Below, piece by piece: positions 1 to 64,000 of a stretch of DNA of 64,000 bases (its first letter is position 1; every line of letters starts with the position of its first letter). The position numbers and the translations under genes were made by a program. This stretch comes from Clostridia bacterium (lineage in GTDB: Bacteria > Bacillota > Clostridia > Oscillospirales > Acutalibacteraceae), in assembly GCA_017403185.1 (NCBI GenBank), contig JAFQON010000006.1:17006-81005 (forward strand), read 5' to 3'. The notes below the pieces were generated by a model. That model made no database searches, was not told the origin of the DNA, and worked only from the letters and a program-made list of their open reading frames with translations.

Positions 1-498
1 GCAATCAACAAGGCTATTTTCCCCGGCAATCAGGGCGGTCCTCTTATGCACATAATCGCAGCAAAGGCGGTTTGCTTCGGCGAAGCTCTTAACCCCTCAT
101 TCAAAACCTATCAGGAAAATATTGTCAAAAACGCAGCTGCTCTTGCAAAGGGTCTCACCTCAAGAGGCATCAACCTTGTTTCGGGCGGCACGGATAACCA
201 CCTTATGCTCGTTGACCTTCGCTCAACAGGCATCACGGGCAAGGAGCTTGAGCACAGACTTGATGAGGTATACATCACCGCAAACAAAAATGCCATCCCC
301 AATGACCCCGAGAAGCCCTTCGTAACAAGCGGCATCAGACTCGGCACCGCAGCGGTAACATCAAGAGGTCTTAACGAAGAGGATATGGATAAAATTGCGG
401 AATTCATCTATCTTTGTGCAACCGATTTTGAAAACAGTGCAGAAAAAATCAAGCAGGGTGTTAACGAAATCTGCAACCGCTATCCCATATATGAATAA
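1..498 (+). CDS. glyA: Serine hydroxymethyltransferase, C-terminal part
   Basis: The reading frame is open from the first base, so this is the 3' part of a longer gene cut by the window edge. The fragment opens with [17 protein letters not shown], the characteristic FPGxQGGP block of serine hydroxymethyltransferase that follows the PLP-lysine region. It continues with the family's C-terminal substrate-binding domain, including [14 protein letters not shown]. The enzyme converts serine and tetrahydrofolate to glycine and methylene-tetrahydrofolate in the cytoplasm, feeding one-carbon metabolism. The PLP lysine itself lies upstream of the window. The frame ends with TAA and a strong terminator follows within 15 bases, so the gene ends its transcript. 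Confidence 0.96.
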
Positions 499-510
499 TT
501 GATTGAAACA

Positions 511-561
511 AAAAGTGACTTGCAAAGGAAAATCCGATGCAAGTCACTTGCTTTTTGTTTT
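511..561 (+). terminator. Intrinsic terminator of glyA
   Basis: A perfect 12-bp inverted repeat (AAGTGACTTGCA at 513-524, TGCAAGTCACTT at 538-549) is followed by GCTTTTTGTTTT. It lies directly after the glyA stop and separates glyA from the convergent gene ending at 560. Confidence 0.93.
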
Positions 562-1381
562 ACTGAGTAACAGTTCTGTCCATTCTGAACAAATCCTTGA
601 AGAAGGAGATGATCTTCTGGAAGAAATTGCCGTCAACCTCAACAACCTCGGTATCATAGGCTTCCGTGCCGTATGTATCTCTTACGGGAGTGCCGTCAGC
701 GTTCTTTGCTCTTACAAAAACGGTTGATTTGCCGTCGCCGACACCCTTCACCCTGCAGCTCTTGCCGTCTGCAGAAACCTCAAGCTCAACGGAGCCGCCG
801 TCTGCAACCCATACTACGGTTGCACCCGAGGGAAGGTTGTTAGCTTCAACGGTAAGCGCAAGCTCATCGCCGTACTTGATTTTCTTTGAGCCGGGGTTAT
901 TCTTTATCTCAACCGAAGGCTCAGTTTCGGGAGGGATGAATATGCAGGCAACCTGATGAAAAAGTCTGAATTCATTGTTTGTGTATTCCTTGCTGCATAT
1001 GTTGCAGGTGAAAACCTCTCTGCAAAGCTGAATGTGGTTGTTGTAGGCGTTTTCATCCTCAAAAATCTCGGAACAACCCTTATTAGCGCACATATTGGAA
1101 TTACCCTTCTGAGGGAATGCGGGCTTCATCGGGCACACGCCGACATGGTCTGCAAGAAGCACCTGCTTGCCGAATTCCGCCTCACAATAGCTGCAGATGT
1201 ATGTAATTTTCTTCGTTCCGCTGGGCTTACAAACCTTTTTGTGGACTTCGTATGCCGAGTAGTTCTCAAAAATTCTTTCGCAATCCGAGCAAGCGGTGAG
1301 TGCAAACGCCGGTGCGGAGCTGATAACAATAACCATCACGGCAAGAACAACCGCAATAATTCTCTTTGTGATTTTTCTCAA
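560..1381 (-). CDS. Secreted protein with four C2HC zinc-finger-like motifs and an Ig-like domain
   Basis: The protein has a signal peptide (RKITKR, hydrophobic stretch, SAPAFA) followed by four motifs with identical inner spacing. Numbered from the TTG start they are C31/C34/H47/C51, C63/C66/H79/C83, C98/C103/H116/C120 and C126/C129/H142/C146. Each has 12 residues between the second Cys and the His, then HxxxC. This is the spacing of classical zinc fingers, which is unusual in an exported bacterial protein. Residues about 150-250 look like a bacterial Ig-like (Big_2) domain, and the C-terminus is an amphipathic FFQKIISFFKDLF tail. An in-frame ATG at 1426 lies upstream of the predicted transcription start and is unlikely. 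TTG at 1381 sits 12 bases after AAAGGA; ATG 1393 and GTG 1390 are alternatives. Function unknown. Confidence 0.8.
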   Translation of the reverse strand: MRKITKRIIAVVLAVMVIVISSAPAFALTACSDCERIFENYSAYEVHKKVCKPSGTKKITYICSYCEAEFGKQVLLADHVGVCPMKPAFPQKGNSNMCANKGCSEIFEDENAYNNHIQLCREVFTCNICSKEYTNNEFRLFHQVACIFIPPETEPSVEIKNNPGSKKIKYGDELALTVEANNLPSGATVVWVADGGSVELEVSADGKSCRVKGVGDGKSTVFVRAKNADGTPVRDTYGTEAYDTEVVEVDGNFFQKIISFFKDLFRMDRTVTQ

Positions 1382-1408
1382 TTCAATCACCATTCCTTTC
1401 ATTTTTCG

Positions 1409-1437
1409 ATTATACAATATTTGCATGAATTAATCAA
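1409..1437 (-). promoter_or_regulatory. Sigma-A-type promoter for the zinc-finger-like gene
   Basis: On the minus strand TTGATT is followed by a 17-base spacer and a perfect TATAAT. The predicted transcript starts near 1402, which excludes the upstream ATG codons and places the ribosome binding site AAAGGA at the 5' end of the message. Confidence 0.8.
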
Positions 1438-1445
1438 TAACTTTT

Positions 1446-2888
1446 TTAGAAATGACCGCCTCTGATAGCAACGGTAATCTTGTCTCCTTCAAGGTATACC
1501 CAGCCGAGCACTTCAACAACTTTATAAAGAAGTCTGTGGAAGATTTTAAAAATGGAGTTATCGTTGTGGTCATTGTCGGTTTTAACGATTGTGAGCGAAT
1601 CGAGCAGCTCGCTGTTGTCGCCCCTCATTGTCTTTATCTCCAGCGAATCGCCCGAGAAATCAAGGGTTGTGTAGGTTGTGACATCATTTTTGCCGAAGCT
1701 GTAGGCAACATAGGGCAGGTTAAGCCACTCATATTCCTCAAAGCTGTTCTGGTCACAGATTGCATTGACATTGAGGTAAACCGTGCCCTTCGGGTCGGTG
1801 TAAACTCCGCCGCTTTCAGCCTTGCCGATTGTCATGCTCTGATACATGAAGTTTGAACGGCCCTGAATGTGGCTGTGACCCGTGAGAACAAGGTCAACAT
1901 CGTATGTATCAAAAATGGGGCTGAACACCGCATTGAGAAGAATCTGCGTTTCTGCGCTGAAGGCACAGAATGCGGGACCGTTGAGCGCCTGGTGCATAAC
2001 TCCTATGCGCCACTTCGCATCGGGATTCTTTTCAACTGCTTCCTTAGCCATCGCCATATGGTCCGCCGCCGATGCCGAGCAGGCATCAAACACAAGATAG
2101 AGCACATCGCCGTGACGGAACCAGAAGTCTCTGTCAAGTCCTTCAAAATATTTGCCGTAGAATTCATTGGGCATATTGGTGTAGTAATTATACATCATGC
2201 CCTTTTTGTCGTGGTTGCCGATTGCAAGAGCCATGGGAAGCTCTCTTGTGCCCTCTGCCATAAGAAGAGTCTGCCACTCAGCAGCCGTCTGACCGGTTGA
2301 TGTGTTGTCGCCGGGTGATACCAGATAGCTGATATCGGGGTTTTCTTCAAGCGCCTCAGCAAGCACATTGTTCCATGTTTTGCCGTTCAGCGACTGCACC
2401 TGCGAATCCTCGGTCTGACCGCCTATCTGAATATCGCCGATAACAACAGCCTTGTGGTCGCCGAAGCCCTTTGTTTCATATTTATAAGCATCGCTCCAGC
2501 CGTTATCGGTATACCACTGATAATAATATGTTGTGTTCTCTTCAAGGCCGCTCACGGTTACTCTGCACACAAGCTGCTCATCCGTTTCAGCCTCGGTGGT
2601 TTTGCCCGTAAACTCGGTATAATCAGTCATTGCCGCATTCTTTGCAAGGCGCACCTTGGGCGTTGCGGTTGCCTTATCGGCATGCCAGCAAAGGCTTACC
2701 TCGGTTTCATCCGAGCCCACACAAAGCATGGGAAGGGTGTTTTCATCGCTCAATGATGAATAAATGCTGTCCCACTCCGCATCCGAGAGCTTCTTTGCAT
2801 CAAACGCTGCATTTGACGAAACAAACGGAGCCTGAAGCAGCATAACAAGTGCCACTGTGAGTGAAAGAATTTTTAATGCTCTTTTCAT
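1446..2888 (-). CDS. Secreted purple acid phosphatase-like metallophosphoesterase
   Basis: The protein has a signal peptide (MKRALKILSLTVALVML...), then a fibronectin-like N-terminal domain of the purple acid phosphatase type (ETEVSLCWHADKAT ... TTYYYQW). A calcineurin-like metallophosphoesterase domain follows. Metal-binding motifs are visible in order: GDIQIGG, SPGDN, GNHD, MHQ and GHSHIQG, as in the family. It probably hydrolyses phosphate esters outside the membrane; the substrate is unknown. The start at 2888 is set by GGAGG eight bases upstream of ATG; a longer frame to 2945 would overlap the ypeB end. It follows ypeB closely on the same strand and may be co-transcribed with it. Confidence 0.88.
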   Translation of the reverse strand: MKRALKILSLTVALVMLLQAPFVSSNAAFDAKKLSDAEWDSIYSSLSDENTLPMLCVGSDETEVSLCWHADKATATPKVRLAKNAAMTDYTEFTGKTTEAETDEQLVCRVTVSGLEENTTYYYQWYTDNGWSDAYKYETKGFGDHKAVVIGDIQIGGQTEDSQVQSLNGKTWNNVLAEALEENPDISYLVSPGDNTSTGQTAAEWQTLLMAEGTRELPMALAIGNHDKKGMMYNYYTNMPNEFYGKYFEGLDRDFWFRHGDVLYLVFDACSASAADHMAMAKEAVEKNPDAKWRIGVMHQALNGPAFCAFSAETQILLNAVFSPIFDTYDVDLVLTGHSHIQGRSNFMYQSMTIGKAESGGVYTDPKGTVYLNVNAICDQNSFEEYEWLNLPYVAYSFGKNDVTTYTTLDFSGDSLEIKTMRGDNSELLDSLTIVKTDNDHNDNSIFKIFHRLLYKVVEVLGWVYLEGDKITVAIRGGHF

Positions 2889-2925
2889 TATTATTACCTC
2901 CTTCGGTAGAGTGAAGTGATTCACT

Positions 2926-4206
2926 TTAATCACAATATACCACATCAGGCTGATTCAGTAAAGTAATTTTTTCCATTTTTAATATTTTCAAATCCGAACA
3001 ATCAATATACGCCGTGAATTTTTCATCCTTCTGTGATAAAACAGCAAAGCAGCAGAGCTTTTCTCTGCCTTCAAGCTCCGCCAAGCAGACAAAAGCTTTT
3101 TCAACCGTCAGGTCTGCCGAAAATAACCCGTTCACATCGGGAGTAACGGCAGAAGCACGAATGTCGTCACGGTAATTTTTTATATATTCCGCTGCATCAA
3201 AAAAGGTTATTTTTCCGCTTGAAAGGCAGACGGATACCGTAACGGGTGCCGTCAGCAGCACCACGCCGTTAACCTTGGGGACAAAGTGAAAATCCGCCGT
3301 AAACTCATTCATACCGCAGCCGAGAAGCTCACCTGCAGCAAAGCCCTGATTTTTGACAAAATCCTCTGCCTTCATCAGAGCATCCCGTGCCGAATAAACG
3401 GTCTCGCCGCAGGGCTGAGGGTTCACAAGCCTGCAAAGCAAACCGCCCGATTTGCATATTTCGACCTCGGTATCACCGTGAAAAAGCGAATAAAGCTCAA
3501 AGCCGCTCTTCTGCCCGCTCTCCCGTGTGCGCCACAGAGCCTCACCGATTCCCGCAAATTCAGCCGCCTTTTTCTTAGCATATTCAAGCGGCACCGTTTC
3601 CCTGCCCTGCAAAACGGCACAGTGTCCGTATGAGGCAGATGCCGAAGCTGCCTGAGCAAAAATTTCGCCCTCTTTTCCGTTTGAATAATCGAGGTAATCC
3701 TCAAAATACGGCTTGTTTTGAGCCGAATATACGCTGCCGTGCTCCGAGAGCGAATATTTGCCGCCCATCACCGCTGACGAAAGGTCACTGAGATGATAAT
3801 AAAGCTCCTCAGCGTAGTCCGAATACTCCGATGCGGCATTGCGTGCTTCATCGCTCCCCGAAAAGCTTTGCGACAAATCATAGGCAGCGTTCAGAAAGCG
3901 GTTCAGATTCATCGTTTTCTTGCCGTCAAAGCACGCCGCACTGCCGATTGCCGCCGCAGAGCGTGCACCCACATAGCTTGCGCTGTCCGCAACCGCATCT
4001 CCCTGAGAAACGGAAAGCAGGCTGAGCCCGCCGCTGAGCTCATGCGTATATTCGCAAAGGGAATTAAGTGCCTCAAAACGCACTTTTTCAAGAGTTTTTT
4101 CGTAAGATTCCTTTGCCATGCCTGAAAATCCGCCCGCAACCGCCGCCGCAAGGCAGAGGGTGAGCAGATACGATACCGTTCTTATGAATTTCCGCCTTTT
4201 AACCAT
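2926..4206 (-). CDS. ypeB: Spore germination protein YpeB
   Basis: The 426-residue protein has one N-terminal membrane anchor (about residues 9-28), the YpeB-type N-terminal domain (NLNRFLNAAYDLSQSF, YAEELYYHLSDLSS), and PepSY-like repeats toward the C-terminus (ARDALMKAEDFVKNQG ... VNGVVLLTAPVTVSV). In Bacillus, YpeB protects and localises the cortex-lytic enzyme SleB in the dormant spore. Here no full sleB lies beside it, although a degenerate SleB-like protein is encoded at 27717-28280. The ribosome binding site AGGGTGA lies inside the 3' arm of a hairpin (4213-4248), and the gene seems to have its own promoter at 4255-4282. Confidence 0.9.
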   Translation of the reverse strand: MVKRRKFIRTVSYLLTLCLAAAVAGGFSGMAKESYEKTLEKVRFEALNSLCEYTHELSGGLSLLSVSQGDAVADSASYVGARSAAAIGSAACFDGKKTMNLNRFLNAAYDLSQSFSGSDEARNAASEYSDYAEELYYHLSDLSSAVMGGKYSLSEHGSVYSAQNKPYFEDYLDYSNGKEGEIFAQAASASASYGHCAVLQGRETVPLEYAKKKAAEFAGIGEALWRTRESGQKSGFELYSLFHGDTEVEICKSGGLLCRLVNPQPCGETVYSARDALMKAEDFVKNQGFAAGELLGCGMNEFTADFHFVPKVNGVVLLTAPVTVSVCLSSGKITFFDAAEYIKNYRDDIRASAVTPDVNGLFSADLTVEKAFVCLAELEGREKLCCFAVLSQKDEKFTAYIDCSDLKILKMEKITLLNQPDVVYCD

Positions 4207-4212
4207 GAAAAA

Positions 4213-4248
4213 ATCACCCTGCTTCCACTATAAAGTGTGCAGGGTGAT
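4213..4248 (-). terminator. Terminator-like hairpin that also holds the ypeB ribosome binding site
   Basis: A 10-bp perfect stem (ATCACCCTGC at 4213-4222, GCAGGGTGAT at 4239-4248) is followed on the minus strand by six T residues and then the ypeB ATG. It can end the gpmI transcript. The same 3' arm carries AGGGTGA, the only good ribosome binding site for ypeB. Confidence 0.8.
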
Positions 4249-4254
4249 GATAAT

Positions 4255-4282
4255 ATTATACAAGGGAAAATTTATTTAACAA
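4255..4282 (-). promoter_or_regulatory. Putative ypeB promoter inside the gpmI 3' end
   Basis: On the minus strand TTGTTA, a 16-base spacer and TATAAT overlap the gpmI stop region. The predicted transcription start (about 4248) coincides with the first base of the downstream hairpin. It looks like a vegetative promoter; no sigma-G-type element was seen. Confidence 0.6.
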
Positions 4283-5792
4283 GCAAGCTTTCGCCTGTCA
4301 TCTGTGCAGGCTGTTCAATACCCATAATGTCGAGCATTGTGGGTGCGATATCACAAAGCTTGCCGCCGTTTTCCTTAAGCTTGCAGTCATGACCGACTAC
4401 AACGAAGGGAACGGGATTTGTTGTGTGAGCGGTGAAGGGTGAGCCGTCGGGCTCATACATCTTATCTGCGTTGCCGTGGTCAGCGGTGATGAGCATTACG
4501 CCGCCCTTTGCCGAAACTGCATCGCAGATTTTACCGACACAGGTGTCAACAGCCTCAACAGCCGCAACAGCTGCATCGAAAACGCCTGTGTGACCAACCA
4601 TGTCGCAGTTAGCGTAGTTGAGGACAATCGCATCGTACATATCCGACTCAATCTTTTCAAGAAGAGTATCTGTAACGATGTATGCGCTCATTTCAGGCTG
4701 CAGGTCATAGGTTGCAACATTGGGAGAATCAATAAGAATTCTGTCCTCACCCTCATAAACGGTTTCTTCGCCGCCGTTGAGGAAGAAAGTAACATGAGCA
4801 TACTTTGTGTACTCTGCAATTCTGAGCTGCTTCATGCCCTGCTTGCTGAACACTTCACCAATGGGCATATCAATTCTCTGGGGCTTGTAAGCAACCTCAA
4901 CATTGGGCATTTCCGCCTCATACTGAGTCATGCAGACATAATAAAGGTCAAGCTTCTTTTCTCTCGCAAAGCCATCAAAATCGGGGTCAACAAAAGCTCT
5001 TGTGATTTCTCTTGCTCTGTCGGGACGGAAATTGAAGAATATAACACTGTCGCCGTCTTTAACAGCCTCAGCCTTTTCGCTTACACAGGGAACGATAAAT
5101 TCGTCTGTTACATCATTTTTGTATGATTCTTCAATCATTTCACAAGCGCAGGTGAACTTAGGACCTTTAAGCTTGGTCATTGCAACATAGGTCTTTTCAA
5201 CACGGTCAAACTTTCTTTCTCTGTCCATTGCATAGTAGCGGCCTTCAACGGTAGCAATTTCGCCAACACCGATTTCAGCACACTTTTTGTAAAGCTCTGC
5301 AAGGAAATCCTTGCCTGATGTGGGAGATACATCCCTGCCATCCATAAGGCAGTGAATGAACACTTTTTCTACACCGCTGCGCTTTGCAAGCTCAAGAAGT
5401 CCGTAAAGATGAGTGTTGTGGCTGTGAACGCCGCCGTCTGAAAGCAGACCCATAAGGTGGAGTGCGGAATTATTCTTTTTGCAGTTTTCCATAGCGCCCA
5501 CAAGAGCTTCGTTCTCAAAAAAATCGCCGTCATTGATTGACTTTGTGATTCTTGTAAGCTCCTGATAAACAACTCTGCCTGCGCCGATATTGGTGTGACC
5601 TACCTCGCTGTTACCCATCTGACCGTCGGGCAGACCAACATCCATGCCCGATGCGCCGATATATGTCATGGGATTTTCTGCCATTATTTTATCAAGGTTA
5701 GGTGTCTTTGCAGCAACAATTGCGTTACCGTAGTCGCTGTCGTTTCTGCCAAAGCCGTCCATAATACAAAGAAGAACGGGTTTTTTGCTCAT
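4272..5792 (-). CDS. gpmI: 2,3-bisphosphoglycerate-independent phosphoglycerate mutase
   Basis: This cytoplasmic glycolytic enzyme interconverts 3- and 2-phosphoglycerate. The N-terminal metal motif LLCIMDGFG, the catalytic-serine motif GQMGNSEVGHTNIG (serine near residue 62), HCLMDGRD and the C-terminal TADHGNADKM are all present. The length of 506 residues fits the family. The start at 5792 (MSKKPVLL) is preceded by AAAGGATTGAG. It is the last gene of a pgk-tpiA-gpmI block on the minus strand, separated from tpiA by a hairpin that may reduce read-through. Confidence 0.97.
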   Translation of the reverse strand: MSKKPVLLCIMDGFGRNDSDYGNAIVAAKTPNLDKIMAENPMTYIGASGMDVGLPDGQMGNSEVGHTNIGAGRVVYQELTRITKSINDGDFFENEALVGAMENCKKNNSALHLMGLLSDGGVHSHNTHLYGLLELAKRSGVEKVFIHCLMDGRDVSPTSGKDFLAELYKKCAEIGVGEIATVEGRYYAMDRERKFDRVEKTYVAMTKLKGPKFTCACEMIEESYKNDVTDEFIVPCVSEKAEAVKDGDSVIFFNFRPDRAREITRAFVDPDFDGFAREKKLDLYYVCMTQYEAEMPNVEVAYKPQRIDMPIGEVFSKQGMKQLRIAEYTKYAHVTFFLNGGEETVYEGEDRILIDSPNVATYDLQPEMSAYIVTDTLLEKIESDMYDAIVLNYANCDMVGHTGVFDAAVAAVEAVDTCVGKICDAVSAKGGVMLITADHGNADKMYEPDGSPFTAHTTNPVPFVVVGHDCKLKENGGKLCDIAPTMLDIMGIEQPAQMTGESLLVK

Positions 5793-5808
5793 TTTGCTCA
5801 ATCCTTTC

Positions 5809-5838
5809 AAAAATATAGGGGTCGAAGCCGACCCCTAT
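5809..5838 (-). terminator. Hairpin terminator between tpiA and gpmI
   Basis: A perfect 10-bp stem (ATAGGGGTCG at 5815-5824, CGACCCCTAT at 5829-5838) with a four-base loop is followed on the minus strand by ATTTTTG. The gpmI ribosome binding site follows at once, so this may be a partial terminator. Confidence 0.75.
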
Positions 5839-5847
5839 GGAACATTT

Positions 5848-6615
5848 TTATTTTGAAGCTGCCGCAACAATTGCCGCAAACTTCTCTGCAACGAGTGATG
5901 CGCCGCCGATAAGACCGCCGTCAACATCATACTGAGCAAGAAGCTCTGCTGCGTTTGCATCGTTCATTGAGCCGCCGTACTGAATAACAAACTTGTCAGC
6001 TGCATCCTTTGTGTAAAGTTCTGCAATAAGAGCGCGGATAACAGCGCAAACTTCGTTTGCCTGCTCGGGAGTAGCGGTAAGACCTGTGCCGATAGCCCAC
6101 ACGGGCTCATAAGCAATGATGATATTTGCAAGCTCAGCCTCCGATACGCCTGAAAGAGCAACCTTTGTCTGCATTCTTACAACCTCTGCTGTGATGCCGA
6201 GCTCCCTCTCCTTGAGAACTTCGCCAACGCAAAGGATAACCTTAAGACCTGCGTTAAGAGCTGCTCTTACTCTGTCACGGACTGTTTCGTCTGTTTCGCC
6301 GAAATACTGACGGCGCTCTGAGTGGCCGATGATAACATAGGGAACACCTGCAGCCTTGAGCATTTCTGCCGAAACCTCGCCTGTGAATGCGCCTTTTTCT
6401 GCCCAGTGGCAGTTTTCGGCACCGATTTTGATGTTTGAGCCTGCTGCAGCTTCCATTGCTGCGTAAAGGTCGATATAGGGAGCGCAGATAACAACATCAC
6501 AGTCTGCATCTGCAACAAGAGGCTTCATAGCTTCAATGAGAGCCTTTGTCTGCTCGGGATTGTTGTTCATTTTCCAGTTACCTGCAATAACAGGTCTGCG
6601 GAGTGATTTATCCAT
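5848..6615 (-). CDS. tpiA: Triosephosphate isomerase
   Basis: This TIM-barrel enzyme interconverts dihydroxyacetone phosphate and glyceraldehyde-3-phosphate. The sequence shows AGNWKMN at the N-terminus, the catalytic histidine in IIGHSERR, the catalytic glutamate motif YEPVWAIGTG, and the phosphate-binding loop GGSMNDANA. The length of 255 residues is usual. GGAAGGAATTG upstream of ATG supports the start. It lies between pgk and gpmI on the same strand. Confidence 0.97.
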   Translation of the reverse strand: MDKSLRRPVIAGNWKMNNNPEQTKALIEAMKPLVADADCDVVICAPYIDLYAAMEAAAGSNIKIGAENCHWAEKGAFTGEVSAEMLKAAGVPYVIIGHSERRQYFGETDETVRDRVRAALNAGLKVILCVGEVLKERELGITAEVVRMQTKVALSGVSEAELANIIIAYEPVWAIGTGLTATPEQANEVCAVIRALIAELYTKDAADKFVIQYGGSMNDANAAELLAQYDVDGGLIGGASLVAEKFAAIVAAASK

Positions 6616-6634
6616 TGTATTTCAATTCCTTCCG

Positions 6635-6662
6635 ATTATATTTGTAGATTAACATTAGCAAA
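6635..6662 (-). promoter_or_regulatory. Possible tpiA promoter
   Basis: On the minus strand TTTGCT, a 16-base spacer and a perfect TATAAT lie just upstream of the tpiA ribosome binding site. The -10 element is strong and the -35 weak, so this is tentative. Confidence 0.4.
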
Positions 6663-6702
6663 ATTTTATCACAAATGATAACGGGATTTTTGATGAGATT
6701 TG

Positions 6703-6751
6703 GCTTTCGCAGTGAGCGTAGCGTATCAGGATACGTGAGCGAACGAGAAAG
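6703..6751. repeat. Imperfect palindromic repeat between pgk and tpiA
   Basis: A nested inverted repeat has an inner CGTATC-AG-GATACG hairpin and outer arms CTTTC...GAAAG with imperfect GTGAGCG-type pairing between. No U-run follows on either strand, so it is not a simple terminator. It resembles other small palindromic elements in this window. Confidence 0.6.
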
Positions 6752-6767
6752 TCAAAGGTCGCAAAAA

Positions 6768-7979
6768 TTACTTATCATTTACTGCTTCGATGCCGGGAAG
6801 GGCCTTACCCTCAAGGAATTCGAGTGAAGCGCCGCCGCCTGTTGAGATGTGAGTCATCTTGTCGCCGAAGCCGAGGGTGTTAACTGCAGCTGCTGAGTCG
6901 CCGCCGCCGATGATTGTAACTGCATCTGTTTCTGCAAGAGCCTTTGCAACTGAAATTGTGCCCGCTGCAAGAGTGGGGTTCTCAAAAACACCCATGGGTC
7001 CGTTCCAAACAACGGTCTTTGCGCTCTTAACTGCATCTGCATAGAGCTCTGCGGTCTTGGGTCCGATATCAAGGCCTTCAACATCTGCAGGGATAGCATC
7101 TGCTGCGTAAACTGCTGTGTCAATGGGAGCATCAATGGGGTTGGGGAAGCCTGCTGCTGTAACAACATCAACGGGAAGAAGAATCTTAACGCCCTTTGCT
7201 TCAGCCTTTGCAAGCATATCCTTGCAGTAGTCAATCTTGCTTTCATCAAGGAGTGAGTTGCCTACGCCGTAGCCCTTAGCTGCAAGGAAGGTGTAAGCCA
7301 TACCGCCGCCGATGATGAGTGTGTCTGCTTTATTGAGAAGGTTTTCGATAACATTGAGCTTATCTGCAACCTTAGCGCCGCCGAGGATTGTAACGAAGGG
7401 TCTTTCGGGGTCTTCAACAGCATTGCCGAGATACTTGAGCTCCTTGCCCATAAGATAACCTACAGCTGCTTCTTCAACATAAGCTGTTACGCCTACTGTT
7501 GAGCAGTGTGCTCTGTGAGCTGCACCGAAGGCATCGTTTACATACATTTCGCAAAGGCTTGCAAGGTCCTTTGAGAATGCTTCGCCGTTCTTTGTTTCTT
7601 CTGCACGGAAACGGGTGTTCTCAAGAAGAACAACATCGCCGTCGTTCATAGCTGCAACTGCTGCCTTTGCGTTTTCGCCTACAACTGTGTCGTCAGCTGC
7701 AAAAACAACTTCCTTGCCGAGCTTTTCGCTGAGTCTCTTTGCAACGGGAGCAAGCGAGAACTTTGCTTCGGGGCCGTTCTTGGGCTTGCCGAGATGTGAG
7801 CAAAGGATAACCTTTGCGCCGTCATTTATAAGCTTCTGAATTGTGGGAAGAGCAGCGTTGATTCTGTTTTCGTCTGTGATAACGCCTTCCTTGAGAGGCA
7901 CATTGAAATCGCAGCGAACAAGCACCTTCTTGCCCTTTGCATTAATGTCGTCAACTGTTTTTTTGTTAAGTAAGCTCAT
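6768..7979 (-). CDS. pgk: Phosphoglycerate kinase
   Basis: This enzyme transfers the 1-phosphate of 1,3-bisphosphoglycerate to ADP, giving ATP. The family signatures are all visible: [13 protein letters not shown] near the N-terminus, [24 protein letters not shown], the nucleotide-binding [10 protein letters not shown], and the C-terminal GGGDSAAAV and [13 protein letters not shown]. Length 403 residues. The start at 7979 (MSLLNKKT) has CGAAAGGATTG upstream; the longer frame to 8024 lacks a ribosome binding site. It is the first gene of the glycolytic block. Confidence 0.97.
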
Positions 7980-8115
7980 TTTTTTCAATCCTTTCGAAAT
8001 TTTTGTTGGAACATACTTTACCAATTATTTATTTTATAATATTATGTCAAATATTTCAAGTATTATTTATCGGCAAAACGCCGAATATAATGCGGTTTTA
8101 ACGCTAATTTTCATC

Positions 8116-8144
8116 TTGACTTTACAACAGATTTTTGGTAGAAT
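8116..8144 (+). promoter_or_regulatory. Promoter of tRNA-Arg
   Basis: TTGACT, a 17-base spacer and TAGAAT lie 27 bases upstream of the mature tRNA 5' end, as expected for a stable-RNA promoter. Confidence 0.75.
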
Positions 8145-8171
8145 GTGTGAGTTGAACAAAACTTGATATTT

Positions 8172-8246
8172 GCCTCCTTAGTTAAATGGATATAACAGGC
8201 CCCTCCTAAGGGTCAGTTGTGAGTTCGATTCTCGCAGGGGGTGCCA
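8172..8246 (+). tRNA. tRNA-Arg (anticodon CCT)
   Basis: The 75-base gene folds as a full cloverleaf. The acceptor stem pairs GCCTCCT with AGGGGGT, the anticodon stem pairs GGCCC with GGGTC around the loop CTCCTAA (anticodon CCT, reads AGG), and the T arm contains GTTCGATT. CCA is encoded. A consensus promoter and a terminator flank it, so it is a single-gene unit. Confidence 0.95.
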
Positions 8247-8248
8247 CG

Positions 8249-8275
8249 CTCCGATGTTTTTTCATCGGAGTTTTT
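8249..8275 (+). terminator. Terminator of tRNA-Arg
   Basis: CTCCGATG (8249-8256) pairs perfectly with CATCGGAG (8263-8270), and TTTTTG follows. Confidence 0.93.
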
Positions 8276-8345
8276 GTTAATGGATATAAGAACCTGATGC
8301 TGTCGCATCAGAACCTTGTTGCTCGCTCGTTTGGGCGGAACAGAA
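8276..8345 (+). repeat. Palindromic repeat with a tRNA-Arg D-arm fragment
   Basis: GTTAATGGATATAA at 8276-8289 is a near copy of the tRNA-Arg D-arm at 8181-8195. It is followed by a hairpin CTGATGC-TGTC-GCATCAG (8294-8311) and a TTGTTGCTCGCTCG segment. The segment after the hairpin resembles one inside the interrupted tRNA-Asn region near 63535-63590. Confidence 0.6.
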
Positions 8346-8414
8346 GGTGTTATTGGTAAACTGAAGAAGTTTTGCGGATACAAGCTTGAAGGCTGTTTGA
8401 AAGGATGATATAAA

Positions 8415-10304
8415 TTGAAGCTCAGAGCACCCTCAATCCCACTTATAACCGTTGACCCTTATTTTTCGGTATGGTCGCCCGCCGATGAAATCAATCACAG
8501 CATAACCGAGCATTGGAGCGGCAAGGGCAATTCAATCATCGGAACGGTTGAAATCGACGGTGAAAAGCTGCTTTTTCTCGGCTATCACAGAGATATCAGG
8601 AAGATAAAGCAGGTTGCGCTCGATATTGATGCACTTTCAACAACGGCGGTTTTTGAAAACGATAAAATCACACTTACAGCAAAATTTCTCACGCCCCTTA
8701 TCCCCGACGATTACCGTCTTCTCACCCGCCCCGTTTCATATCTCGAAATAAGCTGGGCTTCAAAAGACGGCGCATCGCACAATGTGAGCGTTAACATTGC
8801 CGCAAGCGAAGGGCTCTGCCTTGACGAGCCCAACAGCATCGAGGTTATCACCGAAAAAGTCAAAGCCGGCAGCCTCACCGCAATGAAAATGGGGAATCCC
8901 ACCCAGAATCCCCTCAACAGAAGCGGCGATCTGATAAAAATTGACTGGGGTTATATGTATCTTGCCTGCAACAGCCCCGAAGCTGAAAGCTTTGACAGCG
9001 AAATATGGGGAGATAAGCATATCAACATCACCGCTCCGCTCGGTGAAGGGGCTCCCATTCTGTATCTCTTTGCATATGACGATATCGAGAGCATCGAATA
9101 TTTCGGCAGGCATCTGCGTTCATACTGGAACAAAGACGGTCAGACAATAATCGAAGCTATCGCAGAAGCCGCCGAAGAATACACAGAGCTTGAGGTACGT
9201 TGCAATGAATTTTCCAAAAAGCTTTATGACGATGCGTTTGCCGCAGGCGGCGAAGAGTATGCAGAGCTGCTTTCGCTCGCTTACCGTCAGGTTATCGCAG
9301 CCCATAAGCTTGTGCTTGATGAAAACGGAGAAATCCTGTTCATCTCAAAGGAATGCAATTCAAACGGCTGTGCGGCAACCGTCGATGTGTCTTATCCGTC
9401 AACTCCGATGTTCCTTATTTATAACCCCGAGCTTGTCAAGGGCATGATGCGACCCGTTTATAAATTTGCTCTCAGCGATGCGTGGGATTTTGACTTTGCA
9501 CCGCACGATGTGGGTCAGTATCCCCTGCTTAACGGTCAGGTTTACGCCAACAACCAAAAGGATATTCTCAAATGGCAAATGCCCGTTGAGGAATGCGGAA
9601 ATATGCTGATTACGGAGGCAAATGTCGCTCTTGCCACAGGCTCGGCAGACTTTGCAAACGAGCATATTGACCTTCTTGAAAAGTGGAGCAGATATCTTAT
9701 TGAATACGGTGCAGACCCCGGCCATCAGCTCTGCACAGACGATTTTGCGGGCCATCTTGCCCATAACTGCAATCTCTCGCTCAAGGCAATCATGGGTCTG
9801 CAGGGAATGTCAACAATTCAGAATATGCTCGGCGATAAGGAGAAATCCGCATATTACCGCTCTGAGGCCGAGAAAATGACGGCAATCTGGATGAAAACCG
9901 CAGTCAACACCGACGGCACAACAAGGCTTGCGTTCGACCGACCCGACACATACTCGATGAAATATAATATGGTATGGGATAAGGTGTGGGGCAGCGGCCT
10001 TTTCACTCAGGAATTCATGGATGCAGAAATCGCCGATAACACGAAGCATTTCAACAAATACGGTATGCCGCTTGACAGCAGAGCGGATTACACAAAATCC
10101 GACTGGCTTGTGTGGACAGCCTCAATGGCATCATCGGACAAGGTCTTTGCCGATTACATCTCACCTCTTTGGAAGGCTTATAACGAAAGCCCGTCAAGAG
10201 TGCCGCTGAGCGATTGGTATGACACGGTGAGCGGTCAATGGGTTTCGTTCCGCCACAGAACGGTTCAGGGCGGTCTGTTTATAAGAATGCTGATGAAAAA
10301 ATAA
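8415..10304 (+). CDS. Glutaminase A-like protein (DUF4965/DUF5127/DUF1793 architecture)
   Basis: The 629-residue protein starts PSIPLITVDPYFSVWS, typical of the N-terminal domain of fungal GtaA-like glutaminases and their bacterial relatives. The middle and C-terminal parts have the family blocks NGCAATVDVSYPSTPMFL, DFAPHDVGQYP, ADPGHQLCTDDFAGHLAHNCNLSLKAI and the (alpha/alpha)6-like C-terminus ending in VSFRHRTVQGGLFIRML. No signal peptide is visible, so it is probably cytoplasmic here. The activity is inferred from family and has not been shown for most bacterial members. The start is TTG at 8415 with AAAGGATGA about ten bases upstream. It stands alone, ending in a strong terminator. Confidence 0.8.
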   Translation: MKLRAPSIPLITVDPYFSVWSPADEINHSITEHWSGKGNSIIGTVEIDGEKLLFLGYHRDIRKIKQVALDIDALSTTAVFENDKITLTAKFLTPLIPDDYRLLTRPVSYLEISWASKDGASHNVSVNIAASEGLCLDEPNSIEVITEKVKAGSLTAMKMGNPTQNPLNRSGDLIKIDWGYMYLACNSPEAESFDSEIWGDKHINITAPLGEGAPILYLFAYDDIESIEYFGRHLRSYWNKDGQTIIEAIAEAAEEYTELEVRCNEFSKKLYDDAFAAGGEEYAELLSLAYRQVIAAHKLVLDENGEILFISKECNSNGCAATVDVSYPSTPMFLIYNPELVKGMMRPVYKFALSDAWDFDFAPHDVGQYPLLNGQVYANNQKDILKWQMPVEECGNMLITEANVALATGSADFANEHIDLLEKWSRYLIEYGADPGHQLCTDDFAGHLAHNCNLSLKAIMGLQGMSTIQNMLGDKEKSAYYRSEAEKMTAIWMKTAVNTDGTTRLAFDRPDTYSMKYNMVWDKVWGSGLFTQEFMDAEIADNTKHFNKYGMPLDSRADYTKSDWLVWTASMASSDKVFADYISPLWKAYNESPSRVPLSDWYDTVSGQWVSFRHRTVQGGLFIRMLMKK

Positions 10305-10315
10305 AATAATTTTTT

Positions 10316-10349
10316 AAGCTGCACGGGAACAAAACCGTGCAGCTTTTTT
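10316..10349 (+). terminator. Terminator after the glutaminase-like gene
   Basis: AAGCTGCACGG (10316-10326) pairs perfectly with CCGTGCAGCTT (10335-10345), and T residues continue to 10349. Confidence 0.93.
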
Positions 10350-10434
10350 GCGTTTTCTTTGATTTTCGTGAACCGATGTGCTCCGCTTTGTATCTTATTA
10401 TTATGATAACTTTTCAAGAAAGGAGGCTCGGTAT

Positions 10435-10899
10435 ATGAACTTAGGTAATGAAATCTTACGGGATTCCTGCCCGCAAAAATACACGGAGCAAGGCAATCTC
10501 TTCAAAGAAACTCTTCCTGTTATATTAATGCTTGTTCTTGTGTCGCTGTGGTCAGGCAGCCTGTTCCGTGGCGGAGGCATAAGCGGAATTGCAACGCTTG
10601 TTATCGAAATAATTTTTGTGTTTGGTATGTATGCTTTTGTATTCTTTGTCTTTAAAGGGTCAAAAAAACGCCTTGCCGAAACTTATATAAGCATATGCGA
10701 AAACGGAGTTTGCGGTGTGTGCCCTCTCAACGGCTTCAAAAACAGAGATTTTTGCGTTTATTACGGCAGCATCACCAATGTAAAGGCAAAAAAAGACCAG
10801 CTTTTCATTTACTCCGCAGGCAGCAAAACCGCCGTATTCACGCTTCACAACGCCTCTGCCGCAGCAGCATTGATTCAAAGCAGACTCAACAACAAATAA
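10435..10899 (+). CDS. Small membrane protein of unknown function
   Basis: The 154-residue product has two predicted membrane helices (about residues 26-41 and 48-70). A soluble C-terminal region with alternating strand-like segments (CVYYGSITNVKAKKDQLFIYSAG) resembles a bacterial PH-like domain. The start at 10435 is fixed by AAGAAAGGAGG upstream; the frame is open further 5' to 10378 without a binding site. It lies 10 bases upstream of the next membrane protein gene and is probably co-transcribed with it. No family was recognised with certainty. Confidence 0.65.
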   Translation: MNLGNEILRDSCPQKYTEQGNLFKETLPVILMLVLVSLWSGSLFRGGGISGIATLVIEIIFVFGMYAFVFFVFKGSKKRLAETYISICENGVCGVCPLNGFKNRDFCVYYGSITNVKAKKDQLFIYSAGSKTAVFTLHNASAAAALIQSRLNNK

Positions 10900-10909
10900 G
10901 GAGAACAAA

Positions 10910-11890
10910 ATGACAGACAAACAACGAGTTGAAAAAACCTATGCCAAAATCAAAGAAAAATATCCTCATGTCACAAGCAAGGAGGAAATCGACTCCCTCG
11001 CAATAAAGCTTGACAAAAAGACAACCCTGCTAAAATGCCTCGGCTTTTTTGCAGGTGCCGTTGCAATGGCACTCCTCGGAATTCTCGCAAGCAAAAAGTT
11101 CCCTGACAGCGAGTCACCATTCTATCTTTACTTCTGTGCGGTGCTGTTCATTTTTGAAAGCTTTAAAATATTCTCAAAATATTCAAAAACCGAAAAGCTG
11201 TATAAGCCCGTTCTTAACATTACATATGAAGGCAGTCTGACAAGAGATAAAATTCTCGAGGACGGCAAAAGGACCTTCAAAAAATCGGGCGAGGATTTTA
11301 CGGTTTACAGGCTCCCCCTCTCCGATATGGAGGACAGCATAAGCGATTCCTCCGTTTTAGCAGATATGAGCCATGTGTATTATTTTCATTTTGTTCACCC
11401 TGAAACAGGCGTAACAATGCCCTGCAAGGTAAAAACAGACACATATATGAATGCTGTTATCGGCACCGAATACTATGTGGCGGTTACATCTGACGGCAAA
11501 GCGGCCGCTGCCTATCAGGCAACAAACTGGACTGTTGACCCGTCACTCAGCCCTTATCTGCGTCTGCCTCAGCCCGCACCGCAGCCCTGCCCCGCCGAAG
11601 CTGAGGTCACCGACCCGATGTACCGCCCCGAAGGCTTTCAGCTTAACACGCAGCCTGTAAAAACGCAGAAGGCTCTGCCCGTAACCGCACTTGTTTTAAC
11701 CGTAGCGGCATTCATCACCCCCGTTATTGTCGCCCTGCCCGCAACCGTTGCAGCGGTTGTTCTTTCTGCAATCGCATTGACAAGGCAGAGAAGCAAGCTC
11801 TCCGTTGCGAGCTTCGTTGTGAGCGTGATATGGGCTGCAATTCTTGTAATCTCGCTTATTGCGGTAGGATCAGGCAAAATTTCTCTTTAA
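10910..11890 (+). CDS. Membrane protein with two pairs of transmembrane helices
   Basis: The 326-residue product has a helical hairpin near residues 43-83 (CLGFFAGAVAMALLGIL ... FYLYFCAVLFIFESF). A soluble middle region follows, then a proline-rich linker (LPQPAPQPCPAEAEV). Two C-terminal helices (ALPVTALVLTVAAFITPVIVALPATV ... SVIWAAILVISLIAV) resemble DUF4190-like tails. AAGGAGAACAAA precedes the ATG. It follows 10435-10899 by 10 bases and ends at a terminator shared with a convergent gene. Function unknown. Confidence 0.65.
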   Translation: MTDKQRVEKTYAKIKEKYPHVTSKEEIDSLAIKLDKKTTLLKCLGFFAGAVAMALLGILASKKFPDSESPFYLYFCAVLFIFESFKIFSKYSKTEKLYKPVLNITYEGSLTRDKILEDGKRTFKKSGEDFTVYRLPLSDMEDSISDSSVLADMSHVYYFHFVHPETGVTMPCKVKTDTYMNAVIGTEYYVAVTSDGKAAAAYQATNWTVDPSLSPYLRLPQPAPQPCPAEAEVTDPMYRPEGFQLNTQPVKTQKALPVTALVLTVAAFITPVIVALPATVAAVVLSAIALTRQRSKLSVASFVVSVIWAAILVISLIAVGSGKISL

Positions 11891-11899
11891 ACATAAAAC

Positions 11900-11944
11900 A
11901 GCACCCGCTGAATTTGCTCAGAGCAAATCGACGGGTGCTTATTT
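11900..11944. terminator. Bidirectional terminator between convergent genes
   Basis: AGCACCCG (11900-11907) pairs with CGGGTGCT (11932-11939). An inner TTTGCTC/GAGCAAA hairpin lies between, and T-rich tails follow on both strands. It separates genes ending at 11890 (+) and 11944 (-). Confidence 0.85.
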
Positions 11945-13077
11945 TAATTCTTATCGGGTGAAATTGTTTTGTTGTTACCAAAGCTCACAACATAGTCCTC
12001 TTCGGTCAGCCCATCCTTGACGGGGTAATCGGTTGAGATTATCTGCGCCCCGCAGGCAAAGGCATCCTCACGCCTTTTTTCGGTTACCGAGGTGAAATTA
12101 TCCGCCCTTGTGCGCACAACAAAGTTCTGTTCATATATGTATGAGCTTTTGCATTCCTCGGGGTCATTTATGAGAAGGATGGAAGCGCAGTCACGGCGTT
12201 CATCCTTCGGTCTGAGCATCGGAAACATCGCCTGAGACCTGAGCGACTTATCGAGCTTTATGTATTTCTCGGTGGTTTTGCCTTCGTGCAGAAGAACAAC
12301 CACCTTGCCGAGCATATCCCTGACCTCGCACCAATCATCCGCCTGCCTCATTGCGGCAAAGCTTTCATAGTCACGAAGCATATCGGCAGGGGTGAAAAGC
12401 TTGCTGCCAAGCCCCTCTCTGAGAAGAGAATCAAAAGCCTTCGCATAATCAACATTGAGCGCCTTCATATTCTCCATAGGCAAAAAGGTTTCTTTGGGCT
12501 CAATTATTATTGTTATCGGCAGATGACCGGGGTTGTTGTCAGACCACATTGAAATTTCCTTGAGCGTGAGCGCAAAATCATAGCATGAGGTTGTCATCTG
12601 AATCTGCGGAACGTGCATACAGGTGAACGAAATCTCACCGTCTTTATCAAAAACCTCGATATCAAGTTCAAGGCTGTAGATTCCGCTGTTGAGCTGCTGC
12701 GTAACGGTGGGGCTTATGAAATCCGCCGTTTCGCCCGAAACATAGCCGAAGGTAAGCTCCGACAAATTGCGGTAAAGCTCCTTAAGTTCGTCAACCGACT
12801 CCGTCTGATAGCTGTTATGAGTTGCAATATATCTGAGCTCATTGAATTTTATTCCGCCCTCAAGCTCCGCCTGCAAATCGCCGTCAAAAAATACATTTTG
12901 GTCAACAGGCGCAATCTCACCGTTTTCATAAGCCTGCTCAAGAGCTGCGATGCGGCTCTTCTGCTCCTCAATCTCAACGGCAAGCCTTTCCGCACCGACA
13001 GAGGGGAGCGAAAAAACCAGGCTGAGTGTTGAAACGATAAGCGGAATCAGCCTTGCAATATATCTGAGTACCGACAT
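11944..13077 (-). CDS. Secreted or anchored phosphoinositide phospholipase C-like protein (Ca2+-dependent type)
   Basis: The protein has an N-terminal membrane anchor or signal segment (YIARLIPLIVSTLSLVFSLPSVGA) and a short coiled coil (VEIEEQKSRIAALEQAYE). The catalytic TIM-barrel region carries RYIATHNSYQ, GIYSLELDIEV and FTCMHVPQ, supplying the two expected catalytic histidines and an acidic metal ligand. The C-terminal part has ISTDYPVKDGL, typical of the family. It would cleave phosphodiester head groups of inositol lipids or related polar lipids at the cell surface; the substrate is uncertain. It lies upstream of a bile salt hydrolase gene orientation-wise but is separated by 67 bases without clear coupling. 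Confidence 0.8.
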   Translation of the reverse strand: MSVLRYIARLIPLIVSTLSLVFSLPSVGAERLAVEIEEQKSRIAALEQAYENGEIAPVDQNVFFDGDLQAELEGGIKFNELRYIATHNSYQTESVDELKELYRNLSELTFGYVSGETADFISPTVTQQLNSGIYSLELDIEVFDKDGEISFTCMHVPQIQMTTSCYDFALTLKEISMWSDNNPGHLPITIIIEPKETFLPMENMKALNVDYAKAFDSLLREGLGSKLFTPADMLRDYESFAAMRQADDWCEVRDMLGKVVVLLHEGKTTEKYIKLDKSLRSQAMFPMLRPKDERRDCASILLINDPEECKSSYIYEQNFVVRTRADNFTSVTEKRREDAFACGAQIISTDYPVKDGLTEEDYVVSFGNNKTISPDKN

Positions 13078-13144
13078 TTTATTTCACCTCTGTTTTAAAT
13101 TAAAATTACTTTATCACATACAGTACGGATTTTCAACCAAAATT

Positions 13145-14119
13145 TTAATTCTGGCAAAAAACATCCTGCTCTGTCACAAGAGGATACGCCGTCAGCCCGC
13201 TGCCGTTTAAATCCGTTTTATACATATCAACGGCTGTAATCCTGCGGTTGCCGCAGGTTGTGTAATAATAAATTCCTTTTTCAGCGTTACAGCACGAGCT
13301 GTAGAGCGTATACTCATATTTATCGCCGCCCAGACGGTTAAGCCCTCTTTGCTGCTCAACGCTGCCGAGAATTTGAAAGAAACTGCCCACGCTGCTGTTT
13401 TCGGTTTCATCGCAAACGGAATTGAGCTTCACAAACGCAGCCCTCACAAACCTTGATGCCGATGACAAATCGCCCGGCAGACCTATCCCGCCCATACCGA
13501 GGCTGCAGGGCTTGAGCTCAACGGCACTGCAAAAGCGGTTTTCGGGCGGATTCGGTGTAAGATTTATATAATTGACAATGTTGTGCATATGATAGTCAAA
13601 CGGCGGGTTGTTCGTGAGCACTCCCAACGTGTTTTCGTATATTTTCAGACCGTCAATCATCGGCTCAATCGTAACCGAACGGTTTTTATCTGCAATAATC
13701 CAATGAAGCGGCGTGTGCGGAAGCACCTTGCTGAAAGAATCACTGCACAGATTTATTTTTTTGAGCTTGTATAAAGCCTCATCCGCACTTGCACAGCTGC
13801 CGAGCACAAACGGAATCAGTTCAAACGGAGCAATATTTTCTTTTTTGCAATCCTCGGGGTAATACACGGCATTATCGGGGAAGTTGAGCCCCGCCATGCT
13901 CAGCCCCTTTTCGTTTGTCGCATCAAAATAAAGCGGATAACCGCTCTCAATCACCGCCATGCCTATGATTGAATAATGCTCTTTCATTGTTCTGCCGTTT
14001 CTGAACACAAAAGGATAGCTGCGGGGTGTGATGCAGACCTTTTCGCCGTAGCCTTGCTCAACATCAAGATTGCGCCCGAAATAAAAATCCTTTGTTTTAT
14101 AAGTTATTGCAGTACACAT
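13145..14119 (-). CDS. bsh: Bile salt hydrolase (choloylglycine hydrolase family)
   Basis: This Ntn-hydrolase removes glycine or taurine from conjugated bile acids. From the chosen ATG the catalytic cysteine is residue 2 (MCTAIT). Other active-site residues match the family: R16 and D19 in GRNLDVEQGYGE, N79 in GLNF, N170 in GVLTNNP and R223 in SSASRFVRAAF. The length of 324 residues is usual. The start at 14119 follows AAGGAGTTTACATT and is required for Cys2 to be exposed after Met removal; a longer frame to 14173 is spurious. No signal peptide, so cytoplasmic. The 5' untranslated region runs into a 300-bp inverted-repeat element. The gene suggests life in an animal gut. Confidence 0.93.
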   Translation of the reverse strand: MCTAITYKTKDFYFGRNLDVEQGYGEKVCITPRSYPFVFRNGRTMKEHYSIIGMAVIESGYPLYFDATNEKGLSMAGLNFPDNAVYYPEDCKKENIAPFELIPFVLGSCASADEALYKLKKINLCSDSFSKVLPHTPLHWIIADKNRSVTIEPMIDGLKIYENTLGVLTNNPPFDYHMHNIVNYINLTPNPPENRFCSAVELKPCSLGMGGIGLPGDLSSASRFVRAAFVKLNSVCDETENSSVGSFFQILGSVEQQRGLNRLGGDKYEYTLYSSCCNAEKGIYYYTTCGNRRITAVDMYKTDLNGSGLTAYPLVTEQDVFCQN

Positions 14120-14138
14120 AATGTAAACTCCTTTTATG

Positions 14139-14437
14139 CTTTGATTAACAGCAGATAAATTATGATGATACACAAAGCTGTTACAAATGAATAGTGAAAA
14201 ATGAATAATGAATAATTAAGGGTGGGCGAAGCCCACACCCATTATAATATTCTCTCCGTTACCACAGTAGGGGCGACTCTGTGTGGTCGCCCGAAAAAAC
14301 CTGCAGAAATTGCGGGCAGCCACGCAGGGCTGCCCCTACGATGTTACCGAAACAAGCATATACAATCGGTCATAGGCGAAGCCTATCCGAAATTTTTCAC
14401 TTTTCATTATTCACTGTTCATTTGCTGTTAATCAAAG
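14139..14437. mobile_element. MITE-like element with 15-bp perfect terminal inverted repeats
   Basis: CTTTGATTAACAGCA (14139-14153) and TGCTGTTAATCAAAG (14423-14437) are perfect inverted repeats. Further imperfect pairing continues inward (ATGAATAGTGAAAAATG against the TTTTCATTATTCACTG arm). The interior contains GGGC-GAA-GCCC, GTAGGGGCGAC and GGGCAGCC palindromes and ATAGGC-GAA-GCCTAT (14372-14386), but no open frame of significance. This fills the gap between bsh and the gene ending at 14493. The flanking duplication is not obvious. Confidence 0.7.
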
Positions 14438-14443
14438 TATACC

Positions 14444-14481
14444 CAAAACCGCCCCGAAAAGCCGAAGCTTATCGGAGCGGT
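14444..14481 (-). terminator. Terminator of the membrane-protein operon
   Basis: On the minus strand ACCGCTCCGA pairs with TCGGGGCGGT (one mismatch), followed by TTTTGGG. It lies 12 bases past the stop at 14493. Confidence 0.75.
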
Positions 14482-14492
14482 CTGAATTTTAA

Positions 14493-15029
14493 TTATAAAA
14501 CAAACGCCAATATCATTACAGCAATCCAGAGAACAAGCGTAATGCAGTATTTCTCGAGATATGCTCCCGCATAGGTGATTACCGTGGGGATGAAGCCGAA
14601 TATTCTGCCGATTATGTTGCCCTTCTTTTGTCTGTAAAGCAAATCGTAAAGATTCATTGCGTCTTCAACAAGCGGAAAGACATTGCAGAGCATTGAAACT
14701 CCGAGATAGGTCACAAGAACATACACAACGAAAAGACCGATCGAATCATTCGGAGTGATTCCCAGAAAATAAAGATTCATAAAGCCTGCAAGGAACATCC
14801 ACACGCCGATATTGAAATTCATAAAAGAGGGGCCCGTTGCGATAAGATATGCCGCCCAGCCTTTTTTGGGGAAAGCGTGCTCAACATGGCCGCACGCCTC
14901 ATCAATCCTGAGATAGCCCGGCACCTCAACAGGCAGACCGAGAAGCTTGCAGGTGAGCTGCTCCCAGAAGCCCTTGACATAAGCTCCGGGAAAAGTAAGG
15001 ATTTTTGACACTATATAAAGAGCTGTCAT
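14493..15029 (-). CDS. Integral membrane protein, possibly related to M50-type proteins but lacking HExxH
   Basis: The 178-residue protein has four to five hydrophobic helices. Its N-terminus (FPGAYVKGFWEQLTCKLLGLPV) recalls the first helix of site-2-protease-like proteins, but the HExxH metal motif is absent. A short soluble block YLRIDEACGHVEHAFPKK may be a conserved signature. The start codon overlaps the stop of the upstream TPR gene by four bases (ATGA), so the two are translationally coupled and probably act together. Function unknown; the M50 comparison is inference from pattern only. Confidence 0.65.
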   Translation of the reverse strand: MTALYIVSKILTFPGAYVKGFWEQLTCKLLGLPVEVPGYLRIDEACGHVEHAFPKKGWAAYLIATGPSFMNFNIGVWMFLAGFMNLYFLGITPNDSIGLFVVYVLVTYLGVSMLCNVFPLVEDAMNLYDLLYRQKKGNIIGRIFGFIPTVITYAGAYLEKYCITLVLWIAVMILAFVL

Positions 15030-16579
15030 ACCAGATCAAACGCTCCTTTCGTGAGAACCTCTTCAACGGTCTTTTCGCCGTTGATAATCGCCTCAATATC
15101 AGTTGACATTGTGCCTGCTTCAAACATTGAAAGAACATATTCAACATCCGCAGCATTATCTTCCGTCATCTGGTCGCTTGTGCTCAGCAGCTTTGCACTG
15201 AGGTAAAGTGCGCCATAGAACTTCGGGTCATTGAGAGCTGCCGAATACTGCATATAATAGGCATACTGCGATTCAAGGCTGTAGGCATCCATCATCGAGC
15301 TGAAGGCATCGGCATAATCGCCCTCTGTCATGCTTATCAATGCGCTCTGACGGTTGAATTCCGATGTTGTGAGCAGCTTGCCCTCTATGCCGTAAACCAG
15401 ATTTATCATTGCGTTATCCTGCGGTACGCTCTCCTGAAGCGCAGCCGCCTCAACACAGAGCGCCTTTGCCTCGGCATACTTGCCCGTGGAACGCAGATAC
15501 TCAACTTCAAGCAGGTTGGGGTAGTATACAAGCTCGCTGTATGCCCCCGTCGCCTTGAATTCATCGACGGTTTTGCCTGCACCCTCAACATCACCGAGGC
15601 TGAGCTGAGCCATCATCTTAAGCTCGTGCGCCTCAAAGCTTGTTTTGTTGACGGCAATTATTCTGTCAAGATACTCAATCGCTTCATCGTATTTGCCTGT
15701 ATCATAAAGTGCCTGAGCCATGGGCAGGAGGTAAATCCAGCCGTAATCCTCCCCTGATTTTTCGGCAGAGGCCTCAAGCGATTTGAGAAGCTCAAGCTGT
15801 GCCTGTGCAGGCTCGTAAAGCTCACAGGCAAGGGCATATTTATAATAATCAACATAAACATCGTTCATGCCTTCGGTGCCTCTCAGCGCTTCAATCTCCT
15901 TGAGAGCAGCATCAAGCTTTATATCGCCCTCAATTGCACCGTTGAAGGTCTCCGACATTTTTGTGAATGCCGTATAGTTCTCGTCATTTGCCTTCTTGTA
16001 TTTCTGCATAAAAGGCAGATTATCTGCACCGGCACCGAGATAATTCTGCGCAAAATAATAAGCATCAATCGGGCTGTAGTAATTTGCAACCGCATCAACA
16101 ATGCGCTCATTCACCTTTTCACCAACCGAAATAAAGCTTATGTTTGTGCCGAGCGTTTCGTTGGCATAGCTGTTGAAGTTTGCCGTTTCCGTGATTGCGG
16201 AATAGTATACCTCATAAGCCATATGCCAATCGCCTTTTTTTGCATAGCTGTCGCCAAGGATAACATAGCCTGACGGTACAAGCGAAAATATCGCAACAAA
16301 AAAAGCAAGAAGGCTCACGCCGAGAGCCGCAACACCTGCAAGCCAGCCCATAAAGGGAACTCGCCTTTTAAGCATTGCCGTTTCGCACTCAATGCAGTAT
16401 TCACTGCCCTCTGCCGCTTCATTATGACCGCAGACGGAGCATATAACGGGCTCCTGTTCCTCTGCCTGTGCAACCTCGCCGTTGCTGTCAACTGCTTCTT
16501 CTGCCGCAGCCTGCTCAAGCTCCTCAGCGGAAGCTTCGGTTTCTTCTTCGGGAACGCCGTTCAAATTCTCTTTATCCAA
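15026..16579 (-). CDS. Membrane-anchored zinc-ribbon and TPR-repeat protein
   Basis: The 517-residue protein begins with an acidic, Glu/Ala-rich tail, then a zinc-ribbon (CSVCGHNEAAEGSEYCIEC, about residues 47-65). One transmembrane helix follows (WLAGVAALGVSLLAFFVAIFSLV). The large outer region is made of TPR-like helical repeats, for example YALACELYEPAQAQLELL and QALYDTGKYDEAIEYLDRII. Such proteins usually scaffold other proteins; no enzymatic motif is seen. The start is TTG at 16579, supported by AAGGAGG seven bases upstream. It is coupled by ATGA overlap to the downstream membrane protein. Confidence 0.75.
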   Translation of the reverse strand: MDKENLNGVPEEETEASAEELEQAAAEEAVDSNGEVAQAEEQEPVICSVCGHNEAAEGSEYCIECETAMLKRRVPFMGWLAGVAALGVSLLAFFVAIFSLVPSGYVILGDSYAKKGDWHMAYEVYYSAITETANFNSYANETLGTNISFISVGEKVNERIVDAVANYYSPIDAYYFAQNYLGAGADNLPFMQKYKKANDENYTAFTKMSETFNGAIEGDIKLDAALKEIEALRGTEGMNDVYVDYYKYALACELYEPAQAQLELLKSLEASAEKSGEDYGWIYLLPMAQALYDTGKYDEAIEYLDRIIAVNKTSFEAHELKMMAQLSLGDVEGAGKTVDEFKATGAYSELVYYPNLLEVEYLRSTGKYAEAKALCVEAAALQESVPQDNAMINLVYGIEGKLLTTSEFNRQSALISMTEGDYADAFSSMMDAYSLESQYAYYMQYSAALNDPKFYGALYLSAKLLSTSDQMTEDNAADVEYVLSMFEAGTMSTDIEAIINGEKTVEEVLTKGAFDLV

Positions 16580-16676
16580 ACGCTTTTCCTCCTTGTTTCA
16601 TATAGAAAAATATTGTATCATTTTTATTTTAAAATTTCAACACCAACATAATAATTTACAGTTTGTTTACGGTTGA

Positions 16677-16705
16677 TTGAAATTATAATCGGTTTGTGAT
16701 ATAAT
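16677..16705 (+). promoter_or_regulatory. Promoter of the flavin reductase gene
   Basis: TTGAAA, a 17-base spacer and a perfect TATAAT. The predicted leader contains the hairpin pair at 16740-16774 before the ribosome binding site. Confidence 0.75.
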
Positions 16706-16731
16706 AAATTTGAATCCGAAACATATTATAT

Positions 16732-16774
16732 AATCGGTCATAGGCGGAGCCTATCCTTAATGTTCCTGAGGAAC
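16732..16774 (+). repeat. Dispersed palindromic repeat in a 5' leader
   Basis: ATAGGC-GGA-GCCTAT (16740-16754) is followed by GTTCC-TGA-GGAAC (16762-16774). The block 16732-16756 matches 14364-14388 inside the MITE-like element at 24 of 25 positions, so it is a repeated unit. Confidence 0.7.
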
Positions 16775-16802
16775 ACATCATTTTATACCTCGGAGGTGCT
16801 TT

Positions 16803-17297
16803 ATGAAAGAAATAAACATAAGAGAAATCGAAAAAAGCCCCGTTGAGCTTATAGCTGACGGCTGGGGGCTTGTAACGGCAGGCAGCAGCAAAAGCTTCAA
16901 CACCATGACCGTAAGCTGGGGCGCAGTGGGCGAAATATGGGGCAAGGATGCCGCTTTTATCTTTATCCGCCCTCAGCGATACACCTATGAATTCATTGAA
17001 AAAGAAGAAATTTTCACCCTCTCATTCTACGGCAGCGAACACAAGGATGCTCTGCGCCTTTGCGGCTCAAAAAGCGGCAGGGACATCGACAAGGCGGCTG
17101 CCTGCGGACTGACCCCCGTTTTCACAGACGGCGGTGTGACCTTTGAGCAGGCCGAATACACTATCGTATGCCGCAAAATGGCGTCGCAGTTTATCGACCC
17201 TGCAGGCTTTGCGGATGCTTCGATTGAAAACAACTACGCCAACAAGGATTACCACAAAATGTATATCGGCGAAATAATCAAGGTTTACAAAAAATAA
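16803..17297 (+). CDS. Flavin reductase family protein (FMN-binding split barrel)
   Basis: The 164-residue protein has the fold signatures of the DIM6/NTAB flavoprotein family: LVTAGSSKSFNTMTVSWGAVGEIWGKDAAFIFIRPQRYTYEF-type N-terminal FMN-binding strands, then FTLSFYGSEHKDALRLCGSKSGRD. These proteins bind FMN and reduce flavin or a small substrate with NAD(P)H. CGGAGGTGCTTT precedes the ATG. It has its own promoter and terminator and so is a single-gene unit. The precise substrate cannot be read from the sequence. Confidence 0.88.
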   Translation: MKEINIREIEKSPVELIADGWGLVTAGSSKSFNTMTVSWGAVGEIWGKDAAFIFIRPQRYTYEFIEKEEIFTLSFYGSEHKDALRLCGSKSGRDIDKAAACGLTPVFTDGGVTFEQAEYTIVCRKMASQFIDPAGFADASIENNYANKDYHKMYIGEIIKVYKK

Positions 17298-17301
17298 ATT
17301 C

Positions 17302-17326
17302 AAGGCACCTTTGCGGGTGCCTTTTG
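17302..17326 (+). terminator. Terminator of the flavin reductase gene
   Basis: AAGGCACC (17302-17309) pairs with GGTGCCTT (17316-17323), followed by TTG. Confidence 0.88.
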
Positions 17327-17414
17327 TAATTTACAGAAAAATTTTCAAAAAAATGTCACAATCCGTGACGCTGATTCGTGTATTGAGTGAAAATCCCCTT
17401 CAGGAGGTGGATGT

Positions 17415-17900
17415 TTGAAAGACAAAATAAAAATCCCGCCCGATGCCCGCCGTGCCGTTGAAGAATACGGTAACAGCCTTTACAGCCTGTGCACGGTTAT
17501 GCTTCAGAATCGGGAGGATGCCAAGGATGCCGTGCAGGAGTGCTTTTTGAAATACATAACAAAAGCCCCCGATTTCTCTGATTACGGGCACGAAAAAGCG
17601 TGGCTGATTCGGGTGGCCGCAAACATATGCAAGGATATGCTCAGATGGCGTAAGCACTCAAGCTTCCTGAGCATTGACGAAATACGGAACATCGGCGTGA
17701 GCGAGGATAATGCGCAAATCCTCGGTCTGCTTGTTTCGGTTGAAGAAAAATACAGAGTGGTAATTCATCTTCATTATGTTGAGGGCTACAAAACCGATGA
17801 AATCTCTGCCATGCTCGGAATATCCCCCACCGCCGTACGCAAACGGCTGCAAAGAGGCAGGGATATGCTGCGTGAGCTCTATGAAAAGGAGGCGATGTGA
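17415..17900 (+). CDS. ECF-type RNA polymerase sigma factor
   Basis: The 161-residue protein has a sigma-70 region 2 (YSLCTVMLQNREDAKDAVQECFLKY ... EKAWLIRVAANICKDMLR) and a region 4 helix-turn-helix (YKTDEISAMLGISPTAVRKRLQRGRDMLRE), as in extracytoplasmic-function sigma factors. TTG start with AGGAGG seven bases upstream. The next gene begins one base after the stop and encodes a one-helix membrane protein, the usual place for the matching anti-sigma factor. A closely similar sigma factor is encoded at 36979-37479. Confidence 0.92.
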   Translation: MKDKIKIPPDARRAVEEYGNSLYSLCTVMLQNREDAKDAVQECFLKYITKAPDFSDYGHEKAWLIRVAANICKDMLRWRKHSSFLSIDEIRNIGVSEDNAQILGLLVSVEEKYRVVIHLHYVEGYKTDEISAMLGISPTAVRKRLQRGRDMLRELYEKEAM

Positions 17901-17901
17901 C

Positions 17902-18513
17902 ATGGATTATGATAAAATCAAAGCTGCCGCGGGTGAAATCCGCCTGAGCGAGAGCGAAAAGGAAGCTATCATAAACTCCTGCAGCGGCAAAAAGCGAAAA
18001 TTCAACTATATACCGGTTGCAGCAATCGCCGCCGCAGCCGCAGTAATTCTCATCATCTCTGTTTCGCCCGGCTTTCTGCTGAAAGCATCATCGCCAAATG
18101 ACTCCGCCGATATGCTTGTTAACAACGCCGGAGATGATTTTGATTATTACTACACCGCCGACGAAGCAGGCGACATATATGTCAACCAATCATCAAGCGC
18201 CGCCAAGGGCTCCGCTCCGCTTTTTGAAGCAGAAGGCTTTGCTGAGATTTATGCCGTTATTCCGCCCGAGTTTTCATCACTTGCAGACCCCGAAGAATAT
18301 GCCGCATGGTCACAAACAACTTCCGCAGAAAACGGCATGGCTATGCTGCAGTTTATTGAGCACTTCGGAATATCTCGGGAAAGCTTTGCTGCGGCAAACG
18401 CCGAATATATCGCACGGTGCCCCGCCGAAGTTCAAAGCGGCAACAATTATTTTGATGAAAAAATTATTTTTTCGTTTGACCGTGAGCTGATTGACAGCTT
18501 TTATTTAAAATAA
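17902..18513 (+). CDS. Putative membrane-bound anti-sigma factor
   Basis: The 203-residue product has an N-terminal cytoplasmic segment (YDKIKAAAGEIRLSESEKEAIINSC), a single transmembrane helix (about residues 34-56, YIPVAAIAAAAAVILIISVSPGF), and an outer domain without recognised family. Its position one base after an ECF sigma gene, and the one-helix layout, suggest it holds that sigma factor at the membrane. ATG at 17902 follows AAAAGGAGGCGATGTGAC; an in-frame extension to 17776 would overlap the sigma gene and is unlikely. Confidence 0.75.
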   Translation: MDYDKIKAAAGEIRLSESEKEAIINSCSGKKRKFNYIPVAAIAAAAAVILIISVSPGFLLKASSPNDSADMLVNNAGDDFDYYYTADEAGDIYVNQSSSAAKGSAPLFEAEGFAEIYAVIPPEFSSLADPEEYAAWSQTTSAENGMAMLQFIEHFGISRESFAAANAEYIARCPAEVQSGNNYFDEKIIFSFDRELIDSFYLK

Positions 18514-18540
18514 AAACCGCCCTCGTCTGAGGGCGGAAAA
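18511..18540 (-). terminator. Terminator of the minus-strand lipoprotein gene
   Basis: CCGCCCTC (18517-18524) pairs with GAGGGCGG (18529-18536). The U-run (TTTTTA) is on the minus strand; the plus strand also ends within this hairpin. Confidence 0.85.
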
Positions 18541-18544
18541 ATGA

Positions 18545-19084
18545 TTATTCGATTATCATGTAGCCCTGTTTCGCTACCTCTTCCATAGTATAGAATTTAT
18601 ACATATCATCAAATGATGAGCCATTGTAGCTGCCATTTCTCACAACAAGCATCTTCATATCCTTATCTTTGTCAATAACCTTGGCTTTATCTCTGTTTTT
18701 CCATGCTTCAAGCTCTGCAAAGTAATTTTCGGATGTATCGTAAAACATATATTTTATCTGCGTTTTGAATTCACCTTTTTTGTTGAACTCATACTTGTGG
18801 AATTCTCTTCCCCATGTTCTTTTAAGCTCAACAACAAGCTGCGTTTTCTTTTTGGTCTTGCCGACCTTTTCGATATATTCGTCAATTTCCACCTGAATTT
18901 CGGACTGCTCTGCAGCCTTTTCAGCGGCCTGCTTTGACTGCTCCGCCTCAACTGCAGCTTGGTTCTGAGCAAAATCGTCAGCAGCCTTTACAGGGTCTGT
19001 TTCAACATCTCCGCCGTTCCCCTTGCAGGCTGCAAGAGAAAAGAGAGAAACAAAAACAAGTAACATTGCAATTATCTTTTTCAC
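18545..19084 (-). CDS. Lipoprotein of unknown function
   Basis: The N-terminus is a lipoprotein signal (MKKIIAMLLVFVSLFSLAAC) with lipobox LAAC, so the mature protein starts at Cys20 on the outer membrane face. An Ala/Glu/Gln-rich helical stretch (EAEQSKQAAEKAAEQSEIQVE) is followed by a small mixed domain (TQLVVELKRTWGREFHKYEF). No family recognised. TCAGGAGGAGATTCC lies before the ATG. The gene stands alone, divergent from the DUF4349 gene at 19224. Confidence 0.75.
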   Translation of the reverse strand: MKKIIAMLLVFVSLFSLAACKGNGGDVETDPVKAADDFAQNQAAVEAEQSKQAAEKAAEQSEIQVEIDEYIEKVGKTKKKTQLVVELKRTWGREFHKYEFNKKGEFKTQIKYMFYDTSENYFAELEAWKNRDKAKVIDKDKDMKMLVVRNGSYNGSSFDDMYKFYTMEEVAKQGYMIIE

Positions 19085-19223
19085 GGAATCTCCTCCTGAA
19101 CTAAATAAAATTATTCAAAGTATATTATATTTGTGGCATATTTTTTGAAAAAAGTCAATACTTTTCAAGAAATTTTACAATTCCGCAAATCCGATATAAC
19201 AATCAAAAAGAAAGGTGATAATC

Positions 19224-20114
19224 ATGAAAAAAGCTCTTGCTCTCGCACTTTGCATTATTTTCGCACTCTCATTTGCATCATGCGCAAAATCCGCAAATGA
19301 CGCTGCCGCACCCGAAAACGGCTCTGTCTCTCAGAAATATTTCAGCTACACAACGGATGACATTGTTACGGAAAGCGTTGCCGACTCCTCTGCCTCAGGC
19401 AGCAAAGCTTCAGAGCTTAACGAAAAAATCATCAAAACCGTTGACCTGTCCGTTGAAACCAAGGAATACGACGCCTACATCGCCGCTCTGAGCGCAAGCG
19501 TAACCGCTGCGGGCGGCTATATTGAAAGCTCAAGTGCCGATTTCGGCAACGGCTACAGCTCAAACAGATACGCAACATACACCGTAAGAATACCTGCAGA
19601 CAAGCTCGGTGATTTTCTTGTTTCGGCAGGCAAAAACGGCATAATTACAAACAAAACCGAGGAGCAGCAGAATGTCACCCTTGAATATGTTGACCTTGAA
19701 AGCCGCATTGAAGCCTACAAAACAGAAAAGCAAACACTCACGGGTCTGCTTGAAAAGGCGGAATCTCTTGACAATGTGCTTGCTATTCAGGAGAGGCTTT
19801 CAGAGGTGAATTATCAGATTGAATCCTACACCTCACAGCTCAAGGTGCTTGAAAACAGGGTAAGCTACAGCACGGTAACGCTGCGGATATGCGAAGTTGA
19901 AAGAGTGACCGAAGCTGAGCCTACTGTCTGGTCTCGCATCAAAAACAGATTTGCCGATAACCTTGATGACCTTGTGGATTGGTTCAAGGATGCGGTTGTT
20001 GAAATCGTGGGCGGACTGCCCGTGCTTGTGCCCCTTGCGGCTGTTATTGCTGCGGCAATTCTGATTCTCAGAAAAATTATCAAAAAACGCAAAGCAAAGA
20101 AAAATATAAACTGA
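19224..20114 (+). CDS. DUF4349 domain lipoprotein
   Basis: A lipoprotein signal with lipobox FASC is followed by a low-complexity linker and the DUF4349 domain: KIIKTVDLSVETKEYDAYIAAL, AAGGYIESS, TVRIPADKLGDFL, then a coiled-coil (YVDLESRIEAYKTEKQTLTGLLEKAE ... IQERLSEVNYQIES). A C-terminal membrane helix (LVPLAAVIAAAILILRKII) ends in a basic tail. Proteins of this family are membrane-attached; their role is not established. The start at 19224 has AAAGGTGATAATC upstream; ATG 19215 is an alternative. Confidence 0.82.
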   Translation: MKKALALALCIIFALSFASCAKSANDAAAPENGSVSQKYFSYTTDDIVTESVADSSASGSKASELNEKIIKTVDLSVETKEYDAYIAALSASVTAAGGYIESSSADFGNGYSSNRYATYTVRIPADKLGDFLVSAGKNGIITNKTEEQQNVTLEYVDLESRIEAYKTEKQTLTGLLEKAESLDNVLAIQERLSEVNYQIESYTSQLKVLENRVSYSTVTLRICEVERVTEAEPTVWSRIKNRFADNLDDLVDWFKDAVVEIVGGLPVLVPLAAVIAAAILILRKIIKKRKAKKNIN

Positions 20115-20116
20115 TT

Positions 20117-20142
20117 TAAAGGCGGCTTCGGCCGCCTTTATT
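20117..20142 (+). terminator. Terminator with UUCG tetraloop
   Basis: AAAGGCGGC-TTCG-GCCGCCTTT is followed by ATTATATT. It lies three bases after the DUF4349 stop. Confidence 0.85.
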
Positions 20143-20240
20143 ATATTAAATTTGTTATATTTCTCAAAAAGAAATTATAATTATTATCTTTTTGCTATCA
20201 TATAATTTAGAATAATTTATAGTGAAACGGAAAGATAGAT

Positions 20241-22418
20241 ATGGCAAAAACACTTGTTTTGACCGAAAAGCCGTCTGTTGCAAGGGATATTGCCCGTGTG
20301 CTCGGCTGCAAAAAGAACGGCAACGGCTGCATAATCGGTGACAGATACATTGTAACCTGGGCACTGGGTCATCTTGTGACCCTTGCTGACCCCGAAGCTT
20401 ACGATAACAAATACAAAACCTGGCGCATGGACGATTTGCCCATGCTGCCGAAATATATGAAGCTCGTCGTTATCGGCCAGACCTCAAAGCAGTTCAAGGC
20501 GGTAAGCAGCCTGCTTGGCAGCAATGAGGTTGACAAGGTTGTTATCGCAACGGATGCGGGGCGTGAAGGTGAGCTTGTTGCACGCTGGATTATTCAGAAG
20601 GCGAACTGCAAAAAGCCAATGCTCCGCCTGTGGATTTCATCACAGACAGACAAGGCAATCAAAGAGGGCTTCGCTTCGCTCAAACCCGCTTCCCGGTATG
20701 ATAATCTTTACCGCAGTGCACAGTGCAGAGCAGAGGCGGACTGGCTTATCGGTCTCAATGTGAGCCGTGCCCTCACCTGCAAGCATAACGCTCAGCTTTC
20801 CGCCGGCAGAGTGCAGACCCCGACGCTTGCAATGATTGTCAAAAGAGAGGAAGAAATCCTTAAATTCAGACCCAAGGATTATTTTACCGTCAAGGCGGAT
20901 TTCGGCAATTTCTCCGCTCTGTATAAGGACAGCCGCAGTCAGGCAAGATTTTTTGATGCTGCTGCAGCTCAGGGAGTTGCCGATGATGTGAAGGGCAAAG
21001 CAGGCATTATCTCCGAGGTTAAAAAGGTTTACCGCTTCAAGGCACCGCCTGCGGCATATGACCTGACCGAGCTTCAGAGAGATGCCAACAAAAAATACGG
21101 CTACTCCGCAAAGCAGACCTTATCGCTCATGCAGAGTCTCTATGAAACACACAAGCTGCTCACCTACCCGAGAACGGATTCACGCTATATCACAAAGGAT
21201 GTCGCCGCAACCCTCGGAGAAAGGCTCAGAGCGATTGCCGTAGGTCCTTATAAGGATGCGGCAAATGCCGTTTTGCGCACAAAGCCCCTTCAGACAAAAT
21301 ATATCGTAAACGATACCAAGGTCACCGACCACCATGCCATAATCCCCACGGAGCAGTATGTTGACCTCAACAAGCTTACAAGGGAAGAGAGGCATATATA
21401 CGATCTCGTTGTTCGCCGCTTTCTCGCAGTTTTAAGTGCTCCGTTTGAGTATGACGAAATGCAGGTTACGGTCACCGTGGGCAAGCATAAATTTTACACA
21501 AAGGGTCAGGCTGTGAAATCCGCAGGCTGGAAGGCACTCTATGATTCATCTCTCTCGGATGACGAGGATGACAGCGATGATATTTCATCGCAGACCCTTC
21601 CCCCTCTTGTGCAGGGCTCATCCGTATCTGTTGCCAATGTGCGCATCTGTGCGGGCAAAACAGCTCCCCCTGCAAGATACACCGAAGCTACCCTGCTCAC
21701 CGCAATGGAAAACCCGACGGGGCAGGTTGACGACGGTTCGCTCAGGGATGCGCTCAAAACTGCAGGCGGTCTCGGCACCCCCGCAACAAGAGCTGATATT
21801 ATAGAAAAGCTTTTTGACTCCTTCTGCGTTGAACGCAGGGGCAAAGAGATATTCCCCACTTCGAAAGGGAAACAGCTTATAGATATTGTACCGCCCGACC
21901 TCAAATCCGCTGAGCTGACCGCAAGGTGGGAGCAAAGGCTTTCACTTATTGCAAAGGGCAGTGCGGACAGCAAAAAATTCATTGAAGAAATGCGAGCATA
22001 CGCCACCTCGCTTGTAAGCAGCGTAAAATCAAGCGAATCAAAATACAAGCACGACAACATGACCCGTGAACCCTGCCCCGAGTGCGGCAAATACCTGCTT
22101 GAGGTTAACGGCAAAAAGGGCAAAATGCTTGTTTGTCAGGACAGGGAGTGCGGCTTCCGAAAGAGCATTTCGGTTGTCACGAATGCACGCTGCCCCGAAT
22201 GCCACAAGAAGCTTGAAATGAGGGGCGAGGGTGATAAGAAATCATTCTTCTGCGTCTGCGGCTACAGAGAAAAGCTCTCTGATTTTGAAAAAAGAAAAGA
22301 GAGTGCTGGCGCAGGCAAAAGGGATGTTGCAAAATATATGCAGCAGCAGTCAAAGCAAAAAACGGCAAGCAATCCGCTTGCAGACCAACTTGCAAAATGG
22401 ATGGAGGAAAACAAATGA
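20241..22418 (+). CDS. topB: DNA topoisomerase III (type IA)
   Basis: This enzyme relaxes or decatenates DNA by single-strand passage. The TOPRIM domain begins TLVLTEKPSVARDIARVLG and includes ATDAGREGELVARWI. The active-site tyrosine is residue 309 in LLTYPRTDSRYI. QLSAGRVQTPTLAMIV and GTPATRADIIEKL are typical. Two C-terminal zinc ribbons follow (PCPECGKYLLEV ... CQDRECGF and CPECHKKLEMRGEG ... CVCGYREKL). Length 725 residues. GAAACGGAAAGATAGAT precedes the ATG. The downstream gene starts inside the stop codon, so topB heads a coupled four-gene operon. Confidence 0.95.
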   Translation: MAKTLVLTEKPSVARDIARVLGCKKNGNGCIIGDRYIVTWALGHLVTLADPEAYDNKYKTWRMDDLPMLPKYMKLVVIGQTSKQFKAVSSLLGSNEVDKVVIATDAGREGELVARWIIQKANCKKPMLRLWISSQTDKAIKEGFASLKPASRYDNLYRSAQCRAEADWLIGLNVSRALTCKHNAQLSAGRVQTPTLAMIVKREEEILKFRPKDYFTVKADFGNFSALYKDSRSQARFFDAAAAQGVADDVKGKAGIISEVKKVYRFKAPPAAYDLTELQRDANKKYGYSAKQTLSLMQSLYETHKLLTYPRTDSRYITKDVAATLGERLRAIAVGPYKDAANAVLRTKPLQTKYIVNDTKVTDHHAIIPTEQYVDLNKLTREERHIYDLVVRRFLAVLSAPFEYDEMQVTVTVGKHKFYTKGQAVKSAGWKALYDSSLSDDEDDSDDISSQTLPPLVQGSSVSVANVRICAGKTAPPARYTEATLLTAMENPTGQVDDGSLRDALKTAGGLGTPATRADIIEKLFDSFCVERRGKEIFPTSKGKQLIDIVPPDLKSAELTARWEQRLSLIAKGSADSKKFIEEMRAYATSLVSSVKSSESKYKHDNMTREPCPECGKYLLEVNGKKGKMLVCQDRECGFRKSISVVTNARCPECHKKLEMRGEGDKKSFFCVCGYREKLSDFEKRKESAGAGKRDVAKYMQQQSKQKTASNPLADQLAKWMEENK

Positions 22419-24034
22419 AGCGTTTTCTCTCTCTGATTCTTGCCGCCGTGCTCATTTTTTCGCTCACCTCATGCTCGGGCGGCGACAACAAGGCGATAGC
22501 CTACAGCCTGAGTGCATCCCCGGTTACGCTTGACCCGCAGTTTGCAACGGACTCCAACGCCCACCTTATTATAAACAACACCTTTGAAGGGCTTTTACGC
22601 CTCTCTGCCGACGGCGAAATCATCCCCGGCATTGCCGAAAGCCACAGCATTTCCTCAGACAGGCTCACCTACACCTTCAATCTCAAGAAGGGCACGGAAT
22701 GGTATTGCCCGAACTCACTCAAGAGCGAATTCGGCGATGAATTTTACAAAAGGTTTTCAAAAGAAAAGGTCACCGCAAAAGATTTTGTGTTTGCCATGCA
22801 GAGAGCGGTATCACCCGCCACAAATTCACCGAGTGCACACAGGCTTTTTGTTATAGAAAATGCGGTTGAAATTCATTCGGGCAAGGCGGATGTGTCATCG
22901 CTCGGTGTCACTGCGCCCGACGATTATACACTTATCATTAAGCTGCGTGAGCCGTGTGACGATATGCTTGAAAGGCTCACCGAAAGCGTGTTCATGCCCT
23001 GTAACGAGGATTTCTTCAACACCATGAACGGCAGGTACGGCCTCACTCACAGACATATTCTCTGCAACGGTCCGTTTTATGTGAGCGCATGGGATAAGGA
23101 AGGCTCGCTCTCTATAAGAAAAAACAAGTATTACTCGGGCAGTCAGGCTGTTATGCCGAGCTCCGTTAACTTTGATTTTGACTACAGCATTCAGACCATA
23201 GCTGATAAGATTTCAACCGCAACGGTTTCGGCTGCAATCCTTCCGCCCGACTGCGCAACCCCAGAGAATTCGGTGGTTGTGAAAGAAAATCCCAATTCCG
23301 TTTTCGGATTTGTGTTCAACTGCACCGACCCGAAATTAAAAAACACCAATCTCAGGCTCGCTCTTTGCAGCTCGATTGACCGCAGTCTGTTCGGCGAGAA
23401 TTCAGACAGCACAGTGCCTATGAGCGGCTTTGTGCCCAAAAGCTGCACCTTCGGCGCTCAAAGCTACAGAGATGCAGTGGGCGTGCAGACCCCGCACATT
23501 GAAACAGACAACACGGCTGCTGCCGCATATTGGGATAAGGCTCTTTCAGAGCTTGAGGCTTCAAAGGTTTCTCTGACCGTGCTCTGCCCCGAGTGGGCAG
23601 CGGATTCCGTTCGCCGCCAGCTCCAGATATGGCAGCAGATAATGGGCATAAGCCTTGCAGTGACAATTGAGGTAAAAGCTCCCGAGGAAATTCAGTCCGC
23701 CGTAAGCTCAGGCGATTTTCAGCTTGCACTTGCGGGAATTGAGTCCTCCCATGACAGTACGGTGGATTTTCTCGCTTCATTCAGAAACGGCGGCGTTTTC
23801 CGCTTTGACGCGGGTGAATACGGCATGATAATTGACCGTCTGCTCACTGTTGAGGATGAAAAAGAGCTTCTCAGCGGCTGCTACACGGCAGAGAATTATC
23901 TGCTTCAAAATGCGGTCTGCTACCCTCTTTACAACCGCTCAAGCCGCTTTGTGATGCACGATGAAATTGAAGGCATCACCATCATAAATTCCGAAAGCAG
24001 CGTTTCATTTATCGGCGTTAAGAGGTTTGACTGA
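22415..24034 (+). CDS. Peptide/oligopeptide ABC transporter substrate-binding lipoprotein (OppA-like)
   Basis: The lipoprotein signal MKRFLSLILAAVLIFSLTSC is followed by the solute-binding family 5 start (YSLSASPVTLDPQFATDSNAHLIINNTFEGLLRL) and typical blocks (TYTFNLKKGTEWYCPN, VTAKDFVFAMQRAVSP, GPFYVSAWDKEGSL, NLRLALCSSIDRSLFG). It would capture peptides outside the cell for an Opp/Dpp-type importer, but no permease or ATPase genes lie beside it. ATG overlaps the topB stop by four bases (ATGA), with GGATGGAGG upstream. Confidence 0.9.
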   Translation: MKRFLSLILAAVLIFSLTSCSGGDNKAIAYSLSASPVTLDPQFATDSNAHLIINNTFEGLLRLSADGEIIPGIAESHSISSDRLTYTFNLKKGTEWYCPNSLKSEFGDEFYKRFSKEKVTAKDFVFAMQRAVSPATNSPSAHRLFVIENAVEIHSGKADVSSLGVTAPDDYTLIIKLREPCDDMLERLTESVFMPCNEDFFNTMNGRYGLTHRHILCNGPFYVSAWDKEGSLSIRKNKYYSGSQAVMPSSVNFDFDYSIQTIADKISTATVSAAILPPDCATPENSVVVKENPNSVFGFVFNCTDPKLKNTNLRLALCSSIDRSLFGENSDSTVPMSGFVPKSCTFGAQSYRDAVGVQTPHIETDNTAAAAYWDKALSELEASKVSLTVLCPEWAADSVRRQLQIWQQIMGISLAVTIEVKAPEEIQSAVSSGDFQLALAGIESSHDSTVDFLASFRNGGVFRFDAGEYGMIIDRLLTVEDEKELLSGCYTAENYLLQNAVCYPLYNRSSRFVMHDEIEGITIINSESSVSFIGVKRFD

Positions 24035-24465
24035 TGAAAAACAAAAATCTCTGCACAGCCGTTTCGTGGACGGCTGTTATCACCTGCATGGTGATAATAT
24101 TCTGTTTGTCGCATCAGACCGCAGGCGACTCTCAAAGCCTGAGCGACAGATTTGCCTTTCTTCTCAAGCTTCCCTTCGGAAGCTTCATTGTCAGGAAGGG
24201 TGCGCATTTTCTTGAATTTGCAGGACTTTGCACGCTTGTTTGCAATGCACTTTACCGCTCTTTCGGTTATTTCAGGCCGATTCTTTCCTTTGCGCTGACT
24301 GCAGCCTATGCGGCAAGCGATGAATTTCATCAGCTTTTCATCGAGGGCAGAGCCTGCCGTATTTTTGACTGGTTTGTTGACTGCTCGGGCACATTGGCAG
24401 CGCTGTTGGTGCTTTATATCATTGCAGTTATTATCCGCAAAAAGAACAGGAGGAGTTTGCGTTGA
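24034..24465 (+). CDS. VanZ family membrane protein
   Basis: The 143-residue protein has four membrane helices and the VanZ-like pattern: IIFCLSHQTAGDSQSLS after helix 1, FIVRKGAHFLEFAGLCTLV, and AAYAASDEFHQLFIEGRACRIFDWFVDCSGTLAALLV. VanZ-like proteins are linked to teicoplanin resistance in enterococci, but most homologues are of unknown function. The start shares one base with the upstream stop (TGATG), so translation is coupled. The next gene overlaps its stop. Confidence 0.88.
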   Translation: MKNKNLCTAVSWTAVITCMVIIFCLSHQTAGDSQSLSDRFAFLLKLPFGSFIVRKGAHFLEFAGLCTLVCNALYRSFGYFRPILSFALTAAYAASDEFHQLFIEGRACRIFDWFVDCSGTLAALLVLYIIAVIIRKKNRRSLR

Positions 24466-25766
24466 CAGATAATGAAAAAATTTTGGTTGCAGGCTGTGCA
24501 GCAGGTGCTGCGGCGGCAACAGTGCCCGCCGTTTACGGCTTTGTCAGGGCAACCGCAAGGCAGCCGATTACCGACAGGGATTTTCTTCGTGCCGAAAACG
24601 GAGAATTCATTTCGGAATGCGGTGCACATATGAGCCTGAGAGGAATAAATCTCAATGACGATTTGTTCGGCTTCACTAAGGCAGACCTTGACGGCAATGC
24701 AGCGGACTATGATGTTTTTGCCGCTCTTGAGGCTCGTTTCGGCACCTACGGCGCACGGTTGCTTGTCAGCAAATATAACGAAAACTTCATAACCCCCTCC
24801 GATATCAAAAAAATCGCAAAGCTCGGCGCAAACTGCGTGAGAATTCCGCTCAGATACAAATATCTTCTTTCAAAGAAGAATTGCAAGGGCGATATAGATT
24901 TTGAGCGCCTTGACAAAATCGTTGAAAAATGCAAAAAAGCAGGCATTTATGTTATTCTTGACCTTCACTCTGCCCCGGGCTTCCAGAATACGGATTCCGC
25001 CTGCGGCACGGGTGACAGCTCCGTGCTTTTCAGCTCATCAAAAGACGGCTTTGAGGCAAGGAATGCCACGGTCAGGCTGTGGGCTCAGATTGCGGCGCAC
25101 TATAAGGATGAGCCTGCAATCGCCGCCTATGACCTGCTCAACAGGCCCCTCAACCGCATTGCGGAGTGGGAAAGCAACCTTGACACCCTTCACAAATTCT
25201 ACAGAAGGCTTCTCAAGGCAATCCGAAGCGTTGATGAAAAGCATATTATTATTCTTGAAGCGGCGGGTGCGCCCGACACCCTGCCCGATGCAGAAAAATT
25301 CAAGGGCGAAAACATTGCCTACGGCCTGTATTCTCACTTTCACACCACATATGAAATTGAGTCGCTTCTCAACGGCGTGAAGGCATTATCTTCAAGCGGA
25401 GTGCCCTTTGTCGTGTGCAAGCTCAGGGCTGATGACAACCTTGACTCCTCTCTCGAAGCACTCAATGACAACGGCATTTCGTGGCTTGCGGGCGACTACA
25501 AGGGCGAAGGGCTGAAGGCGGCATATCTTTACGGCGGCACTGCAGCCGAAAATGCCGACCTCGATGCCGATACCTATGATGAAATCGAGAAAAAATGGTC
25601 AAAGCCGCTTGCAACAAAAAATTACACCCTCAACAAGGAAATGGCAGCTGTGCTGAAAAAAGCATTCAAAGACAGCATTGTGCTGCCTGATAAAGAAGAA
25701 AAGACAACGGCTCCGAAATTCAGAGTCAAGCTTGGGGCAAGAATCATCTACGGTAAAACGGTATAA
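24462..25766 (+). CDS. GH5-like protein with both catalytic glutamates replaced
   Basis: The TIM-barrel pattern of glycoside hydrolase family 5 is clear: MSLRGINLN, KLGANCVRIPLRYKY, AGIYVILDLHSAPGFQN and a strand-4 end AAYDLLNRPLN. In active GH5 enzymes that last motif is NEP, with Glu as acid/base; here it is NRP. The nucleophile motif at strand 7 (normally GEF or similar) reads VPFVVCKLR, so Glu is Lys. The protein is therefore probably a non-catalytic binding or regulatory protein. A hydrophobic N-terminus (VAGCAAGAAAATVPAVYGFV) may anchor it. The start is TTG at 24462, overlapping the VanZ stop, with AGGAG upstream. Confidence 0.85.
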   Translation: MTDNEKILVAGCAAGAAAATVPAVYGFVRATARQPITDRDFLRAENGEFISECGAHMSLRGINLNDDLFGFTKADLDGNAADYDVFAALEARFGTYGARLLVSKYNENFITPSDIKKIAKLGANCVRIPLRYKYLLSKKNCKGDIDFERLDKIVEKCKKAGIYVILDLHSAPGFQNTDSACGTGDSSVLFSSSKDGFEARNATVRLWAQIAAHYKDEPAIAAYDLLNRPLNRIAEWESNLDTLHKFYRRLLKAIRSVDEKHIIILEAAGAPDTLPDAEKFKGENIAYGLYSHFHTTYEIESLLNGVKALSSSGVPFVVCKLRADDNLDSSLEALNDNGISWLAGDYKGEGLKAAYLYGGTAAENADLDADTYDEIEKKWSKPLATKNYTLNKEMAAVLKKAFKDSIVLPDKEEKTTAPKFRVKLGARIIYGKTV

Positions 25767-25768
25767 CA

Positions 25769-25797
25769 AACGGGGCTGCAAAACAGCCCCGTTTTTC
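25769..25797 (+). terminator. Terminator of the topB operon
   Basis: AACGGGGCTG (25769-25778) pairs perfectly with CAGCCCCGTT (25784-25793), followed by TTTC. It is also suitable for stopping the convergent XRE gene. Confidence 0.93.
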
Positions 25798-26329
25798 ATT
25801 TTACTCCGTATTTTTTTGCATAGTCTAAAACAATATTTCTGAAATGCTCATATTTAAAATTGTTTTTGACATCCGTGAGGTCAACATATGAGCCCGACTT
25901 AATATTCTGAATAACAGCCTCGGCAACAAAGCACTCAAACGCTCTCTCGTCTTTGAAGCATTCCTCAATATCGGTGTTCATTTTTTCGTTTATCCCTTCG
26001 ACGGCACAACGGTATATGAGATTATCCCTGCCGAGAAGTCTGCCGCACCTTTCAATGCAGGCAATGCCCTCCTTCATATCCGAAACAGTGATTTTTCCCC
26101 TATAGTTAACGGCCTTCTCGCCACCCGTGAGAATGTTATCCACCGAGGTTTCAAGAACATTCGCCAAATCCACAAGTACACCTGCATCGGGCAGTGCCTC
26201 ACCTCTCTCCCATTTACTGACCGCCTGAAACGAAACGCTCAGCCTTTCGCCAAGCTGTGCCTGAGTGAGCCCTTTTGCTCTTCTTAATGATATAATCTGA
26301 TTCCCGACCTTTTCTGTATTAACCGACAT
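25796..26329 (-). CDS. XRE-family transcriptional regulator
   Basis: An N-terminal helix-turn-helix domain (IISLRRAKGLTQAQLGERLSVSFQAVSKWERGEALPD, about residues 12-48) is followed by the usual ETSVDNILTGG hinge and a C-terminal helical region of about 110 residues without recognised family. It binds DNA, probably as a dimer; targets unknown. ATG is preceded by a moderate site (GGGAGAATTATT). It is convergent with the topB operon. Three genes away from other regulators, so no obvious regulon. Confidence 0.88.
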   Translation of the reverse strand: MSVNTEKVGNQIISLRRAKGLTQAQLGERLSVSFQAVSKWERGEALPDAGVLVDLANVLETSVDNILTGGEKAVNYRGKITVSDMKEGIACIERCGRLLGRDNLIYRCAVEGINEKMNTDIEECFKDERAFECFVAEAVIQNIKSGSYVDLTDVKNNFKYEHFRNIVLDYAKKYGVK

Positions 26330-26450
26330 AATAATTCTCCCGAATAATTTATTTAAAGCGCTTTATGATTATATTATATCGGGCACATACAAGCTTTTCA
26401 ATAATCTGTTAATTGAATAATTCCGCCGTTTTCTCAACCGCCCATAAATG

Positions 26451-26483
26451 TTTAAACCCCCTCGGGACAATCCCAAGGGGGCT
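26451..26483 (-). terminator. Terminator of the zinc-ribbon gene
   Basis: On the minus strand CCCCCTTGGGA pairs with TCCCGAGGGGG around a three-base loop, followed by TTTAAA. Confidence 0.8.
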
Positions 26484-26512
26484 TTCTTTAAGCATAATTA
26501 TAAAGTCAGAGC

Positions 26513-26791
26513 TTATGCCTGCTCCTGCTTCTTTGCGAAGCACTCGCTGCAGTAAACAGGTCTGTCCTCACGGGGCTTAAAGGGAACCTTTGCAACTCCA
26601 CCGCAGGAATCACATGTTGCTTCAAACCACTCACGCTCGCCACGGGCAGCATTCTTGCGTGCATCACGGCATGCCTTGCAGCGCTGGGGCTCGTTTACAA
26701 AGCCTTTTTCAGCATAGAATTCCTGTTCGCCTGCAGTGAAAGTGAATTCATTGCCGCATTCCTTACAGATGAGAGTCTTGTCTTCGTACAT
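26513..26791 (-). CDS. Small zinc-ribbon protein (zf-trcl-like)
   Basis: The 92-residue protein has eight cysteines in four CxxC pairs: ICKECGNE, RCKACRDAR, TCDSCGG and YCSECF. With FTAGEQEFYAEKGFVNEPQRC between the first pairs, this is the pattern of the small zinc-ribbon family found across Firmicutes. Two zinc sites are likely. It may bind nucleic acid, but no function is established. The start at 26791 has GCGAGGTT upstream; the frame is open to 26863, but that region looks like a structured RNA. Confidence 0.85.
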   Translation of the reverse strand: MYEDKTLICKECGNEFTFTAGEQEFYAEKGFVNEPQRCKACRDARKNAARGEREWFEATCDSCGGVAKVPFKPREDRPVYCSECFAKKQEQA

Positions 26792-26824
26792 TGTTTTTAA
26801 CCTCGCTTGAAAAATATTTGTTTC

Positions 26825-26887
26825 GCCCTTGGACGGATTCGCACCGCCACCTTTGATAATCAACGCTCTGCTTTAAGCTACGTGGGC
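26825..26887 (-). ncRNA. tRNA-like leader segment upstream of the zinc-ribbon gene
   Basis: On the minus strand the segment opens GCCCACGTAGCTTA, has AGCAGAGCG as in a D-arm, a T-arm-like GGCGG-TGCGAAT-CCGTC and ends GGGC, which pairs with the opening GCCC. The anticodon arm is reduced to TTGA-TTA-TCAA. The lower acceptor stem pairs poorly, so it cannot be a normal tRNA. It could be a decayed tRNA or a regulatory leader that imitates one. Confidence 0.35.
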
Positions 26888-26892
26888 ATATA

Positions 26893-26911
26893 AATACTCG
26901 TTGGGAGTATT
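26893..26911 (-). terminator. Weak hairpin after the sigma factor gene
   Basis: AATACTC (26893-26899) pairs with GAGTATT (26905-26911). The U-run is poor (TATATG), so termination would be weak. Confidence 0.45.
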
Positions 26912-26912
26912 G

Positions 26913-27491
26913 TTAACTTAGCTTGAGCCTCATTTTTTTGCGTATTCTCTGCAGGGCGTTGTCAACCGCCTTTTCACTGCAGCCGAGCATTGCCGCAATC
27001 TGAGAATAGCTCTTATCCTGAAGCCTGAGGTCAACCACCTGCTTTTCAAAGCCGGATAAGCCCTTGTCAAGCAAGCCTGCAAGATATTCCGTTTCATCTT
27101 TCTCGGTGATTATTTCAACGGGGTCTGTTGAGGTGTCGCTTCTCTCTGCCGCCTCTGTTTCGTATGACACGGCATTTGAAAGCGCAGCGTTTTTGTTGTT
27201 GAAATTCACACGCACGGCAGATATGATTCTGTTGTTTATGCACGCTTCGGCATAAGCCTTGAATGATGCACCCTTTGAAATATCAAAGGTTTTGACCGCA
27301 TCAAGAAAGCCGAGCATGCCCTCCTGAACCAAATCCTCACCCGAAATTCTTGCGTTTGCGAAGCCCGATGCCTTCGCCTTGGCAATGGGGGTAACAATTG
27401 CAATAAGCAGTGCCATTGAAGCATCGTCACCGTTGGCGGCACGAACCGCCAGCTCCTCATCACTCAAAGTTTTTTTGCTGTTTTCGCACAT
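26913..27491 (-). CDS. Sigma-70 family factor, sigma-H-like
   Basis: The 192-residue protein has region 2 (DEELAVRAANGDDASMALLIAIVTPIAKAKASGF ... GEDLVQEGMLGFLDAVKTFD ... FKAYAEACINNRIISAVR) and region 4 (LRLQDKSYSQIAAMLGCSEKAVDNALQRIRKKMR). The order and linker resemble sigma-H/Spo0H rather than ECF factors, and would suit early sporulation or stationary-phase control. ATG at 27491 has GCGAGGTATCCCT upstream. The region upstream, 27492-27716, is AT-rich and holds no gene. Confidence 0.85.
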   Translation of the reverse strand: MCENSKKTLSDEELAVRAANGDDASMALLIAIVTPIAKAKASGFANARISGEDLVQEGMLGFLDAVKTFDISKGASFKAYAEACINNRIISAVRVNFNNKNAALSNAVSYETEAAERSDTSTDPVEIITEKDETEYLAGLLDKGLSGFEKQVVDLRLQDKSYSQIAAMLGCSEKAVDNALQRIRKKMRLKLS

Positions 27492-27716
27492 AGGGATACC
27501 TCGCAAAATCCTCTTACAAAATATAATAAGCTATTTTTTGAATTTTGTCAACAACAATTTTGCTGAAATGTCAATTATTTTTAGTGAATAGTGACGAAAC
27601 GGCAGTTTTTTTCAATATATTGTGTTTTTCTTGTGCGGAAATTTGAGTTGAACTCCATAATTTTATATGTAATAAATTAAAAACTCAACATAAAAATAAA
27701 AATCGGAGGGATTTTG

Positions 27717-28280
27717 ATGACTCGCAATTCAAAAAAACAATGGCAGCTTGTTACACTTCTCGCATTTGACCTTGCGATGCTGATTTTAATTTCATCACTG
27801 ACGGGCACCAAAGGCAGCGCAATGCACATCGGCTCCGACGGAGAAAGAGTTTTTCAGCTTCAGCAGCGGCTGAGTCAGCTCGGATTATACAGCGAAGAAT
27901 GCGACGGAATATACAGCCTCAAAACACGCTCCGCCGTGAAAAACTTTCAGAAAAGCAAGCATATTGAAGCAACGGGCAAAACAGACTATGAAACACTCAG
28001 TGCAATGGGGATAGATTCTCGCACCGCCCTCTGCTTCTCAACCGAAGCCGAGCTTCTTGCAAGATGTATCAGCCAAAGCGGCTGCATAAGCTACAGCGAT
28101 ATGCTTAACAAGGGGATTGAAATTCTTGAGCAAGCATCGGGGCTCACCTCTCTGGGCGAATTTGCGGCAAACATCTGCACCGATACATCGGATTTTTTCG
28201 GCGAGCCGTCATGCCGGGCATATTCAGCGGCGGTGCAGGCAATGAGACTCTTCTCTCAGCAGACCCACGGCCTCTTTTGA
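27717..28280 (+). CDS. Peptidoglycan-binding protein with a degenerate SleB-like domain
   Basis: A membrane anchor (about residues 10-29) is followed by a peptidoglycan-binding type 1 domain (SDGERVFQLQQRLSQLGLYSEECDGIYSLKTRSAVKNFQKSK-type pattern, residues 40-98). The C-terminal region keeps the SleB layout (TEAELLARCISQSG ... YSAAVQAM) but has Gln120 where cortex hydrolases have the catalytic Glu, and it is shorter. It is probably inactive as a hydrolase. ATG at 27717 follows GGAGGGATTTTG. Its end overlaps the convergent symporter gene by 57 bases. Confidence 0.72.
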   Translation: MTRNSKKQWQLVTLLAFDLAMLILISSLTGTKGSAMHIGSDGERVFQLQQRLSQLGLYSEECDGIYSLKTRSAVKNFQKSKHIEATGKTDYETLSAMGIDSRTALCFSTEAELLARCISQSGCISYSDMLNKGIEILEQASGLTSLGEFAANICTDTSDFFGEPSCRAYSAAVQAMRLFSQQTHGLF

Positions 28281-29567
28281 GAGAAGCAAAAGCGCAAAAA
28301 TATTGGGCACTGCCATAAGACCGTTCAATGTATCAGATATACTCCAAACCGAGTCAAAGCGTATAACGCTGCCTGCAAAGGCGGCGGCAACATATATCAT
28401 ATTATAAATTCTGCCGCTTTTTTCGCCGAAAAGATATTCTGCACCACTCTTGCCGTAATACGACCACGCAACAAGCGTTGCAAATGCAAAAAGGCAGATG
28501 CAGGCGTTGAGAAAATATCCCCCCGACCTGCCGAAAACGCTTTCAAAAACTGCTGTGCACAGCTCAACGCCGTTAAGGCTTGTATCAGGCGACCACACAC
28601 CGCTTGTGAGAATGGCGGCGCCCGTTACCGTGCACATGAAAACCGTGTCAATAAACACCTCAAGAATGCCCCATTTGCCTTGCTCGGCAGGGCTTTCACA
28701 GTCTGCAGCAGCATGGATAATCGCACTGCTTCCGAGCCCCGCTTCATTTGAAAAAACGCCCCTTGAAATGCCGTAGCGAGCCGCCTTTGACATGCCGAAG
28801 CCCGTTACCGCCTTCACGGTAAAAGCCTCTTTTATAACCGATTTAACACACGGCACAATATTTGCGGCATTCTTGCCGATAATTATAAAGCAGGCAACAA
28901 CAAACGCTGCCGAGAGCACGGGAATAAGCTTCTCCGATATGGCGGAAATACGCTTTAAACCGCCCGAAACCGAGATTGCAACAAGCACAGCAATTATAAT
29001 TCCCGATATCAAGGGCGGCACGCTGAAGCCCGACAGCCCCTGAGCAACGGAATTCGCCTGAGTCATGTTGCCCATTCCGAGTGATGCACCCGTGAGCAAA
29101 ACGGCATAAGCCCCCGCAAGCCCCTTCATGCCGAGCCCGTGCCCTATATAGTACATAGGACCGCCCTTGAAAATACCGTTTGAATCCTTTACTCTGTATT
29201 TTACGCCCAGAATATTTTCACAGCAGCAGGTCATCATTCCGAGCACGGCGGAAATACACATCCAGAAAAGCGAGCCCGCCCCGCCTGAGCACAGTGCCGC
29301 CGCCACACCCACAATGTTGCCCGTGCCCAGACAGGCGGCAAGCGCCGAAGTGAGAGCACCGAGCTGAGAAATCGAGCCGTCGGAGGCGGTCTTTTTCTTC
29401 CTTCTTTTGAAGGCGGAAAGGAGAGTTGAGCCTACCCAGTCACCCACACCGAAAATCTGATAAAACCCTGTCCTTGCCGAGAGATAAAGCCCTGTGCCGA
29501 GAAACACCGCAAGCATCGGCGGCCCCCACACAAACGCACTTATTGCGGAATTTACCGTATGAAACAT
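28224..29567 (-). CDS. Sodium:alanine symporter (AGCS family)
   Basis: The 447-residue protein has about ten membrane helices and AGCS signatures: LSARTGFYQI, ALAACLGTGNIVGVAAALCSGGAGSLFWM, GGPMYYIGHGLG, YGISRGVFSNEAGLGSSAIIHAAA and ATLVAWSYYGKSGAEYLFG. It imports alanine, glycine or a related amino acid with sodium. The start ATG follows directly on a hairpin whose 3' arm carries GAGGTGA, the only ribosome binding site. A second member of the family is at 40489-41889. Its 3' end overlaps the convergent gene at 28280. Confidence 0.93.
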   Translation of the reverse strand: MFHTVNSAISAFVWGPPMLAVFLGTGLYLSARTGFYQIFGVGDWVGSTLLSAFKRRKKKTASDGSISQLGALTSALAACLGTGNIVGVAAALCSGGAGSLFWMCISAVLGMMTCCCENILGVKYRVKDSNGIFKGGPMYYIGHGLGMKGLAGAYAVLLTGASLGMGNMTQANSVAQGLSGFSVPPLISGIIIAVLVAISVSGGLKRISAISEKLIPVLSAAFVVACFIIIGKNAANIVPCVKSVIKEAFTVKAVTGFGMSKAARYGISRGVFSNEAGLGSSAIIHAAADCESPAEQGKWGILEVFIDTVFMCTVTGAAILTSGVWSPDTSLNGVELCTAVFESVFGRSGGYFLNACICLFAFATLVAWSYYGKSGAEYLFGEKSGRIYNMIYVAAAFAGSVIRFDSVWSISDTLNGLMAVPNIFALLLLSKEAVGLLREESHCLHRR

Positions 29568-29602
29568 AAAAAGTCACCTCATTCGATGATATGAGGTGAC
29601 TT
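29568..29602 (-). terminator. Terminator hairpin that also holds the symporter ribosome binding site
   Basis: On the minus strand AAGTCACCTCAT pairs perfectly (12 bp) with ATGAGGTGACTT, followed by TTT and the ATG at 29567. It can end transcription from the lipoprotein gene at 29612, and the 3' arm holds GAGGTGA at correct spacing for the symporter. Confidence 0.82.
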
Positions 29603-29611
29603 GAGGTTTTA

Positions 29612-30226
29612 TTATTTTTTAACGGGGTCAACAATTTTGAATGAAAAATGATATGTGTCAACATAGCTCTGAAGCTTTGTTGCACTGCTCTTGAGGTGAA
29701 TGGTCACTTTGGGGCAGGCATCAAAGGTGAAGGTGCCGATGCTCTCGGGGTCGCCCCTGAACTGAGCGGTCTTGAGCTTGTCGCAATAATAAAATGCGTA
29801 GTCGCCGAGATTCACAAGGCTCATGGGCATATCAGCCTGAAGCAGATTCTTACACTCCGAGAAAGCGTAAGCACCGATATCCGTGAGCAGCTTTGAGCGG
29901 TTCATCAGCGCATTTTTTATTGAGCTGTTTGCAAACGCATACTCTTCAATCGTTGTGAGAGTGTCGGGAGTATAAACCTTTCTGATGCACTGAACATCCT
30001 TGAAGGCTTCCTTGCCGATAACGGTAACCGTGTATTCATCAATTGCAGACGGAATTTCAAGCACTGCAACCTCCTGAGTGCCGATATACTTGGTTATTTT
30101 TGCGGTATTATCCTCAAGAACAACATATTCGTAGTCACCCCACTGAATAGGCTTGTCTGACTTGCAGGAACAGAAAAGAGTGAGCATTGTTGCAAAAATC
30201 ATCACGATAGATAAAGCTTTTTTCAT
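29612..30226 (-). CDS. BspA-type leucine-rich-repeat lipoprotein
   Basis: The lipoprotein signal has a double-Cys lipobox region (LTLFCSC). The outer part is built of LRR_5/BspA-type repeats, for example VIGKEAFKDVQCIRKVYTPD, TIEEYAFANSSIKNA, DIGAYAFSECKNLLQADMP and NLGDYAFYYCDKLKTAQF. Such repeats usually mediate surface binding in gut bacteria. AAAAGGATTTTTATT precedes ATG. The gene ends just before the hairpin at 29571. Confidence 0.85.
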   Translation of the reverse strand: MKKALSIVMIFATMLTLFCSCKSDKPIQWGDYEYVVLEDNTAKITKYIGTQEVAVLEIPSAIDEYTVTVIGKEAFKDVQCIRKVYTPDTLTTIEEYAFANSSIKNALMNRSKLLTDIGAYAFSECKNLLQADMPMSLVNLGDYAFYYCDKLKTAQFRGDPESIGTFTFDACPKVTIHLKSSATKLQSYVDTYHFSFKIVDPVKK

Positions 30227-30263
30227 AATAAAAATCCTTTCGGTTTTGTTTTGGTTTTATCAA

Positions 30264-31100
30264 TCAGAGCCCTGCAATATCGCAGTTCCTCTGATGACCG
30301 CTCCATGTTTCGGCATAGAGATAGTTGCCGTCGCTATCCGTAACAAAATAATAATAATCCGTGTTTTCGGGATAAAGAGCCGCATTGATTGCATCCATAC
30401 CCGGATTTGTTATGGGGCCCGCAGGCAAGCCTTCACAGCTGTAGGTATTATACAAATCAACGAGCTCATCATATCTTGCTTCGTCAACATACTGCTTCAC
30501 ATAATCCCTGAGATAGAAGGTTGCAACATCACATTGCAGCTTCGGGAAGCTGCTGCTGCCCAGCCTGTTATGGATAACCGACGAAACCTTGCCCATTTCG
30601 GCAGGATTGCCCGCCTCCTCCTGAATTATTGAGGCAAGAGTAAGAATTTCATCAACTGTGTAACCGAGCTCCTCGCACCGGGCAATGATATCCTCATCAA
30701 GCTTCGTCTGCGTGTTGCTCAGAAAACGGCGCATCGCCGCAGGCGCACCCTCATTGCGGTAAAATTCATAGGTATCGGGGAAAACATAGCCCTCAAGCAG
30801 GAAGGCTCTCTCCTCTGGATTATGAATTTCAAAGCCACTGCCCTCGATATTGAGAGAATCGTTTGCCGCTGACAGGAATTCATCGGCAGAGCAAACACCG
30901 TTTTCTTCAAGAAGTGACGCAATCTGCGACACGGTTGAGCCTTCGGGGAAGGTCACCCTGACAACATTTGAGGTTGTGGGCTCGGTGGGCTCAGGCTGCT
31001 TGGGCGAAAGGAACGAGCATGAGCACAGACCAAACAGCACCGCCACGCCAAAAACAATCGCCGCTGCGGATTTTATTCGCTTTTTAATTACATTTTTCAT
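30264..31100 (-). CDS. mltG: Endolytic peptidoglycan transglycosylase MltG
   Basis: The protein has a short signal/anchor with LCSC lipobox-like end, a LysM-like segment (TFPEGSTVSQIASLLEENGV) and the YceG/MltG catalytic domain: LEGYVFPDTYEF, EILTLASIIQEEAG with the catalytic Glu, VSSVIHNRLG, YNTYSCEGLPAGPITNPGMDAINAAL and YYYFVTDSDG. It cuts nascent glycan strands near the membrane. An ATG at 31109 lies within the predicted -10 box, so the start is more probably ATG 31100, which would give a leaderless or nearly leaderless mRNA. Confidence 0.93.
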   Translation of the reverse strand: MKNVIKKRIKSAAAIVFGVAVLFGLCSCSFLSPKQPEPTEPTTSNVVRVTFPEGSTVSQIASLLEENGVCSADEFLSAANDSLNIEGSGFEIHNPEERAFLLEGYVFPDTYEFYRNEGAPAAMRRFLSNTQTKLDEDIIARCEELGYTVDEILTLASIIQEEAGNPAEMGKVSSVIHNRLGSSSFPKLQCDVATFYLRDYVKQYVDEARYDELVDLYNTYSCEGLPAGPITNPGMDAINAALYPENTDYYYFVTDSDGNYLYAETWSGHQRNCDIAGL

Positions 31101-31107
31101 ATTGCCC

Positions 31108-31136
31108 ATTTTACCACATAGTCACAAGAAAATCAA
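31108..31136 (-). promoter_or_regulatory. mltG promoter
   Basis: On the minus strand TTGATT, a 17-base spacer and TAAAAT. The predicted start of transcription (about 31101) is at or next to the ATG at 31100. Confidence 0.65.
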
Positions 31137-31153
31137 GTAAACATATAATGAAC

Positions 31154-31180
31154 AAAAAGCCGAGGCACTGAGCCTCGGCT
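31154..31180 (-). terminator. Terminator of the Thr-rich surface protein gene
   Basis: AGCCGAGGC (31158-31166) pairs with GCCTCGGCT (31172-31180); on the minus strand TTTTG follows. Confidence 0.88.
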
Positions 31181-31200
31181 ATTCTGACTTATTTAAGGAA

Positions 31201-31677
31201 TCAGTCTTCCTTCTTTGTCTTGATTACTGCAACTGTGCCTGCTGCAAGAACAGCAAGAGCGATTGCGGGAACAACGATGCCGCTGCCTGTTGAGGGGATT
31301 GTTGTGTCAACCGCTGCGGGCTTCTTTGTTGTTGTCTTGTTTTCGCTGCCCTGGCCTTCATATGCTGTTTCGCCGGGCTTGAGAGTAGCTGTTACATCAG
31401 CTGCGGTTGTAGCTGTTGTGCCTTCAGCCTTCTGTGTTGTTGTTGATGTGCCGCTTGCTGCAACGGTTGTGGTTGTTGTGTCAGCCTTTTCTGTTGTGGT
31501 TGTTGTGGTGTCAAAACCGTCAGTAACATCGTCACCCTTTGCTGTGGTCTCTGTTGCAGCCTGAGTTGCCTGTGTAGCCTCAGTTGACTCTGCTGTTGTG
31601 GTCTCAGCAAAAGCTGATGTTGCGAATGCGCAAACTGCGAAGAGCATTGCGAGCATTAAAGCGATTGTCTTTTTCAT
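31201..31677 (-). CDS. Thr-rich surface protein with an IPSTG sorting-like signal
   Basis: A signal peptide (KKTIALMLAMLFAVCAFATSAFA) is followed by a Thr/Ala/Glu-rich low-complexity stalk. The C-terminus has IPSTGSG, a hydrophobic helix (IVVPAIALAVLAAGTVAVI) and the charged tail KTKKED. That is the layout of a sortase substrate, with IPSTG in place of LPXTG. It is probably linked to the cell wall as a short stalk or mucin-like protein. ATG at 31677 follows AAAGGATGG. No sortase gene is in the window. Confidence 0.72.
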   Translation of the reverse strand: MKKTIALMLAMLFAVCAFATSAFAETTTAESTEATQATQAATETTAKGDDVTDGFDTTTTTTEKADTTTTTVAASGTSTTTQKAEGTTATTAADVTATLKPGETAYEGQGSENKTTTKKPAAVDTTIPSTGSGIVVPAIALAVLAAGTVAVIKTKKED

Positions 31678-31888
31678 TGTTGAATACCATCCTTTGTAAA
31701 AATTTGTTTTTTCGACTTTTGTCATTAAGCAAAATACAATGACCATTTTACACATTAAAGCTCTGTTTGTCAAGTGACGATATTTACCAAAATGAATATT
31801 AAGAAAACTTTAATAATTGTTAATGATACTGTATTTTCATAAAGTCGGAGCTAAAAATAATATAAATATATATGAAAGGAGCGTTTTT

Positions 31889-32065
31889 ATGTCCTTTAAT
31901 TTTCCCGATAACAAAAAAGAGAACAAAGCTCAGTGGCACTTTCTTAACAAGAAGGGTCAGCCCGATTATGACGCCGAGGAAGGAATTACCTCGGATGTGC
32001 TCGGCAGCTATACCGGCACCACTTATGATGACCTCAACCCCGTTCAGGATGCCGACGACCTTTAA
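31889..32065 (+). CDS. Small acidic protein of unknown function
   Basis: The 58-residue product (MSFNFPDNKKENKAQWHFLN ... DDLNPVQDADDL) is soluble, with no membrane segment or cysteine. AAGGAG seven bases before ATG is a strong site, and a weak promoter (TTGTTA, 17 bases, TAAAGT at 31817-31845) lies upstream. Three hairpins follow its stop. No family recognised. Confidence 0.6.
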   Translation: MSFNFPDNKKENKAQWHFLNKKGQPDYDAEEGITSDVLGSYTGTTYDDLNPVQDADDL

Positions 32066-32073
32066 GCAGGGTC

Positions 32074-32161
32074 GGCGGGGGCGTACTGTGCCCGTACGCC
32101 CCGCCTGCACTACCATCTGTTTTTCCCCTGGGTTCATATTCTTTCCCCAAAGAATATGAAC
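32074..32161 (+). repeat. Two strong hairpins after the small acidic gene
   Basis: GGCGGGGGCGTAC pairs with GTACGCCCCGCC (32074-32105, one bulged G). GTTCATATTCTTT-CCCC-AAAGAATATGAAC (32132-32161) is a perfect 13-bp stem. Neither is followed by a U-run. Confidence 0.7.
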
Positions 32162-32167
32162 TGTATG

Positions 32168-32206
32168 AAAACCGTTATCTCATCCATCCTGAGATTGCGG
32201 TTTTTA
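32168..32206. terminator. Bidirectional terminator
   Basis: AAAACCG (32168-32174) pairs with CGGTTTT (32198-32204), with inner ATCTC/GAGAT pairing. It lies between the small acidic gene (+) and the beta-propeller gene (-). Confidence 0.75.
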
Positions 32207-34270
32207 TTATCTTATCGCCTGCGATGAAATAACAGTGCAGTCTTCAATTGAGAATGCAACCACTCTCTCGCCCGAAACGGTGTAAAGAGTGCCGTCAATG
32301 CAGGTTCCTCTCACGGCGGCATCGCCGGTGTAAGAGGTGTCATGATTGTATGTGCCGATGGGTGAAATCACGCCTTCGGAAACATCAAAAAGAATATACG
32401 CCGAAATTTCCGTGCCTGCGGAGGGATTGCGGTTAACAATCGGCAAACCGAAAATCTTTTTATCCGTATCAAGCATAACACTGCGGCTGTCCGCTTCGGA
32501 AAGAAGCGAGAAATCACCTTCAAGAGTGTAAACCGATGCGTTTTTGGGATTTTCAGGGTCGCTGACATCGAAAAGCGAAATGTTTATCGTGTCTTCAGTT
32601 ACCGCTCCGATGCCGAGAAGCGCAGTACCCGAAATCTCATAAAGCTCTTTTGAGAAGCCTTCGGTTGAAATGGTGCCTGCCGCAACGGGCTTCGACGGGT
32701 CTGAAATATCAATAATTACCGTTTCTTCATTTTCGCCGCCTGCAACAAAATACGCATTGCTGCCGATGTGCTTGACGCTCTTTATTTTGTCACCGGGCAG
32801 AATTTCCGTAAGTCCGCTCACAAACTCCATTTTTTCATTGAGAATATAGAAGCTGTTTGAGCCGCTCTCAGCCGTTGCCGCTCTGAGATATCCGCTTTTT
32901 TCGTCAACGGATATTCCGCCTGCAAGGGAGCCCTTGACTATATATGAACCCGAAAATGCTATTGACGAGCCTGTGATGTTGAAGCGGTAAATTTCAGTAA
33001 GTGAGCTGTGCTCACCGTTTTTGTCGGCATCAACCGAAACGAAGCCTCTTGCAACCGCAACGGTGTGCGCCGAGCAATAAATCTCCTTGCCGCAGCCAAG
33101 CACTGCAAGCTTGCCCACGGGTGCCTGATAATCGGTAATATCCGTAACGGTAATGAAAAGATACGAAGCTTCAGGGTCATTGACCGCTATGAATATCTCC
33201 TCAGCACTCAGCTTTGTGACGCTGCCGTCAATGCTGTATGAAGGAATAACACCGCTTGCCTCAAGATCGGCTTTCGCCGAAACTGCAGGAATGGACTTTT
33301 CCGTTACAAGGCTCAGACTGTTTTCATAAAGACCCGAGGTGACATATCTGCCGTCCTGAATATGCTCACGAAGCTTTTTCGGAGCCGTCGGGTCTGAGAT
33401 ATCGTAATGCACCGCAACAGTCGAAACGCTGTCAAACGCAGCCGAGCCGCTCATTGAGTAGCTGTAGCGGTTGAGCAAAGCGATAAGCTTGTTGTTCTTG
33501 AGATAAATTTCAATACATTCGTCAACCGTGCTTGAATCAGCGCCGTCTGAAAGAACAAGGGTTGAAACAACCTGCATCTGCTCTGCGGGAACAGCCTTCA
33601 CTATTTTAATCTGTTCAAGAGTTGTGCCTGTTTTTTCGTCAACACCCGTCGTTACGATATAAAGATATTCGCCGTCGTTCTTAACGATATCCGCCCTGAA
33701 ATCGCCGTATGAAACAACTCCTTCTGCAGCGGCAGGCACGGTTTCCACCGTGTATTTGTCGCTGTCGGAAGGCAGCTTTGACTGAGCTACATATTCGCTG
33801 TATCCCTCGATAAGGCGGTCAACAACTCCCTTTGTGACAGAATCGGTCGGGCTCTTCACATCGCCTTCGCCGGGCTTGCGGTTCTTGCCGTCTGAAGATT
33901 TGCTGCCGAGAATCTCTCTGACAGCCTTCTCGATATCCTCATAGCTTCTTGCGTTCTTGACGGGCTCAACGCTTTCGTAGCCCTTGTAGAACGAATCCGT
34001 TTTTATAATCTTTACCCCGCCCGAATTAACATAAAGCGCAGCAATAATAACAACCGCAATCACTGCGGCAGCTGCCGTAATCCGTCTTAATACAACTATG
34101 TTCCTTTTGTTTCCCGTTTTTAAAGAAAAATCCTTTTCACTCTTGTCACTGCTCTTAAGCATTGTGACAACACTTTCTTTTTGAAGCCTGAGAGGCACCT
34201 TCGCCGTTTCAGAGCTTTTTGCAAGCTCCTCACGAAGCATATCCATGGTTTGCTTATCCGTTTTCTTCAT
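32207..34270 (-). CDS. Membrane-anchored beta-propeller protein, likely partner of an ECF sigma factor
   Basis: The 687-residue protein has a cytoplasmic N-terminus (about 60 residues), one transmembrane helix (ITAAAAVIAVVIIAALYV) and a large outer domain. That domain shows repeats such as YLYIVTTGVDEKTG, NKLIALLNRYSY, SYLFITVTDITDYQAPVGKLAVLG and NAYFVAGGENEETVIIDISDPSKPV, matching the secreted beta-propeller family distantly related to WD40. It starts four bases after an ECF sigma gene. That position and the one-helix topology suggest it senses an outside signal and controls the sigma factor. No HGD or enzyme motif was seen. Confidence 0.8.
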   Translation of the reverse strand: MKKTDKQTMDMLREELAKSSETAKVPLRLQKESVVTMLKSSDKSEKDFSLKTGNKRNIVVLRRITAAAAVIAVVIIAALYVNSGGVKIIKTDSFYKGYESVEPVKNARSYEDIEKAVREILGSKSSDGKNRKPGEGDVKSPTDSVTKGVVDRLIEGYSEYVAQSKLPSDSDKYTVETVPAAAEGVVSYGDFRADIVKNDGEYLYIVTTGVDEKTGTTLEQIKIVKAVPAEQMQVVSTLVLSDGADSSTVDECIEIYLKNNKLIALLNRYSYSMSGSAAFDSVSTVAVHYDISDPTAPKKLREHIQDGRYVTSGLYENSLSLVTEKSIPAVSAKADLEASGVIPSYSIDGSVTKLSAEEIFIAVNDPEASYLFITVTDITDYQAPVGKLAVLGCGKEIYCSAHTVAVARGFVSVDADKNGEHSSLTEIYRFNITGSSIAFSGSYIVKGSLAGGISVDEKSGYLRAATAESGSNSFYILNEKMEFVSGLTEILPGDKIKSVKHIGSNAYFVAGGENEETVIIDISDPSKPVAAGTISTEGFSKELYEISGTALLGIGAVTEDTINISLFDVSDPENPKNASVYTLEGDFSLLSEADSRSVMLDTDKKIFGLPIVNRNPSAGTEISAYILFDVSEGVISPIGTYNHDTSYTGDAAVRGTCIDGTLYTVSGERVVAFSIEDCTVISSQAIR

Positions 34271-34274
34271 CTTT

Positions 34275-34823
34275 TCATCCCCCTTTCCCTTTATTCTCGC
34301 CGCTTAGTGACTCCCTGAGCTTTTTGAGTGATCTTTTAAGTTTGGAGCGCACCGTTGACGGCGGACAGTCTAAAATATCGGCTATCTCGTGGCTTTTGTA
34401 GTTGCCCAGCACGCTGAGCAAAACAATCTCCCTTTCTTCATGCGAAAGGGCTTCAAGCGCCGTGCGAAGCTCAACTGAAAGCTCAATGCTCTCAAAGCCT
34501 GCAGGCTCTTCGTATCCCCCGTTTTCGTCATCGAGATAGACCAAGGACTTCTTTTTTTCATTTTCTGTATAGTATCTTTTGCACGAGGCACAAAGAATCT
34601 TGAAAAGCCAGCCTTTGAACGCCTTCGCATTTTTCAAGGATTTTATCTGCCTGAATGCAGACAGCACCGCATCCGACACTGCATCCTGAGCAAGGCTTTC
34701 GCTGCCCGTGACATAGCAGGCGTAGCAGTACATTTCTTTGTAGTATAGCTCATAAAGCTCGCCGAAAGCATCGGCATTGCCTGATTTTGCAAGAGTAACA
34801 AGTTCGTGTATCTGAGCGCTCAA
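34275..34823 (-). CDS. ECF-type sigma factor
   Basis: The 182-residue protein has region 2 (GELYELYYKEMYCYACYVTGSESLAQDAVSDAVLSAFRQI ... FKGWLFKILCASCKRYY) and region 4 (LSVLGNYKSHEIADILDCPPSTVRSKLKRSLKKLRE). It is less like the other two ECF factors in the window than they are like each other. AAGGAGGGTCGAATTTGAGCG lies before ATG. It heads a two-gene unit with the beta-propeller protein. Confidence 0.9.
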   Translation of the reverse strand: MSAQIHELVTLAKSGNADAFGELYELYYKEMYCYACYVTGSESLAQDAVSDAVLSAFRQIKSLKNAKAFKGWLFKILCASCKRYYTENEKKKSLVYLDDENGGYEEPAGFESIELSVELRTALEALSHEEREIVLLSVLGNYKSHEIADILDCPPSTVRSKLKRSLKKLRESLSGENKGKGG

Positions 34824-34970
34824 ATTCGACCCTCCTTACCACTCTCAATTAATAAGTGTCGCAAAGTATGATTTTTGTTGCATGAAAAATAAAAATTTTT
34901 TGCTTTTTTTAATTTTAATCACTCGGGATATAATATACATTAATTAATAATATAAAGCAAGGTGTTATTT

Positions 34971-35906
34971 GTGAAGAAATCAATGTTAATTTTTGCTTTG
35001 GCGGCGGTTATTATGCTCTCAGGCTGCACGGGAAGAGATACGCTTGAAGAGACCGACGCTAACGCCCCTGTAACCGTTGAGGATATCCGCACAACCGCCG
35101 AAACAAGCCGTGCAGAAAACGCAGGCATGACCTCGGCGCTCACGGGCAGAAGAATTCTGCCACCCGCAAGCTTTAAGGCAAACGACCCCGACAACAGCCG
35201 CAACCTTTCAACAAAAAGAATCGAGCACAGCTACGGTGTTGCAAAGAATTCCATGCCGCATCAGATTTCGGTTGACAACCAAAAATATTTTGAAGCAACA
35301 GGCTATAAGGCGGTGTGCTATGACACCAAATCGAGCGAAAAGGTGCTATATCTCACCTTTGACTGCGGTTGGGAGAACGGCTACACCTCAAAGTGCCTTG
35401 ATGTTCTCAAGGAGAAAAAAGTGCCTGCCGCATTCTTCTGCACCCTTGACCATATCGAATCCACGCCCGACCTTATAGCAAGAATGATTAACGAGGGGCA
35501 TATTGTGGGCAACCACTCGGCAAATCACGCCGATTTCACTGAGATTTCACGGCAGAAAATGGCGGATGAGCTGCTTGAATGTGACAATTATCTGCGCAAA
35601 AACTTCGGCTATGCCACAAGCTTTTTCCGCTTCCCCGAGGGTGCATACAACGAAAATTCGCTTGAACTGATTGACTCAATGGGCTACACGAGCGTTTTCT
35701 GGTCATGCGCCTATGCGGACTGGGATGTGAACGCTGCAAAAGGCGGCGACTACGCCTTTGAAACCGTCACCGCCCGCCTACACCCTGGTGCAATTATTCT
35801 GCTCCACTCCGTTTCGCCCGATAATGCCGAAGCGCTCGGCAGAATTATCGACTTCGCCCGCCAGAACGGCTACGAATTCAAAGCATTGACGGAGTATAAG
35901 TTTTAA
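34971..35906 (+). CDS. pdaA: PdaA-type delta-lactam-biosynthetic polysaccharide deacetylase
   Basis: A lipoprotein signal (lipobox LSGC) and a linker of about 80 residues are followed by a NodB domain. Its motif 1, LTFDCGWENGYTSKCLDVL, resembles the TFDNGYENGYT block of Bacillus PdaA rather than the usual TFDDG. Motif 2 is GHIVGNHSANH; motif 3 is FRFPEGAYNENSL, where the usual FRPP is changed. VFWSCAYADWDV and LHPGAIILLHSVSPDNAEAL are as in PdaA. It would remove acetyl groups from muramic residues on the way to spore-cortex muramic delta-lactam. GTG at 34971 with AAGGTG upstream is the likely start. Confidence 0.87.
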   Translation: MKKSMLIFALAAVIMLSGCTGRDTLEETDANAPVTVEDIRTTAETSRAENAGMTSALTGRRILPPASFKANDPDNSRNLSTKRIEHSYGVAKNSMPHQISVDNQKYFEATGYKAVCYDTKSSEKVLYLTFDCGWENGYTSKCLDVLKEKKVPAAFFCTLDHIESTPDLIARMINEGHIVGNHSANHADFTEISRQKMADELLECDNYLRKNFGYATSFFRFPEGAYNENSLELIDSMGYTSVFWSCAYADWDVNAAKGGDYAFETVTARLHPGAIILLHSVSPDNAEALGRIIDFARQNGYEFKALTEYKF

Positions 35907-35907
35907 A

Positions 35908-35938
35908 AAAATCTCCGACTTCGTGTCGGAGATTTTTT
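35908..35938. terminator. Bidirectional terminator after pdaA
   Basis: AATCTCCGAC (35911-35920) pairs with GTCGGAGATT (35926-35935), with A and T runs on both sides. It serves pdaA (+) and the gene ending at 35937 (-). Confidence 0.92.
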
Positions 35939-36989
35939 AACTCAGCCAATCTTTAATTGTTACAAAATCAATCATTTCGAGATATTTTTCAAGCTCTTCA
36001 AGCGGCATCTCTGTTGTTATCGCACTCATTTCCTGCCCGCAAACGGTAATATCCATTCTGTAGCCCTTCCACGCAAAATTCTCAAATCTATACAGCCATC
36101 TGCGAGAATATATCTTTATTGTGGCATTATCTCTCTGAATAGTTTTTTCATACCTGTATTTATTTGAATCCTTATAATAATAATCCGCCTTATAGGTTTC
36201 ATTTATATCAAATCTTATTTTGCTTGTTTCACTGAAATCCATACCCAAATCAATTTTTTCGTGAGTAGGTTCATAATACATCCAGCATATCTCAGCCATA
36301 TCCTCGGGTGCAACAGGAATATACCATTCCCTCTGTGTAAACTCAAGATATTCCCCGGCATTCATGGAATGGAAATAACCTCCCTGAAGCATAGACTGAT
36401 TTTCCGCTAAAAACAGGTCAAAATCTTCTTGACTCATCGTTTCAGCCGCTTCTTTTGCTATTATCAAATTTTCTCTGTTACTCATTTCAAGATATAAAGG
36501 CCGTACATAAGACAGATCATCCGAACCCGTGTTTGCCGCATGCTCACCGTTCGGAAACACAAAAGGATTTGTAACAAACTCTGTTGTTTGTTCAGGAACG
36601 GTGCTTTCAGTTGACTGCTGAGATTGCGTCTGTGTTTTACTGCTCATTTCTGTTTCGTCAATATTCGCCCTTGTTGTTTCAAAAATCCGATCAGCCGTAA
36701 GCTTTGCGGTGCTGAGAATTTCTGCAAACTTGTTTTCATTCTCCGCTTTGGAAGCATCTGCCCTGTCTGATGCAGCAGGCAGCTTTCTTTCAAAAATGCC
36801 GCTGTATGTTAACCCTATCCCCAAAAGGAGAAGGATACAACAAACGCATACCGCAACCAGCCTGCCATCCGTTCGGCTTCGCTGCTTTTCATCGGCATTT
36901 GCCGCTTTGCAATTTGTTTTGATGCGACTTTTCATCTCAGGCGGCATGCTGATTTTTCTGCACGACTCTCTGAGTTTATCAAAATCCAT
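35937..36989 (-). CDS. Putative anti-sigma factor or sensor with one membrane helix
   Basis: The 350-residue protein has a basic cytoplasmic N-terminus (DKLRESCRKISMPPEMKSRIKTNCKAAN), a membrane helix (VAVCVCCILLLLGIGLTYSGIF), a Ser/Thr/Gln-rich linker, then an outer domain ending LEELEKYLEMIDFVTIKDWLS. Its first 11 bases overlap the end of an ECF sigma gene, so the pair is translationally coupled and probably functions as sigma and anti-sigma. It corresponds in layout to 17902-18513. No family recognised in the outer domain. Confidence 0.75.
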   Translation of the reverse strand: MDFDKLRESCRKISMPPEMKSRIKTNCKAANADEKQRSRTDGRLVAVCVCCILLLLGIGLTYSGIFERKLPAASDRADASKAENENKFAEILSTAKLTADRIFETTRANIDETEMSSKTQTQSQQSTESTVPEQTTEFVTNPFVFPNGEHAANTGSDDLSYVRPLYLEMSNRENLIIAKEAAETMSQEDFDLFLAENQSMLQGGYFHSMNAGEYLEFTQREWYIPVAPEDMAEICWMYYEPTHEKIDLGMDFSETSKIRFDINETYKADYYYKDSNKYRYEKTIQRDNATIKIYSRRWLYRFENFAWKGYRMDITVCGQEMSAITTEMPLEELEKYLEMIDFVTIKDWLS

Positions 36990-37479
36990 TAAAATCCAAC
37001 TCCTTCCTTATATTTTCTTCAAGTAACTTACGCCCTTTTTGCAGCCGCATTTTTACCGCAGACGGAGTTTTTCCTATAATTTCCGCGATTTCTTTCACCT
37101 TGTAATCTTCAACATAGTGGAGGGTCAGCACTATTCTGAACTTTTCGGGAACCTGTGCAAGAATATCGGTTATCGAATCAGTAAACGCATCGAAATCTGC
37201 GCCTTCATCAATCTGCGGTTTTGAAAGCTGCATTTTTCTTGACCTGAATATATCTTTGCATTTATTGTTGGCAACCTTTAAAAGCCAGGCTTTTTCATGC
37301 TCGGCATTTTTGAATTCGGGGGCTTTTTGTATATACTTCAAAAAAGTTTCCTGAACGGCATCCTCTGCATCAGCTTCATTTTTGAGCATAATAAGGCAAA
37401 CCCTGAAAAGCATATCGCCGTAAATATCAATGGCTTTTTCAATGCCGAGTACATTATCTTCGGAGACCTGATGCATCAT
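36979..37479 (-). CDS. ECF-type sigma factor
   Basis: Region 2 (YGDMLFRVCLIMLKNEADAEDAVQETFLKYIQKAPEF ... EKAWLLKVANNKCKDIF) and region 4 (YVEDYKVKEIAEIIGKTPSAVKMRLQKGRKLLEE) are clear. The sequence parallels the sigma factor at 17415-17900 block by block (for example FLKYIxKAP and HEKAWL), so the two cassettes look paralogous. ATG at 37479 follows GGGGGTTGAAA. It overlaps its downstream membrane partner. Confidence 0.91.
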   Translation of the reverse strand: MMHQVSEDNVLGIEKAIDIYGDMLFRVCLIMLKNEADAEDAVQETFLKYIQKAPEFKNAEHEKAWLLKVANNKCKDIFRSRKMQLSKPQIDEGADFDAFTDSITDILAQVPEKFRIVLTLHYVEDYKVKEIAEIIGKTPSAVKMRLQKGRKLLEENIRKELDFNGF

Positions 37480-37604
37480 TTTCAACCCCCTTCACTTATA
37501 AAACGGATGAAACTGCTTTTTGGTCAATTATTTTATAAAAAAATAAAGATTCTTCACTTTCACTCAAATATTTCATTATGAGCTTAAGCGAAGAATCTTT
37601 TGTT

Positions 37605-38555
37605 TTAATAACCGTATTTCTTTCTGTAGGTTTCTCTGTCGCAGCGGGTGACGATTTTTTCGCCGTCAAAAATCAGGATGCAGTAGGCGTTGCCCGCTTT
37701 TTTGCCCTTGTCAAACCACTCTGCAAATGCTTTTTGCATTGATGTTTCTCTCGGAAGTTCTGCAGGGCGAAGGCTGCTTTTTCCAACGCCGAAAATTCTC
37801 CAGCCGTCACCGAAATCATAGGTCTGCCTGATATCAAGAGGCTGAAAATCAAGAAGAAAATCGCTTGTGTTTGAGTTCTCGGGCAGGATGTTGAGGTTGT
37901 CGGGGTAGAGAAGCCATGAGTTGCAGCAAATTACAATGTGTTTGCCGTCAAATCTGTCTTTGAAAAACTCAAAGGCTTTTTTATATGTATCCATTCTGGT
38001 TTCATAGGTGAGAGGCTCTCTGTGCGACGGAATATGAAGACCGAGGCAGAAATCGTCTTCTTTTATGTAAATGCCGTTTTCTTCATAGAATTCCTCGCCG
38101 AAATCTGAAAGGTCAAACTGAAATCTGCCGATACCGAAGCGTTCAAGGGTATAGAAGCTCATAAACCAGCCTTCAACAAAGGTGCCCCATACATCGTAAT
38201 TCTCTTTACACTCAAGCATCTTTGATTTCAGGTCAAGCACTGAGGTCCAATAAATCTCCTCTGAGATGCCCTGCTTTTTGTAAGCTGCAAGAAGGGGCTT
38301 TGTGCAGTTAAGAAGAAGCACAAGGTGCACGGTGTACTCATGCTCACCGATAAGCTCCGCAAGAGCCTTGGTCTTATCTCTGAATTCGCCGAAGTTCTTC
38401 TTCTGAATCCAGTATTTTTTATACATTGACTCATAGATTTTGTTTGCCTTCTCGTTTGCAAGAATATTTTCTTCTGCTTTGATTATCGCCTCTCTTGCCT
38501 CGGCGGGATAATCGTGCCTTTCCATAACAAGCAAAGCGTGATTGTAATTTTTCAT
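37605..38555 (-). CDS. Acyltransferase domain-containing protein (GNAT-like C-terminus, DUF5596-like)
   Basis: The protein of 316 residues has an all-helical N-terminal half (YTVHLVLLLNCTKPLLAAYKKQGISEEIYWTSVLDLKSK) and a mixed C-terminal half (GRFQFDLSDFGEE, FCLGLHIPSHREPLTYE, CNSWLLYPDNLNILPENSNT, RIFGVGKSSLRPAELPRETSMQKAFAEW). This matches the clostridial acyltransferase-domain family with a GNAT-like C-terminal half. The substrate is unknown. ATG at 38555 has GAGGTGA five bases upstream; a GTG start nine bases earlier is less likely. It appears to be a single gene. Confidence 0.75.
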   Translation of the reverse strand: MKNYNHALLVMERHDYPAEAREAIIKAEENILANEKANKIYESMYKKYWIQKKNFGEFRDKTKALAELIGEHEYTVHLVLLLNCTKPLLAAYKKQGISEEIYWTSVLDLKSKMLECKENYDVWGTFVEGWFMSFYTLERFGIGRFQFDLSDFGEEFYEENGIYIKEDDFCLGLHIPSHREPLTYETRMDTYKKAFEFFKDRFDGKHIVICCNSWLLYPDNLNILPENSNTSDFLLDFQPLDIRQTYDFGDGWRIFGVGKSSLRPAELPRETSMQKAFAEWFDKGKKAGNAYCILIFDGEKIVTRCDRETYRKKYGY

Positions 38556-38616
38556 TTTCTTCACCTCACGGGTACATTATATATGGTATTATATAATATA
38601 CAAACTGAGAATGCAA

Positions 38617-38640
38617 CAAAAAAACCGCCCGAAGGCGGTT
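38617..38640 (-). terminator. Terminator of cysK
   Basis: AACCGCC (38623-38629) pairs with GGCGGTT (38634-38640) with a four-base loop, and on the minus strand a run of T residues follows. Confidence 0.9.
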
Positions 38641-38646
38641 AATTTT

Positions 38647-39573
38647 TCATCTGAAAAGCGGGGTTGAGAAATATCTCTCCGCCGTGTCGGGGAGAACGGT
38701 GACAACCGTTTTGCCCTTGCCGAGCTTTTTGGCAAGCCTGAGCGCCGCCGCAACATTTGTGCCGCTGCTGATACCGCACATAATGCCCTCTTTTGATGCA
38801 AGATCCCTTGAGGTCTGCAGTGCTTCATCATCCTTGACGATGCACACATCATCAAAAATATTGCAGTTGAGAATTTCGGGGATAAGCCCGTCGCCAATGC
38901 CCATCTGCACATGAGTGCCGATTGAGCCGCCCGAGAGAATCGCCGCATTTTCGGGCTCAACTGCCCAGATTGTCATATCGGGGTTGTGCTCCTTAAGCAC
39001 CTCGCCAATGCCCGTGATTGTGCCGCCAGTGCCTATGCCTGAGCAAAAGCCGTGAATGGGGCCGCCGACCTGCTCAAGGATTTCAATGGCGGTAACAGAC
39101 CTCTGCACTGCGGGGTTTGCGGGATTTTCAAACTGCTGAGGCACAAAAACATTCTTATCCTCTGCCTTCATCTTCATTGCAAGTGCAAGGCAATCCTCAA
39201 TGCAGGCACCGATATTGCCCGCATCATGCACAAGAATAACCTCGGCCCCGTAGTGCTCAACAAGCTTTCGCCTTTCTTCGCTTACGGAGTCGGGCATGAT
39301 AATTTTAACCTTGTAGCCCTTGACTGCACCTACAAGCGCAAGACCTATGCCCTGATTGCCGCTTGTGGGCTCAACGATAACCGTGTCGGAATTGAGAAGC
39401 CCCTTTTGCTCCGCATCAAGAATCATGTTGAGTGCGGTGCGTGTTTTGATTGAGCCGCCCACATTCAGACCCTCAAACTTAACAAGAATCTCGGCATCAT
39501 CGGGGTCGGTCATATGCTGAAGTCTTATAATGGGAGTGTTACCCATCGCATCAAGTATTGTATTAAAAACCAT
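38647..39573 (-). CDS. cysK: Cysteine synthase (O-acetylserine sulfhydrylase)
   Basis: This PLP enzyme makes cysteine from O-acetylserine and sulfide. MGNTPIIRLQ, the PLP-lysine motif GGSIKTRTALNMI, the substrate loop EPTSGNQGIGLA, GIGTGGTITGIGE and GISSGTNVAAAL are all present. Length 308 residues is usual. GAAAGG upstream of ATG supports the start. The C-terminus ends ERYFSTPLF, a typical cysteine synthase end. It is transcribed alone. Confidence 0.94.
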   Translation of the reverse strand: MVFNTILDAMGNTPIIRLQHMTDPDDAEILVKFEGLNVGGSIKTRTALNMILDAEQKGLLNSDTVIVEPTSGNQGIGLALVGAVKGYKVKIIMPDSVSEERRKLVEHYGAEVILVHDAGNIGACIEDCLALAMKMKAEDKNVFVPQQFENPANPAVQRSVTAIEILEQVGGPIHGFCSGIGTGGTITGIGEVLKEHNPDMTIWAVEPENAAILSGGSIGTHVQMGIGDGLIPEILNCNIFDDVCIVKDDEALQTSRDLASKEGIMCGISSGTNVAAALRLAKKLGKGKTVVTVLPDTAERYFSTPLFR

Positions 39574-39688
39574 TTTGAAAAGACCTTTCTTCGGTAGTTA
39601 TCCAATCATACGGTTTGATATTATATCATATGTAAAAGGCTTTTTCAATGACATAAAAATTGTACTTTCGAAAAAACTTTTGTGAATT

Positions 39689-40492
39689 TTAGACTATTTG
39701 CACAAGACCCGTTGAGATATATTCAAGCCTGCCGCCCATTATGCGCTTAAGATAATCATACTGCTCAACGCCCGTGCAATGAGCGGTGTAATACATTGTA
39801 TTATTCTTCATCAGAATTTCCGCCGTTTCGTCAAGCACCTTTCGGTCATCCGTGCCCGGGTCAAGCTTTGAGAGGTGAAAGCCGCCGATGAAAACATCGG
39901 GCTTAAACCATTCGGCGATATTCAGCAAGCCCTTGTGCGAGCAGCCGCTGAAAAGAATTTTTCTGCCGTTTTTGTTTATTAGCAGATATTGCTCGTGAAG
40001 AAAATCGTCGGGCTGTATCACGCCGTCACGCTCAATGCCGAGACCATACGGATTCGTCGGATATTTTCTCGGCAGCAGGTTGCAGGAATGCAGGCTAAGC
40101 TCCTCATCAATCACGAGCTCATCCTCAACAAAAGCAAGCCTTTCCGTGCCCTGCAGGCTCTTGTCAAGCCCGATGTATTTTTCACTGCCGTTGTAATGCT
40201 TGCCGAAGGCATTTTTGCTCATAAAAACACTTGCTTTTTTGTTGATTTCAAGGAATTTTTCAATTCCGCCGCCATGGTCATAGTGACCGTGTGACAATAC
40301 AGCAACATCAACCGCCGCCAAATCAACGCCCAATTTTCGGGCATTTTCGGCAAACGCAGCCGTCTGACCCATATCAAAGAGGATTTTATGCTTTTCTGTT
40401 TCAATATAAAGCGACAGCCCATGCTCTGCAATAAGATTTTCGTTTTCGGTTGTGTTTTCGGTCAAAACCGTGATTTTTATGTTACTTATCAT
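39689..40492 (-). CDS. MBL-fold metallohydrolase
   Basis: The metallo-beta-lactamase fold motifs are visible: FDMGQTAAFAENA, SHGHYDHGGG (the HxHxDH site), LFSGCSHKGLLN and YYTAHCTG. The overall pattern resembles the family annotated as 7,8-dihydropterin-6-yl-methyl-4-(beta-D-ribofuranosyl)aminobenzene-5'-phosphate synthase, but the substrate in bacteria is not established. ATG at 40492 overlaps the stop of the upstream symporter (ATGA), so they are coupled. Confidence 0.87.
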   Translation of the reverse strand: MISNIKITVLTENTTENENLIAEHGLSLYIETEKHKILFDMGQTAAFAENARKLGVDLAAVDVAVLSHGHYDHGGGIEKFLEINKKASVFMSKNAFGKHYNGSEKYIGLDKSLQGTERLAFVEDELVIDEELSLHSCNLLPRKYPTNPYGLGIERDGVIQPDDFLHEQYLLINKNGRKILFSGCSHKGLLNIAEWFKPDVFIGGFHLSKLDPGTDDRKVLDETAEILMKNNTMYYTAHCTGVEQYDYLKRIMGGRLEYISTGLVQIV

Positions 40493-41889
40493 TTCCAGCA
40501 ATCAACCTCATGGGGGAGCCAAATATCCTTCGCTTTGAAATCAAGAGCGGCACCCGATTTTTTCTTTTTCTCATAATCCTTGAGGGCACTCAGTGCATAT
40601 TTGCTGAGTATGACGATGACGGGAATGTTTATCAGCGTCATTCCGCCCATAAGTATATCGGCAATATCCCAGAGAAGCCCCGCACTAAGACCCGAGCCTA
40701 CAAAAATCGCAGCTGAGAGGATTATATGAATAACCGTCATTGCACCCTTGCCGAGCTCTCTTTTTGCAATGTGAGTTATGCCTTTGTCAACATAGTAAAG
40801 GTTGCCCAGAAGAGTTGTGAATGCAAAAAGAATCATTGCAACGGTTATGAAAACGGGGCCGAAGCCGCCGAGCGTTACACGAAGAGATTCCTGAACATAT
40901 GCCGCACCCGAGATTTCCTCAGAAGGCTCAACGCCCGAGCACATACACAGGAATGCCGTTGCCGAGCAAATAAGAATCGTATCAATAAACACTGAAAGCA
41001 CCTGAACAAGACCCTGCTTGACAGGATGGCTCACCTCGGCAGATGCCGATGCGTTGGGTGCTGAGCCCACGCCTGCTTCGTTGCTGAAAAGGCCTCTTTT
41101 TATTCCGTACATAATGCACGAGCCGCCGAAGCCGCCGAAAATCGCCTGAAAATCAAATGCTTCTTCAAAAATTCTCACAAAAACCGAAGGCAGCAGCCTG
41201 ATATTCATTATAACCACGATTAATGCCACAACCACATAAGCCGTGCCCATAATCGGAACAAGCAGCTCCGTTATTTTGACAATTCTTTTGCCGCCGCCGA
41301 GAAGGCAGTAGCATACGAGCGCCGCAACGATAAAGCCGATAATCCATGGCGTTGTTTTTTCATCATAAAAGCTGTATGCGGAGAAGGTTGACTGCAGATT
41401 ATAAGATGCAAGCATATTGAAGCCGAAGCCGTATGTAAAAACAAGCAAAACAGAAAACACAACTGCAAGAAATCTGTTTTTGAGAGCAGTTTCAATGTAG
41501 TATGCAGGACCGCCGTAGCAGCCGTCAGCACCTTTTTTCTTATAAATCTGAGCAAGCGTGCTCTCGATAAATGCGGAAGAGCTGCCGATAATTGCAATGA
41601 GCCACATCCAGAAAACCGAACCGAAGCCGCCTATACATAAAGCGGTTGAAACACCGATAATGTTGCCCGTGCCGACTCTTGATGCAGTTGAAATCATCAA
41701 TGCCTGAAACGACGAAACTCCGTTGCTGCTCTTTTCTGTCACTGCACGAAGCTGATCCTTGAAAAGCCTGAACGGCAGAAACTTTGTTCTTACCGTAAAG
41801 TAAAGACCGCCCGCTATCAGCACAATAATAAGTATGTAGCTGTAAAGAAGATTGCTCACCGATGAAATAAAATCACTGAATGCCGCCAT
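40489..41889 (-). CDS. Sodium:alanine symporter (AGCS family), second copy
   Basis: The 466-residue protein carries AGCS signatures: FTVRTKFLPFRLF, STASRVGTGNIIGVSTALCIGGFGSVFWMW, GGPAYYIETAL, YGIKRGLFSNEAGVGSAPNASA and FTTLLGNLYYVDKGITHIAKRELG. It would import a small amino acid with sodium. It is only moderately like the copy at 28224-29567. The coupled MBL-fold gene downstream may act on something related to its cargo. ATG is preceded by ACAGGACGGTTAATT, a weak site. Confidence 0.92.
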   Translation of the reverse strand: MAAFSDFISSVSNLLYSYILIIVLIAGGLYFTVRTKFLPFRLFKDQLRAVTEKSSNGVSSFQALMISTASRVGTGNIIGVSTALCIGGFGSVFWMWLIAIIGSSSAFIESTLAQIYKKKGADGCYGGPAYYIETALKNRFLAVVFSVLLVFTYGFGFNMLASYNLQSTFSAYSFYDEKTTPWIIGFIVAALVCYCLLGGGKRIVKITELLVPIMGTAYVVVALIVVIMNIRLLPSVFVRIFEEAFDFQAIFGGFGGSCIMYGIKRGLFSNEAGVGSAPNASASAEVSHPVKQGLVQVLSVFIDTILICSATAFLCMCSGVEPSEEISGAAYVQESLRVTLGGFGPVFITVAMILFAFTTLLGNLYYVDKGITHIAKRELGKGAMTVIHIILSAAIFVGSGLSAGLLWDIADILMGGMTLINIPVIVILSKYALSALKDYEKKKKSGAALDFKAKDIWLPHEVDCWK

Positions 41890-41962
41890 AATTAACCGTC
41901 CTGTTCACCAAATATAATCTTTAGAATTATATATGAAATAACGGATATTGTCAAATCAAGGC

Positions 41963-41990
41963 AAAAAAGGGGCTGTTGATACAGCCCCTT
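41963..41990 (-). terminator. Terminator of the XRE/TPR regulator gene
   Basis: AAGGGGCTGT (41967-41976) pairs perfectly with ACAGCCCCTT (41981-41990) around TGAT; TTTT follows on the minus strand. Confidence 0.92.
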
Positions 41991-41994
41991 CAGA

Positions 41995-43089
41995 TTATTT
42001 GATGATGTCAATTATTGCCTTGAACTCGTCTGTTGCTCTGAATTCATCCGAAAGAGGGTATCCTTCGAGCAGTGCATCCCTGATTGAGTGTGCAATGTTG
42101 TCGCTGCCGCCCTTGAAGGCTGTTGCTTTGTTGAATTCAAGCCCCTCAACAAGATATGATGTGTGGGTTGTAACCTCGGGCATCGCCTCATACTCAACAG
42201 CAAGCTCAGCTTCCTTTCTGAAAGCTTCAAGCGCACCCTTATCATCACCGTTATTGTGCCTGATAACGCCGAGATAGCCGTAGTTGAAAATCATCAGATA
42301 CCAGCTTCGTCCGTAGTCACCGTCAGGCATAACTGCATTCACAAAATCAAGATACGCCTCAATCGCATTGACATCACGCTCAAGAATACAGCTTGCCTTG
42401 CGGTTTATCATCTCGCCGAGAAGCTGAACCAATGCAGAAAAGCCGCTTGCGCACGCCATATATCTTTTTTCACTGTCATGAGGATAAAGCATCATAGCCT
42501 TGATTTCTCTTGCATCATTCATCAAAGGCATTTCAGCGAGAATGGCATCAACAGCCGAAATATCCACACCGCTGCTTTCAATTCTGCTGAGCGATTCAAG
42601 ATAGCTGCACATTGTGCTTTTAGCCCTGACTCTGATAGAGTCATCCGTGCAGTAATTCTGAATGATTTCATACACTCTTTCTGCCTCTTCTCTTGATTCA
42701 AGAAGCTTTTCGGGTTCATTATATCCATAAGAAACAAGAGTTGACAAATAGCATGAAAGCAGTTTGTAGTTGCCGGGGAATTCGGTTGTTGCCTGCTTCA
42801 TAAGTGCCCTCGCCTCTTCATTATCCTTGAGAGAAAGCTCTTTAAAGCTATCAAGATAATTTTTGATTTTATTCTCCTGCTCAATTGTTTTTATTCCGAG
42901 AATTGTATCCGTTGTTACGCCGAAAAATGAAGCAATCGCAGGCACAAGAGTAATATCGGGGTAGCTTTCGCCTCTCTCCCACTTGCTTACACTCTGATAT
43001 GACACATTGAGAAACTTTGCGAGCATTTCCTGAGTAAGATCTCTCTCCTTGCGAAGTTTTTTGATGTTTTCTCCGATATAAAGTGACAT
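41995..43089 (-). CDS. XRE-family regulator with a C-terminal helical-repeat domain
   Basis: The N-terminal helix-turn-helix (NIKKLRKERDLTQEMLAKFLNVSYQSVSKWERGESYPD) is followed by TDTILGI and about 280 residues of TPR-like helices (EARALMKQATTEFPGNYKLLSCYLSTLVSYG ... GALEAFRKEAELAVEYEAM). The layout resembles regulators that sense peptides or proteins through a repeat domain. ATG at 43089 has CGGAGGTAAATATT upstream; the longer frame to 43179 is unlikely. No target could be assigned. Confidence 0.88.
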   Translation of the reverse strand: MSLYIGENIKKLRKERDLTQEMLAKFLNVSYQSVSKWERGESYPDITLVPAIASFFGVTTDTILGIKTIEQENKIKNYLDSFKELSLKDNEEARALMKQATTEFPGNYKLLSCYLSTLVSYGYNEPEKLLESREEAERVYEIIQNYCTDDSIRVRAKSTMCSYLESLSRIESSGVDISAVDAILAEMPLMNDAREIKAMMLYPHDSEKRYMACASGFSALVQLLGEMINRKASCILERDVNAIEAYLDFVNAVMPDGDYGRSWYLMIFNYGYLGVIRHNNGDDKGALEAFRKEAELAVEYEAMPEVTTHTSYLVEGLEFNKATAFKGGSDNIAHSIRDALLEGYPLSDEFRATDEFKAIIDIIK

Positions 43090-43241
43090 AATATTTACCT
43101 CCGAAAATAATTTGTTCAACAGCGCTGTTTGCAAGTTAATAATAACCCGAAAAAACAAAAAATACAATAACGCCGTCATTGAGCAAACTCAACCGCAGGG
43201 CGAGAATTCAACAGGCAGTTTTCAATCGGTTTTTTACAGTC

Positions 43242-43269
43242 AAAAACGGCCTGCATTATGCAAGCCGTT
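43242..43269 (-). terminator. Terminator of nanA
   Basis: AACGGC (43245-43250) pairs with GCCGTT (43264-43269), with inner TGCA/TGCA pairing; TTTTG follows on the minus strand. Confidence 0.85.
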
Positions 43270-43281
43270 CTTTGTTTCCGT

Positions 43282-44208
43282 TTATTTAATCCACTCTTTT
43301 TTTGCGCTTTCAACAAGCGATACAACCTTATCCACGATTGCATCGTCGCCCTCTTCAAGGTTAAGCAGCGGAGCTCTTACGCCGCCAAGCTCAAGGCCGT
43401 ACATCTTTTTGATTGCAGCCTTTGCGGTTGCATACATATTGCCCTTGGTTGAGCACATGGTATAAATCACTTCGTCGATATCATCCTGAAGCCTGCCTGC
43501 GCTTGCAACATCGCCCGCTCTGACAAGCTGATCGAGCTTGACAAAAAGCTCGGGCATAACACCGTATGTGCCGCCGATACCGCCGTCTGCGCCGATGATT
43601 CTGCCGCCTGCAAACTGCTCATCGGGGCCGTTGAACACAACAATCTCCCTGCCGTCAAGCTTTGCCTGCCTTTTGAACATCTGAATATCCTGAATGGGCA
43701 TTGACGAATTCTTGACACCGATAACCTTCGGATTCTTGAGCATTTCATCAAAAAGGCTCAGTGTGAGGGCAACACCCGCAAGCTGAGGAATATTATAAAT
43801 CACAAAATCCGTGTTGGGAGCCGCAGCCGAGATATCATTCCAATATTTTGCTATTGCCTTTTCGGGCAGCCTGAAATAAATAGGCGGAATTGCAGCGATG
43901 GCGTCAACGCCAAGCGACTCTGCATGACGGGCAAGCTCACAGCTGTCCTGCGTGTTGTTGCAGGCAACATGGGCAATAATCGTAATTCTGCCCTTTGCAG
44001 CCTCCATAACCGCTTCAAGGGTCTGCTTTCTCTCCTCAACGCTAAGATAAATGCACTCGCCCGATGAACCGCCCACATAAAGACCTGCCACACCCTTTTC
44101 AATCAGATGCTCAACAAGCTTTTTGGTTGCCTTGGCAGATACATTGCCGTTGCTGTCATAGCAGGCATAAAATGCAGGAATAATTCCCTTGTACTTATCA
44201 AGACTCAT
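43282..44208 (-). CDS. nanA: N-acetylneuraminate lyase
   Basis: This TIM-barrel aldolase of the DHDPS/NAL family cleaves sialic acid to N-acetylmannosamine and pyruvate. IIPAFYACYD, the pyruvate-binding GGSSGECIYLS, AAIPPIYFRLPE, DFVIYNIPQLAG with the catalytic Tyr, and the Schiff-base lysine in GVKNSS are present. The features favour NanA over dihydrodipicolinate synthase. GGAGGTAAAAAT precedes ATG. It follows a Gfo/Idh/MocA oxidoreductase gene by 83 bases on the same strand. No sialic-acid transporter or sialidase is in the window. Confidence 0.9.
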   Translation of the reverse strand: MSLDKYKGIIPAFYACYDSNGNVSAKATKKLVEHLIEKGVAGLYVGGSSGECIYLSVEERKQTLEAVMEAAKGRITIIAHVACNNTQDSCELARHAESLGVDAIAAIPPIYFRLPEKAIAKYWNDISAAAPNTDFVIYNIPQLAGVALTLSLFDEMLKNPKVIGVKNSSMPIQDIQMFKRQAKLDGREIVVFNGPDEQFAGGRIIGADGGIGGTYGVMPELFVKLDQLVRAGDVASAGRLQDDIDEVIYTMCSTKGNMYATAKAAIKKMYGLELGGVRAPLLNLEEGDDAIVDKVVSLVESAKKEWIK

Positions 44209-44291
44209 ATTTTTACCTCCAAATCATTTACAAATACGATTAAAGTATACTCCTCCGTTTGCGGTTAGTCAACCGTATGTATCAACTATTT

Positions 44292-45296
44292 TCAAAATTC
44301 ATAATCCGGCTTGACGGGTTTGCCCGTTGCGGCGGACTCAACAATTGCAAGGCACACCGCAACCGTCTTTGCGCCCTCTCTCGCATCTGTTGCAACAGGC
44401 TTGTCGTTGATAATTGCATCTGCAAAAACCTCAAACTCCCTTGCCGCATTGTGGTTGTTGACCTCAACCTCAATTATTTCGGGCTCCTTGGTGACGCCCT
44501 CTTCGTCAACGGTGAAAAGGGTCATTGCGGGCGATGTGTTGTCGCAGATAAGCGTTCCCTTTGTGCCGTAAATGCAGGTGCGCATGGTGTAATCACGCTT
44601 GCAGCCCGTTGAAACAAACACCTTGCCTGCAACATCCTCGCCAAACTTCATTATTGCAATTGTTGCGTCATCATAATCCACCATAGGCAGAAGCTTATGT
44701 GTGCCGTAGGCGAAAACCTCCTGCGGGTCACCCGCAATCCAACGGATAAGGTCAATTGCGTGGCAGCCGCCGCCGATAACGCCGTGACGCTTCGGGTCTG
44801 AACGCCAATCATCGCAAAGCTTCATGTAATCGTGTGCATACTCCGACTCAATAAAATAAATTTCACCGATAGTGCCCGATTCAACAATCTCCTTTGCCTT
44901 TTCAAACGCAGGCGTGAAGCGGCAAATCTGACCGACCATGAATTTGCCATCGGATTCATCCGCAGCCTTCACGATCTCATTGATATCTTCACGGGTGAGG
45001 GCAAGCGGCTTTTCGCAAAGCACATTCTTGCCTGCACGCAGAAAATCGCACGAAACTTTTTTGTGCTGCTGATCGGGAATTGCAACGGTAACAATATCAA
45101 TATCCGCATCAATAATATCATTATAATCGGTGTAGCGCTTCTCTTCGGGGATGTTGTATCTTTCGCCCGCAAAGCGAAGATTTTCTTCATTGCTGTCGCA
45201 AAGTGCGGTGATTTCAGCCCCATAGCTCATTGCGCCCTCAACATGGCACATACCGAATTTCATGCCGATATTGGCAACCTTCAGTTTCTTTTCCAA
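44292..45296 (-). CDS. Gfo/Idh/MocA family oxidoreductase
   Basis: The N-terminal Rossmann domain starts LKVANIGMKFGMCHVEGAMSYGAEITALCDSNEE; the family lysine lies in NVLCEKPLALT, and GGGCHAIDLIRWIAGDP supplies the conserved histidine motif. Next to nanA it could act as the NanOx-type oxidoreductase that converts 2,7-anhydro-sialic acid to sialic acid in gut bacteria, but this is inference from position. Other sugars remain possible. AAAGGAGAGAACGG precedes ATG. It probably heads a two-gene operon. Confidence 0.87.
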   Translation of the reverse strand: MEKKLKVANIGMKFGMCHVEGAMSYGAEITALCDSNEENLRFAGERYNIPEEKRYTDYNDIIDADIDIVTVAIPDQQHKKVSCDFLRAGKNVLCEKPLALTREDINEIVKAADESDGKFMVGQICRFTPAFEKAKEIVESGTIGEIYFIESEYAHDYMKLCDDWRSDPKRHGVIGGGCHAIDLIRWIAGDPQEVFAYGTHKLLPMVDYDDATIAIMKFGEDVAGKVFVSTGCKRDYTMRTCIYGTKGTLICDNTSPAMTLFTVDEEGVTKEPEIIEVEVNNHNAAREFEVFADAIINDKPVATDAREGAKTVAVCLAIVESAATGKPVKPDYEF

Positions 45297-45366
45297 AACC
45301 GTTCTCTCCTTTGAATTTCAATGAAATTATATTACACCAAACGCAGACTGCTGTCAACACGGTTCA

Positions 45367-46110
45367 TTATTTTATACCTTTATATATATAATACGGCTTG
45401 CTGAATATATAACTTCCGTCGCTCTGCGCCTGTTTCAGATTACCGATAAATTCTTTGTATTCCTCTTCGCTTAATGCACCTGTGTTCTCTTCAAAAAGCC
45501 ATGCGATATCCTTGCTCAGCTCATAGCCGAAGGTGCCTTCTTTATATTCTGTTTCAACCACATTATGAACGCTCACTGTGCTTTCAAACAGCTTGCTTTT
45601 ATTGAAAATTCCGTGCATCCTTCTGCCAATCCAGCTGTCAAGGTCATCCATCCAAGGCTGCTTTGTCACAGCATAAGCGTGAACAGCCTTTGAAATCAGC
45701 TCTTTGTTTTCGCCGTTATATGCAACGCTGTCCCAGTCACAGTTAACGCAAATCACAGTTCCGCCCGGCTTCAGAATCCTGTGAATCTCCCTGACAAGAA
45801 AAGCCTTGTCCGATACGCATTCAAACATATCCTTGGTAAAAACAAAATCGAATGTATCATCGGCAAACTCAAGCTTCTCCGAGCAATTCATCACCTTGAG
45901 AATAATCGGCTTTTTATATTTAACATTCTTAAAGCCCTTGTCGTTTATATCAACACCTACGGCTGATTTGATTTTGCCCGGAAAAGCCTGCTGTAATTTC
46001 ACAAGAAAGCCCGCATCACGGCAGCCCAAATCCGCAACAACCGCATTATCGGGCAAGCTGATTTGTTCAAAAATTTCTTTGACTAACGATGAATATTTAT
46101 TACTGTTCAT
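45367..46110 (-). CDS. SAM-dependent methyltransferase behind an attenuator
   Basis: This class I methyltransferase has motif I ADLGCRDAGFLV, motif II AVGVDINDKGFKN and FADDTFDFVFTKDMFECVSDKAFLVREIHRILKPGGTV, close to the UbiE/Methyltransf_11 group. The C-terminal half (TKQPWMDDLDSWIGRRMHGIF) would set substrate choice; the substrate is unknown. CAGGAGG eight bases before ATG is a strong site, but a terminator lies immediately upstream of it. The leader (46131-46301) contains a small arginine-rich reading frame, so expression is probably controlled by ribosome stalling. Confidence 0.88.
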   Translation of the reverse strand: MNSNKYSSLVKEIFEQISLPDNAVVADLGCRDAGFLVKLQQAFPGKIKSAVGVDINDKGFKNVKYKKPIILKVMNCSEKLEFADDTFDFVFTKDMFECVSDKAFLVREIHRILKPGGTVICVNCDWDSVAYNGENKELISKAVHAYAVTKQPWMDDLDSWIGRRMHGIFNKSKLFESTVSVHNVVETEYKEGTFGYELSKDIAWLFEENTGALSEEEYKEFIGNLKQAQSDGSYIFSKPYYIYKGIK

Positions 46111-46129
46111 TTGATATTACCTCCTGAAT

Positions 46130-46167
46130 AAAAATTACTGTTAACAGCTGTATGCCGTTAACAGTAA
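46130..46167 (-). terminator. Attenuator terminator in the methyltransferase leader
   Basis: TTACTGTTAAC (46135-46145) pairs perfectly with GTTAACAGTAA (46157-46167). On the minus strand TTTTTATT follows, then at once the methyltransferase ribosome binding site CAGGAGG. Its place between promoter and gene makes it a regulated terminator. Confidence 0.85.
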
Positions 46168-46301
46168 AACAAAAGGCAAACTTTTCTCTGTCACTCCGTC
46201 GGGCACACAGCATTTAAGGCCTGTACCCTGATAAGATACAAGCTATCTTCGTCTGCGTCGAACAGAGATAAAGAACATACCGAATTCCTCCATTGAAATT
46301 T
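46131..46301 (-). promoter_or_regulatory. Regulatory leader RNA with leader peptide and alternative hairpins
   Basis: The predicted transcript starts near 46301. It contains a ribosome binding site (46287-46291), the leader peptide frame, and several pairings: AAGATA with TATCTT around the last Arg codons and stop, GGGTACA with TGTGCCC, and TCTCTGT (46262-46268, inside the leader frame) with ACAGAGA (46185-46191). The terminator at 46135-46167 comes last. A ribosome held at the Arg codons would mask the TCTCTGT segment and the first hairpin. Confidence 0.7.
46243..46278 (-). CDS. Leader peptide MFFISVRRRRR
   Basis: The 11-codon frame reads Met-Phe-Phe-Ile-Ser-Val and five arginines (codons CGA CGC AGA CGA AGA), then TAG. 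GGAGG lies eight bases upstream of ATG, which is ideal. Its position between a consensus promoter and an attenuator terminator is that of a classic leader peptide. Tandem arginines fit either sensing of charged tRNA-Arg or antibiotic-dependent stalling; Arg-X-Arg motifs are known arrest sites for macrolide-bound ribosomes. Confidence 0.75.
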   Translation of the reverse strand: MFFISVRRRRR

Positions 46302-46307
46302 TAGGTT

Positions 46308-46336
46308 ATTATACTTCAAAGCAGGCAAAAATGCAA
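46308..46336 (-). promoter_or_regulatory. Promoter of the methyltransferase leader
   Basis: On the minus strand TTGCAT, a 17-base spacer and a perfect TATAAT. Transcription would begin near 46301. Confidence 0.8.
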
Positions 46337-46352
46337 GGGTTATTTTGCTGCG

Positions 46353-47627
46353 CTATCTATCCAAATCGCTTAAAATCTGATTAATTTGCTGAATATCAAT
46401 CTTTCTTTTATCGCCCTTAACAGCAACCGTCATATTTGATGTTTTGAATATTTCATTTGCCGCTTGCATAATCTGCTGTTTGCTGATACCGTTAAGCCTT
46501 CCGAATTTTTCATCAGAAAAATCAATCGGTTCTGTTTCTAAAATATAATTGTAATATCCTATACTCCAATTTAGATTATCAATATTATCAGCCGTCTTTT
46601 TCCATGATGCCAACTCGCTCTGAAGGTTTGCTTCAAAATTAAAATCACCTGTTTTCAGCCTTTTAAGCGTTTTTACAATATTTTCAAATGCTTCAGGCAA
46701 GCATTCATCAGCAACTTCAAACCTGACAGAAATGTTGCTCACATCATTATACTGCTCATAAACGGGATCATATGAATAAATAAGCGGGCTGTCTTCTGAC
46801 AGAAAACGGTAAAACAACGCCTTGTCACCTTTAAACAAGACAGCATAAATCAGATCATGAACTCCGCCTTTGTATTTTGCTGTTTCCACATCAAAACCTA
46901 TCTTCACATAATGCCAATAATCTTGTTTTACCAATAATTCTGTGCTTCTGTTGAAAAACCTTTCTGTATTTTTCACTTTGTTTTCAAAGAAACTTTCAGT
47001 TTGATTAATATTGATATCTTTTAATTTATTTTTTAATTTTTCAACATCGCATTCGCTGACATTTCCTGTCAAAACAATACAAATGTTATTTTCAGAAAAA
47101 ACTTTGTTTCTGAATTGATTAAGCTTCTTCAGGGAAATTTTGCTCACTGTGCTGTAGTTGCCGAGAATGCTGTTTTCTATACAAGTTCCGTGCCAGACAG
47201 CTTTATTGTAAGAATAATCCAACGAACGCTTTTCATCTTTTTCACGGATTTCAGCTTTAATGCGATTCTTTTCCCGATTAAAATCATCCGTACTTATTTC
47301 GATACTGTCAAAAATTTTATTCAACAATTCAGACGCAAATTCAAAAGAATAAAACGGACCGCTGACAGAAAAATATATAAACTCTTTATAAGTACAAGCG
47401 TCAATATCAATGCCGTTCAATGCAAGAAGCTCATAAAAATTTTCTTTATATTTTCCTTTGAGATTCCTGAAAATAATGTGTTCCAAAAGGTGTGATATTC
47501 CGTTGCAACTATTATCTTCAAACATACTTCCGGCTCTCACAAAAACCCCGATGCAAAAAGTGTTGAAGCTTGTGTTTGTATAAACGCCAAGTTTGATTCC
47601 GTTTATAATGCAGTCATAATATTTCAC
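46353..47627 (-). CDS. M16-family zinc metallopeptidase (insulinase-like)
   Basis: The inverted zinc motif HLLEH is at residues 46-50 within NGISHLLEHIIFRN, the M16 signature. The distal Glu is probably in REKNRIKAEIREKDE. The length of 424 residues matches a single bacterial M16 subunit with two similar halves. Such enzymes often process peptides, including in bacteriocin clusters, but no precursor peptide is nearby. The start is GTG at 47627, nine bases after GAGGAGG; an ATG just before is part of the binding site. The gene is AT-rich compared with the left flank. Confidence 0.83.
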   Translation of the reverse strand: MKYYDCIINGIKLGVYTNTSFNTFCIGVFVRAGSMFEDNSCNGISHLLEHIIFRNLKGKYKENFYELLALNGIDIDACTYKEFIYFSVSGPFYSFEFASELLNKIFDSIEISTDDFNREKNRIKAEIREKDEKRSLDYSYNKAVWHGTCIENSILGNYSTVSKISLKKLNQFRNKVFSENNICIVLTGNVSECDVEKLKNKLKDININQTESFFENKVKNTERFFNRSTELLVKQDYWHYVKIGFDVETAKYKGGVHDLIYAVLFKGDKALFYRFLSEDSPLIYSYDPVYEQYNDVSNISVRFEVADECLPEAFENIVKTLKRLKTGDFNFEANLQSELASWKKTADNIDNLNWSIGYYNYILETEPIDFSDEKFGRLNGISKQQIMQAANEIFKTSNMTVAVKGDKRKIDIQQINQILSDLDR

Positions 47628-47663
47628 TGAAATCAGCCTCCTCATTATTAACGCTCTGAATAT

Positions 47664-47692
47664 ATGATAGCAACAACAAAAAGAAAAATCAA
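47664..47692 (-). promoter_or_regulatory. Promoter of the M16 peptidase gene
   Basis: On the minus strand TTGATT, a 17-base spacer and TATCAT, about 35 bases upstream of the GTG start. Confidence 0.6.
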
Positions 47693-47773
47693 GATAAACA
47701 ACTTTTTTAAATGAGAGCTTAATAATACATCCCAAAACCTCAAAAAGAATATTTGTTGTGCGCAGAAAATTCA

Positions 47774-47820
47774 TAAAAAAATAATCCGAACCGATTCTGT
47801 GAAAAGAAAAGGTTCGGATT
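47774..47820 (-). terminator. Terminator of the MerR gene
   Basis: AATCCGAACC (47783-47792) pairs perfectly with GGTTCGGATT (47811-47820), and a run of seven T residues follows on the minus strand. The arms match those of the terminators at 49405-49448 and 63367-63410. Confidence 0.9.
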
Positions 47821-47856
47821 GTTTATCTTTGTTTTACAGAACAGGTACACACCATG

Positions 47857-49110
47857 TCAAATTAATTGTTTTTTTGTGAACACATAATAATTTGTATCAA
47901 ATCCGCCGTATCGCCAATCACCGCTTTTCCACTCAATTATCATATAATCTTTTCCGTTAACGGTTCTGATTTCGTATTCACAAGCCGACCAATTCCATTT
48001 GCGAAGAAGATAGTTTTTAGTCCACACTACAGTATCTTCTCCCTCAAAAACATCATCTGCATATACGCATCTGCAATTACCGCCAGAGTAAAATTCAATT
48101 TCCTTGAAATATAAATCGTCAATAGGCTCTTCTTCCTGCGAAAATTCAGATTTATTACACAAAAACGAATGAGCCCTCCATTTGCCGATTATTCTTTCAT
48201 CGTTTATGAATGGCTTGTTTATATCATCTTTTCTTGCAATACTTTCGGCTGAATATCTGTTGCTGTCGGATTTTTTCAGCAACAAATATGTAGGTTTACC
48301 ACCTCTGCTGACCTCTGTTTCTCTGAGAGTAATGAGCATGTATATGCCATCAGATTTTTCTTCAATCTCATATTCGTTATAAGCAGAACCTGTCAGATAA
48401 GCATTACTGATAAAATACCCCTTGGTCCAACTGTAACCCCAATACTCCTCACCGTCGGGAAGAAAATAAAGATATTTTACATCTCCGCCGTAAAAGCCTG
48501 TGTTGTCGCAAAAAATGTTTTGAGCATAATCCTCTTTAACGGCAAAAACGCCTTTAACTTCCCATTTGCCTATAACTACTTCATCATTAACAAACGGCAG
48601 CTCTTTTTTAGGACAAGCAATCTCATCACCCAATTTTACAACTTTACAGACTATTTCATCTTCTCCGATATCAAATTGAGATATTCTTTGATAATCCGCT
48701 GCTTTTATTTCGGTTTCAGCGACCACGCACAAATCGAATGCTTCATCCCCCTCATTGCGCCTGATAATTGCCATATCATTTTTAAATAAAATATCTAACT
48801 TTGTCATCATAAGTTTAGCCTCCTTCAGATTTTTGAGTGCATCAAGAAATTCATTTTCCTTTTGTGAGAAAATCAAATCAATTTCCTTGTATGTTTTTCT
48901 ACCGGAAATAATTTCTCTGATTTCCTGCAAGGAGAAACCCGCTTTTTTTAAAGCGTTAATTCTATAAAAAATCAGAATTTGTTCAGATGTATAATATCTG
49001 TATCCTGAAAACTTATCTGTGTGTTGTGGTTCAAGAAGTTTTTCTCTGTCATAATGACGCAGAACAGAAATCTTTGTTCCGCACATCTTCGCAAACTCTC
49101 CAATTTTCAT
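47857..49110 (-). CDS. MerR-family regulator with a large duplicated effector domain
   Basis: The N-terminal winged helix (MKIGEFAKMCGTKISVLRHYDREKLLEPQHTDKFSGYRYY) and linker coiled coil are typical MerR. The C-terminal 290 residues hold two similar halves, each starting with an IGKW motif (VNDEVVIGKWEVKGVFAVKED and INDERIIGKWRAHSFLCNKSE) and containing YGGDVKYLYFLPDGEEYWGYSW-type strands. They look like two lipocalin-like or beta-barrel ligand domains. AAGGGAGAAGTGTTTT precedes ATG. Its own promoter has a 19-base spacer with a dyad, so it probably autoregulates. Confidence 0.87.
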   Translation of the reverse strand: MKIGEFAKMCGTKISVLRHYDREKLLEPQHTDKFSGYRYYTSEQILIFYRINALKKAGFSLQEIREIISGRKTYKEIDLIFSQKENEFLDALKNLKEAKLMMTKLDILFKNDMAIIRRNEGDEAFDLCVVAETEIKAADYQRISQFDIGEDEIVCKVVKLGDEIACPKKELPFVNDEVVIGKWEVKGVFAVKEDYAQNIFCDNTGFYGGDVKYLYFLPDGEEYWGYSWTKGYFISNAYLTGSAYNEYEIEEKSDGIYMLITLRETEVSRGGKPTYLLLKKSDSNRYSAESIARKDDINKPFINDERIIGKWRAHSFLCNKSEFSQEEEPIDDLYFKEIEFYSGGNCRCVYADDVFEGEDTVVWTKNYLLRKWNWSACEYEIRTVNGKDYMIIEWKSGDWRYGGFDTNYYVFTKKQLI

Positions 49111-49153
49111 AAAACACTTCTCCCTTGCATAATCTAAGGCGCCTTATGTGCAT

Positions 49154-49184
49154 AGTATAAACCTGAAGTTAAGGTAAGAGTCAA
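49154..49184 (-). promoter_or_regulatory. MerR-type promoter and operator
   Basis: On the minus strand TTGACT and TATACT are 19 bases apart. The dyad ACCTTAACTTCAGGT sits in the spacer. This is the hallmark of MerR-controlled promoters, which the regulator untwists to activate. A 12-bp palindrome TAAGGCGCCTTA (49135-49146) lies in the leader. Confidence 0.8.
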
Positions 49185-49275
49185 TAGTTTTGACAATATT
49201 TTTATAAAAAAACCTTGGTTTATTAAGCAATTTACAGCTTTAACCACACCAAAGCTATGCACAAAACTAAAAGAT

Positions 49276-49300
49276 GCCGGTCCAATCAAGTTGAACCGGC
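49276..49300 (-). terminator. Hairpin left of the recombinase gene
   Basis: GCCGGT (49276-49281) pairs with ACCGGC (49295-49300), followed on the minus strand by ATCTTTTAGTTTT. Possible terminator for the recombinase unit. The rest of 49111-49370 holds only the MerR promoter. Confidence 0.5.
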
Positions 49301-49370
49301 TGCATAACTTATCTGTTTTGAAATCGCAAAGCAGAAATATTTCATCAATGTCAAATGCTTGGTTTTGAGA

Positions 49371-50912
49371 CTATAAACAGAACATGAATCTGTGCAATAA
49401 AAAAACAAATCCGAACGAATCACCGTAAAGTGAAAAGTTCGGATTTGTATCGTTTGGCGCCCGAAAGCATTCCAAATCCGAACCGTTAAGTTCATTGAAA
49501 TTAACGGTTGTTTTGACGTCGCTGTAATTGTAGGTAATCACAAGCTTATCGTCATACAGGAACACAGCATTTACAAAAGTATCAATCAACTTTTTGCGGT
49601 GTTCTATATTATCAACATTCAGCATTCTGAATTTCAGAAGCCAGAATCGTATGAATTCTGCGTCAGGTCTCGGTTTTGCTATTTTTTCATTGGCAATCCT
49701 GATTTGAAGTTCCTCTTGCTGTTTTTCAAGTTCTTCCAGTCTTGCCTTCGTTGATTTTGTCAAAATCCCCTGTTGTATTGCATTCAGCAAATTTTTAATT
49801 GCTGTCTCGGTTTCGATTAACTGCTTTTCATAGAGCGGAAGCTCCGTGTTTTCTTTTTCTTGCAAGTGAGTGACAAGAGTGATAATATCTTCTATTCTCT
49901 CGTCGCTTTCTATCATCTGCTTGGTCTGCATAACAACCAAATCTTCAATCCATTGTTTGCGAACGGATTTCTTTTTACATTCCCCTGTCTTATTCTTAAC
50001 TGATACACATTTGTAATATCTGTGTGTAACCTGTTTTCTGCCCGTACCGCTTTCGCCGCACATAAACCGTCCGCAATATCCGCAATAAAGCTTTGTTGTC
50101 AAAAGATAATCTTCCCTTGCCTTTTTCCTTGCGGGTGCTTTCTTGTTTAGTGCTATCCGTGCCTGAACACGGTCAAACAAATCCTGCGGTACAATTGCCG
50201 GTATTGCATTCGGAATAACCGTATCTTTGAAATGTTCTTCGCCGATATACCGTCGGTTTTTCAGCATATGTTCAATATTGTTGTAGCTGATTGGGTTACC
50301 CCTTGTGTTCTTTACATTCTTTGAATTCAGATAATCTCTGATTTCTTTCATCGTCATTCCGCTGTCATACATCTTGAATGTTTCCAAAACATACGGTGCG
50401 TTCAGAGTATCTGCTTGCATATGCTGTTCACTGTCAACAACATAACCGAATGTAACATTTCCGCCGTTAAACTTGTTCTTAAGAACATTTTCTGTCATAC
50501 CTCGGATTACTTTTTCGGAAAGATCCGCCGAATAATATTCCGCATATCCTTCAAGCACAGATTCAAGTATGATACCCTCTGCACCATCTGAAATAACCTC
50601 GGTTGCTGAAACAACCTTTACTCCGTTTTTCTTCAGAATTGATTTGTACCTTGCACTGTCATATCTGTTTCTTGCAAATCTGTCGAGTTTCCAGACAAGC
50701 ACAACATCGAAAAGCTTTTTACCGCTGTCCTTAATCATATTCTGAAATTCAGGTCGGTTGTCTGTCTTTGCCGAATACGCTCTGTCGATGTAACATCTCA
50801 ACACCGTCATTCCGTTTTTCTCCGCAAATTCAGTACATTCACGAATCTGACCTTCAATGGATTCTTCTCGTTGATTGTCACAGGAGTATCTAGCATAGAT
50901 TACGGCTTTCAA
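49371..50912 (-). CDS. Large serine recombinase (integrase)
   Basis: The N-terminal resolvase domain starts KAVIYARYSCDNQREESIEGQI, with the catalytic serine at residue 10, and includes VLVWKLDRFARNRYD. A Recombinase domain (NKFNGGNVTFGYVVD ... GMTMKEIRDYLNSKNVKNTRG), a zinc-ribbon (LYCGYCGRFMCGESG ... YYKCVSVKNKTGECKKK) and a coiled coil (LYEKQLIETETAIKNLL) follow. It would integrate and excise the surrounding element. TTG start overlaps the stop of the XRE gene by four bases, with GGAGGTGA upstream. The last 30 or so codons read through a terminator hairpin and the att-like repeat. Confidence 0.94.
   Translation of the reverse strand: MKAVIYARYSCDNQREESIEGQIRECTEFAEKNGMTVLRCYIDRAYSAKTDNRPEFQNMIKDSGKKLFDVVLVWKLDRFARNRYDSARYKSILKKNGVKVVSATEVISDGAEGIILESVLEGYAEYYSADLSEKVIRGMTENVLKNKFNGGNVTFGYVVDSEQHMQADTLNAPYVLETFKMYDSGMTMKEIRDYLNSKNVKNTRGNPISYNNIEHMLKNRRYIGEEHFKDTVIPNAIPAIVPQDLFDRVQARIALNKKAPARKKAREDYLLTTKLYCGYCGRFMCGESGTGRKQVTHRYYKCVSVKNKTGECKKKSVRKQWIEDLVVMQTKQMIESDERIEDIITLVTHLQEKENTELPLYEKQLIETETAIKNLLNAIQQGILTKSTKARLEELEKQQEELQIRIANEKIAKPRPDAEFIRFWLLKFRMLNVDNIEHRKKLIDTFVNAVFLYDDKLVITYNYSDVKTTVNFNELNGSDLECFRAPNDTNPNFSLYGDSFGFVFLLHRFMFCL
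49398..49448 (-). terminator. Terminator hairpin inside the recombinase 3' end
   Basis: ACAAATCCGAAC (49405-49416) pairs perfectly with GTTCGGATTTGT (49437-49448), followed on the minus strand by T residues. It closely resembles the tRNA-Asn terminator at 63367-63410. Confidence 0.8.
49437..49466. repeat. Putative left attachment-site repeat
   Basis: GTTCGGATT, seven bases, then TTTGGCGCCC and AAA after one base. The same blocks occur at identical spacing at 63399-63428, where they span the tRNA-Asn 3' end and its terminator arm. About 23 of 30 positions agree. Confidence 0.5.
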
Positions 50913-51265
50913 TCACTTCTCACCTCCTCCGAACTCAAAAGGTTCAAAAGAGTTTCTTTGAGCTGTTGGTTGGCTCTGGACTTCGGGTCAAAACACATTT
51001 CAACAAACTTTTCCATTTCGGGGCTGTACTTTGTTTTGTGTTCATACAGTCTGCCTTGCGGATTATCCGTTCTGCCGTAGATATAGTCAAGCGACACATC
51101 ATAGTAATCTGCAAGCTTAACCATATTTTCGGGTGACGGTGTTGCCGAGCCGTTTTCATATCGGTTGATGCTCGACTGCTTCATTCCCGAAATTTGAGCA
51201 AGTTTGTTTTGAGAAAGACCCACGCTTTCACGGAGTACCTTCAGCCTTTTGCTGATGATTTCCAT
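50909..51265 (-). CDS. XRE-family regulator of the recombinase
   Basis: The 118-residue protein has a helix-turn-helix (RLKVLRESVGLSQNKLAQISGMKQSSINRYENGSATPSPENMVKLADYY) and a short C-terminal tail. It lies directly upstream of the recombinase gene, overlapping it by four bases, and shares its promoter, so it probably represses both. ATG at 51265 follows GGAGGTGAACTG; an ATG at 51280 lies before that site and is less likely. Confidence 0.9.
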   Translation of the reverse strand: MEIISKRLKVLRESVGLSQNKLAQISGMKQSSINRYENGSATPSPENMVKLADYYDVSLDYIYGRTDNPQGRLYEHKTKYSPEMEKFVEMCFDPKSRANQQLKETLLNLLSSEEVRSD

Positions 51266-51296
51266 CAGTTCACCTCCCATATTCTATTGTATAATC

Positions 51297-51325
51297 ATTA
51301 TAACACAGTTAATTATATTTTGCAA
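51297..51325 (-). promoter_or_regulatory. Promoter of the XRE-recombinase operon
   Basis: On the minus strand TTGCAA, a 17-base spacer and a perfect TATAAT. Confidence 0.75.
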
Positions 51326-51356
51326 CCACATTTTCGCATAACACCTAAAACAGCCA

Positions 51357-51390
51357 ATCGCTCGAAAAATCCGAAAATTTTCCGAGCGAT
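51357..51390 (-). terminator. Hairpin between the small gene and the XRE gene
   Basis: ATCGCTCG (51357-51364) pairs perfectly with CGAGCGAT (51383-51390). No strong U-run follows, so it may be a terminator or an operator. Confidence 0.5.
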
Positions 51391-51398
51391 ATTTCAAA

Positions 51399-51578
51399 TT
51401 AGGCTGTATCTTTATCATTGGAATTTGCTTTTTGTTCCGCTTTCCACTTTTCAAATTCTTTCTGACCTTCTTCGCTTTCGTAGTATGCAATGATGTCGGG
51501 CAGAATACAGCGTGCTATATCTTCGATAACATGCTCAGGCAAATCCGATTTAAGTCTTATTTTCTTCGGGCGTGACAT
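51399..51578 (-). CDS. Small element-associated protein
   Basis: The 59-residue product (MSRPKKIRLKSDLPEHVIED ... EFEKWKAEQKANSNDKDTA) is charged and helical, with a basic N-terminus and no membrane segment. AAAGGAGAACT precedes ATG at 51578. It is found next to the XRE and recombinase genes on the same strand and might be an accessory factor, for example for recombination, but there is no direct evidence. Confidence 0.6.
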   Translation of the reverse strand: MSRPKKIRLKSDLPEHVIEDIARCILPDIIAYYESEEGQKEFEKWKAEQKANSNDKDTA

Positions 51579-51669
51579 AGTTCTCCTTTCCTTGTTAGTT
51601 GGATTTGCAGGATGTGTAAAACACATGTCTTATTTTCACTTTGTTACTTGATAAACACTCCTATCTAAC

Positions 51670-51723
51670 CAAAAAGACACCTATGACATTTGATGCCTGC
51701 ATCACAATGCTCGGCGGTGTCTT
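51670..51723 (-). terminator. Terminator of the first DUF2971 gene
   Basis: On the minus strand AAGACACC pairs with GGTGTCTT over a long loop that holds an inner GATGC-AG-GCATC hairpin. TTTGG follows. Confidence 0.65.
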
Positions 51724-51848
51724 AAGTGTCTTAATTTCTTTTTTCAAGTATATTATAGCGGATATAATTTTTTATGTCAAATTTTTTTGAATAATAATAC
51801 TAATAGCCTAATATTTTTGTTAAATAAAATTATTTATGCAACTACACA

Positions 51849-52847
51849 TCAAAAACGTATGGGAATTCTTGATTGGTATATTGGTACAGAACTATAACCT
51901 GAAGCTAACAAAAGCTCTTTAATACTTCTCTTAGCAATATCAAATTCTGTTATTGGAGATACAGTTATTCTTGATATCGCTTCTTTCGGAACAACAACAT
52001 TTAAATACGGTACAATCAAACCTCTTTTTACGCAAAAATCTTCATACATTTTTTTATTGTTGACGCCTAAATATTTTCTTGATTCATTTTCGCTATGTGC
52101 AATGCGTTCATCAGCAATACAAATCACTATTCTATACTCGTTTTCAGATTCAAATTTATTGCTCTTAAAAAACAAACCTTGTGCATCAATATAACTTCTC
52201 AACTTAAGAATTGCGTAGCTGAGAGCTTTGTCCCCCCAAATGTTTCTTTTATCCTCTATGGTATTAGCCAACTGTTCAATTTCAAACATCTGTTGTTTTT
52301 CTTTATATAACACTTTCCCGTGATATACTAAAAAAGCATCTACTGCATTTTCTTCTTCAATGCTAAATGTATTTAATAACTTTTCAATATTAAAACCAAT
52401 GTTATATCCTTCATAAAATCCATTATTAACATAATAGTTCCACATATTCAAAGAATCGCATTCACTGCACATACAAAACAAAAAATGTCGACTCGGTCTA
52501 TATGGTAATTTAGGAACTTCGTTAAAAGAAATCTCATTTAAGGATAAAGATTTTATTCCTTCAAAACTGTTTCCTTTCAAAAGCTCATTAACAGCTTCGT
52601 TAAAAAGCGGATATGTATTAGGGTGATCCTCTATGAATTCTACTAACACCTTAAGAAAATAAAGCGTCTCAGATTTATCGTTCATATATCTTGCATCTGT
52701 AAATCTAAGTGTTCTATTCTTTAATATTGATAAAAAAGCATTAGGCGAAGTATAATGATATAAATTTAACGATAATTTTTCATTACTTTTTTCTAAGCCA
52801 AATTCTTTTATCATAAAAGAAGAATTCTTTGATTTATAATTCATCAT
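51849..52847 (-). CDS. DUF2971 domain protein, shorter type
   Basis: The 332-residue protein shows the DUF2971 pattern: LYHYTS at 29-34, TLRFTDARYMNDKSE at 46-60, FCMCSECDSLNMWNYY at 124-139 and ESENEYRIVICI at 234-244. No membrane segment. Proteins of this family are common in mobile and defence-associated DNA, but their reaction is not established. The gene is AT-rich. The site before ATG is weak (GAGAAGATATG). It lies in the same orientation as a second, longer DUF2971 gene 357 bases upstream. Confidence 0.82.
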   Translation of the reverse strand: MMNYKSKNSSFMIKEFGLEKSNEKLSLNLYHYTSPNAFLSILKNRTLRFTDARYMNDKSETLYFLKVLVEFIEDHPNTYPLFNEAVNELLKGNSFEGIKSLSLNEISFNEVPKLPYRPSRHFLFCMCSECDSLNMWNYYVNNGFYEGYNIGFNIEKLLNTFSIEEENAVDAFLVYHGKVLYKEKQQMFEIEQLANTIEDKRNIWGDKALSYAILKLRSYIDAQGLFFKSNKFESENEYRIVICIADERIAHSENESRKYLGVNNKKMYEDFCVKRGLIVPYLNVVVPKEAISRITVSPITEFDIAKRSIKELLLASGYSSVPIYQSRIPIRF

Positions 52848-52933
52848 ATCTTCTCACTCTCCGTTTCTTCTAACAAAAGTACATCTTCAAAATATATACT
52901 TTACATATTTCAAATTAATTATATCACTAATTG

Positions 52934-52978
52934 GCAAGCAGGACAAGCGGATATCCGCTTGCATCAAAGACTGCTTGT
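52934..52978. repeat. Nested palindromes between the DUF2971 genes
   Basis: CAAGCGGAT-ATCCGCTTG (52944-52961) is a perfect 18-base palindrome inside GCAAGCAG (52934-52941) and CTGCTTGT (52971-52978). The intergenic stretch 52848-53204 also has GATTTTGC-TTTC-GCAAAACC and a terminator; it holds no gene. Confidence 0.65.
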
Positions 52979-53111
52979 GATTTTGTTCAGGAATTCTATC
53001 CGTTCACTTAATCAGCAAGCAGTGCAAGTGTACGTACATTTTGCAAAACGGCGATTTTGCTTTCGCAAAACCGCTGCTGCTTGTTGGTGAATTTCTTCCC
53101 CAAACCCCTAA

Positions 53112-53149
53112 CAAAAATCGGAGAGAAAATTTAAAAATCTTCTCTCCGA
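53112..53149 (-). terminator. Terminator of the second DUF2971 gene
   Basis: On the minus strand CGGAGAGAA pairs perfectly with TTCTCTCCG, followed by ATTTTTG. Confidence 0.82.
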
Positions 53150-53204
53150 GCAGCGTCCGTTGGGCTTGTATTACTAGGTTAAAATCAATTTTGTAGAAAA
53201 ATTT

Positions 53205-54863
53205 TTAATTGTCATCTAACTTTGATTCGCTTTCTAACGAAACCGTAATCATTTCTTCTCCGAACCATTTCAACTCGCAGTGTTTCTCTACCATTTCTAA
53301 AATATTAGATATAAATTTTTGTGCCGTATGGTATTCGTTTAAAGAAATTTTTTTGCAGAGCATTAAATCTGCAATGCTAGTTTTTATGGACTCTGAACTT
53401 TCCTTTGCTTTGAATATGAATTCATTTATCTGCAGAATTGCCGTTGTGGTTTGTGGTTCTTCCATAAATTCAGATAATTCTACATTCATATTTTTACAAT
53501 AACGATTAAAGGATGTTTTTAAAAAATATGCATCGCTCAAAAAATCCAATGTGGTAGATAACACATTCATCATCGAAGCAACTTCAAATTGTCCATTTTT
53601 CATAGCATCAATCGCCTTTTCTGAATTAGATGACATTTTTTCGACAAGAGACACTGTGTGTGCTGAAAGAAGATTTATGTACTCAATTTCTCTGCCCTCA
53701 TCAAACAAAAAAGACTCAGCAGTCATTTTCTCTCTTGATAAATTATAATCACATGGATTAATAACTAACTGGTAACAGTCAACATTGTTTTCTTGACATA
53801 CATCCCATATCAGCAATTTGCACATATCATCTAAGTTTAAACCTAATGTTATGGATTTAATAAATGGGACATTAATAAACATTGGTGTGTACGGTTGTTC
53901 ACAGGTATTGATAATTCGCCACTCTTTTTCATATTCCCAACACTTATTTTTTGCAAGAAGATATGATATAATAGCACTCATATTTGTTTCATCTGTTTTA
54001 AAAATGCCATTTTCATCTTTCTCTAATTTGCATATTCCTAAATCCTTAAGTGTTATTGTGGGGCGTTCATTTGAATATTCGACAGGATATACAAACCCAA
54101 TAAATTTATTCATTTTTTCAAAGTCATATTCAACACAGATACCCGAATAAGAATTTGCATAATGAGCCCACATAAGGTGATTATCCCATCCGCTTGCACT
54201 AAAACAGGATATTGTTAATTTAGATAAAAAATCTTTAAGAAACGGAAGATATATCTCGTCTCTGACCTCTACAACTTTTTCTTCTAACAACTTTAATGCA
54301 TCTTCGATATTTAAAATATCAATTATTGTTTTTTCTTCAATTTCTATACCTTTATAATCTTTTATGAGTACAGAAAAAATCAAGAAAGACTGCTTGTTGA
54401 AATAATTTTTAACATCTGGTGGACATTTTTTATATAGTCTATCTGCATTTCTCGCAACAAAAACAGATAGATTATTGGTTGGCACATGAGATATAGCGCT
54501 TTGTGTTAAAATATATTTTTTTAATTTGTTCAACGCAGCAATGAAACCAACACTCTTACCAATAATCTTAAATTTCAGAAAGCTTTTTAAAACTGTTTTG
54601 AGGCTTTCATCTAAATTAATGTCTGCTTGATTAAGAACTAAATCAATGCATTCATCATAAATTTTTTCTGTCGAAAATCCAATTATCGAGTCAAATGGAT
54701 CGTTCATTTGTAATGGAGTGCGAGCAAAAACAACCCCATGTCGAATATTTTCAATATCATATATAGTAGCAACATCTCTTCGACAAGCCCTATATTGATA
54801 AAATAAATTGCCTGATTTTTTTATTTCATCCTTCATTTTCAAAAATGATAATTCACGTTCCAT
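53205..54863 (-). CDS. DUF2971 domain protein with a long C-terminal extension
   Basis: The 552-residue protein starts with DUF2971-type blocks: FYQYRAC, RHGVVFARTPLQMNDPFDS (41-59), ISCFSASGWDNHLMWAHYANSYSGICVEYDF (218-248) and YEKEWRIINT (311-320). An inserted helical region fills 65-215, longer than in the neighbouring homologue. Residues from about 395 form a helical extension (VSLVEKMSSNSEKAIDAMKN ... FISNILEMVEKHCELKWFG) without recognised family. Soluble. GGAGATGTAATAT precedes ATG. The gene is strongly AT-rich. Function unknown; a defence or stress role is suggested only by context. Confidence 0.8.
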   Translation of the reverse strand: MERELSFLKMKDEIKKSGNLFYQYRACRRDVATIYDIENIRHGVVFARTPLQMNDPFDSIIGFSTEKIYDECIDLVLNQADINLDESLKTVLKSFLKFKIIGKSVGFIAALNKLKKYILTQSAISHVPTNNLSVFVARNADRLYKKCPPDVKNYFNKQSFLIFSVLIKDYKGIEIEEKTIIDILNIEDALKLLEEKVVEVRDEIYLPFLKDFLSKLTISCFSASGWDNHLMWAHYANSYSGICVEYDFEKMNKFIGFVYPVEYSNERPTITLKDLGICKLEKDENGIFKTDETNMSAIISYLLAKNKCWEYEKEWRIINTCEQPYTPMFINVPFIKSITLGLNLDDMCKLLIWDVCQENNVDCYQLVINPCDYNLSREKMTAESFLFDEGREIEYINLLSAHTVSLVEKMSSNSEKAIDAMKNGQFEVASMMNVLSTTLDFLSDAYFLKTSFNRYCKNMNVELSEFMEEPQTTTAILQINEFIFKAKESSESIKTSIADLMLCKKISLNEYHTAQKFISNILEMVEKHCELKWFGEEMITVSLESESKLDDN

Positions 54864-55056
54864 ATATTACATCTCCATTTACCAATTATTATATAAAGAA
54901 AAGTGTTCGCACAAATGTTCGCTTTTATTATAGGCTTATTTTAGTTTTATGTCAAGAATTAATTAATTTAGAATAACCGTATTCCTTAAAATGACCTCTG
55001 AAAATCTTCTAACACTTCAAGGTTTATTAATAATATCTAATAGGAATAGCGTAGCA

Positions 55057-55147
55057 CAAGGGTTACCTTGTCTGATGAAATCAGCGGAACGGAGTTCCGA
55101 GAATTTCGAAGAAATCGCAATGGCACCGTAAACGGTGTATAATTGCG
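55057..55147 (+). repeat. Array of five small hairpins
   Basis: In direct succession: CAAGG-GTTA-CCTTG (55057-55070), CTGAT-GAA-ATCAG (55072-55084), CGGAAC-GGA-GTTCCG (55085-55099), ATTTC-GAA-GAAAT (55103-55115), and CACCG-TAAA-CGGTG (55124-55137) enclosed by CGCAAT/ATTGCG (55116-55147). All stems are perfect and no U-run follows. It fills part of the 373-base gap 54864-55236, otherwise AT-rich with the promoter at 55178. Confidence 0.75.
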
Positions 55148-55177
55148 CACTTTTACAAAGTGGTTTATCTATCCCCA

Positions 55178-55206
55178 TTGACATTTATTCCGTTTGCAAC
55201 TAAAAT
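55178..55206 (+). promoter_or_regulatory. Promoter of the two-component/ABC operon
   Basis: A perfect TTGACA, a 17-base spacer and TAAAAT, about 30 bases after the hairpin array and 31 bases before the ATG. Confidence 0.8.
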
Positions 55207-55236
55207 TATATTATCTCACCGAAAGGAACAACCGCT

Positions 55237-55950
55237 ATGCTCAATATTGCTGTGTGCGATGATGAATTGATTGAAATTGAATATCTGACATCGCTTACGC
55301 AGGAGTGGGCAAAGTCAACCAAAACCGCCGTTAACATTTCGGGATTTGCGAGTGCGGAAGCGTTTCTTTTTAAGTATGAGGAAGATAAAAACTTCGATAT
55401 TCTTCTGCTCGATATTCAGATGAAAGCTATGGACGGCATTGAACTTGCTGAGAAAATCCGTGAGAACAACAGCAGCGTTCAGATTGTTTTCATAACCGGT
55501 TTTCCCGATTACATTTCTCGTGGTTATGATGTTTCGGCGCTTCATTATCTGATTAAACCAGTTGAGAAAGAAAAGCTTTTTGAAGTCCTTTCAAAGGCCT
55601 GCGACAATCTGAAAAAAGAAGAGAAGTTCATTCTGCTTTCCGTTGATAACGAAAGCTTCAAAATCAATCTGAAAGATATAATTTATGTTGAAGCCTTCGG
55701 ACATTCAAGCTGTGTTGCTTGCGAAAACGGTGAGCACAATGTTAAGCTCCCGATTTCGGATATTGCCAAAATGCTTGATGAGAGTTTCGCTCAATGCCAC
55801 CGTTCATACATAGCTAATATTCAGCATATTTCAAGAATTACCAAAACAGATGTAGTCTTTGACAATGGCAAAAGCGTTCCTGTTTCAAGGCGAATGTATA
55901 ATGATGTAAATATGGCATTCATCAATTTTTACAGAGGTATCAATCAATGA
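55237..55950 (+). CDS. LytTR-family response regulator (AgrA/VirR-like)
   Basis: The receiver domain begins LNIAVCDDE, with the phosphorylated aspartate at residue 59 in FDILLLDIQM, and has the conserved YLIKPVEKEKL. The C-terminal LytTR DNA-binding domain includes FKINLKDIIYVEAFGH, FAQCHRSYIANIQHI and VPVSRRMYNDV. It would bind paired direct repeats upstream of target promoters. GAAAGGAACAACCGCT precedes ATG. Its stop overlaps the kinase start (ATGA), so the two are coupled; the target is probably the ABC exporter downstream. Confidence 0.93.
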   Translation: MLNIAVCDDELIEIEYLTSLTQEWAKSTKTAVNISGFASAEAFLFKYEEDKNFDILLLDIQMKAMDGIELAEKIRENNSSVQIVFITGFPDYISRGYDVSALHYLIKPVEKEKLFEVLSKACDNLKKEEKFILLSVDNESFKINLKDIIYVEAFGHSSCVACENGEHNVKLPISDIAKMLDESFAQCHRSYIANIQHISRITKTDVVFDNGKSVPVSRRMYNDVNMAFINFYRGINQ

Positions 55951-56690
55951 ATTACTGGATTATTGCCTCAGCGATTGCAGGCGTTTTGCTTGCAATCGTT
56001 CTGGCGGTTGTTTTCACGAGAAGATATATCCGCAATTTTACGGACAAGCGTATTGCCGAATATCAGAATGACCTCATCACAAAGCATTGCGAGGAAGTTC
56101 AGAATATTTATAAAACTATGCGAGGCTGGCGTCACGACTATAAAAACCACATTCAGGTTATGCGTGCGTCACTTGAAATGGGCAATCTAACTGAACTCGG
56201 CAACTATCTCGGCGAACTATCGGTTGACCTTAACACGGTTGATACGGTTGTCAAAACCGGCAATGTTATGGCGGATGCTATTCTCAACAGTAAGCTCGCA
56301 CTTTGCAAAGCAAGAAATATCCCTTATGAGGTTACTGCAACTATTCCCGAAGAATGCGGTGTCAATGATGTTGAGCTTTGCGTTATCATCGGCAATCTGC
56401 TCGACAACGCAATGGAAGCCTGCGAAAAAATCGAGGACAAAACAAAGAGATTTATCCGTGTTTATATCGGACTTTTTAAAGCTCAGCTTTACATAAATGT
56501 GACTAACTCTATGATTGGCACTCCTGCTAAAAAGGGAAAGGTATATAAATCTTCAAAGGGTGAAAATCACGGCTTCGGACTTATGAGAGTTGACTCGGTT
56601 GCCGATAAGTACAACGGCTTTGTCAACCGTCAGTTTGAAGACGGAGTGTTTGGAACGGAGATTATGTTACCGTTCGTGCAAAAGAAATAA
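55947..56690 (+). CDS. GHKL-type sensor histidine kinase with a short membrane anchor
   Basis: One N-terminal helix (residues 4-24) replaces the five to seven helices of AgrC-type kinases. The phospho-acceptor histidine is residue 63 in GWRHDYKNHIQVM. The N-box NLLDNAMEAC and G-box HGFGLMRV complete the GHKL ATPase domain. Without a visible outer sensing domain it may sense through the transporter or another partner. Overlaps the regulator gene by four bases. Confidence 0.9.
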   Translation: MNYWIIASAIAGVLLAIVLAVVFTRRYIRNFTDKRIAEYQNDLITKHCEEVQNIYKTMRGWRHDYKNHIQVMRASLEMGNLTELGNYLGELSVDLNTVDTVVKTGNVMADAILNSKLALCKARNIPYEVTATIPEECGVNDVELCVIIGNLLDNAMEACEKIEDKTKRFIRVYIGLFKAQLYINVTNSMIGTPAKKGKVYKSSKGENHGFGLMRVDSVADKYNGFVNRQFEDGVFGTEIMLPFVQKK

Positions 56691-56700
56691 CCATTCGTGC

Positions 56701-56728
56701 AAAAGCAACCTTTTCGGGTTGCTTTTTT
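56701..56728 (+). terminator. Terminator between kinase and ABC genes
   Basis: AAAAGCAACC pairs with GGTTGCTTTT, followed by TT. Direct repeats of TTCGTGCAAAAG precede it. It may limit read-through into the ABC genes. Confidence 0.8.
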
Positions 56729-56753
56729 GGTATGTTAATGACGGGTGATAAAT

Positions 56754-58571
56754 ATGAGTAAATCTAAAAAGAAGAAACGGTATAATCTGTTTCAAAATTT
56801 AAAATTTGCATTCAGGCACATTCATTCTTGGGATAAATGGGCTTTGCCTGTTTATTTTGCAAAAACTCCTTTAGAAATTATTTACCGCTTGGGAACATCA
56901 TATTTTGCACCGATTGTTATTGCACTTGTTGAAAGCGGGAAAAGTGTTGGTGTAATTTTGTCGGTTACCATAGCAATAAGCAGTATTCTTGCACTGTCTG
57001 CAAAGTATAATCAGCGATTTCTTGCAATCACAAGAAATAAACGACAGGATATAAGCCATAGGTTTGATATGATGCTTGGTTCAAAAATTATGAACATGGA
57101 CTTTGAAATTCTCGAAGGTCCTTACGGTAAAAACAAGTTTCAGAAAGCCAAAAACTCTCTCGGCAATGAAGGTGTTTATGTCTTTATCGATTATTTCTTT
57201 GAACTTATAACTGCAATTGTTGGCTTCACAAGTTTTGTAGTTATTCTCTCAACACTTAATCCGTGGATAGTCGTTATTCTGTTTATATCTTTTGTGTTGC
57301 CGCTTCTTGCTGATTTGGTTGCAGATAAGCTTGTTAACGGCACAAAAGATAAAAGAGCAGAGATTGACAGACACCTCAACTATATGACCAAAAGCTCCAG
57401 AGATTTTTATATAGCCAAAGATATAAGGCTATATAATATGAGAGATTGTCTGCAACGAATGAGTGAATATTTCATTGGCGAAAAGAAATTCTGGACAAAC
57501 AAGGTTTATCTTTATTATTTTATATCAGATGTTGTAAGAACATTTATGGGCATTGTTGTCAGAGGAGGTGCTTATGCGTATCTGATTTATATGTGTCTGA
57601 CTTCGGATTTGAGCGGTTCAGAGCTTGTTCTATATATCACATCGATTTTAACTTTCGGAAATTGGATTTCAAATCTTGGCATGAGCATCAACTCAGTGCA
57701 TCAGCTCAATATCAGTATGTGCGATTACAGAGAATTTCTCGATATTGAAAACACTATGGAAAATAAAAACGGTTTGCCGATTCCGAGTGAACAACCTTAT
57801 GACATAAAGATAAAAGATTTGAGTTTTACATATCCCGGAAGCGAAAATACTGTTTTGCAAAACATAAATCTTCATATTGCACCCGGCGAAAAACTGGCTA
57901 TTGTCGGTCTTAACGGTGCAGGTAAAACAACTCTTGTTAAACTGCTTTGCGGTCTTTACAGACCAAGTGACGGAGAAGTGTTGCTCAACAACACAAACAT
58001 TGCAGAGTTCAACAGAGATGAATATTATTCAATTGTTTCCGCTGTTTTTCAAGATGCAAGATTTATGCCTATAAGCATTGCCGAAAACATTTCAATGAAA
58101 CCGATTGAAAAATCAGACATTGAAAAAATCAACTATTGTATCGAACTTGCGGGACTCTCAGATAAAATTTTAAGCCTTAAAAACGGTATCGAAACAAAAC
58201 TTGTTAAGAACGTAAATGATGATGCCGAAGAACTTTCGGGCGGCGAAATGCAAAAACTCCTGCTTGCGAGAGCGATTTATAAAAACTCACCTGTAATTAT
58301 TCTTGATGAGCCTACTTCTGCACTTGACCCGATTGCAGAAAATGAAATGTATCTGAGATACAGCGAACTGACAAAAGGAAAAACTTCCGTATATATTTCT
58401 CACAGACTTTCGTCAACAAGATTTTGCGACAGAATAGTTCTTCTTGATAACAATACAATTACCGAAACGGGAACTCACGATGAACTTATGGCTCTTGGCG
58501 GTAAGTACGCAGAAATGTTTGCTATTCAGACTAAATATTACGAAAGGGCAGGTGAAAAGAATGAAAATTAA
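56754..58571 (+). CDS. ABC exporter half, permease fused to ATPase (first)
   Basis: The 605-residue protein has an N-terminal membrane domain of about six helices and a C-terminal ATPase: Walker A GLNGAGKTT (about residue 385), Q-loop VFQDARF, signature LSGGEMQKLLLARA, Walker B VIILDEPTSALDP and an H-loop histidine in VYISHRLSS. No peptidase C39 domain. It overlaps the second ABC gene by 11 bases, so they probably make a heterodimer exporting a peptide, lipid or drug. GGGTGATAAAT precedes ATG at 56754. Confidence 0.92.
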   Translation: MSKSKKKKRYNLFQNLKFAFRHIHSWDKWALPVYFAKTPLEIIYRLGTSYFAPIVIALVESGKSVGVILSVTIAISSILALSAKYNQRFLAITRNKRQDISHRFDMMLGSKIMNMDFEILEGPYGKNKFQKAKNSLGNEGVYVFIDYFFELITAIVGFTSFVVILSTLNPWIVVILFISFVLPLLADLVADKLVNGTKDKRAEIDRHLNYMTKSSRDFYIAKDIRLYNMRDCLQRMSEYFIGEKKFWTNKVYLYYFISDVVRTFMGIVVRGGAYAYLIYMCLTSDLSGSELVLYITSILTFGNWISNLGMSINSVHQLNISMCDYREFLDIENTMENKNGLPIPSEQPYDIKIKDLSFTYPGSENTVLQNINLHIAPGEKLAIVGLNGAGKTTLVKLLCGLYRPSDGEVLLNNTNIAEFNRDEYYSIVSAVFQDARFMPISIAENISMKPIEKSDIEKINYCIELAGLSDKILSLKNGIETKLVKNVNDDAEELSGGEMQKLLLARAIYKNSPVIILDEPTSALDPIAENEMYLRYSELTKGKTSVYISHRLSSTRFCDRIVLLDNNTITETGTHDELMALGGKYAEMFAIQTKYYERAGEKNEN

Positions 58572-60435
58572 AGAGATTATTGAAATTATAAAACAAGATC
58601 TTAACACTACAAAAAGAGCAATAAAACTTATTCAAACATTTACTCCCAATTATTTTCTTCATTCTTTTCTGTTTGCTTTTGATTTAGCAGCTGCACAGTA
58701 TATCGGTTGTTTTCTTGCGGCAGAAATTACAGATGAAGTAACGGGCGGTAAAGATATAAAAAAGATGGCAATAATGGTTGTTGTTATGGTTATATCAGAG
58801 CTTGTGCTGGTACTTCTGAGCAAGTATTCGTGGCGAAGAATAAGGGTAAATGAAATCATAACACAGCAATGGGAAGAAATTTATCTCAACAATAAAAGTT
58901 TCTCAATGGACTACAAAAATATGGAAGATCCCGAAATCAGAGCAAAGCGACAAGCTATTGTCGATAACCGTAATTTGGGTGGACTATCCTATCTTGTTTC
59001 AAGATTGTCACATATAATGCGAAATATAATAAACATTGTTTTCAGCATTATCATGGTCGCTGATATGTTTTTCAACCATTCCGACAAACCGCTTACCGGA
59101 ATTGTTGCTTTTGCAGATTCGTGGGTTGCATCCTTATTGCTCGGTGTAGTAATTATTATATCGTGTGTTGTTTCATTCATAAGTGTTCAGTATGTTGAGA
59201 GCAAGGATTATATAATTAACAAAAAGATTTCTGCTACTAAAAAGATATATTCTTATTATCTTAGCGATTATCTTGATGACAGTAAGGCTTGCAAGGATGT
59301 TCATATTTTCAATCAGCAGGAGCTTATAGTAAATGCTTCAGATAAAATACATTCAAAATGGCTTTCACTTATAAAAGATAAAAACGAATTAACCAAGAAA
59401 TATGGAGAAAAAACACAAGTTATTGATTACATTATTCTCGGACTTATTTATTCGTTTGTTGCTCTCAAAGCGATAGCAGGAACATTTGGTATCGGCAGTT
59501 TTGTAAAATATGCAACTTGCATTCAGAAACTCATGTGGAATACGAATGATTTCAGCCTTATGCTTTCAAGAATGCACTCGCTCAATAAATACATCGAAGA
59601 TTTCTTTGAATATGTTGATACACCAACCGAAATGCACTATGGTACCATTCCTACCGAAAAACGAATGGATAACAAGTATGACATTGAGTTTCATAATGTC
59701 AGCTTTAAGTATCCTAACACCGAAAACTATGCCATCAAAAACCTCAATCTTAAATTTAAGGTTGGTGACCGAATTGCGGTTGTCGGTATGAACGGAAGCG
59801 GTAAAACAACGATGATAAAACTCCTTTGCCGTCTTTATGACCCGACAGAGGGATATATCACACTTAACGGCATAGATATTCAGAAATACGATTATGAAGA
59901 TTATCTGAAACTGTTTTCAGTTGTGTTCCAAGATTTCAAGCTATTCTCATTCTCTGTTGGCGAAAATGTTGCTGCAAGTGTTGATTATGATGAAGAAAAA
60001 GTATGGTCATCACTTGAAAAAGCGGGTATGCTTGAAAGGGTAAAGGCTATGCCGAAAGGACTCAAAACTCCCGTTTACAAAGATTTTGAAGAAGACGGAG
60101 TTGAAATCTCAGGCGGTGAAGCGCAGAAACTCGCAATCGCAAGAGCACTCTATAAAGATGCTGCGTTTGTTATCCTCGACGAACCCACCGCATCGCTTGA
60201 CCCCATTGCCGAGCACGAAATCTATTCCCGTTTCAACGATATGGTCAAGGATAAAACAGCGGTTTATATCTCCCACCGTCTGTCATCCTGCCGTTTCTGC
60301 GACAGAATCCTTGTGTTCGATAACGGTCAGCTGATTCAGGACGGCTCGCACGAAAATCTCCTCGAAAACCCCGACGGCAAATACAGCGAACTCTGGAATG
60401 CCCAAGCACAGTATTATGCGGAGAATAAAGTGTAA
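58561..60435 (+). CDS. ABC exporter half, permease fused to ATPase (second)
   Basis: The 624-residue partner has a six-helix membrane domain and an ATPase with Walker A GMNGSGKTT, Q-loop VFQDFKLF, signature ISGGEAQKLAIARA, Walker B FVILDEPTASLDP and VYISHRLSS. Both nucleotide sites of the pair look intact. ATG at 58561 follows GGCAGGTGAAAAGA; an open frame back to 58444 lies inside the first ABC gene and is unlikely. The last 400 bases are richer in GC than the first part. Confidence 0.92.
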   Translation: MKIKEIIEIIKQDLNTTKRAIKLIQTFTPNYFLHSFLFAFDLAAAQYIGCFLAAEITDEVTGGKDIKKMAIMVVVMVISELVLVLLSKYSWRRIRVNEIITQQWEEIYLNNKSFSMDYKNMEDPEIRAKRQAIVDNRNLGGLSYLVSRLSHIMRNIINIVFSIIMVADMFFNHSDKPLTGIVAFADSWVASLLLGVVIIISCVVSFISVQYVESKDYIINKKISATKKIYSYYLSDYLDDSKACKDVHIFNQQELIVNASDKIHSKWLSLIKDKNELTKKYGEKTQVIDYIILGLIYSFVALKAIAGTFGIGSFVKYATCIQKLMWNTNDFSLMLSRMHSLNKYIEDFFEYVDTPTEMHYGTIPTEKRMDNKYDIEFHNVSFKYPNTENYAIKNLNLKFKVGDRIAVVGMNGSGKTTMIKLLCRLYDPTEGYITLNGIDIQKYDYEDYLKLFSVVFQDFKLFSFSVGENVAASVDYDEEKVWSSLEKAGMLERVKAMPKGLKTPVYKDFEEDGVEISGGEAQKLAIARALYKDAAFVILDEPTASLDPIAEHEIYSRFNDMVKDKTAVYISHRLSSCRFCDRILVFDNGQLIQDGSHENLLENPDGKYSELWNAQAQYYAENKV

Positions 60436-60440
60436 TAGGT

Positions 60441-60464
60441 AATCCCCCATTCAAATGGGGGATT
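60441..60464 (+). terminator. Terminator of the ABC operon
   Basis: AATCCCCCAT pairs perfectly with ATGGGGGATT around TCAA, followed by CTTC. The rest of 60465-60748 is AT-rich with no gene; it holds the next promoter. Confidence 0.82.
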
Positions 60465-60687
60465 CTTCATATTTAAGCAAGGTCTAGTGTTATTAGCATC
60501 GTCTAAGAACTTACTCCACGTGTTCCTTTTGTAAAGATGGTATTTAAATGAAGTGCAAAAGAGATTATTCATAAAAATCATTATTATATTTAAATCTAAA
60601 GATTGATTTCCATTATTGTTTTATTTTTAAATTTTTTATACACATTTAGGTTGATAAACCATAATTTTCACAAAAAAATTCTTTTAT

Positions 60688-60721
60688 TTGATTGAAAACC
60701 ATATATATAATATGATATAAT
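60688..60721 (+). promoter_or_regulatory. Promoter of the SIR2-SLOG-TIR gene
   Basis: Two overlapping options are visible: TTGATT, 17 bases, TATGAT (60688-60716), or TTGAAA, 18 bases, TATAAT (60692-60721). The ribosome binding site AGGAGA follows. Confidence 0.65.
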
Positions 60722-60748
60722 TATTACAGTTTTTTTAGGAGAATTTTT

Positions 60749-62674
60749 ATGAACATAGAAATAAGTAAACAAGAATATATTAACAATCTTGATAAAATAG
60801 TAAGTGAAATCGAAAAGGGAAATCTGTCCGTATTCATTGGTGCAGGAGTATCTACAGCATCTGGATATGTTGATTGGAATGGACTAATGAAACCTATCAT
60901 TGAGCAATTAGGGGTCAATCCTAATATTGATTTATCCCTTGCCGCACAGTTTTATGAAAACAAATATTATAGACACAATATAAGCAAGTTAATTTATGAA
61001 GAATTTAATAAGCCCGCAAAAGCGAATAGTGTATTAAAATTACTTGGTTCAATGCCCATTTCTTCCTATTGGACAACTAACTATGATTCTTTAATTGAAG
61101 ATACATTGTCTAATGCACCAGTTTCAAAAACGGTTGAAGTTATTCTTAAAAAAGAAGATTTTAAATTTCATAAAAACAATTGTGAAGCAACCGTATACAA
61201 AATGCATGGAGACAAGGATTCTCCTGATGAAGCCATAATCACAAAAAACGACTATGAAGTTTATGATATGAAACGCGAAGTTTTTACTAAGGCACTTTCA
61301 GTTGAGTTGATAACAAATACCTTTCTGTTTATCGGATTTAGTTTCTCAGATCCAAATCTTGAAAGGATATTGAATGTTGTTAAACACACCTTTGACGAAA
61401 AACATCAAAAGATACATTATTGCTTTATGCGTAAAGTTCAAAAGGATGATTATGATAATTTAGAAAAATACGGACAAGATATTAATTATCAATCATTAAG
61501 AGTTGAAGAAATGCGTAGATGCGGCATTGAAACTATTTTACTAGATGAGTTTTCTCAAATTGATTTGTGTCTATCTTATATTAAATCAATGCTAAATCAT
61601 AAACGTATTTTTATATCTGGCAGTTTGCAATTACACCAAAAAGATCCTAAGGAGATTACAAAGGATTCTAAACAAGCTGTTTTTATCCAGCATCTTGCGG
61701 AATATCTAACAAACAGAGGCTATAAGCTAGTTTCAGGGTTTGGTCAAAATATAGGCAATTATTTATTAATTGGTTCATGTAATAACAGAATGATTTCTGA
61801 AATAAGGAATTTACACAACTTGATAGAGATATATCCTCTTATTACACAAAATGATGATGCAAGTGTTTTGCGCAAAGAACTAATTTCTAATTGCGGTAAT
61901 ATGATAACAATTTTCGGAAAAACAAAGCAAAATCAATGCACGGATACAGAGCTTAAAGAAGATGGAGTTAACATTGAATATGAATTTGCAAAAGAATATG
62001 GATTAACGGTTTTGCCTATCGGTTGTACTGGTAATACTTCAAAAATACTATGGGATAAAGAGAATAAGGATAGTTTCTATTCTAATTCTGAAGTTGAAAA
62101 ATCATGGAACAACTTAGAACATCTTAGTTATGCTAATGACGAGAACTTAATTCTTAATTCGCTCGTTAGCCTGATGGAATATAGTTATATTGAAAAACAA
62201 AACAAATTAAAAAGACAACTGACCAAAGAATTGCAGATTGGTAGCAGTAACGTGAAAAAGATATTTCTAAGTTTCCATTATAATTCTGCACACCTTTATG
62301 CAGATAGAATTAGAAAATATATAAATGAAATGGAAGAATTCATTGCAACTGAAGAAGAAAAAGTTCACAAAAATGCGAGTTCTGAAATCATTATAAATTG
62401 GATAAAAGAAAAAATGAATGATTCCGTTGCAACTATTCTTATTTATGATGATAATACATTTAACAGCAAATATGTTAACTACGAAATAGAGCAGTCTATA
62501 GAAAGGCATAACAAAATAATAGTTCTTTCTTTAGATAAGGATTTGGAAAAAGCAAAACAAAATATCAAAAGCAAAAAATTAATAGATTATGAGAACTGGA
62601 AAGTTTATGATTTCAACAAAATTTCTTCATGTTCAGATATGATTAAAATTCTAAAGGATAGTATTAATAATTAA
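60749..62674 (+). CDS. Single-chain Thoeris-like defence protein (SIR2 - SLOG - ThsB-like TIR)
   Basis: Residues 1-280 form a SIR2 NADase: FIGAGVSTASG (29-39), Asn111 in SSYWTTNYDSLIED, His153 in YKMHGDKD and FIGFSFSDPNLERIL. Asn111 and His153 match the positions of the catalytic pair in ThsA. Residues 284-480 form a SLOG/STALD domain (RIFISGSLQ, YKLVSGFGQNIGNYLLIGS, MITIFGKT, NIEYEFAKEYGLTVLPIG). Residues 500-610 match the DUF1863/ThsB TIR fold (VKKIFLSFHYNSAHLY, ATILIYDDNTFNSKYVNYEIEQSI), with Glu579 as likely catalytic acid. In Thoeris, a TIR enzyme makes a cyclic ADP-ribose signal that binds SLOG and turns on NAD+ loss. Here all three are fused. Own promoter and terminator. Confidence 0.88.
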   Translation: MNIEISKQEYINNLDKIVSEIEKGNLSVFIGAGVSTASGYVDWNGLMKPIIEQLGVNPNIDLSLAAQFYENKYYRHNISKLIYEEFNKPAKANSVLKLLGSMPISSYWTTNYDSLIEDTLSNAPVSKTVEVILKKEDFKFHKNNCEATVYKMHGDKDSPDEAIITKNDYEVYDMKREVFTKALSVELITNTFLFIGFSFSDPNLERILNVVKHTFDEKHQKIHYCFMRKVQKDDYDNLEKYGQDINYQSLRVEEMRRCGIETILLDEFSQIDLCLSYIKSMLNHKRIFISGSLQLHQKDPKEITKDSKQAVFIQHLAEYLTNRGYKLVSGFGQNIGNYLLIGSCNNRMISEIRNLHNLIEIYPLITQNDDASVLRKELISNCGNMITIFGKTKQNQCTDTELKEDGVNIEYEFAKEYGLTVLPIGCTGNTSKILWDKENKDSFYSNSEVEKSWNNLEHLSYANDENLILNSLVSLMEYSYIEKQNKLKRQLTKELQIGSSNVKKIFLSFHYNSAHLYADRIRKYINEMEEFIATEEEKVHKNASSEIIINWIKEKMNDSVATILIYDDNTFNSKYVNYEIEQSIERHNKIIVLSLDKDLEKAKQNIKSKKLIDYENWKVYDFNKISSCSDMIKILKDSINN

Positions 62675-62739
62675 ACTCTATAAACTTAGATAAAATACAA
62701 ATTTATTCATGTATTGTTTTGTTAAAACTCAATAATATA

Positions 62740-62784
62740 ACAGCCATACAAGCTGAATATCAAGTCAACTTGTATGGCTGTTTT
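62740..62784 (+). terminator. Terminator of the SIR2-SLOG-TIR gene
   Basis: ACAGCCATACAAG (62740-62752) pairs perfectly with CTTGTATGGCTGT (62769-62781), followed by TTT. Confidence 0.9.
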
Positions 62785-62835
62785 GCAGTAATAATTCAAT
62801 AAATTGATGTAGCGGTTTTAGTGTTGAGGATTGTT

Positions 62836-62897
62836 GATATACAAAGGTATAATTATACGTTTCCCATATGCTTAATGATATAACACTAAAAACTAAA
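62836..62897 (+). repeat. Repeat copy left of the DUF6061-like gene
   Basis: The block begins GTTGATATACAAAGG and ends TTAATGATATAACACTAAAA. A related block (GTTGATATATAAGG ... TTAATGATATATCCCTAAAA) lies at 63263-63320, so the pair brackets the small gene between them. Confidence 0.45.
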
Positions 62898-62924
62898 AAA
62901 ACAGGGGTAAATGCATTACAAACT

Positions 62925-63182
62925 TTATCTGTTCTCTAACAACGGAGTATATTCTGTGTTGTTTCTCAAATATTCTTCTATCTTACCACTTAAAAGTAAT
63001 TCAACATAACTAAACGGATCGTTATAAATAAGATAATCAAGTTCTGATTTTTCGTACATATTGTTCGCACATGCTGCTTCAACAACATCGCAGTCGATGG
63101 ATACCATTGAACCGTCAATAAGGTTAACTTCAACACAAGCTGTATCAATATTAAACTCGCAACTTCTAATATAATTCTTCAT
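62925..63182 (-). CDS. DUF6061-like small protein
   Basis: The 85-residue product (MKNYIRSCEFNIDTACVEVN ..., DGSMVSIDCDVVEAACANNMYEKSELDYLIYNDPFSYVELLLSG-type body) resembles the DUF6061 family common in clostridial mobile DNA. It is soluble with no known activity. AAAGAAAGGATAAAATCT precedes ATG. It is the last gene before the tRNA cluster and points away from it. The gap to the tRNA (63183-63416) holds a repeat and the tRNA-Asn terminator. Confidence 0.68.
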   Translation of the reverse strand: MKNYIRSCEFNIDTACVEVNLIDGSMVSIDCDVVEAACANNMYEKSELDYLIYNDPFSYVELLLSGKIEEYLRNNTEYTPLLENR

Positions 63183-63354
63183 ATAGATTTTATCCTTTCT
63201 TTAATCGTAATTTTTCGTTAAATGCGAGGGCAAAATGTTCGCAAAACGGGAGTCTGTAATCGTTGATATATAAGGAGATTTTTCTTCTATTCTAAGGTTT
63301 TAATGATATATCCCTAAAACCTCAAAAATCGTCTTCTACATGCGGACAGAAAGT

Positions 63355-63410
63355 TAGAAAAAAAGCAATAATCCGAACCCGTTTCCAATGGAAAAAAGGT
63401 TCGGATTATT
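63355..63410 (-). terminator. Terminator of the tRNA-Asn / 5S cluster
   Basis: AATAATCCGAACC (63367-63379) pairs perfectly with GGTTCGGATTATT (63398-63410); a run of T residues follows on the minus strand. Confidence 0.9.
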
Positions 63411-63428
63411 TGACTTTGGCGCCCCAAA
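63399..63428. repeat. Putative right attachment-site repeat at the tRNA-Asn 3' end
   Basis: GTTCGGATT, seven bases, then TTTGGCGCCC and AAA after one base. It overlaps the CCA end of tRNA-Asn and matches 49437-49466 at the same spacing. Confidence 0.5.
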
Positions 63429-63492
63429 CAGGACTCGAACCTGTGACACCGCGGTTAACAGCCGCGTGCTCTACCGACTGAGCTATTAGGGC
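63417..63492 (-). tRNA. tRNA-Asn (anticodon GTT)
   Basis: The 76-base gene folds fully: acceptor GCCCTAA with TTGGGGC, D arm AGCTCAGTCGGTAGAGC, anticodon stem GCGGC/ with loop CTGTTAAC region giving GTT, T arm CAGGTTCGAGTCCTG, discriminator G and encoded CCA. It is the last RNA of the minus-strand cluster. Confidence 0.95.
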
Positions 63493-63496
63493 ATAT

Positions 63497-63646
63497 TCAG
63501 TTTTCGAATAAGGCATTGTGTGGCGGTGTCTGTGACACCTCGGTCAGAAACATTGTCGCATTGCTCGCTTGGAGCGCTTCGCACTGCTCTGTGTTTCTTC
63601 CTGCTCAAAGCCTGCCTGCATCCGCCACCGGCGGCGGCAGCCTTTC
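63497..63646. repeat. Palindrome-rich insert between two tRNA-Asn 5' halves
   Basis: Hairpins GGTGTC-TGT-GACACC, AGAAACA/TGTTTCT and CCGCC...GGCGG lie in this stretch, together with a TTGCTCGCTTGG segment like that next to tRNA-Arg. No coding potential is seen. Confidence 0.6.
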
Positions 63647-63689
63647 AGCCAGTTAACGCCTTGTGCTCTACCGACTGAGCTATTAGGGC
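63647..63689 (-). pseudogene. Broken tRNA-Asn copy (5' half only)
   Basis: The first 27 bases equal the intact tRNA-Asn (acceptor 5' strand and D arm), followed by a degraded anticodon region that still has GTTAAC. The rest is replaced by the palindromic insert. It cannot fold as a tRNA. Confidence 0.75.
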
Positions 63690-63702
63690 AAAATTAAAAA
63701 AG

Positions 63703-63819
<117 letters not shown>

Positions 63820-63859
63820 TATTTATCGTTATGCGCTCTTTACGCATTAACTTCTCTTT

Positions 63860-63935
63860 TGGTGACCCGTAGGGGATTCGAACCCCTGTTGCCGGCGTGA
63901 GAGGCCGGAGTCTTAGGCCACTTGACCAACGGGCC
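63860..63935 (-). tRNA. tRNA-Glu (anticodon CTC)
   Basis: Acceptor GGCCCGT pairs with ACGGGTC, the anticodon stem CCGGC/GCCGG encloses CTCTCAC (anticodon CTC), the T arm has GGGTTCGAATCCC, and CCA is encoded. Confidence 0.95.
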
Positions 63936-63941
63936 ATAAAG

Positions 63942-64000
63942 TGGTACACCTTCAGGGACTCGAACCCTGGACACCCTGATTAAGAGTCAGGTGCTCTACC
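63942..64000 (-). tRNA. tRNA-Lys (anticodon CTT), partial
   Basis: The 3' part of a tRNA is present up to the window edge: D-arm end GGTAGAGCA, anticodon stem CCTGA/TCAGG around CTCTTAA (anticodon CTT), T arm GGGTTCGAGTCCC, and encoded CCA. The acceptor 5' strand lies beyond the window. Confidence 0.92.

Follow-up and report, generated by a model that had tools for sequence, protein, structure and literature searches.

In the window, the 64,000-nucleotide stretch of a Clostridia bacterium genome that was analysed, a single gene is predicted to unite both protein components of a Thoeris defence system. Profile and structure-sequence comparisons confirm that one chain carries a whole ThsA-type SIR2-SLOG part (residues 14-475), a short linker and a ThsB-type TIR part (residues 503-623). 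Two distant relatives of the same layout suggest that the fusion is a real, inherited design, and, read most simply, the sequences describe a Thoeris system in one protein whose receptor has been remodelled. The proposal favoured here, with a probability of roughly 0.6, is a single-protein Thoeris-type phage-defence factor born by fusion of thsA and thsB, in which the TIR domain would signal through a remodelled SLOG domain to the SIR2 domain.

The gene is a single open frame of 641 codons that runs from ATG to TAA without an internal stop; at 29.4% G+C, the chance probability of an open run of this length is about 4e-24. The gene and its parts are located as follows.

60749..62674, plus strand: fused ThsA-ThsB-like gene encoding 641 aa, with a monocistronic layout
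60749..61564, plus strand: SIR2 NADase domain, residues 1-272, from profile and structure-sequence matches
61079..61081, plus strand: Asn111 codon (BcThsA Asn112), by alignment
61205..61207, plus strand: His153 codon (BcThsA His152), by alignment
61565..62173, plus strand: SLOG (STALD) receptor domain, residues 273-475, with Ser290, Arg375 and Glu410 kept and the equivalents of Phe357 and Lys388 lost
62174..62251, plus strand: linker, residues 476-501, alignable across three fusions
62252..62671, plus strand: ThsB-type TIR domain, residues 502-641, with Phe506 and Glu579
62483..62485, plus strand: Glu579 codon (ThsB Glu85 column), by alignment

Three Pfam families match the protein above their curated cut-offs, namely SIR2_2 at residues 106-242 (E 1.9e-25), the STALD SLOG family PF18185 at residues 273-474 (E 3.2e-34) and ThsB_TIR at residues 506-597 (E 8.8e-12). 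The PADLOC model of ThsA spans residues 14-475 (2.1e-122), and that of ThsB spans residues 503-623 (9.8e-16). In sequence searches, the solved ThsA structures 8wc0, 7uxt, 6lhx and 8bto match inside residues 4-472 (E 2e-71 to 6e-68), and the solved ThsB structures 9b7d and 6lhy match residues 502-610, with values of 2e-7 to 3e-7 when the TIR part alone is the query; from the sequence profiles, we infer a TIR fold for the C-terminal part. The earlier note had read the protein as an N-terminal SIR2 domain with Asn111 and His153 at the positions of the ThsA catalytic pair, a central SLOG domain and a C-terminal ThsB-type TIR domain with Glu579 in its usual place, and all three assignments are borne out by the agreement of Pfam, PADLOC and the alignments with ThsA structures and with ThsB. 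Its claim of a whole Thoeris pathway in one protein stands as anatomy, that is, in domain order, domain types and catalytic residues; as a working pathway, it is the proposal weighed below.

The catalytic residues of both enzymatic domains are in place. Asn111 and His153 align with Asn112 and His152 of Bacillus cereus ThsA, given in part of PMC7272460 as the catalytic pair of its SIR2 domain, and the two columns hold Asn and His, respectively, in 94/94 unfused rows. Glu579 aligns with the catalytic Glu of ThsB, which is Glu85 according to a section of PMC10022894, and Phe506, absent from the earlier note, aligns with the Phe of the TIR Phe/Glu pair. The Phe opposite the catalytic Glu is described in part of PMC12578639 as required for cyclase activity in a staphylococcal system. 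In an alignment of the window protein's TIR domain with seven TIR proteins, only the Phe506 and Glu579 columns were invariant; the pair is likewise kept among the unfused rows (Phe in 91/92, Glu in 92/92) and in all three fusions. Other conserved TIR columns are lost, namely an Arg column at 517 in every fusion and an Arg column at 522 in L015 and L118.

The search for other fusions of the same order, proposed in the earlier note, yielded two. One, a fused frame of 671 aa from an uncultured Lachnospiraceae MAG (L015), came from a ThsA-alignment pattern scan of one genome per species in 84,980 species, in which it was the one single frame with ThsA and TIR among the best 80 of at least 422 relatives. 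The other, of 650 aa on a 2.52-Mb contig (L118), came from a sample of 397 genomes from the family of the L015 genome. From 154 loci, 114 distinct frames with at least three-quarters of the SIR2-SLOG profile were obtained, two of which were cut copies of the window gene; fusions thus make up 3 of the remaining 112 frames, which were distinguished by exact sequence and include some near-copies. No further fusion occurred among the matches listed for 99 relatives, for the window's order (394), class (391) and phylum (398), for 5 genomes of the L118 genus or for 295 of the L015 order. Records with matches numbered 5 and 9 in two phage searches, and in none did coverage exceed 80% of the query. 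Two plasmid searches gave 359 and 245 records, of which 10 and 15 exceeded that coverage, and no fusion was seen among the 10 and 12 listed; the listed plasmid matches carry two annotated genes, the exceptions being Zymomonas H8/H53, truncated by the start of the record, and Rhizobium H56, which has two hypothetical proteins. Three scans of viral contigs found no relative, and another found 13 loci, none of them fused. Since the collections were sampled or reduced to the best matches, more fusions may exist.

These relatives also bear on the possibility that the window gene is a non-functional fusion, either decaying or created by assembly. The draft genome that contains it is fragmented (80.3% complete, 50 contigs), and the window protein sits on a long branch in both trees described below, which would fit such an origin. 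On the other hand, the frame and its ribosome binding site are intact and the catalytic residues are kept, and the two further intact fusions, one of them on a megabase-scale contig, largely refute this explanation and led to the rejection of an assembly or frameshift artefact, so that it is considered very improbable.

The genomic settings of the three copies differ. L015 lies downstream of the RADAR pair, an RdrA-like gene and then an RdrB-like gene, and upstream of a small TIR_2 gene; in this locus (3944-5959, with L148 at 5764-10884), the fused gene begins 52 bp past the RdrB-like gene, an arrangement that makes it look like an extra member of a RADAR operon. L118 comes after genes for a DNA methylase and a HATPase, the latter with a weak REase_II match. 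Both neighbourhoods look like defence settings. That of the window copy is less clear: an ABC-transporter operon and tRNA genes lie nearby in place of a defence island, with a tRNA-Asn gene 0.7 kb downstream. The following sites flank the window gene.

60441..60464, plus strand: terminator-like hairpin at the boundary between the upstream ABC operon and the fused gene, by site prediction
60692..60721, plus strand: promoter-like site TTGAAA-18-TATAAT with TG, 11/12 matches, by site prediction
60737..60742, plus strand: ribosome binding site AGGAGA, 6 nt upstream of the ATG, by eye
62739..62782, strand unassigned: 18-pair terminator-like hairpin downstream of the gene, scored on the minus strand, with a shorter T run on the plus strand

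Across the region, promoter-like matches stand at chance level (22 found vs 17.8 expected) and terminator-like sites number 5 vs 0.9 expected. The G+C content of the fused gene is 0.29, compared with 0.33-0.41 for segments between 55000 and 60500, which fits an acquired gene; another low-G+C stretch (0.29-0.33) lies at about 51500-54999. About 6-11 kb upstream of the fused gene, with a LytTR regulator and ABC-transporter genes intervening, are a serine recombinase gene and two DUF2971 genes. The two DUF2971 genes (51849-54863) are low in G+C and match the PADLOC candidate defence family PDC-S31, and the serine recombinase gene (49371-50912) is close to both; this segment may be an acquired defence segment. 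No separate thsB-like gene adjoining the fused gene was found in the neighbourhood. Elsewhere in the window genome, two ThsB_TIR and five TIR_2 matches exceed the cut-off, with two places shared between them and all on other contigs; five other TIR-domain frames of this draft genome lie on contigs C9, C14, C17, C24 and C31.

The SIR2-SLOG part bears on the origin of the fusion. L015 and L118 are 35-38% identical to the window protein in alignments that run along the whole length; for L015, the 617 aligned columns (35% identity) include the linker, and the three linkers share the pattern (E/K)-K-x-x-x-L-(R/K)-x-(K/Q)-(L/M). In a careful tree of 41 chosen SIR2-SLOG parts, the three fusions form one clade (100/100), the sister of which (99/97) is the two-gene ThsA of Paraliobacillus sp. 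PM-2 (L020). A quick tree of 96 rows, built without L118, also groups the window protein with L015. The single clade points to probably one old fusion, and independent fusions are not favoured for this part. The TIR tree is poorly resolved and alone cannot decide this matter: with long branches, the free tree beats the one-clade tree by 6.06 log units (p-AU 0.379), which neither shows nor rejects a single fused clade. In Paraliobacillus, the ATG of thsB overlaps the stop codon of thsA by 1 nt. Where a thsB-like frame lies downstream on the same strand, with its start picked by script and some loci being near-copies, the gap is at most 20 bp in 68/76 loci and the frame is that of thsA in 35/76; the loci outside these 76 have a TIR gene upstream or none found in the stretch examined. 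A fusion would thus need very little, and the SIR2-SLOG tree suggests that it arose from adjacent thsA and thsB, probably in an ancestor within the Bacillota.

This near-contact also permits a plainer explanation, in which the protein is type I Thoeris in one chain: the usual 1''-3' gcADPR would be released and bound by the SLOG domain of any copy, and the fusion, a neutral accident between two nearly touching genes, would have no functional consequence. The domains and catalytic residues are indeed identical in kind to those of the two-gene system. Against this, the fusion persists across proteins as divergent as those aligned here, and the receptor pocket of the fused clade is altered, so that this explanation is regarded as distinctly unlikely.

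A separate TIR protein made from an internal start was considered as well, and it is not a common feature of the three fusions. In the window gene, no ribosome site was seen upstream of the ATG at residue 476. In L118, AGGGAG stands shortly upstream of an in-frame ATG at codon 500, at the end of the linker; the corresponding codon of L015 is CTG, and the window gene has neither feature. The L118 motif could be a relic of an old thsB ribosome site or an internal start yielding free TIR. Two further observations concern the relatives. Locus L014 encodes a 651-aa protein (1312-3267, minus strand) that weakly matches STALD SLOG towards its C-terminus; a TIR-like stretch was read by eye ahead of this match, and a small ThsB-like gene (704-1309, minus strand) adjoins the protein's gene. 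The locus may represent a further exchange of components within this circuit. L040 and L041, from MAGs labelled Tissierellaceae and Syntrophomonas, have identical ThsA frames, which may reflect recent transfer or a binning matter.

The fusions also depart from their unfused relatives in the receptor domain. The three fusions were compared with 94 unfused rows, a conserved column being one kept in at least 90% of the latter. Of 23 such SLOG columns, the window protein keeps 16 and L015 and L118 keep 15 each, the three lowest values of the 97 rows, the lowest unfused row keeping 19. Five SLOG columns are lost in all three fusions: the Leu before the RPFP motif, the Phe and second Pro of RPFP, and the Asn-Lys of the GNK motif. 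By alignment, the RPFP Phe corresponds to BcThsA Phe357 and the GNK Lys to Lys388, the window protein having Leu364 and Thr392 at these positions, and unfused rows keep the Phe in 93/94 and the Lys in 88/94. In contrast, Ser290, Arg375 and Glu410 (BcThsA Ser288, Arg371 and Glu403) are kept in all three fusions. Part of PMC7272460 lists Phe357 among the ligand-site residues of the STALD family, and sections of PMC10022894 state that Lys388, Arg371 and Glu403 coordinate 3'cADPR, the same molecule as 1''-3' gcADPR, that ThsA of B. cereus gained activity in a plant assay when Arg371, Glu403 or Lys388 was mutated, and that the same mutations rendered the Enterococcus faecium protein insensitive to 3'cADPR. 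Given these mutant effects, a missing Lys388 could alter not only the ligand but also the basal state.

In the SIR2 domain, the window protein, L015 and L118 keep 50, 50 and 48 of 61 conserved columns, and two unfused rows keep fewer. An excess of SLOG over SIR2 loss is not significant for any single protein (Fisher p 0.24, 0.14 and 0.26), the columns lost in all three fusions being 7/61 in SIR2 vs 5/23 in SLOG; what stands is only that the SLOG losses fall in two pocket elements and that the three fusions rank lowest of 97 rows. Since the fusions form one clade, the pocket loss counts as one event. Three candidate marks do not single out the fusions: the unfused L060 also lacks both the Phe and the Lys by identity (Leu and Arg there); a W-to-Y change before the catalytic Glu also occurs in the unfused L051, L053 and L035; and the loop from RPFP to the conserved Arg is nearly as short in the unfused L058 (nine rows). 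Because two otherwise well-kept ligand-site elements are lost in all three fusions, it cannot be assumed that the same signal is read in the same way, and cyclic ADP-ribose binding could be gone.

That possibility underlies the main rival explanation. Here, the TIR domain would no longer signal and would serve as a sensor, an oligomerising handle or a second NADase, the SLOG domain would couple it to SIR2, and direct contact with a phage part would activate the protein without a messenger, as in DSR2 or SpbK. The near-universal presence of the two lost elements in unfused proteins speaks for this explanation, and the joining of the domains could make a diffusible messenger unnecessary. The retention of the Ser, Arg and Glu of the pocket in every fusion points the other way, as does that of the TIR Phe/Glu pair, a catalytic pair not being expected in a mere handle, and the explanation is held to be rather unlikely.

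In the favoured Thoeris-type reading, infection would switch on the TIR domain, which would convert NAD+ to a product of the cyclic ADP-ribose type. This product could act on the SLOG domain of its own chain or of neighbouring chains in an oligomer, and engagement of SLOG would open the SIR2 site, so that NAD+ is destroyed and the infected cell stops. This reading is supported by the intact SIR2 and TIR catalytic pairs, the three ligand-site residues kept in SLOG, the single clade of fused proteins and the defence-like settings of L015 and L118; the conserved columns lost from all three domains, the neighbourhood of the window copy and the poorly resolved TIR tree weigh against it. In the two-gene system, according to part of PMC12948488, ThsB makes 1''-3' gcADPR, and binding by SLOG leads to filament assembly and turns on the SIR2 NADase. 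In the fused protein, the attached SLOG domain would receive the product of the attached TIR domain, perhaps in cis. Since maker and receiver would travel together, the pocket may have been free to change, with loss of the Phe357 and Lys388 elements, and this change implies that the fusions probably differ from two-gene type I Thoeris in the signal or in the way it is handed over. A more tentative variant, to which only a low probability is given, is a closed-circuit Thoeris in which the TIR product, perhaps a different NAD-derived molecule, would be handed unreleased to a SLOG domain of the same oligomer and would escape the phage proteins Tad1 and Tad2, described in part of PMC12948488 as absorbing free messengers of the cyclic ADP-ribose type.

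If the favoured proposal is true, a single gene encodes a messenger-based immune pathway, the maker, the receiver and the killer all lying in one polypeptide. One construct could then serve to test whether Thoeris signalling can do without a free messenger, and whether phage proteins that absorb messengers are powerless against a fused circuit. With its altered pocket, the fused clade would be a natural experiment on what SLOG reads. Annotation rules that expect two genes could miss such systems.

The earlier note knew of no described system with exactly this domain order, and none was found in the open-licence PMC literature, as far as its accessible parts go; no description of a ThsA-ThsB fusion is given in parts of PMC11204291, PMC9503650, PMC7272460, PMC10022894, PMC12578639, PMC12948488, PMC10973363, PMC10952713, PMC11249213, PMC8565338 and PMC12700824. 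The architecture could be listed in the 2015 survey by Burroughs. That survey reportedly named the STALD family. The closest known system is type I Thoeris, with which the fused protein shares complete domains of both proteins, the SIR2 Asn/His and TIR Phe/Glu pairs, and a STALD SLOG domain with equivalents of Ser288, Arg371 and Glu403. In contrast, type I Thoeris consists of two or more genes and the fused protein of one frame, and the fused SLOG domain lacks the Phe357 and Lys388 elements; owing to these differences in gene layout and in two pocket residues, the protein is classed as a fused variant of type I Thoeris rather than among its standard members. Paraliobacillus sp. PM-2 has the nearest unfused ThsA in the tree, but as one of two genes and with the standard RPFP and GNK motifs in SLOG. 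The likeness to DSR2 and other SIR2 defence proteins lies in the SIR2 domain (Dsr2 models): the NCBIfam Dsr2 model scores 44.4 bits against a cut-off of 1400 and covers residues 14-204 only, rather than the whole length. STING-TIR, SAVED-TIR and the CARF-TIR protein Cat1, as portrayed in parts of the literature, likewise join a messenger receptor and a TIR domain in one chain. In these proteins, however, the TIR domain does the killing and a separate protein supplies the messenger, whereas the fused protein holds both a SIR2 killer and a ThsB-type TIR domain. What is new here is the SLOG pocket: every one of the three fusions has lost the Phe357 and Lys388 elements and retained the Ser, Arg and Glu residues.
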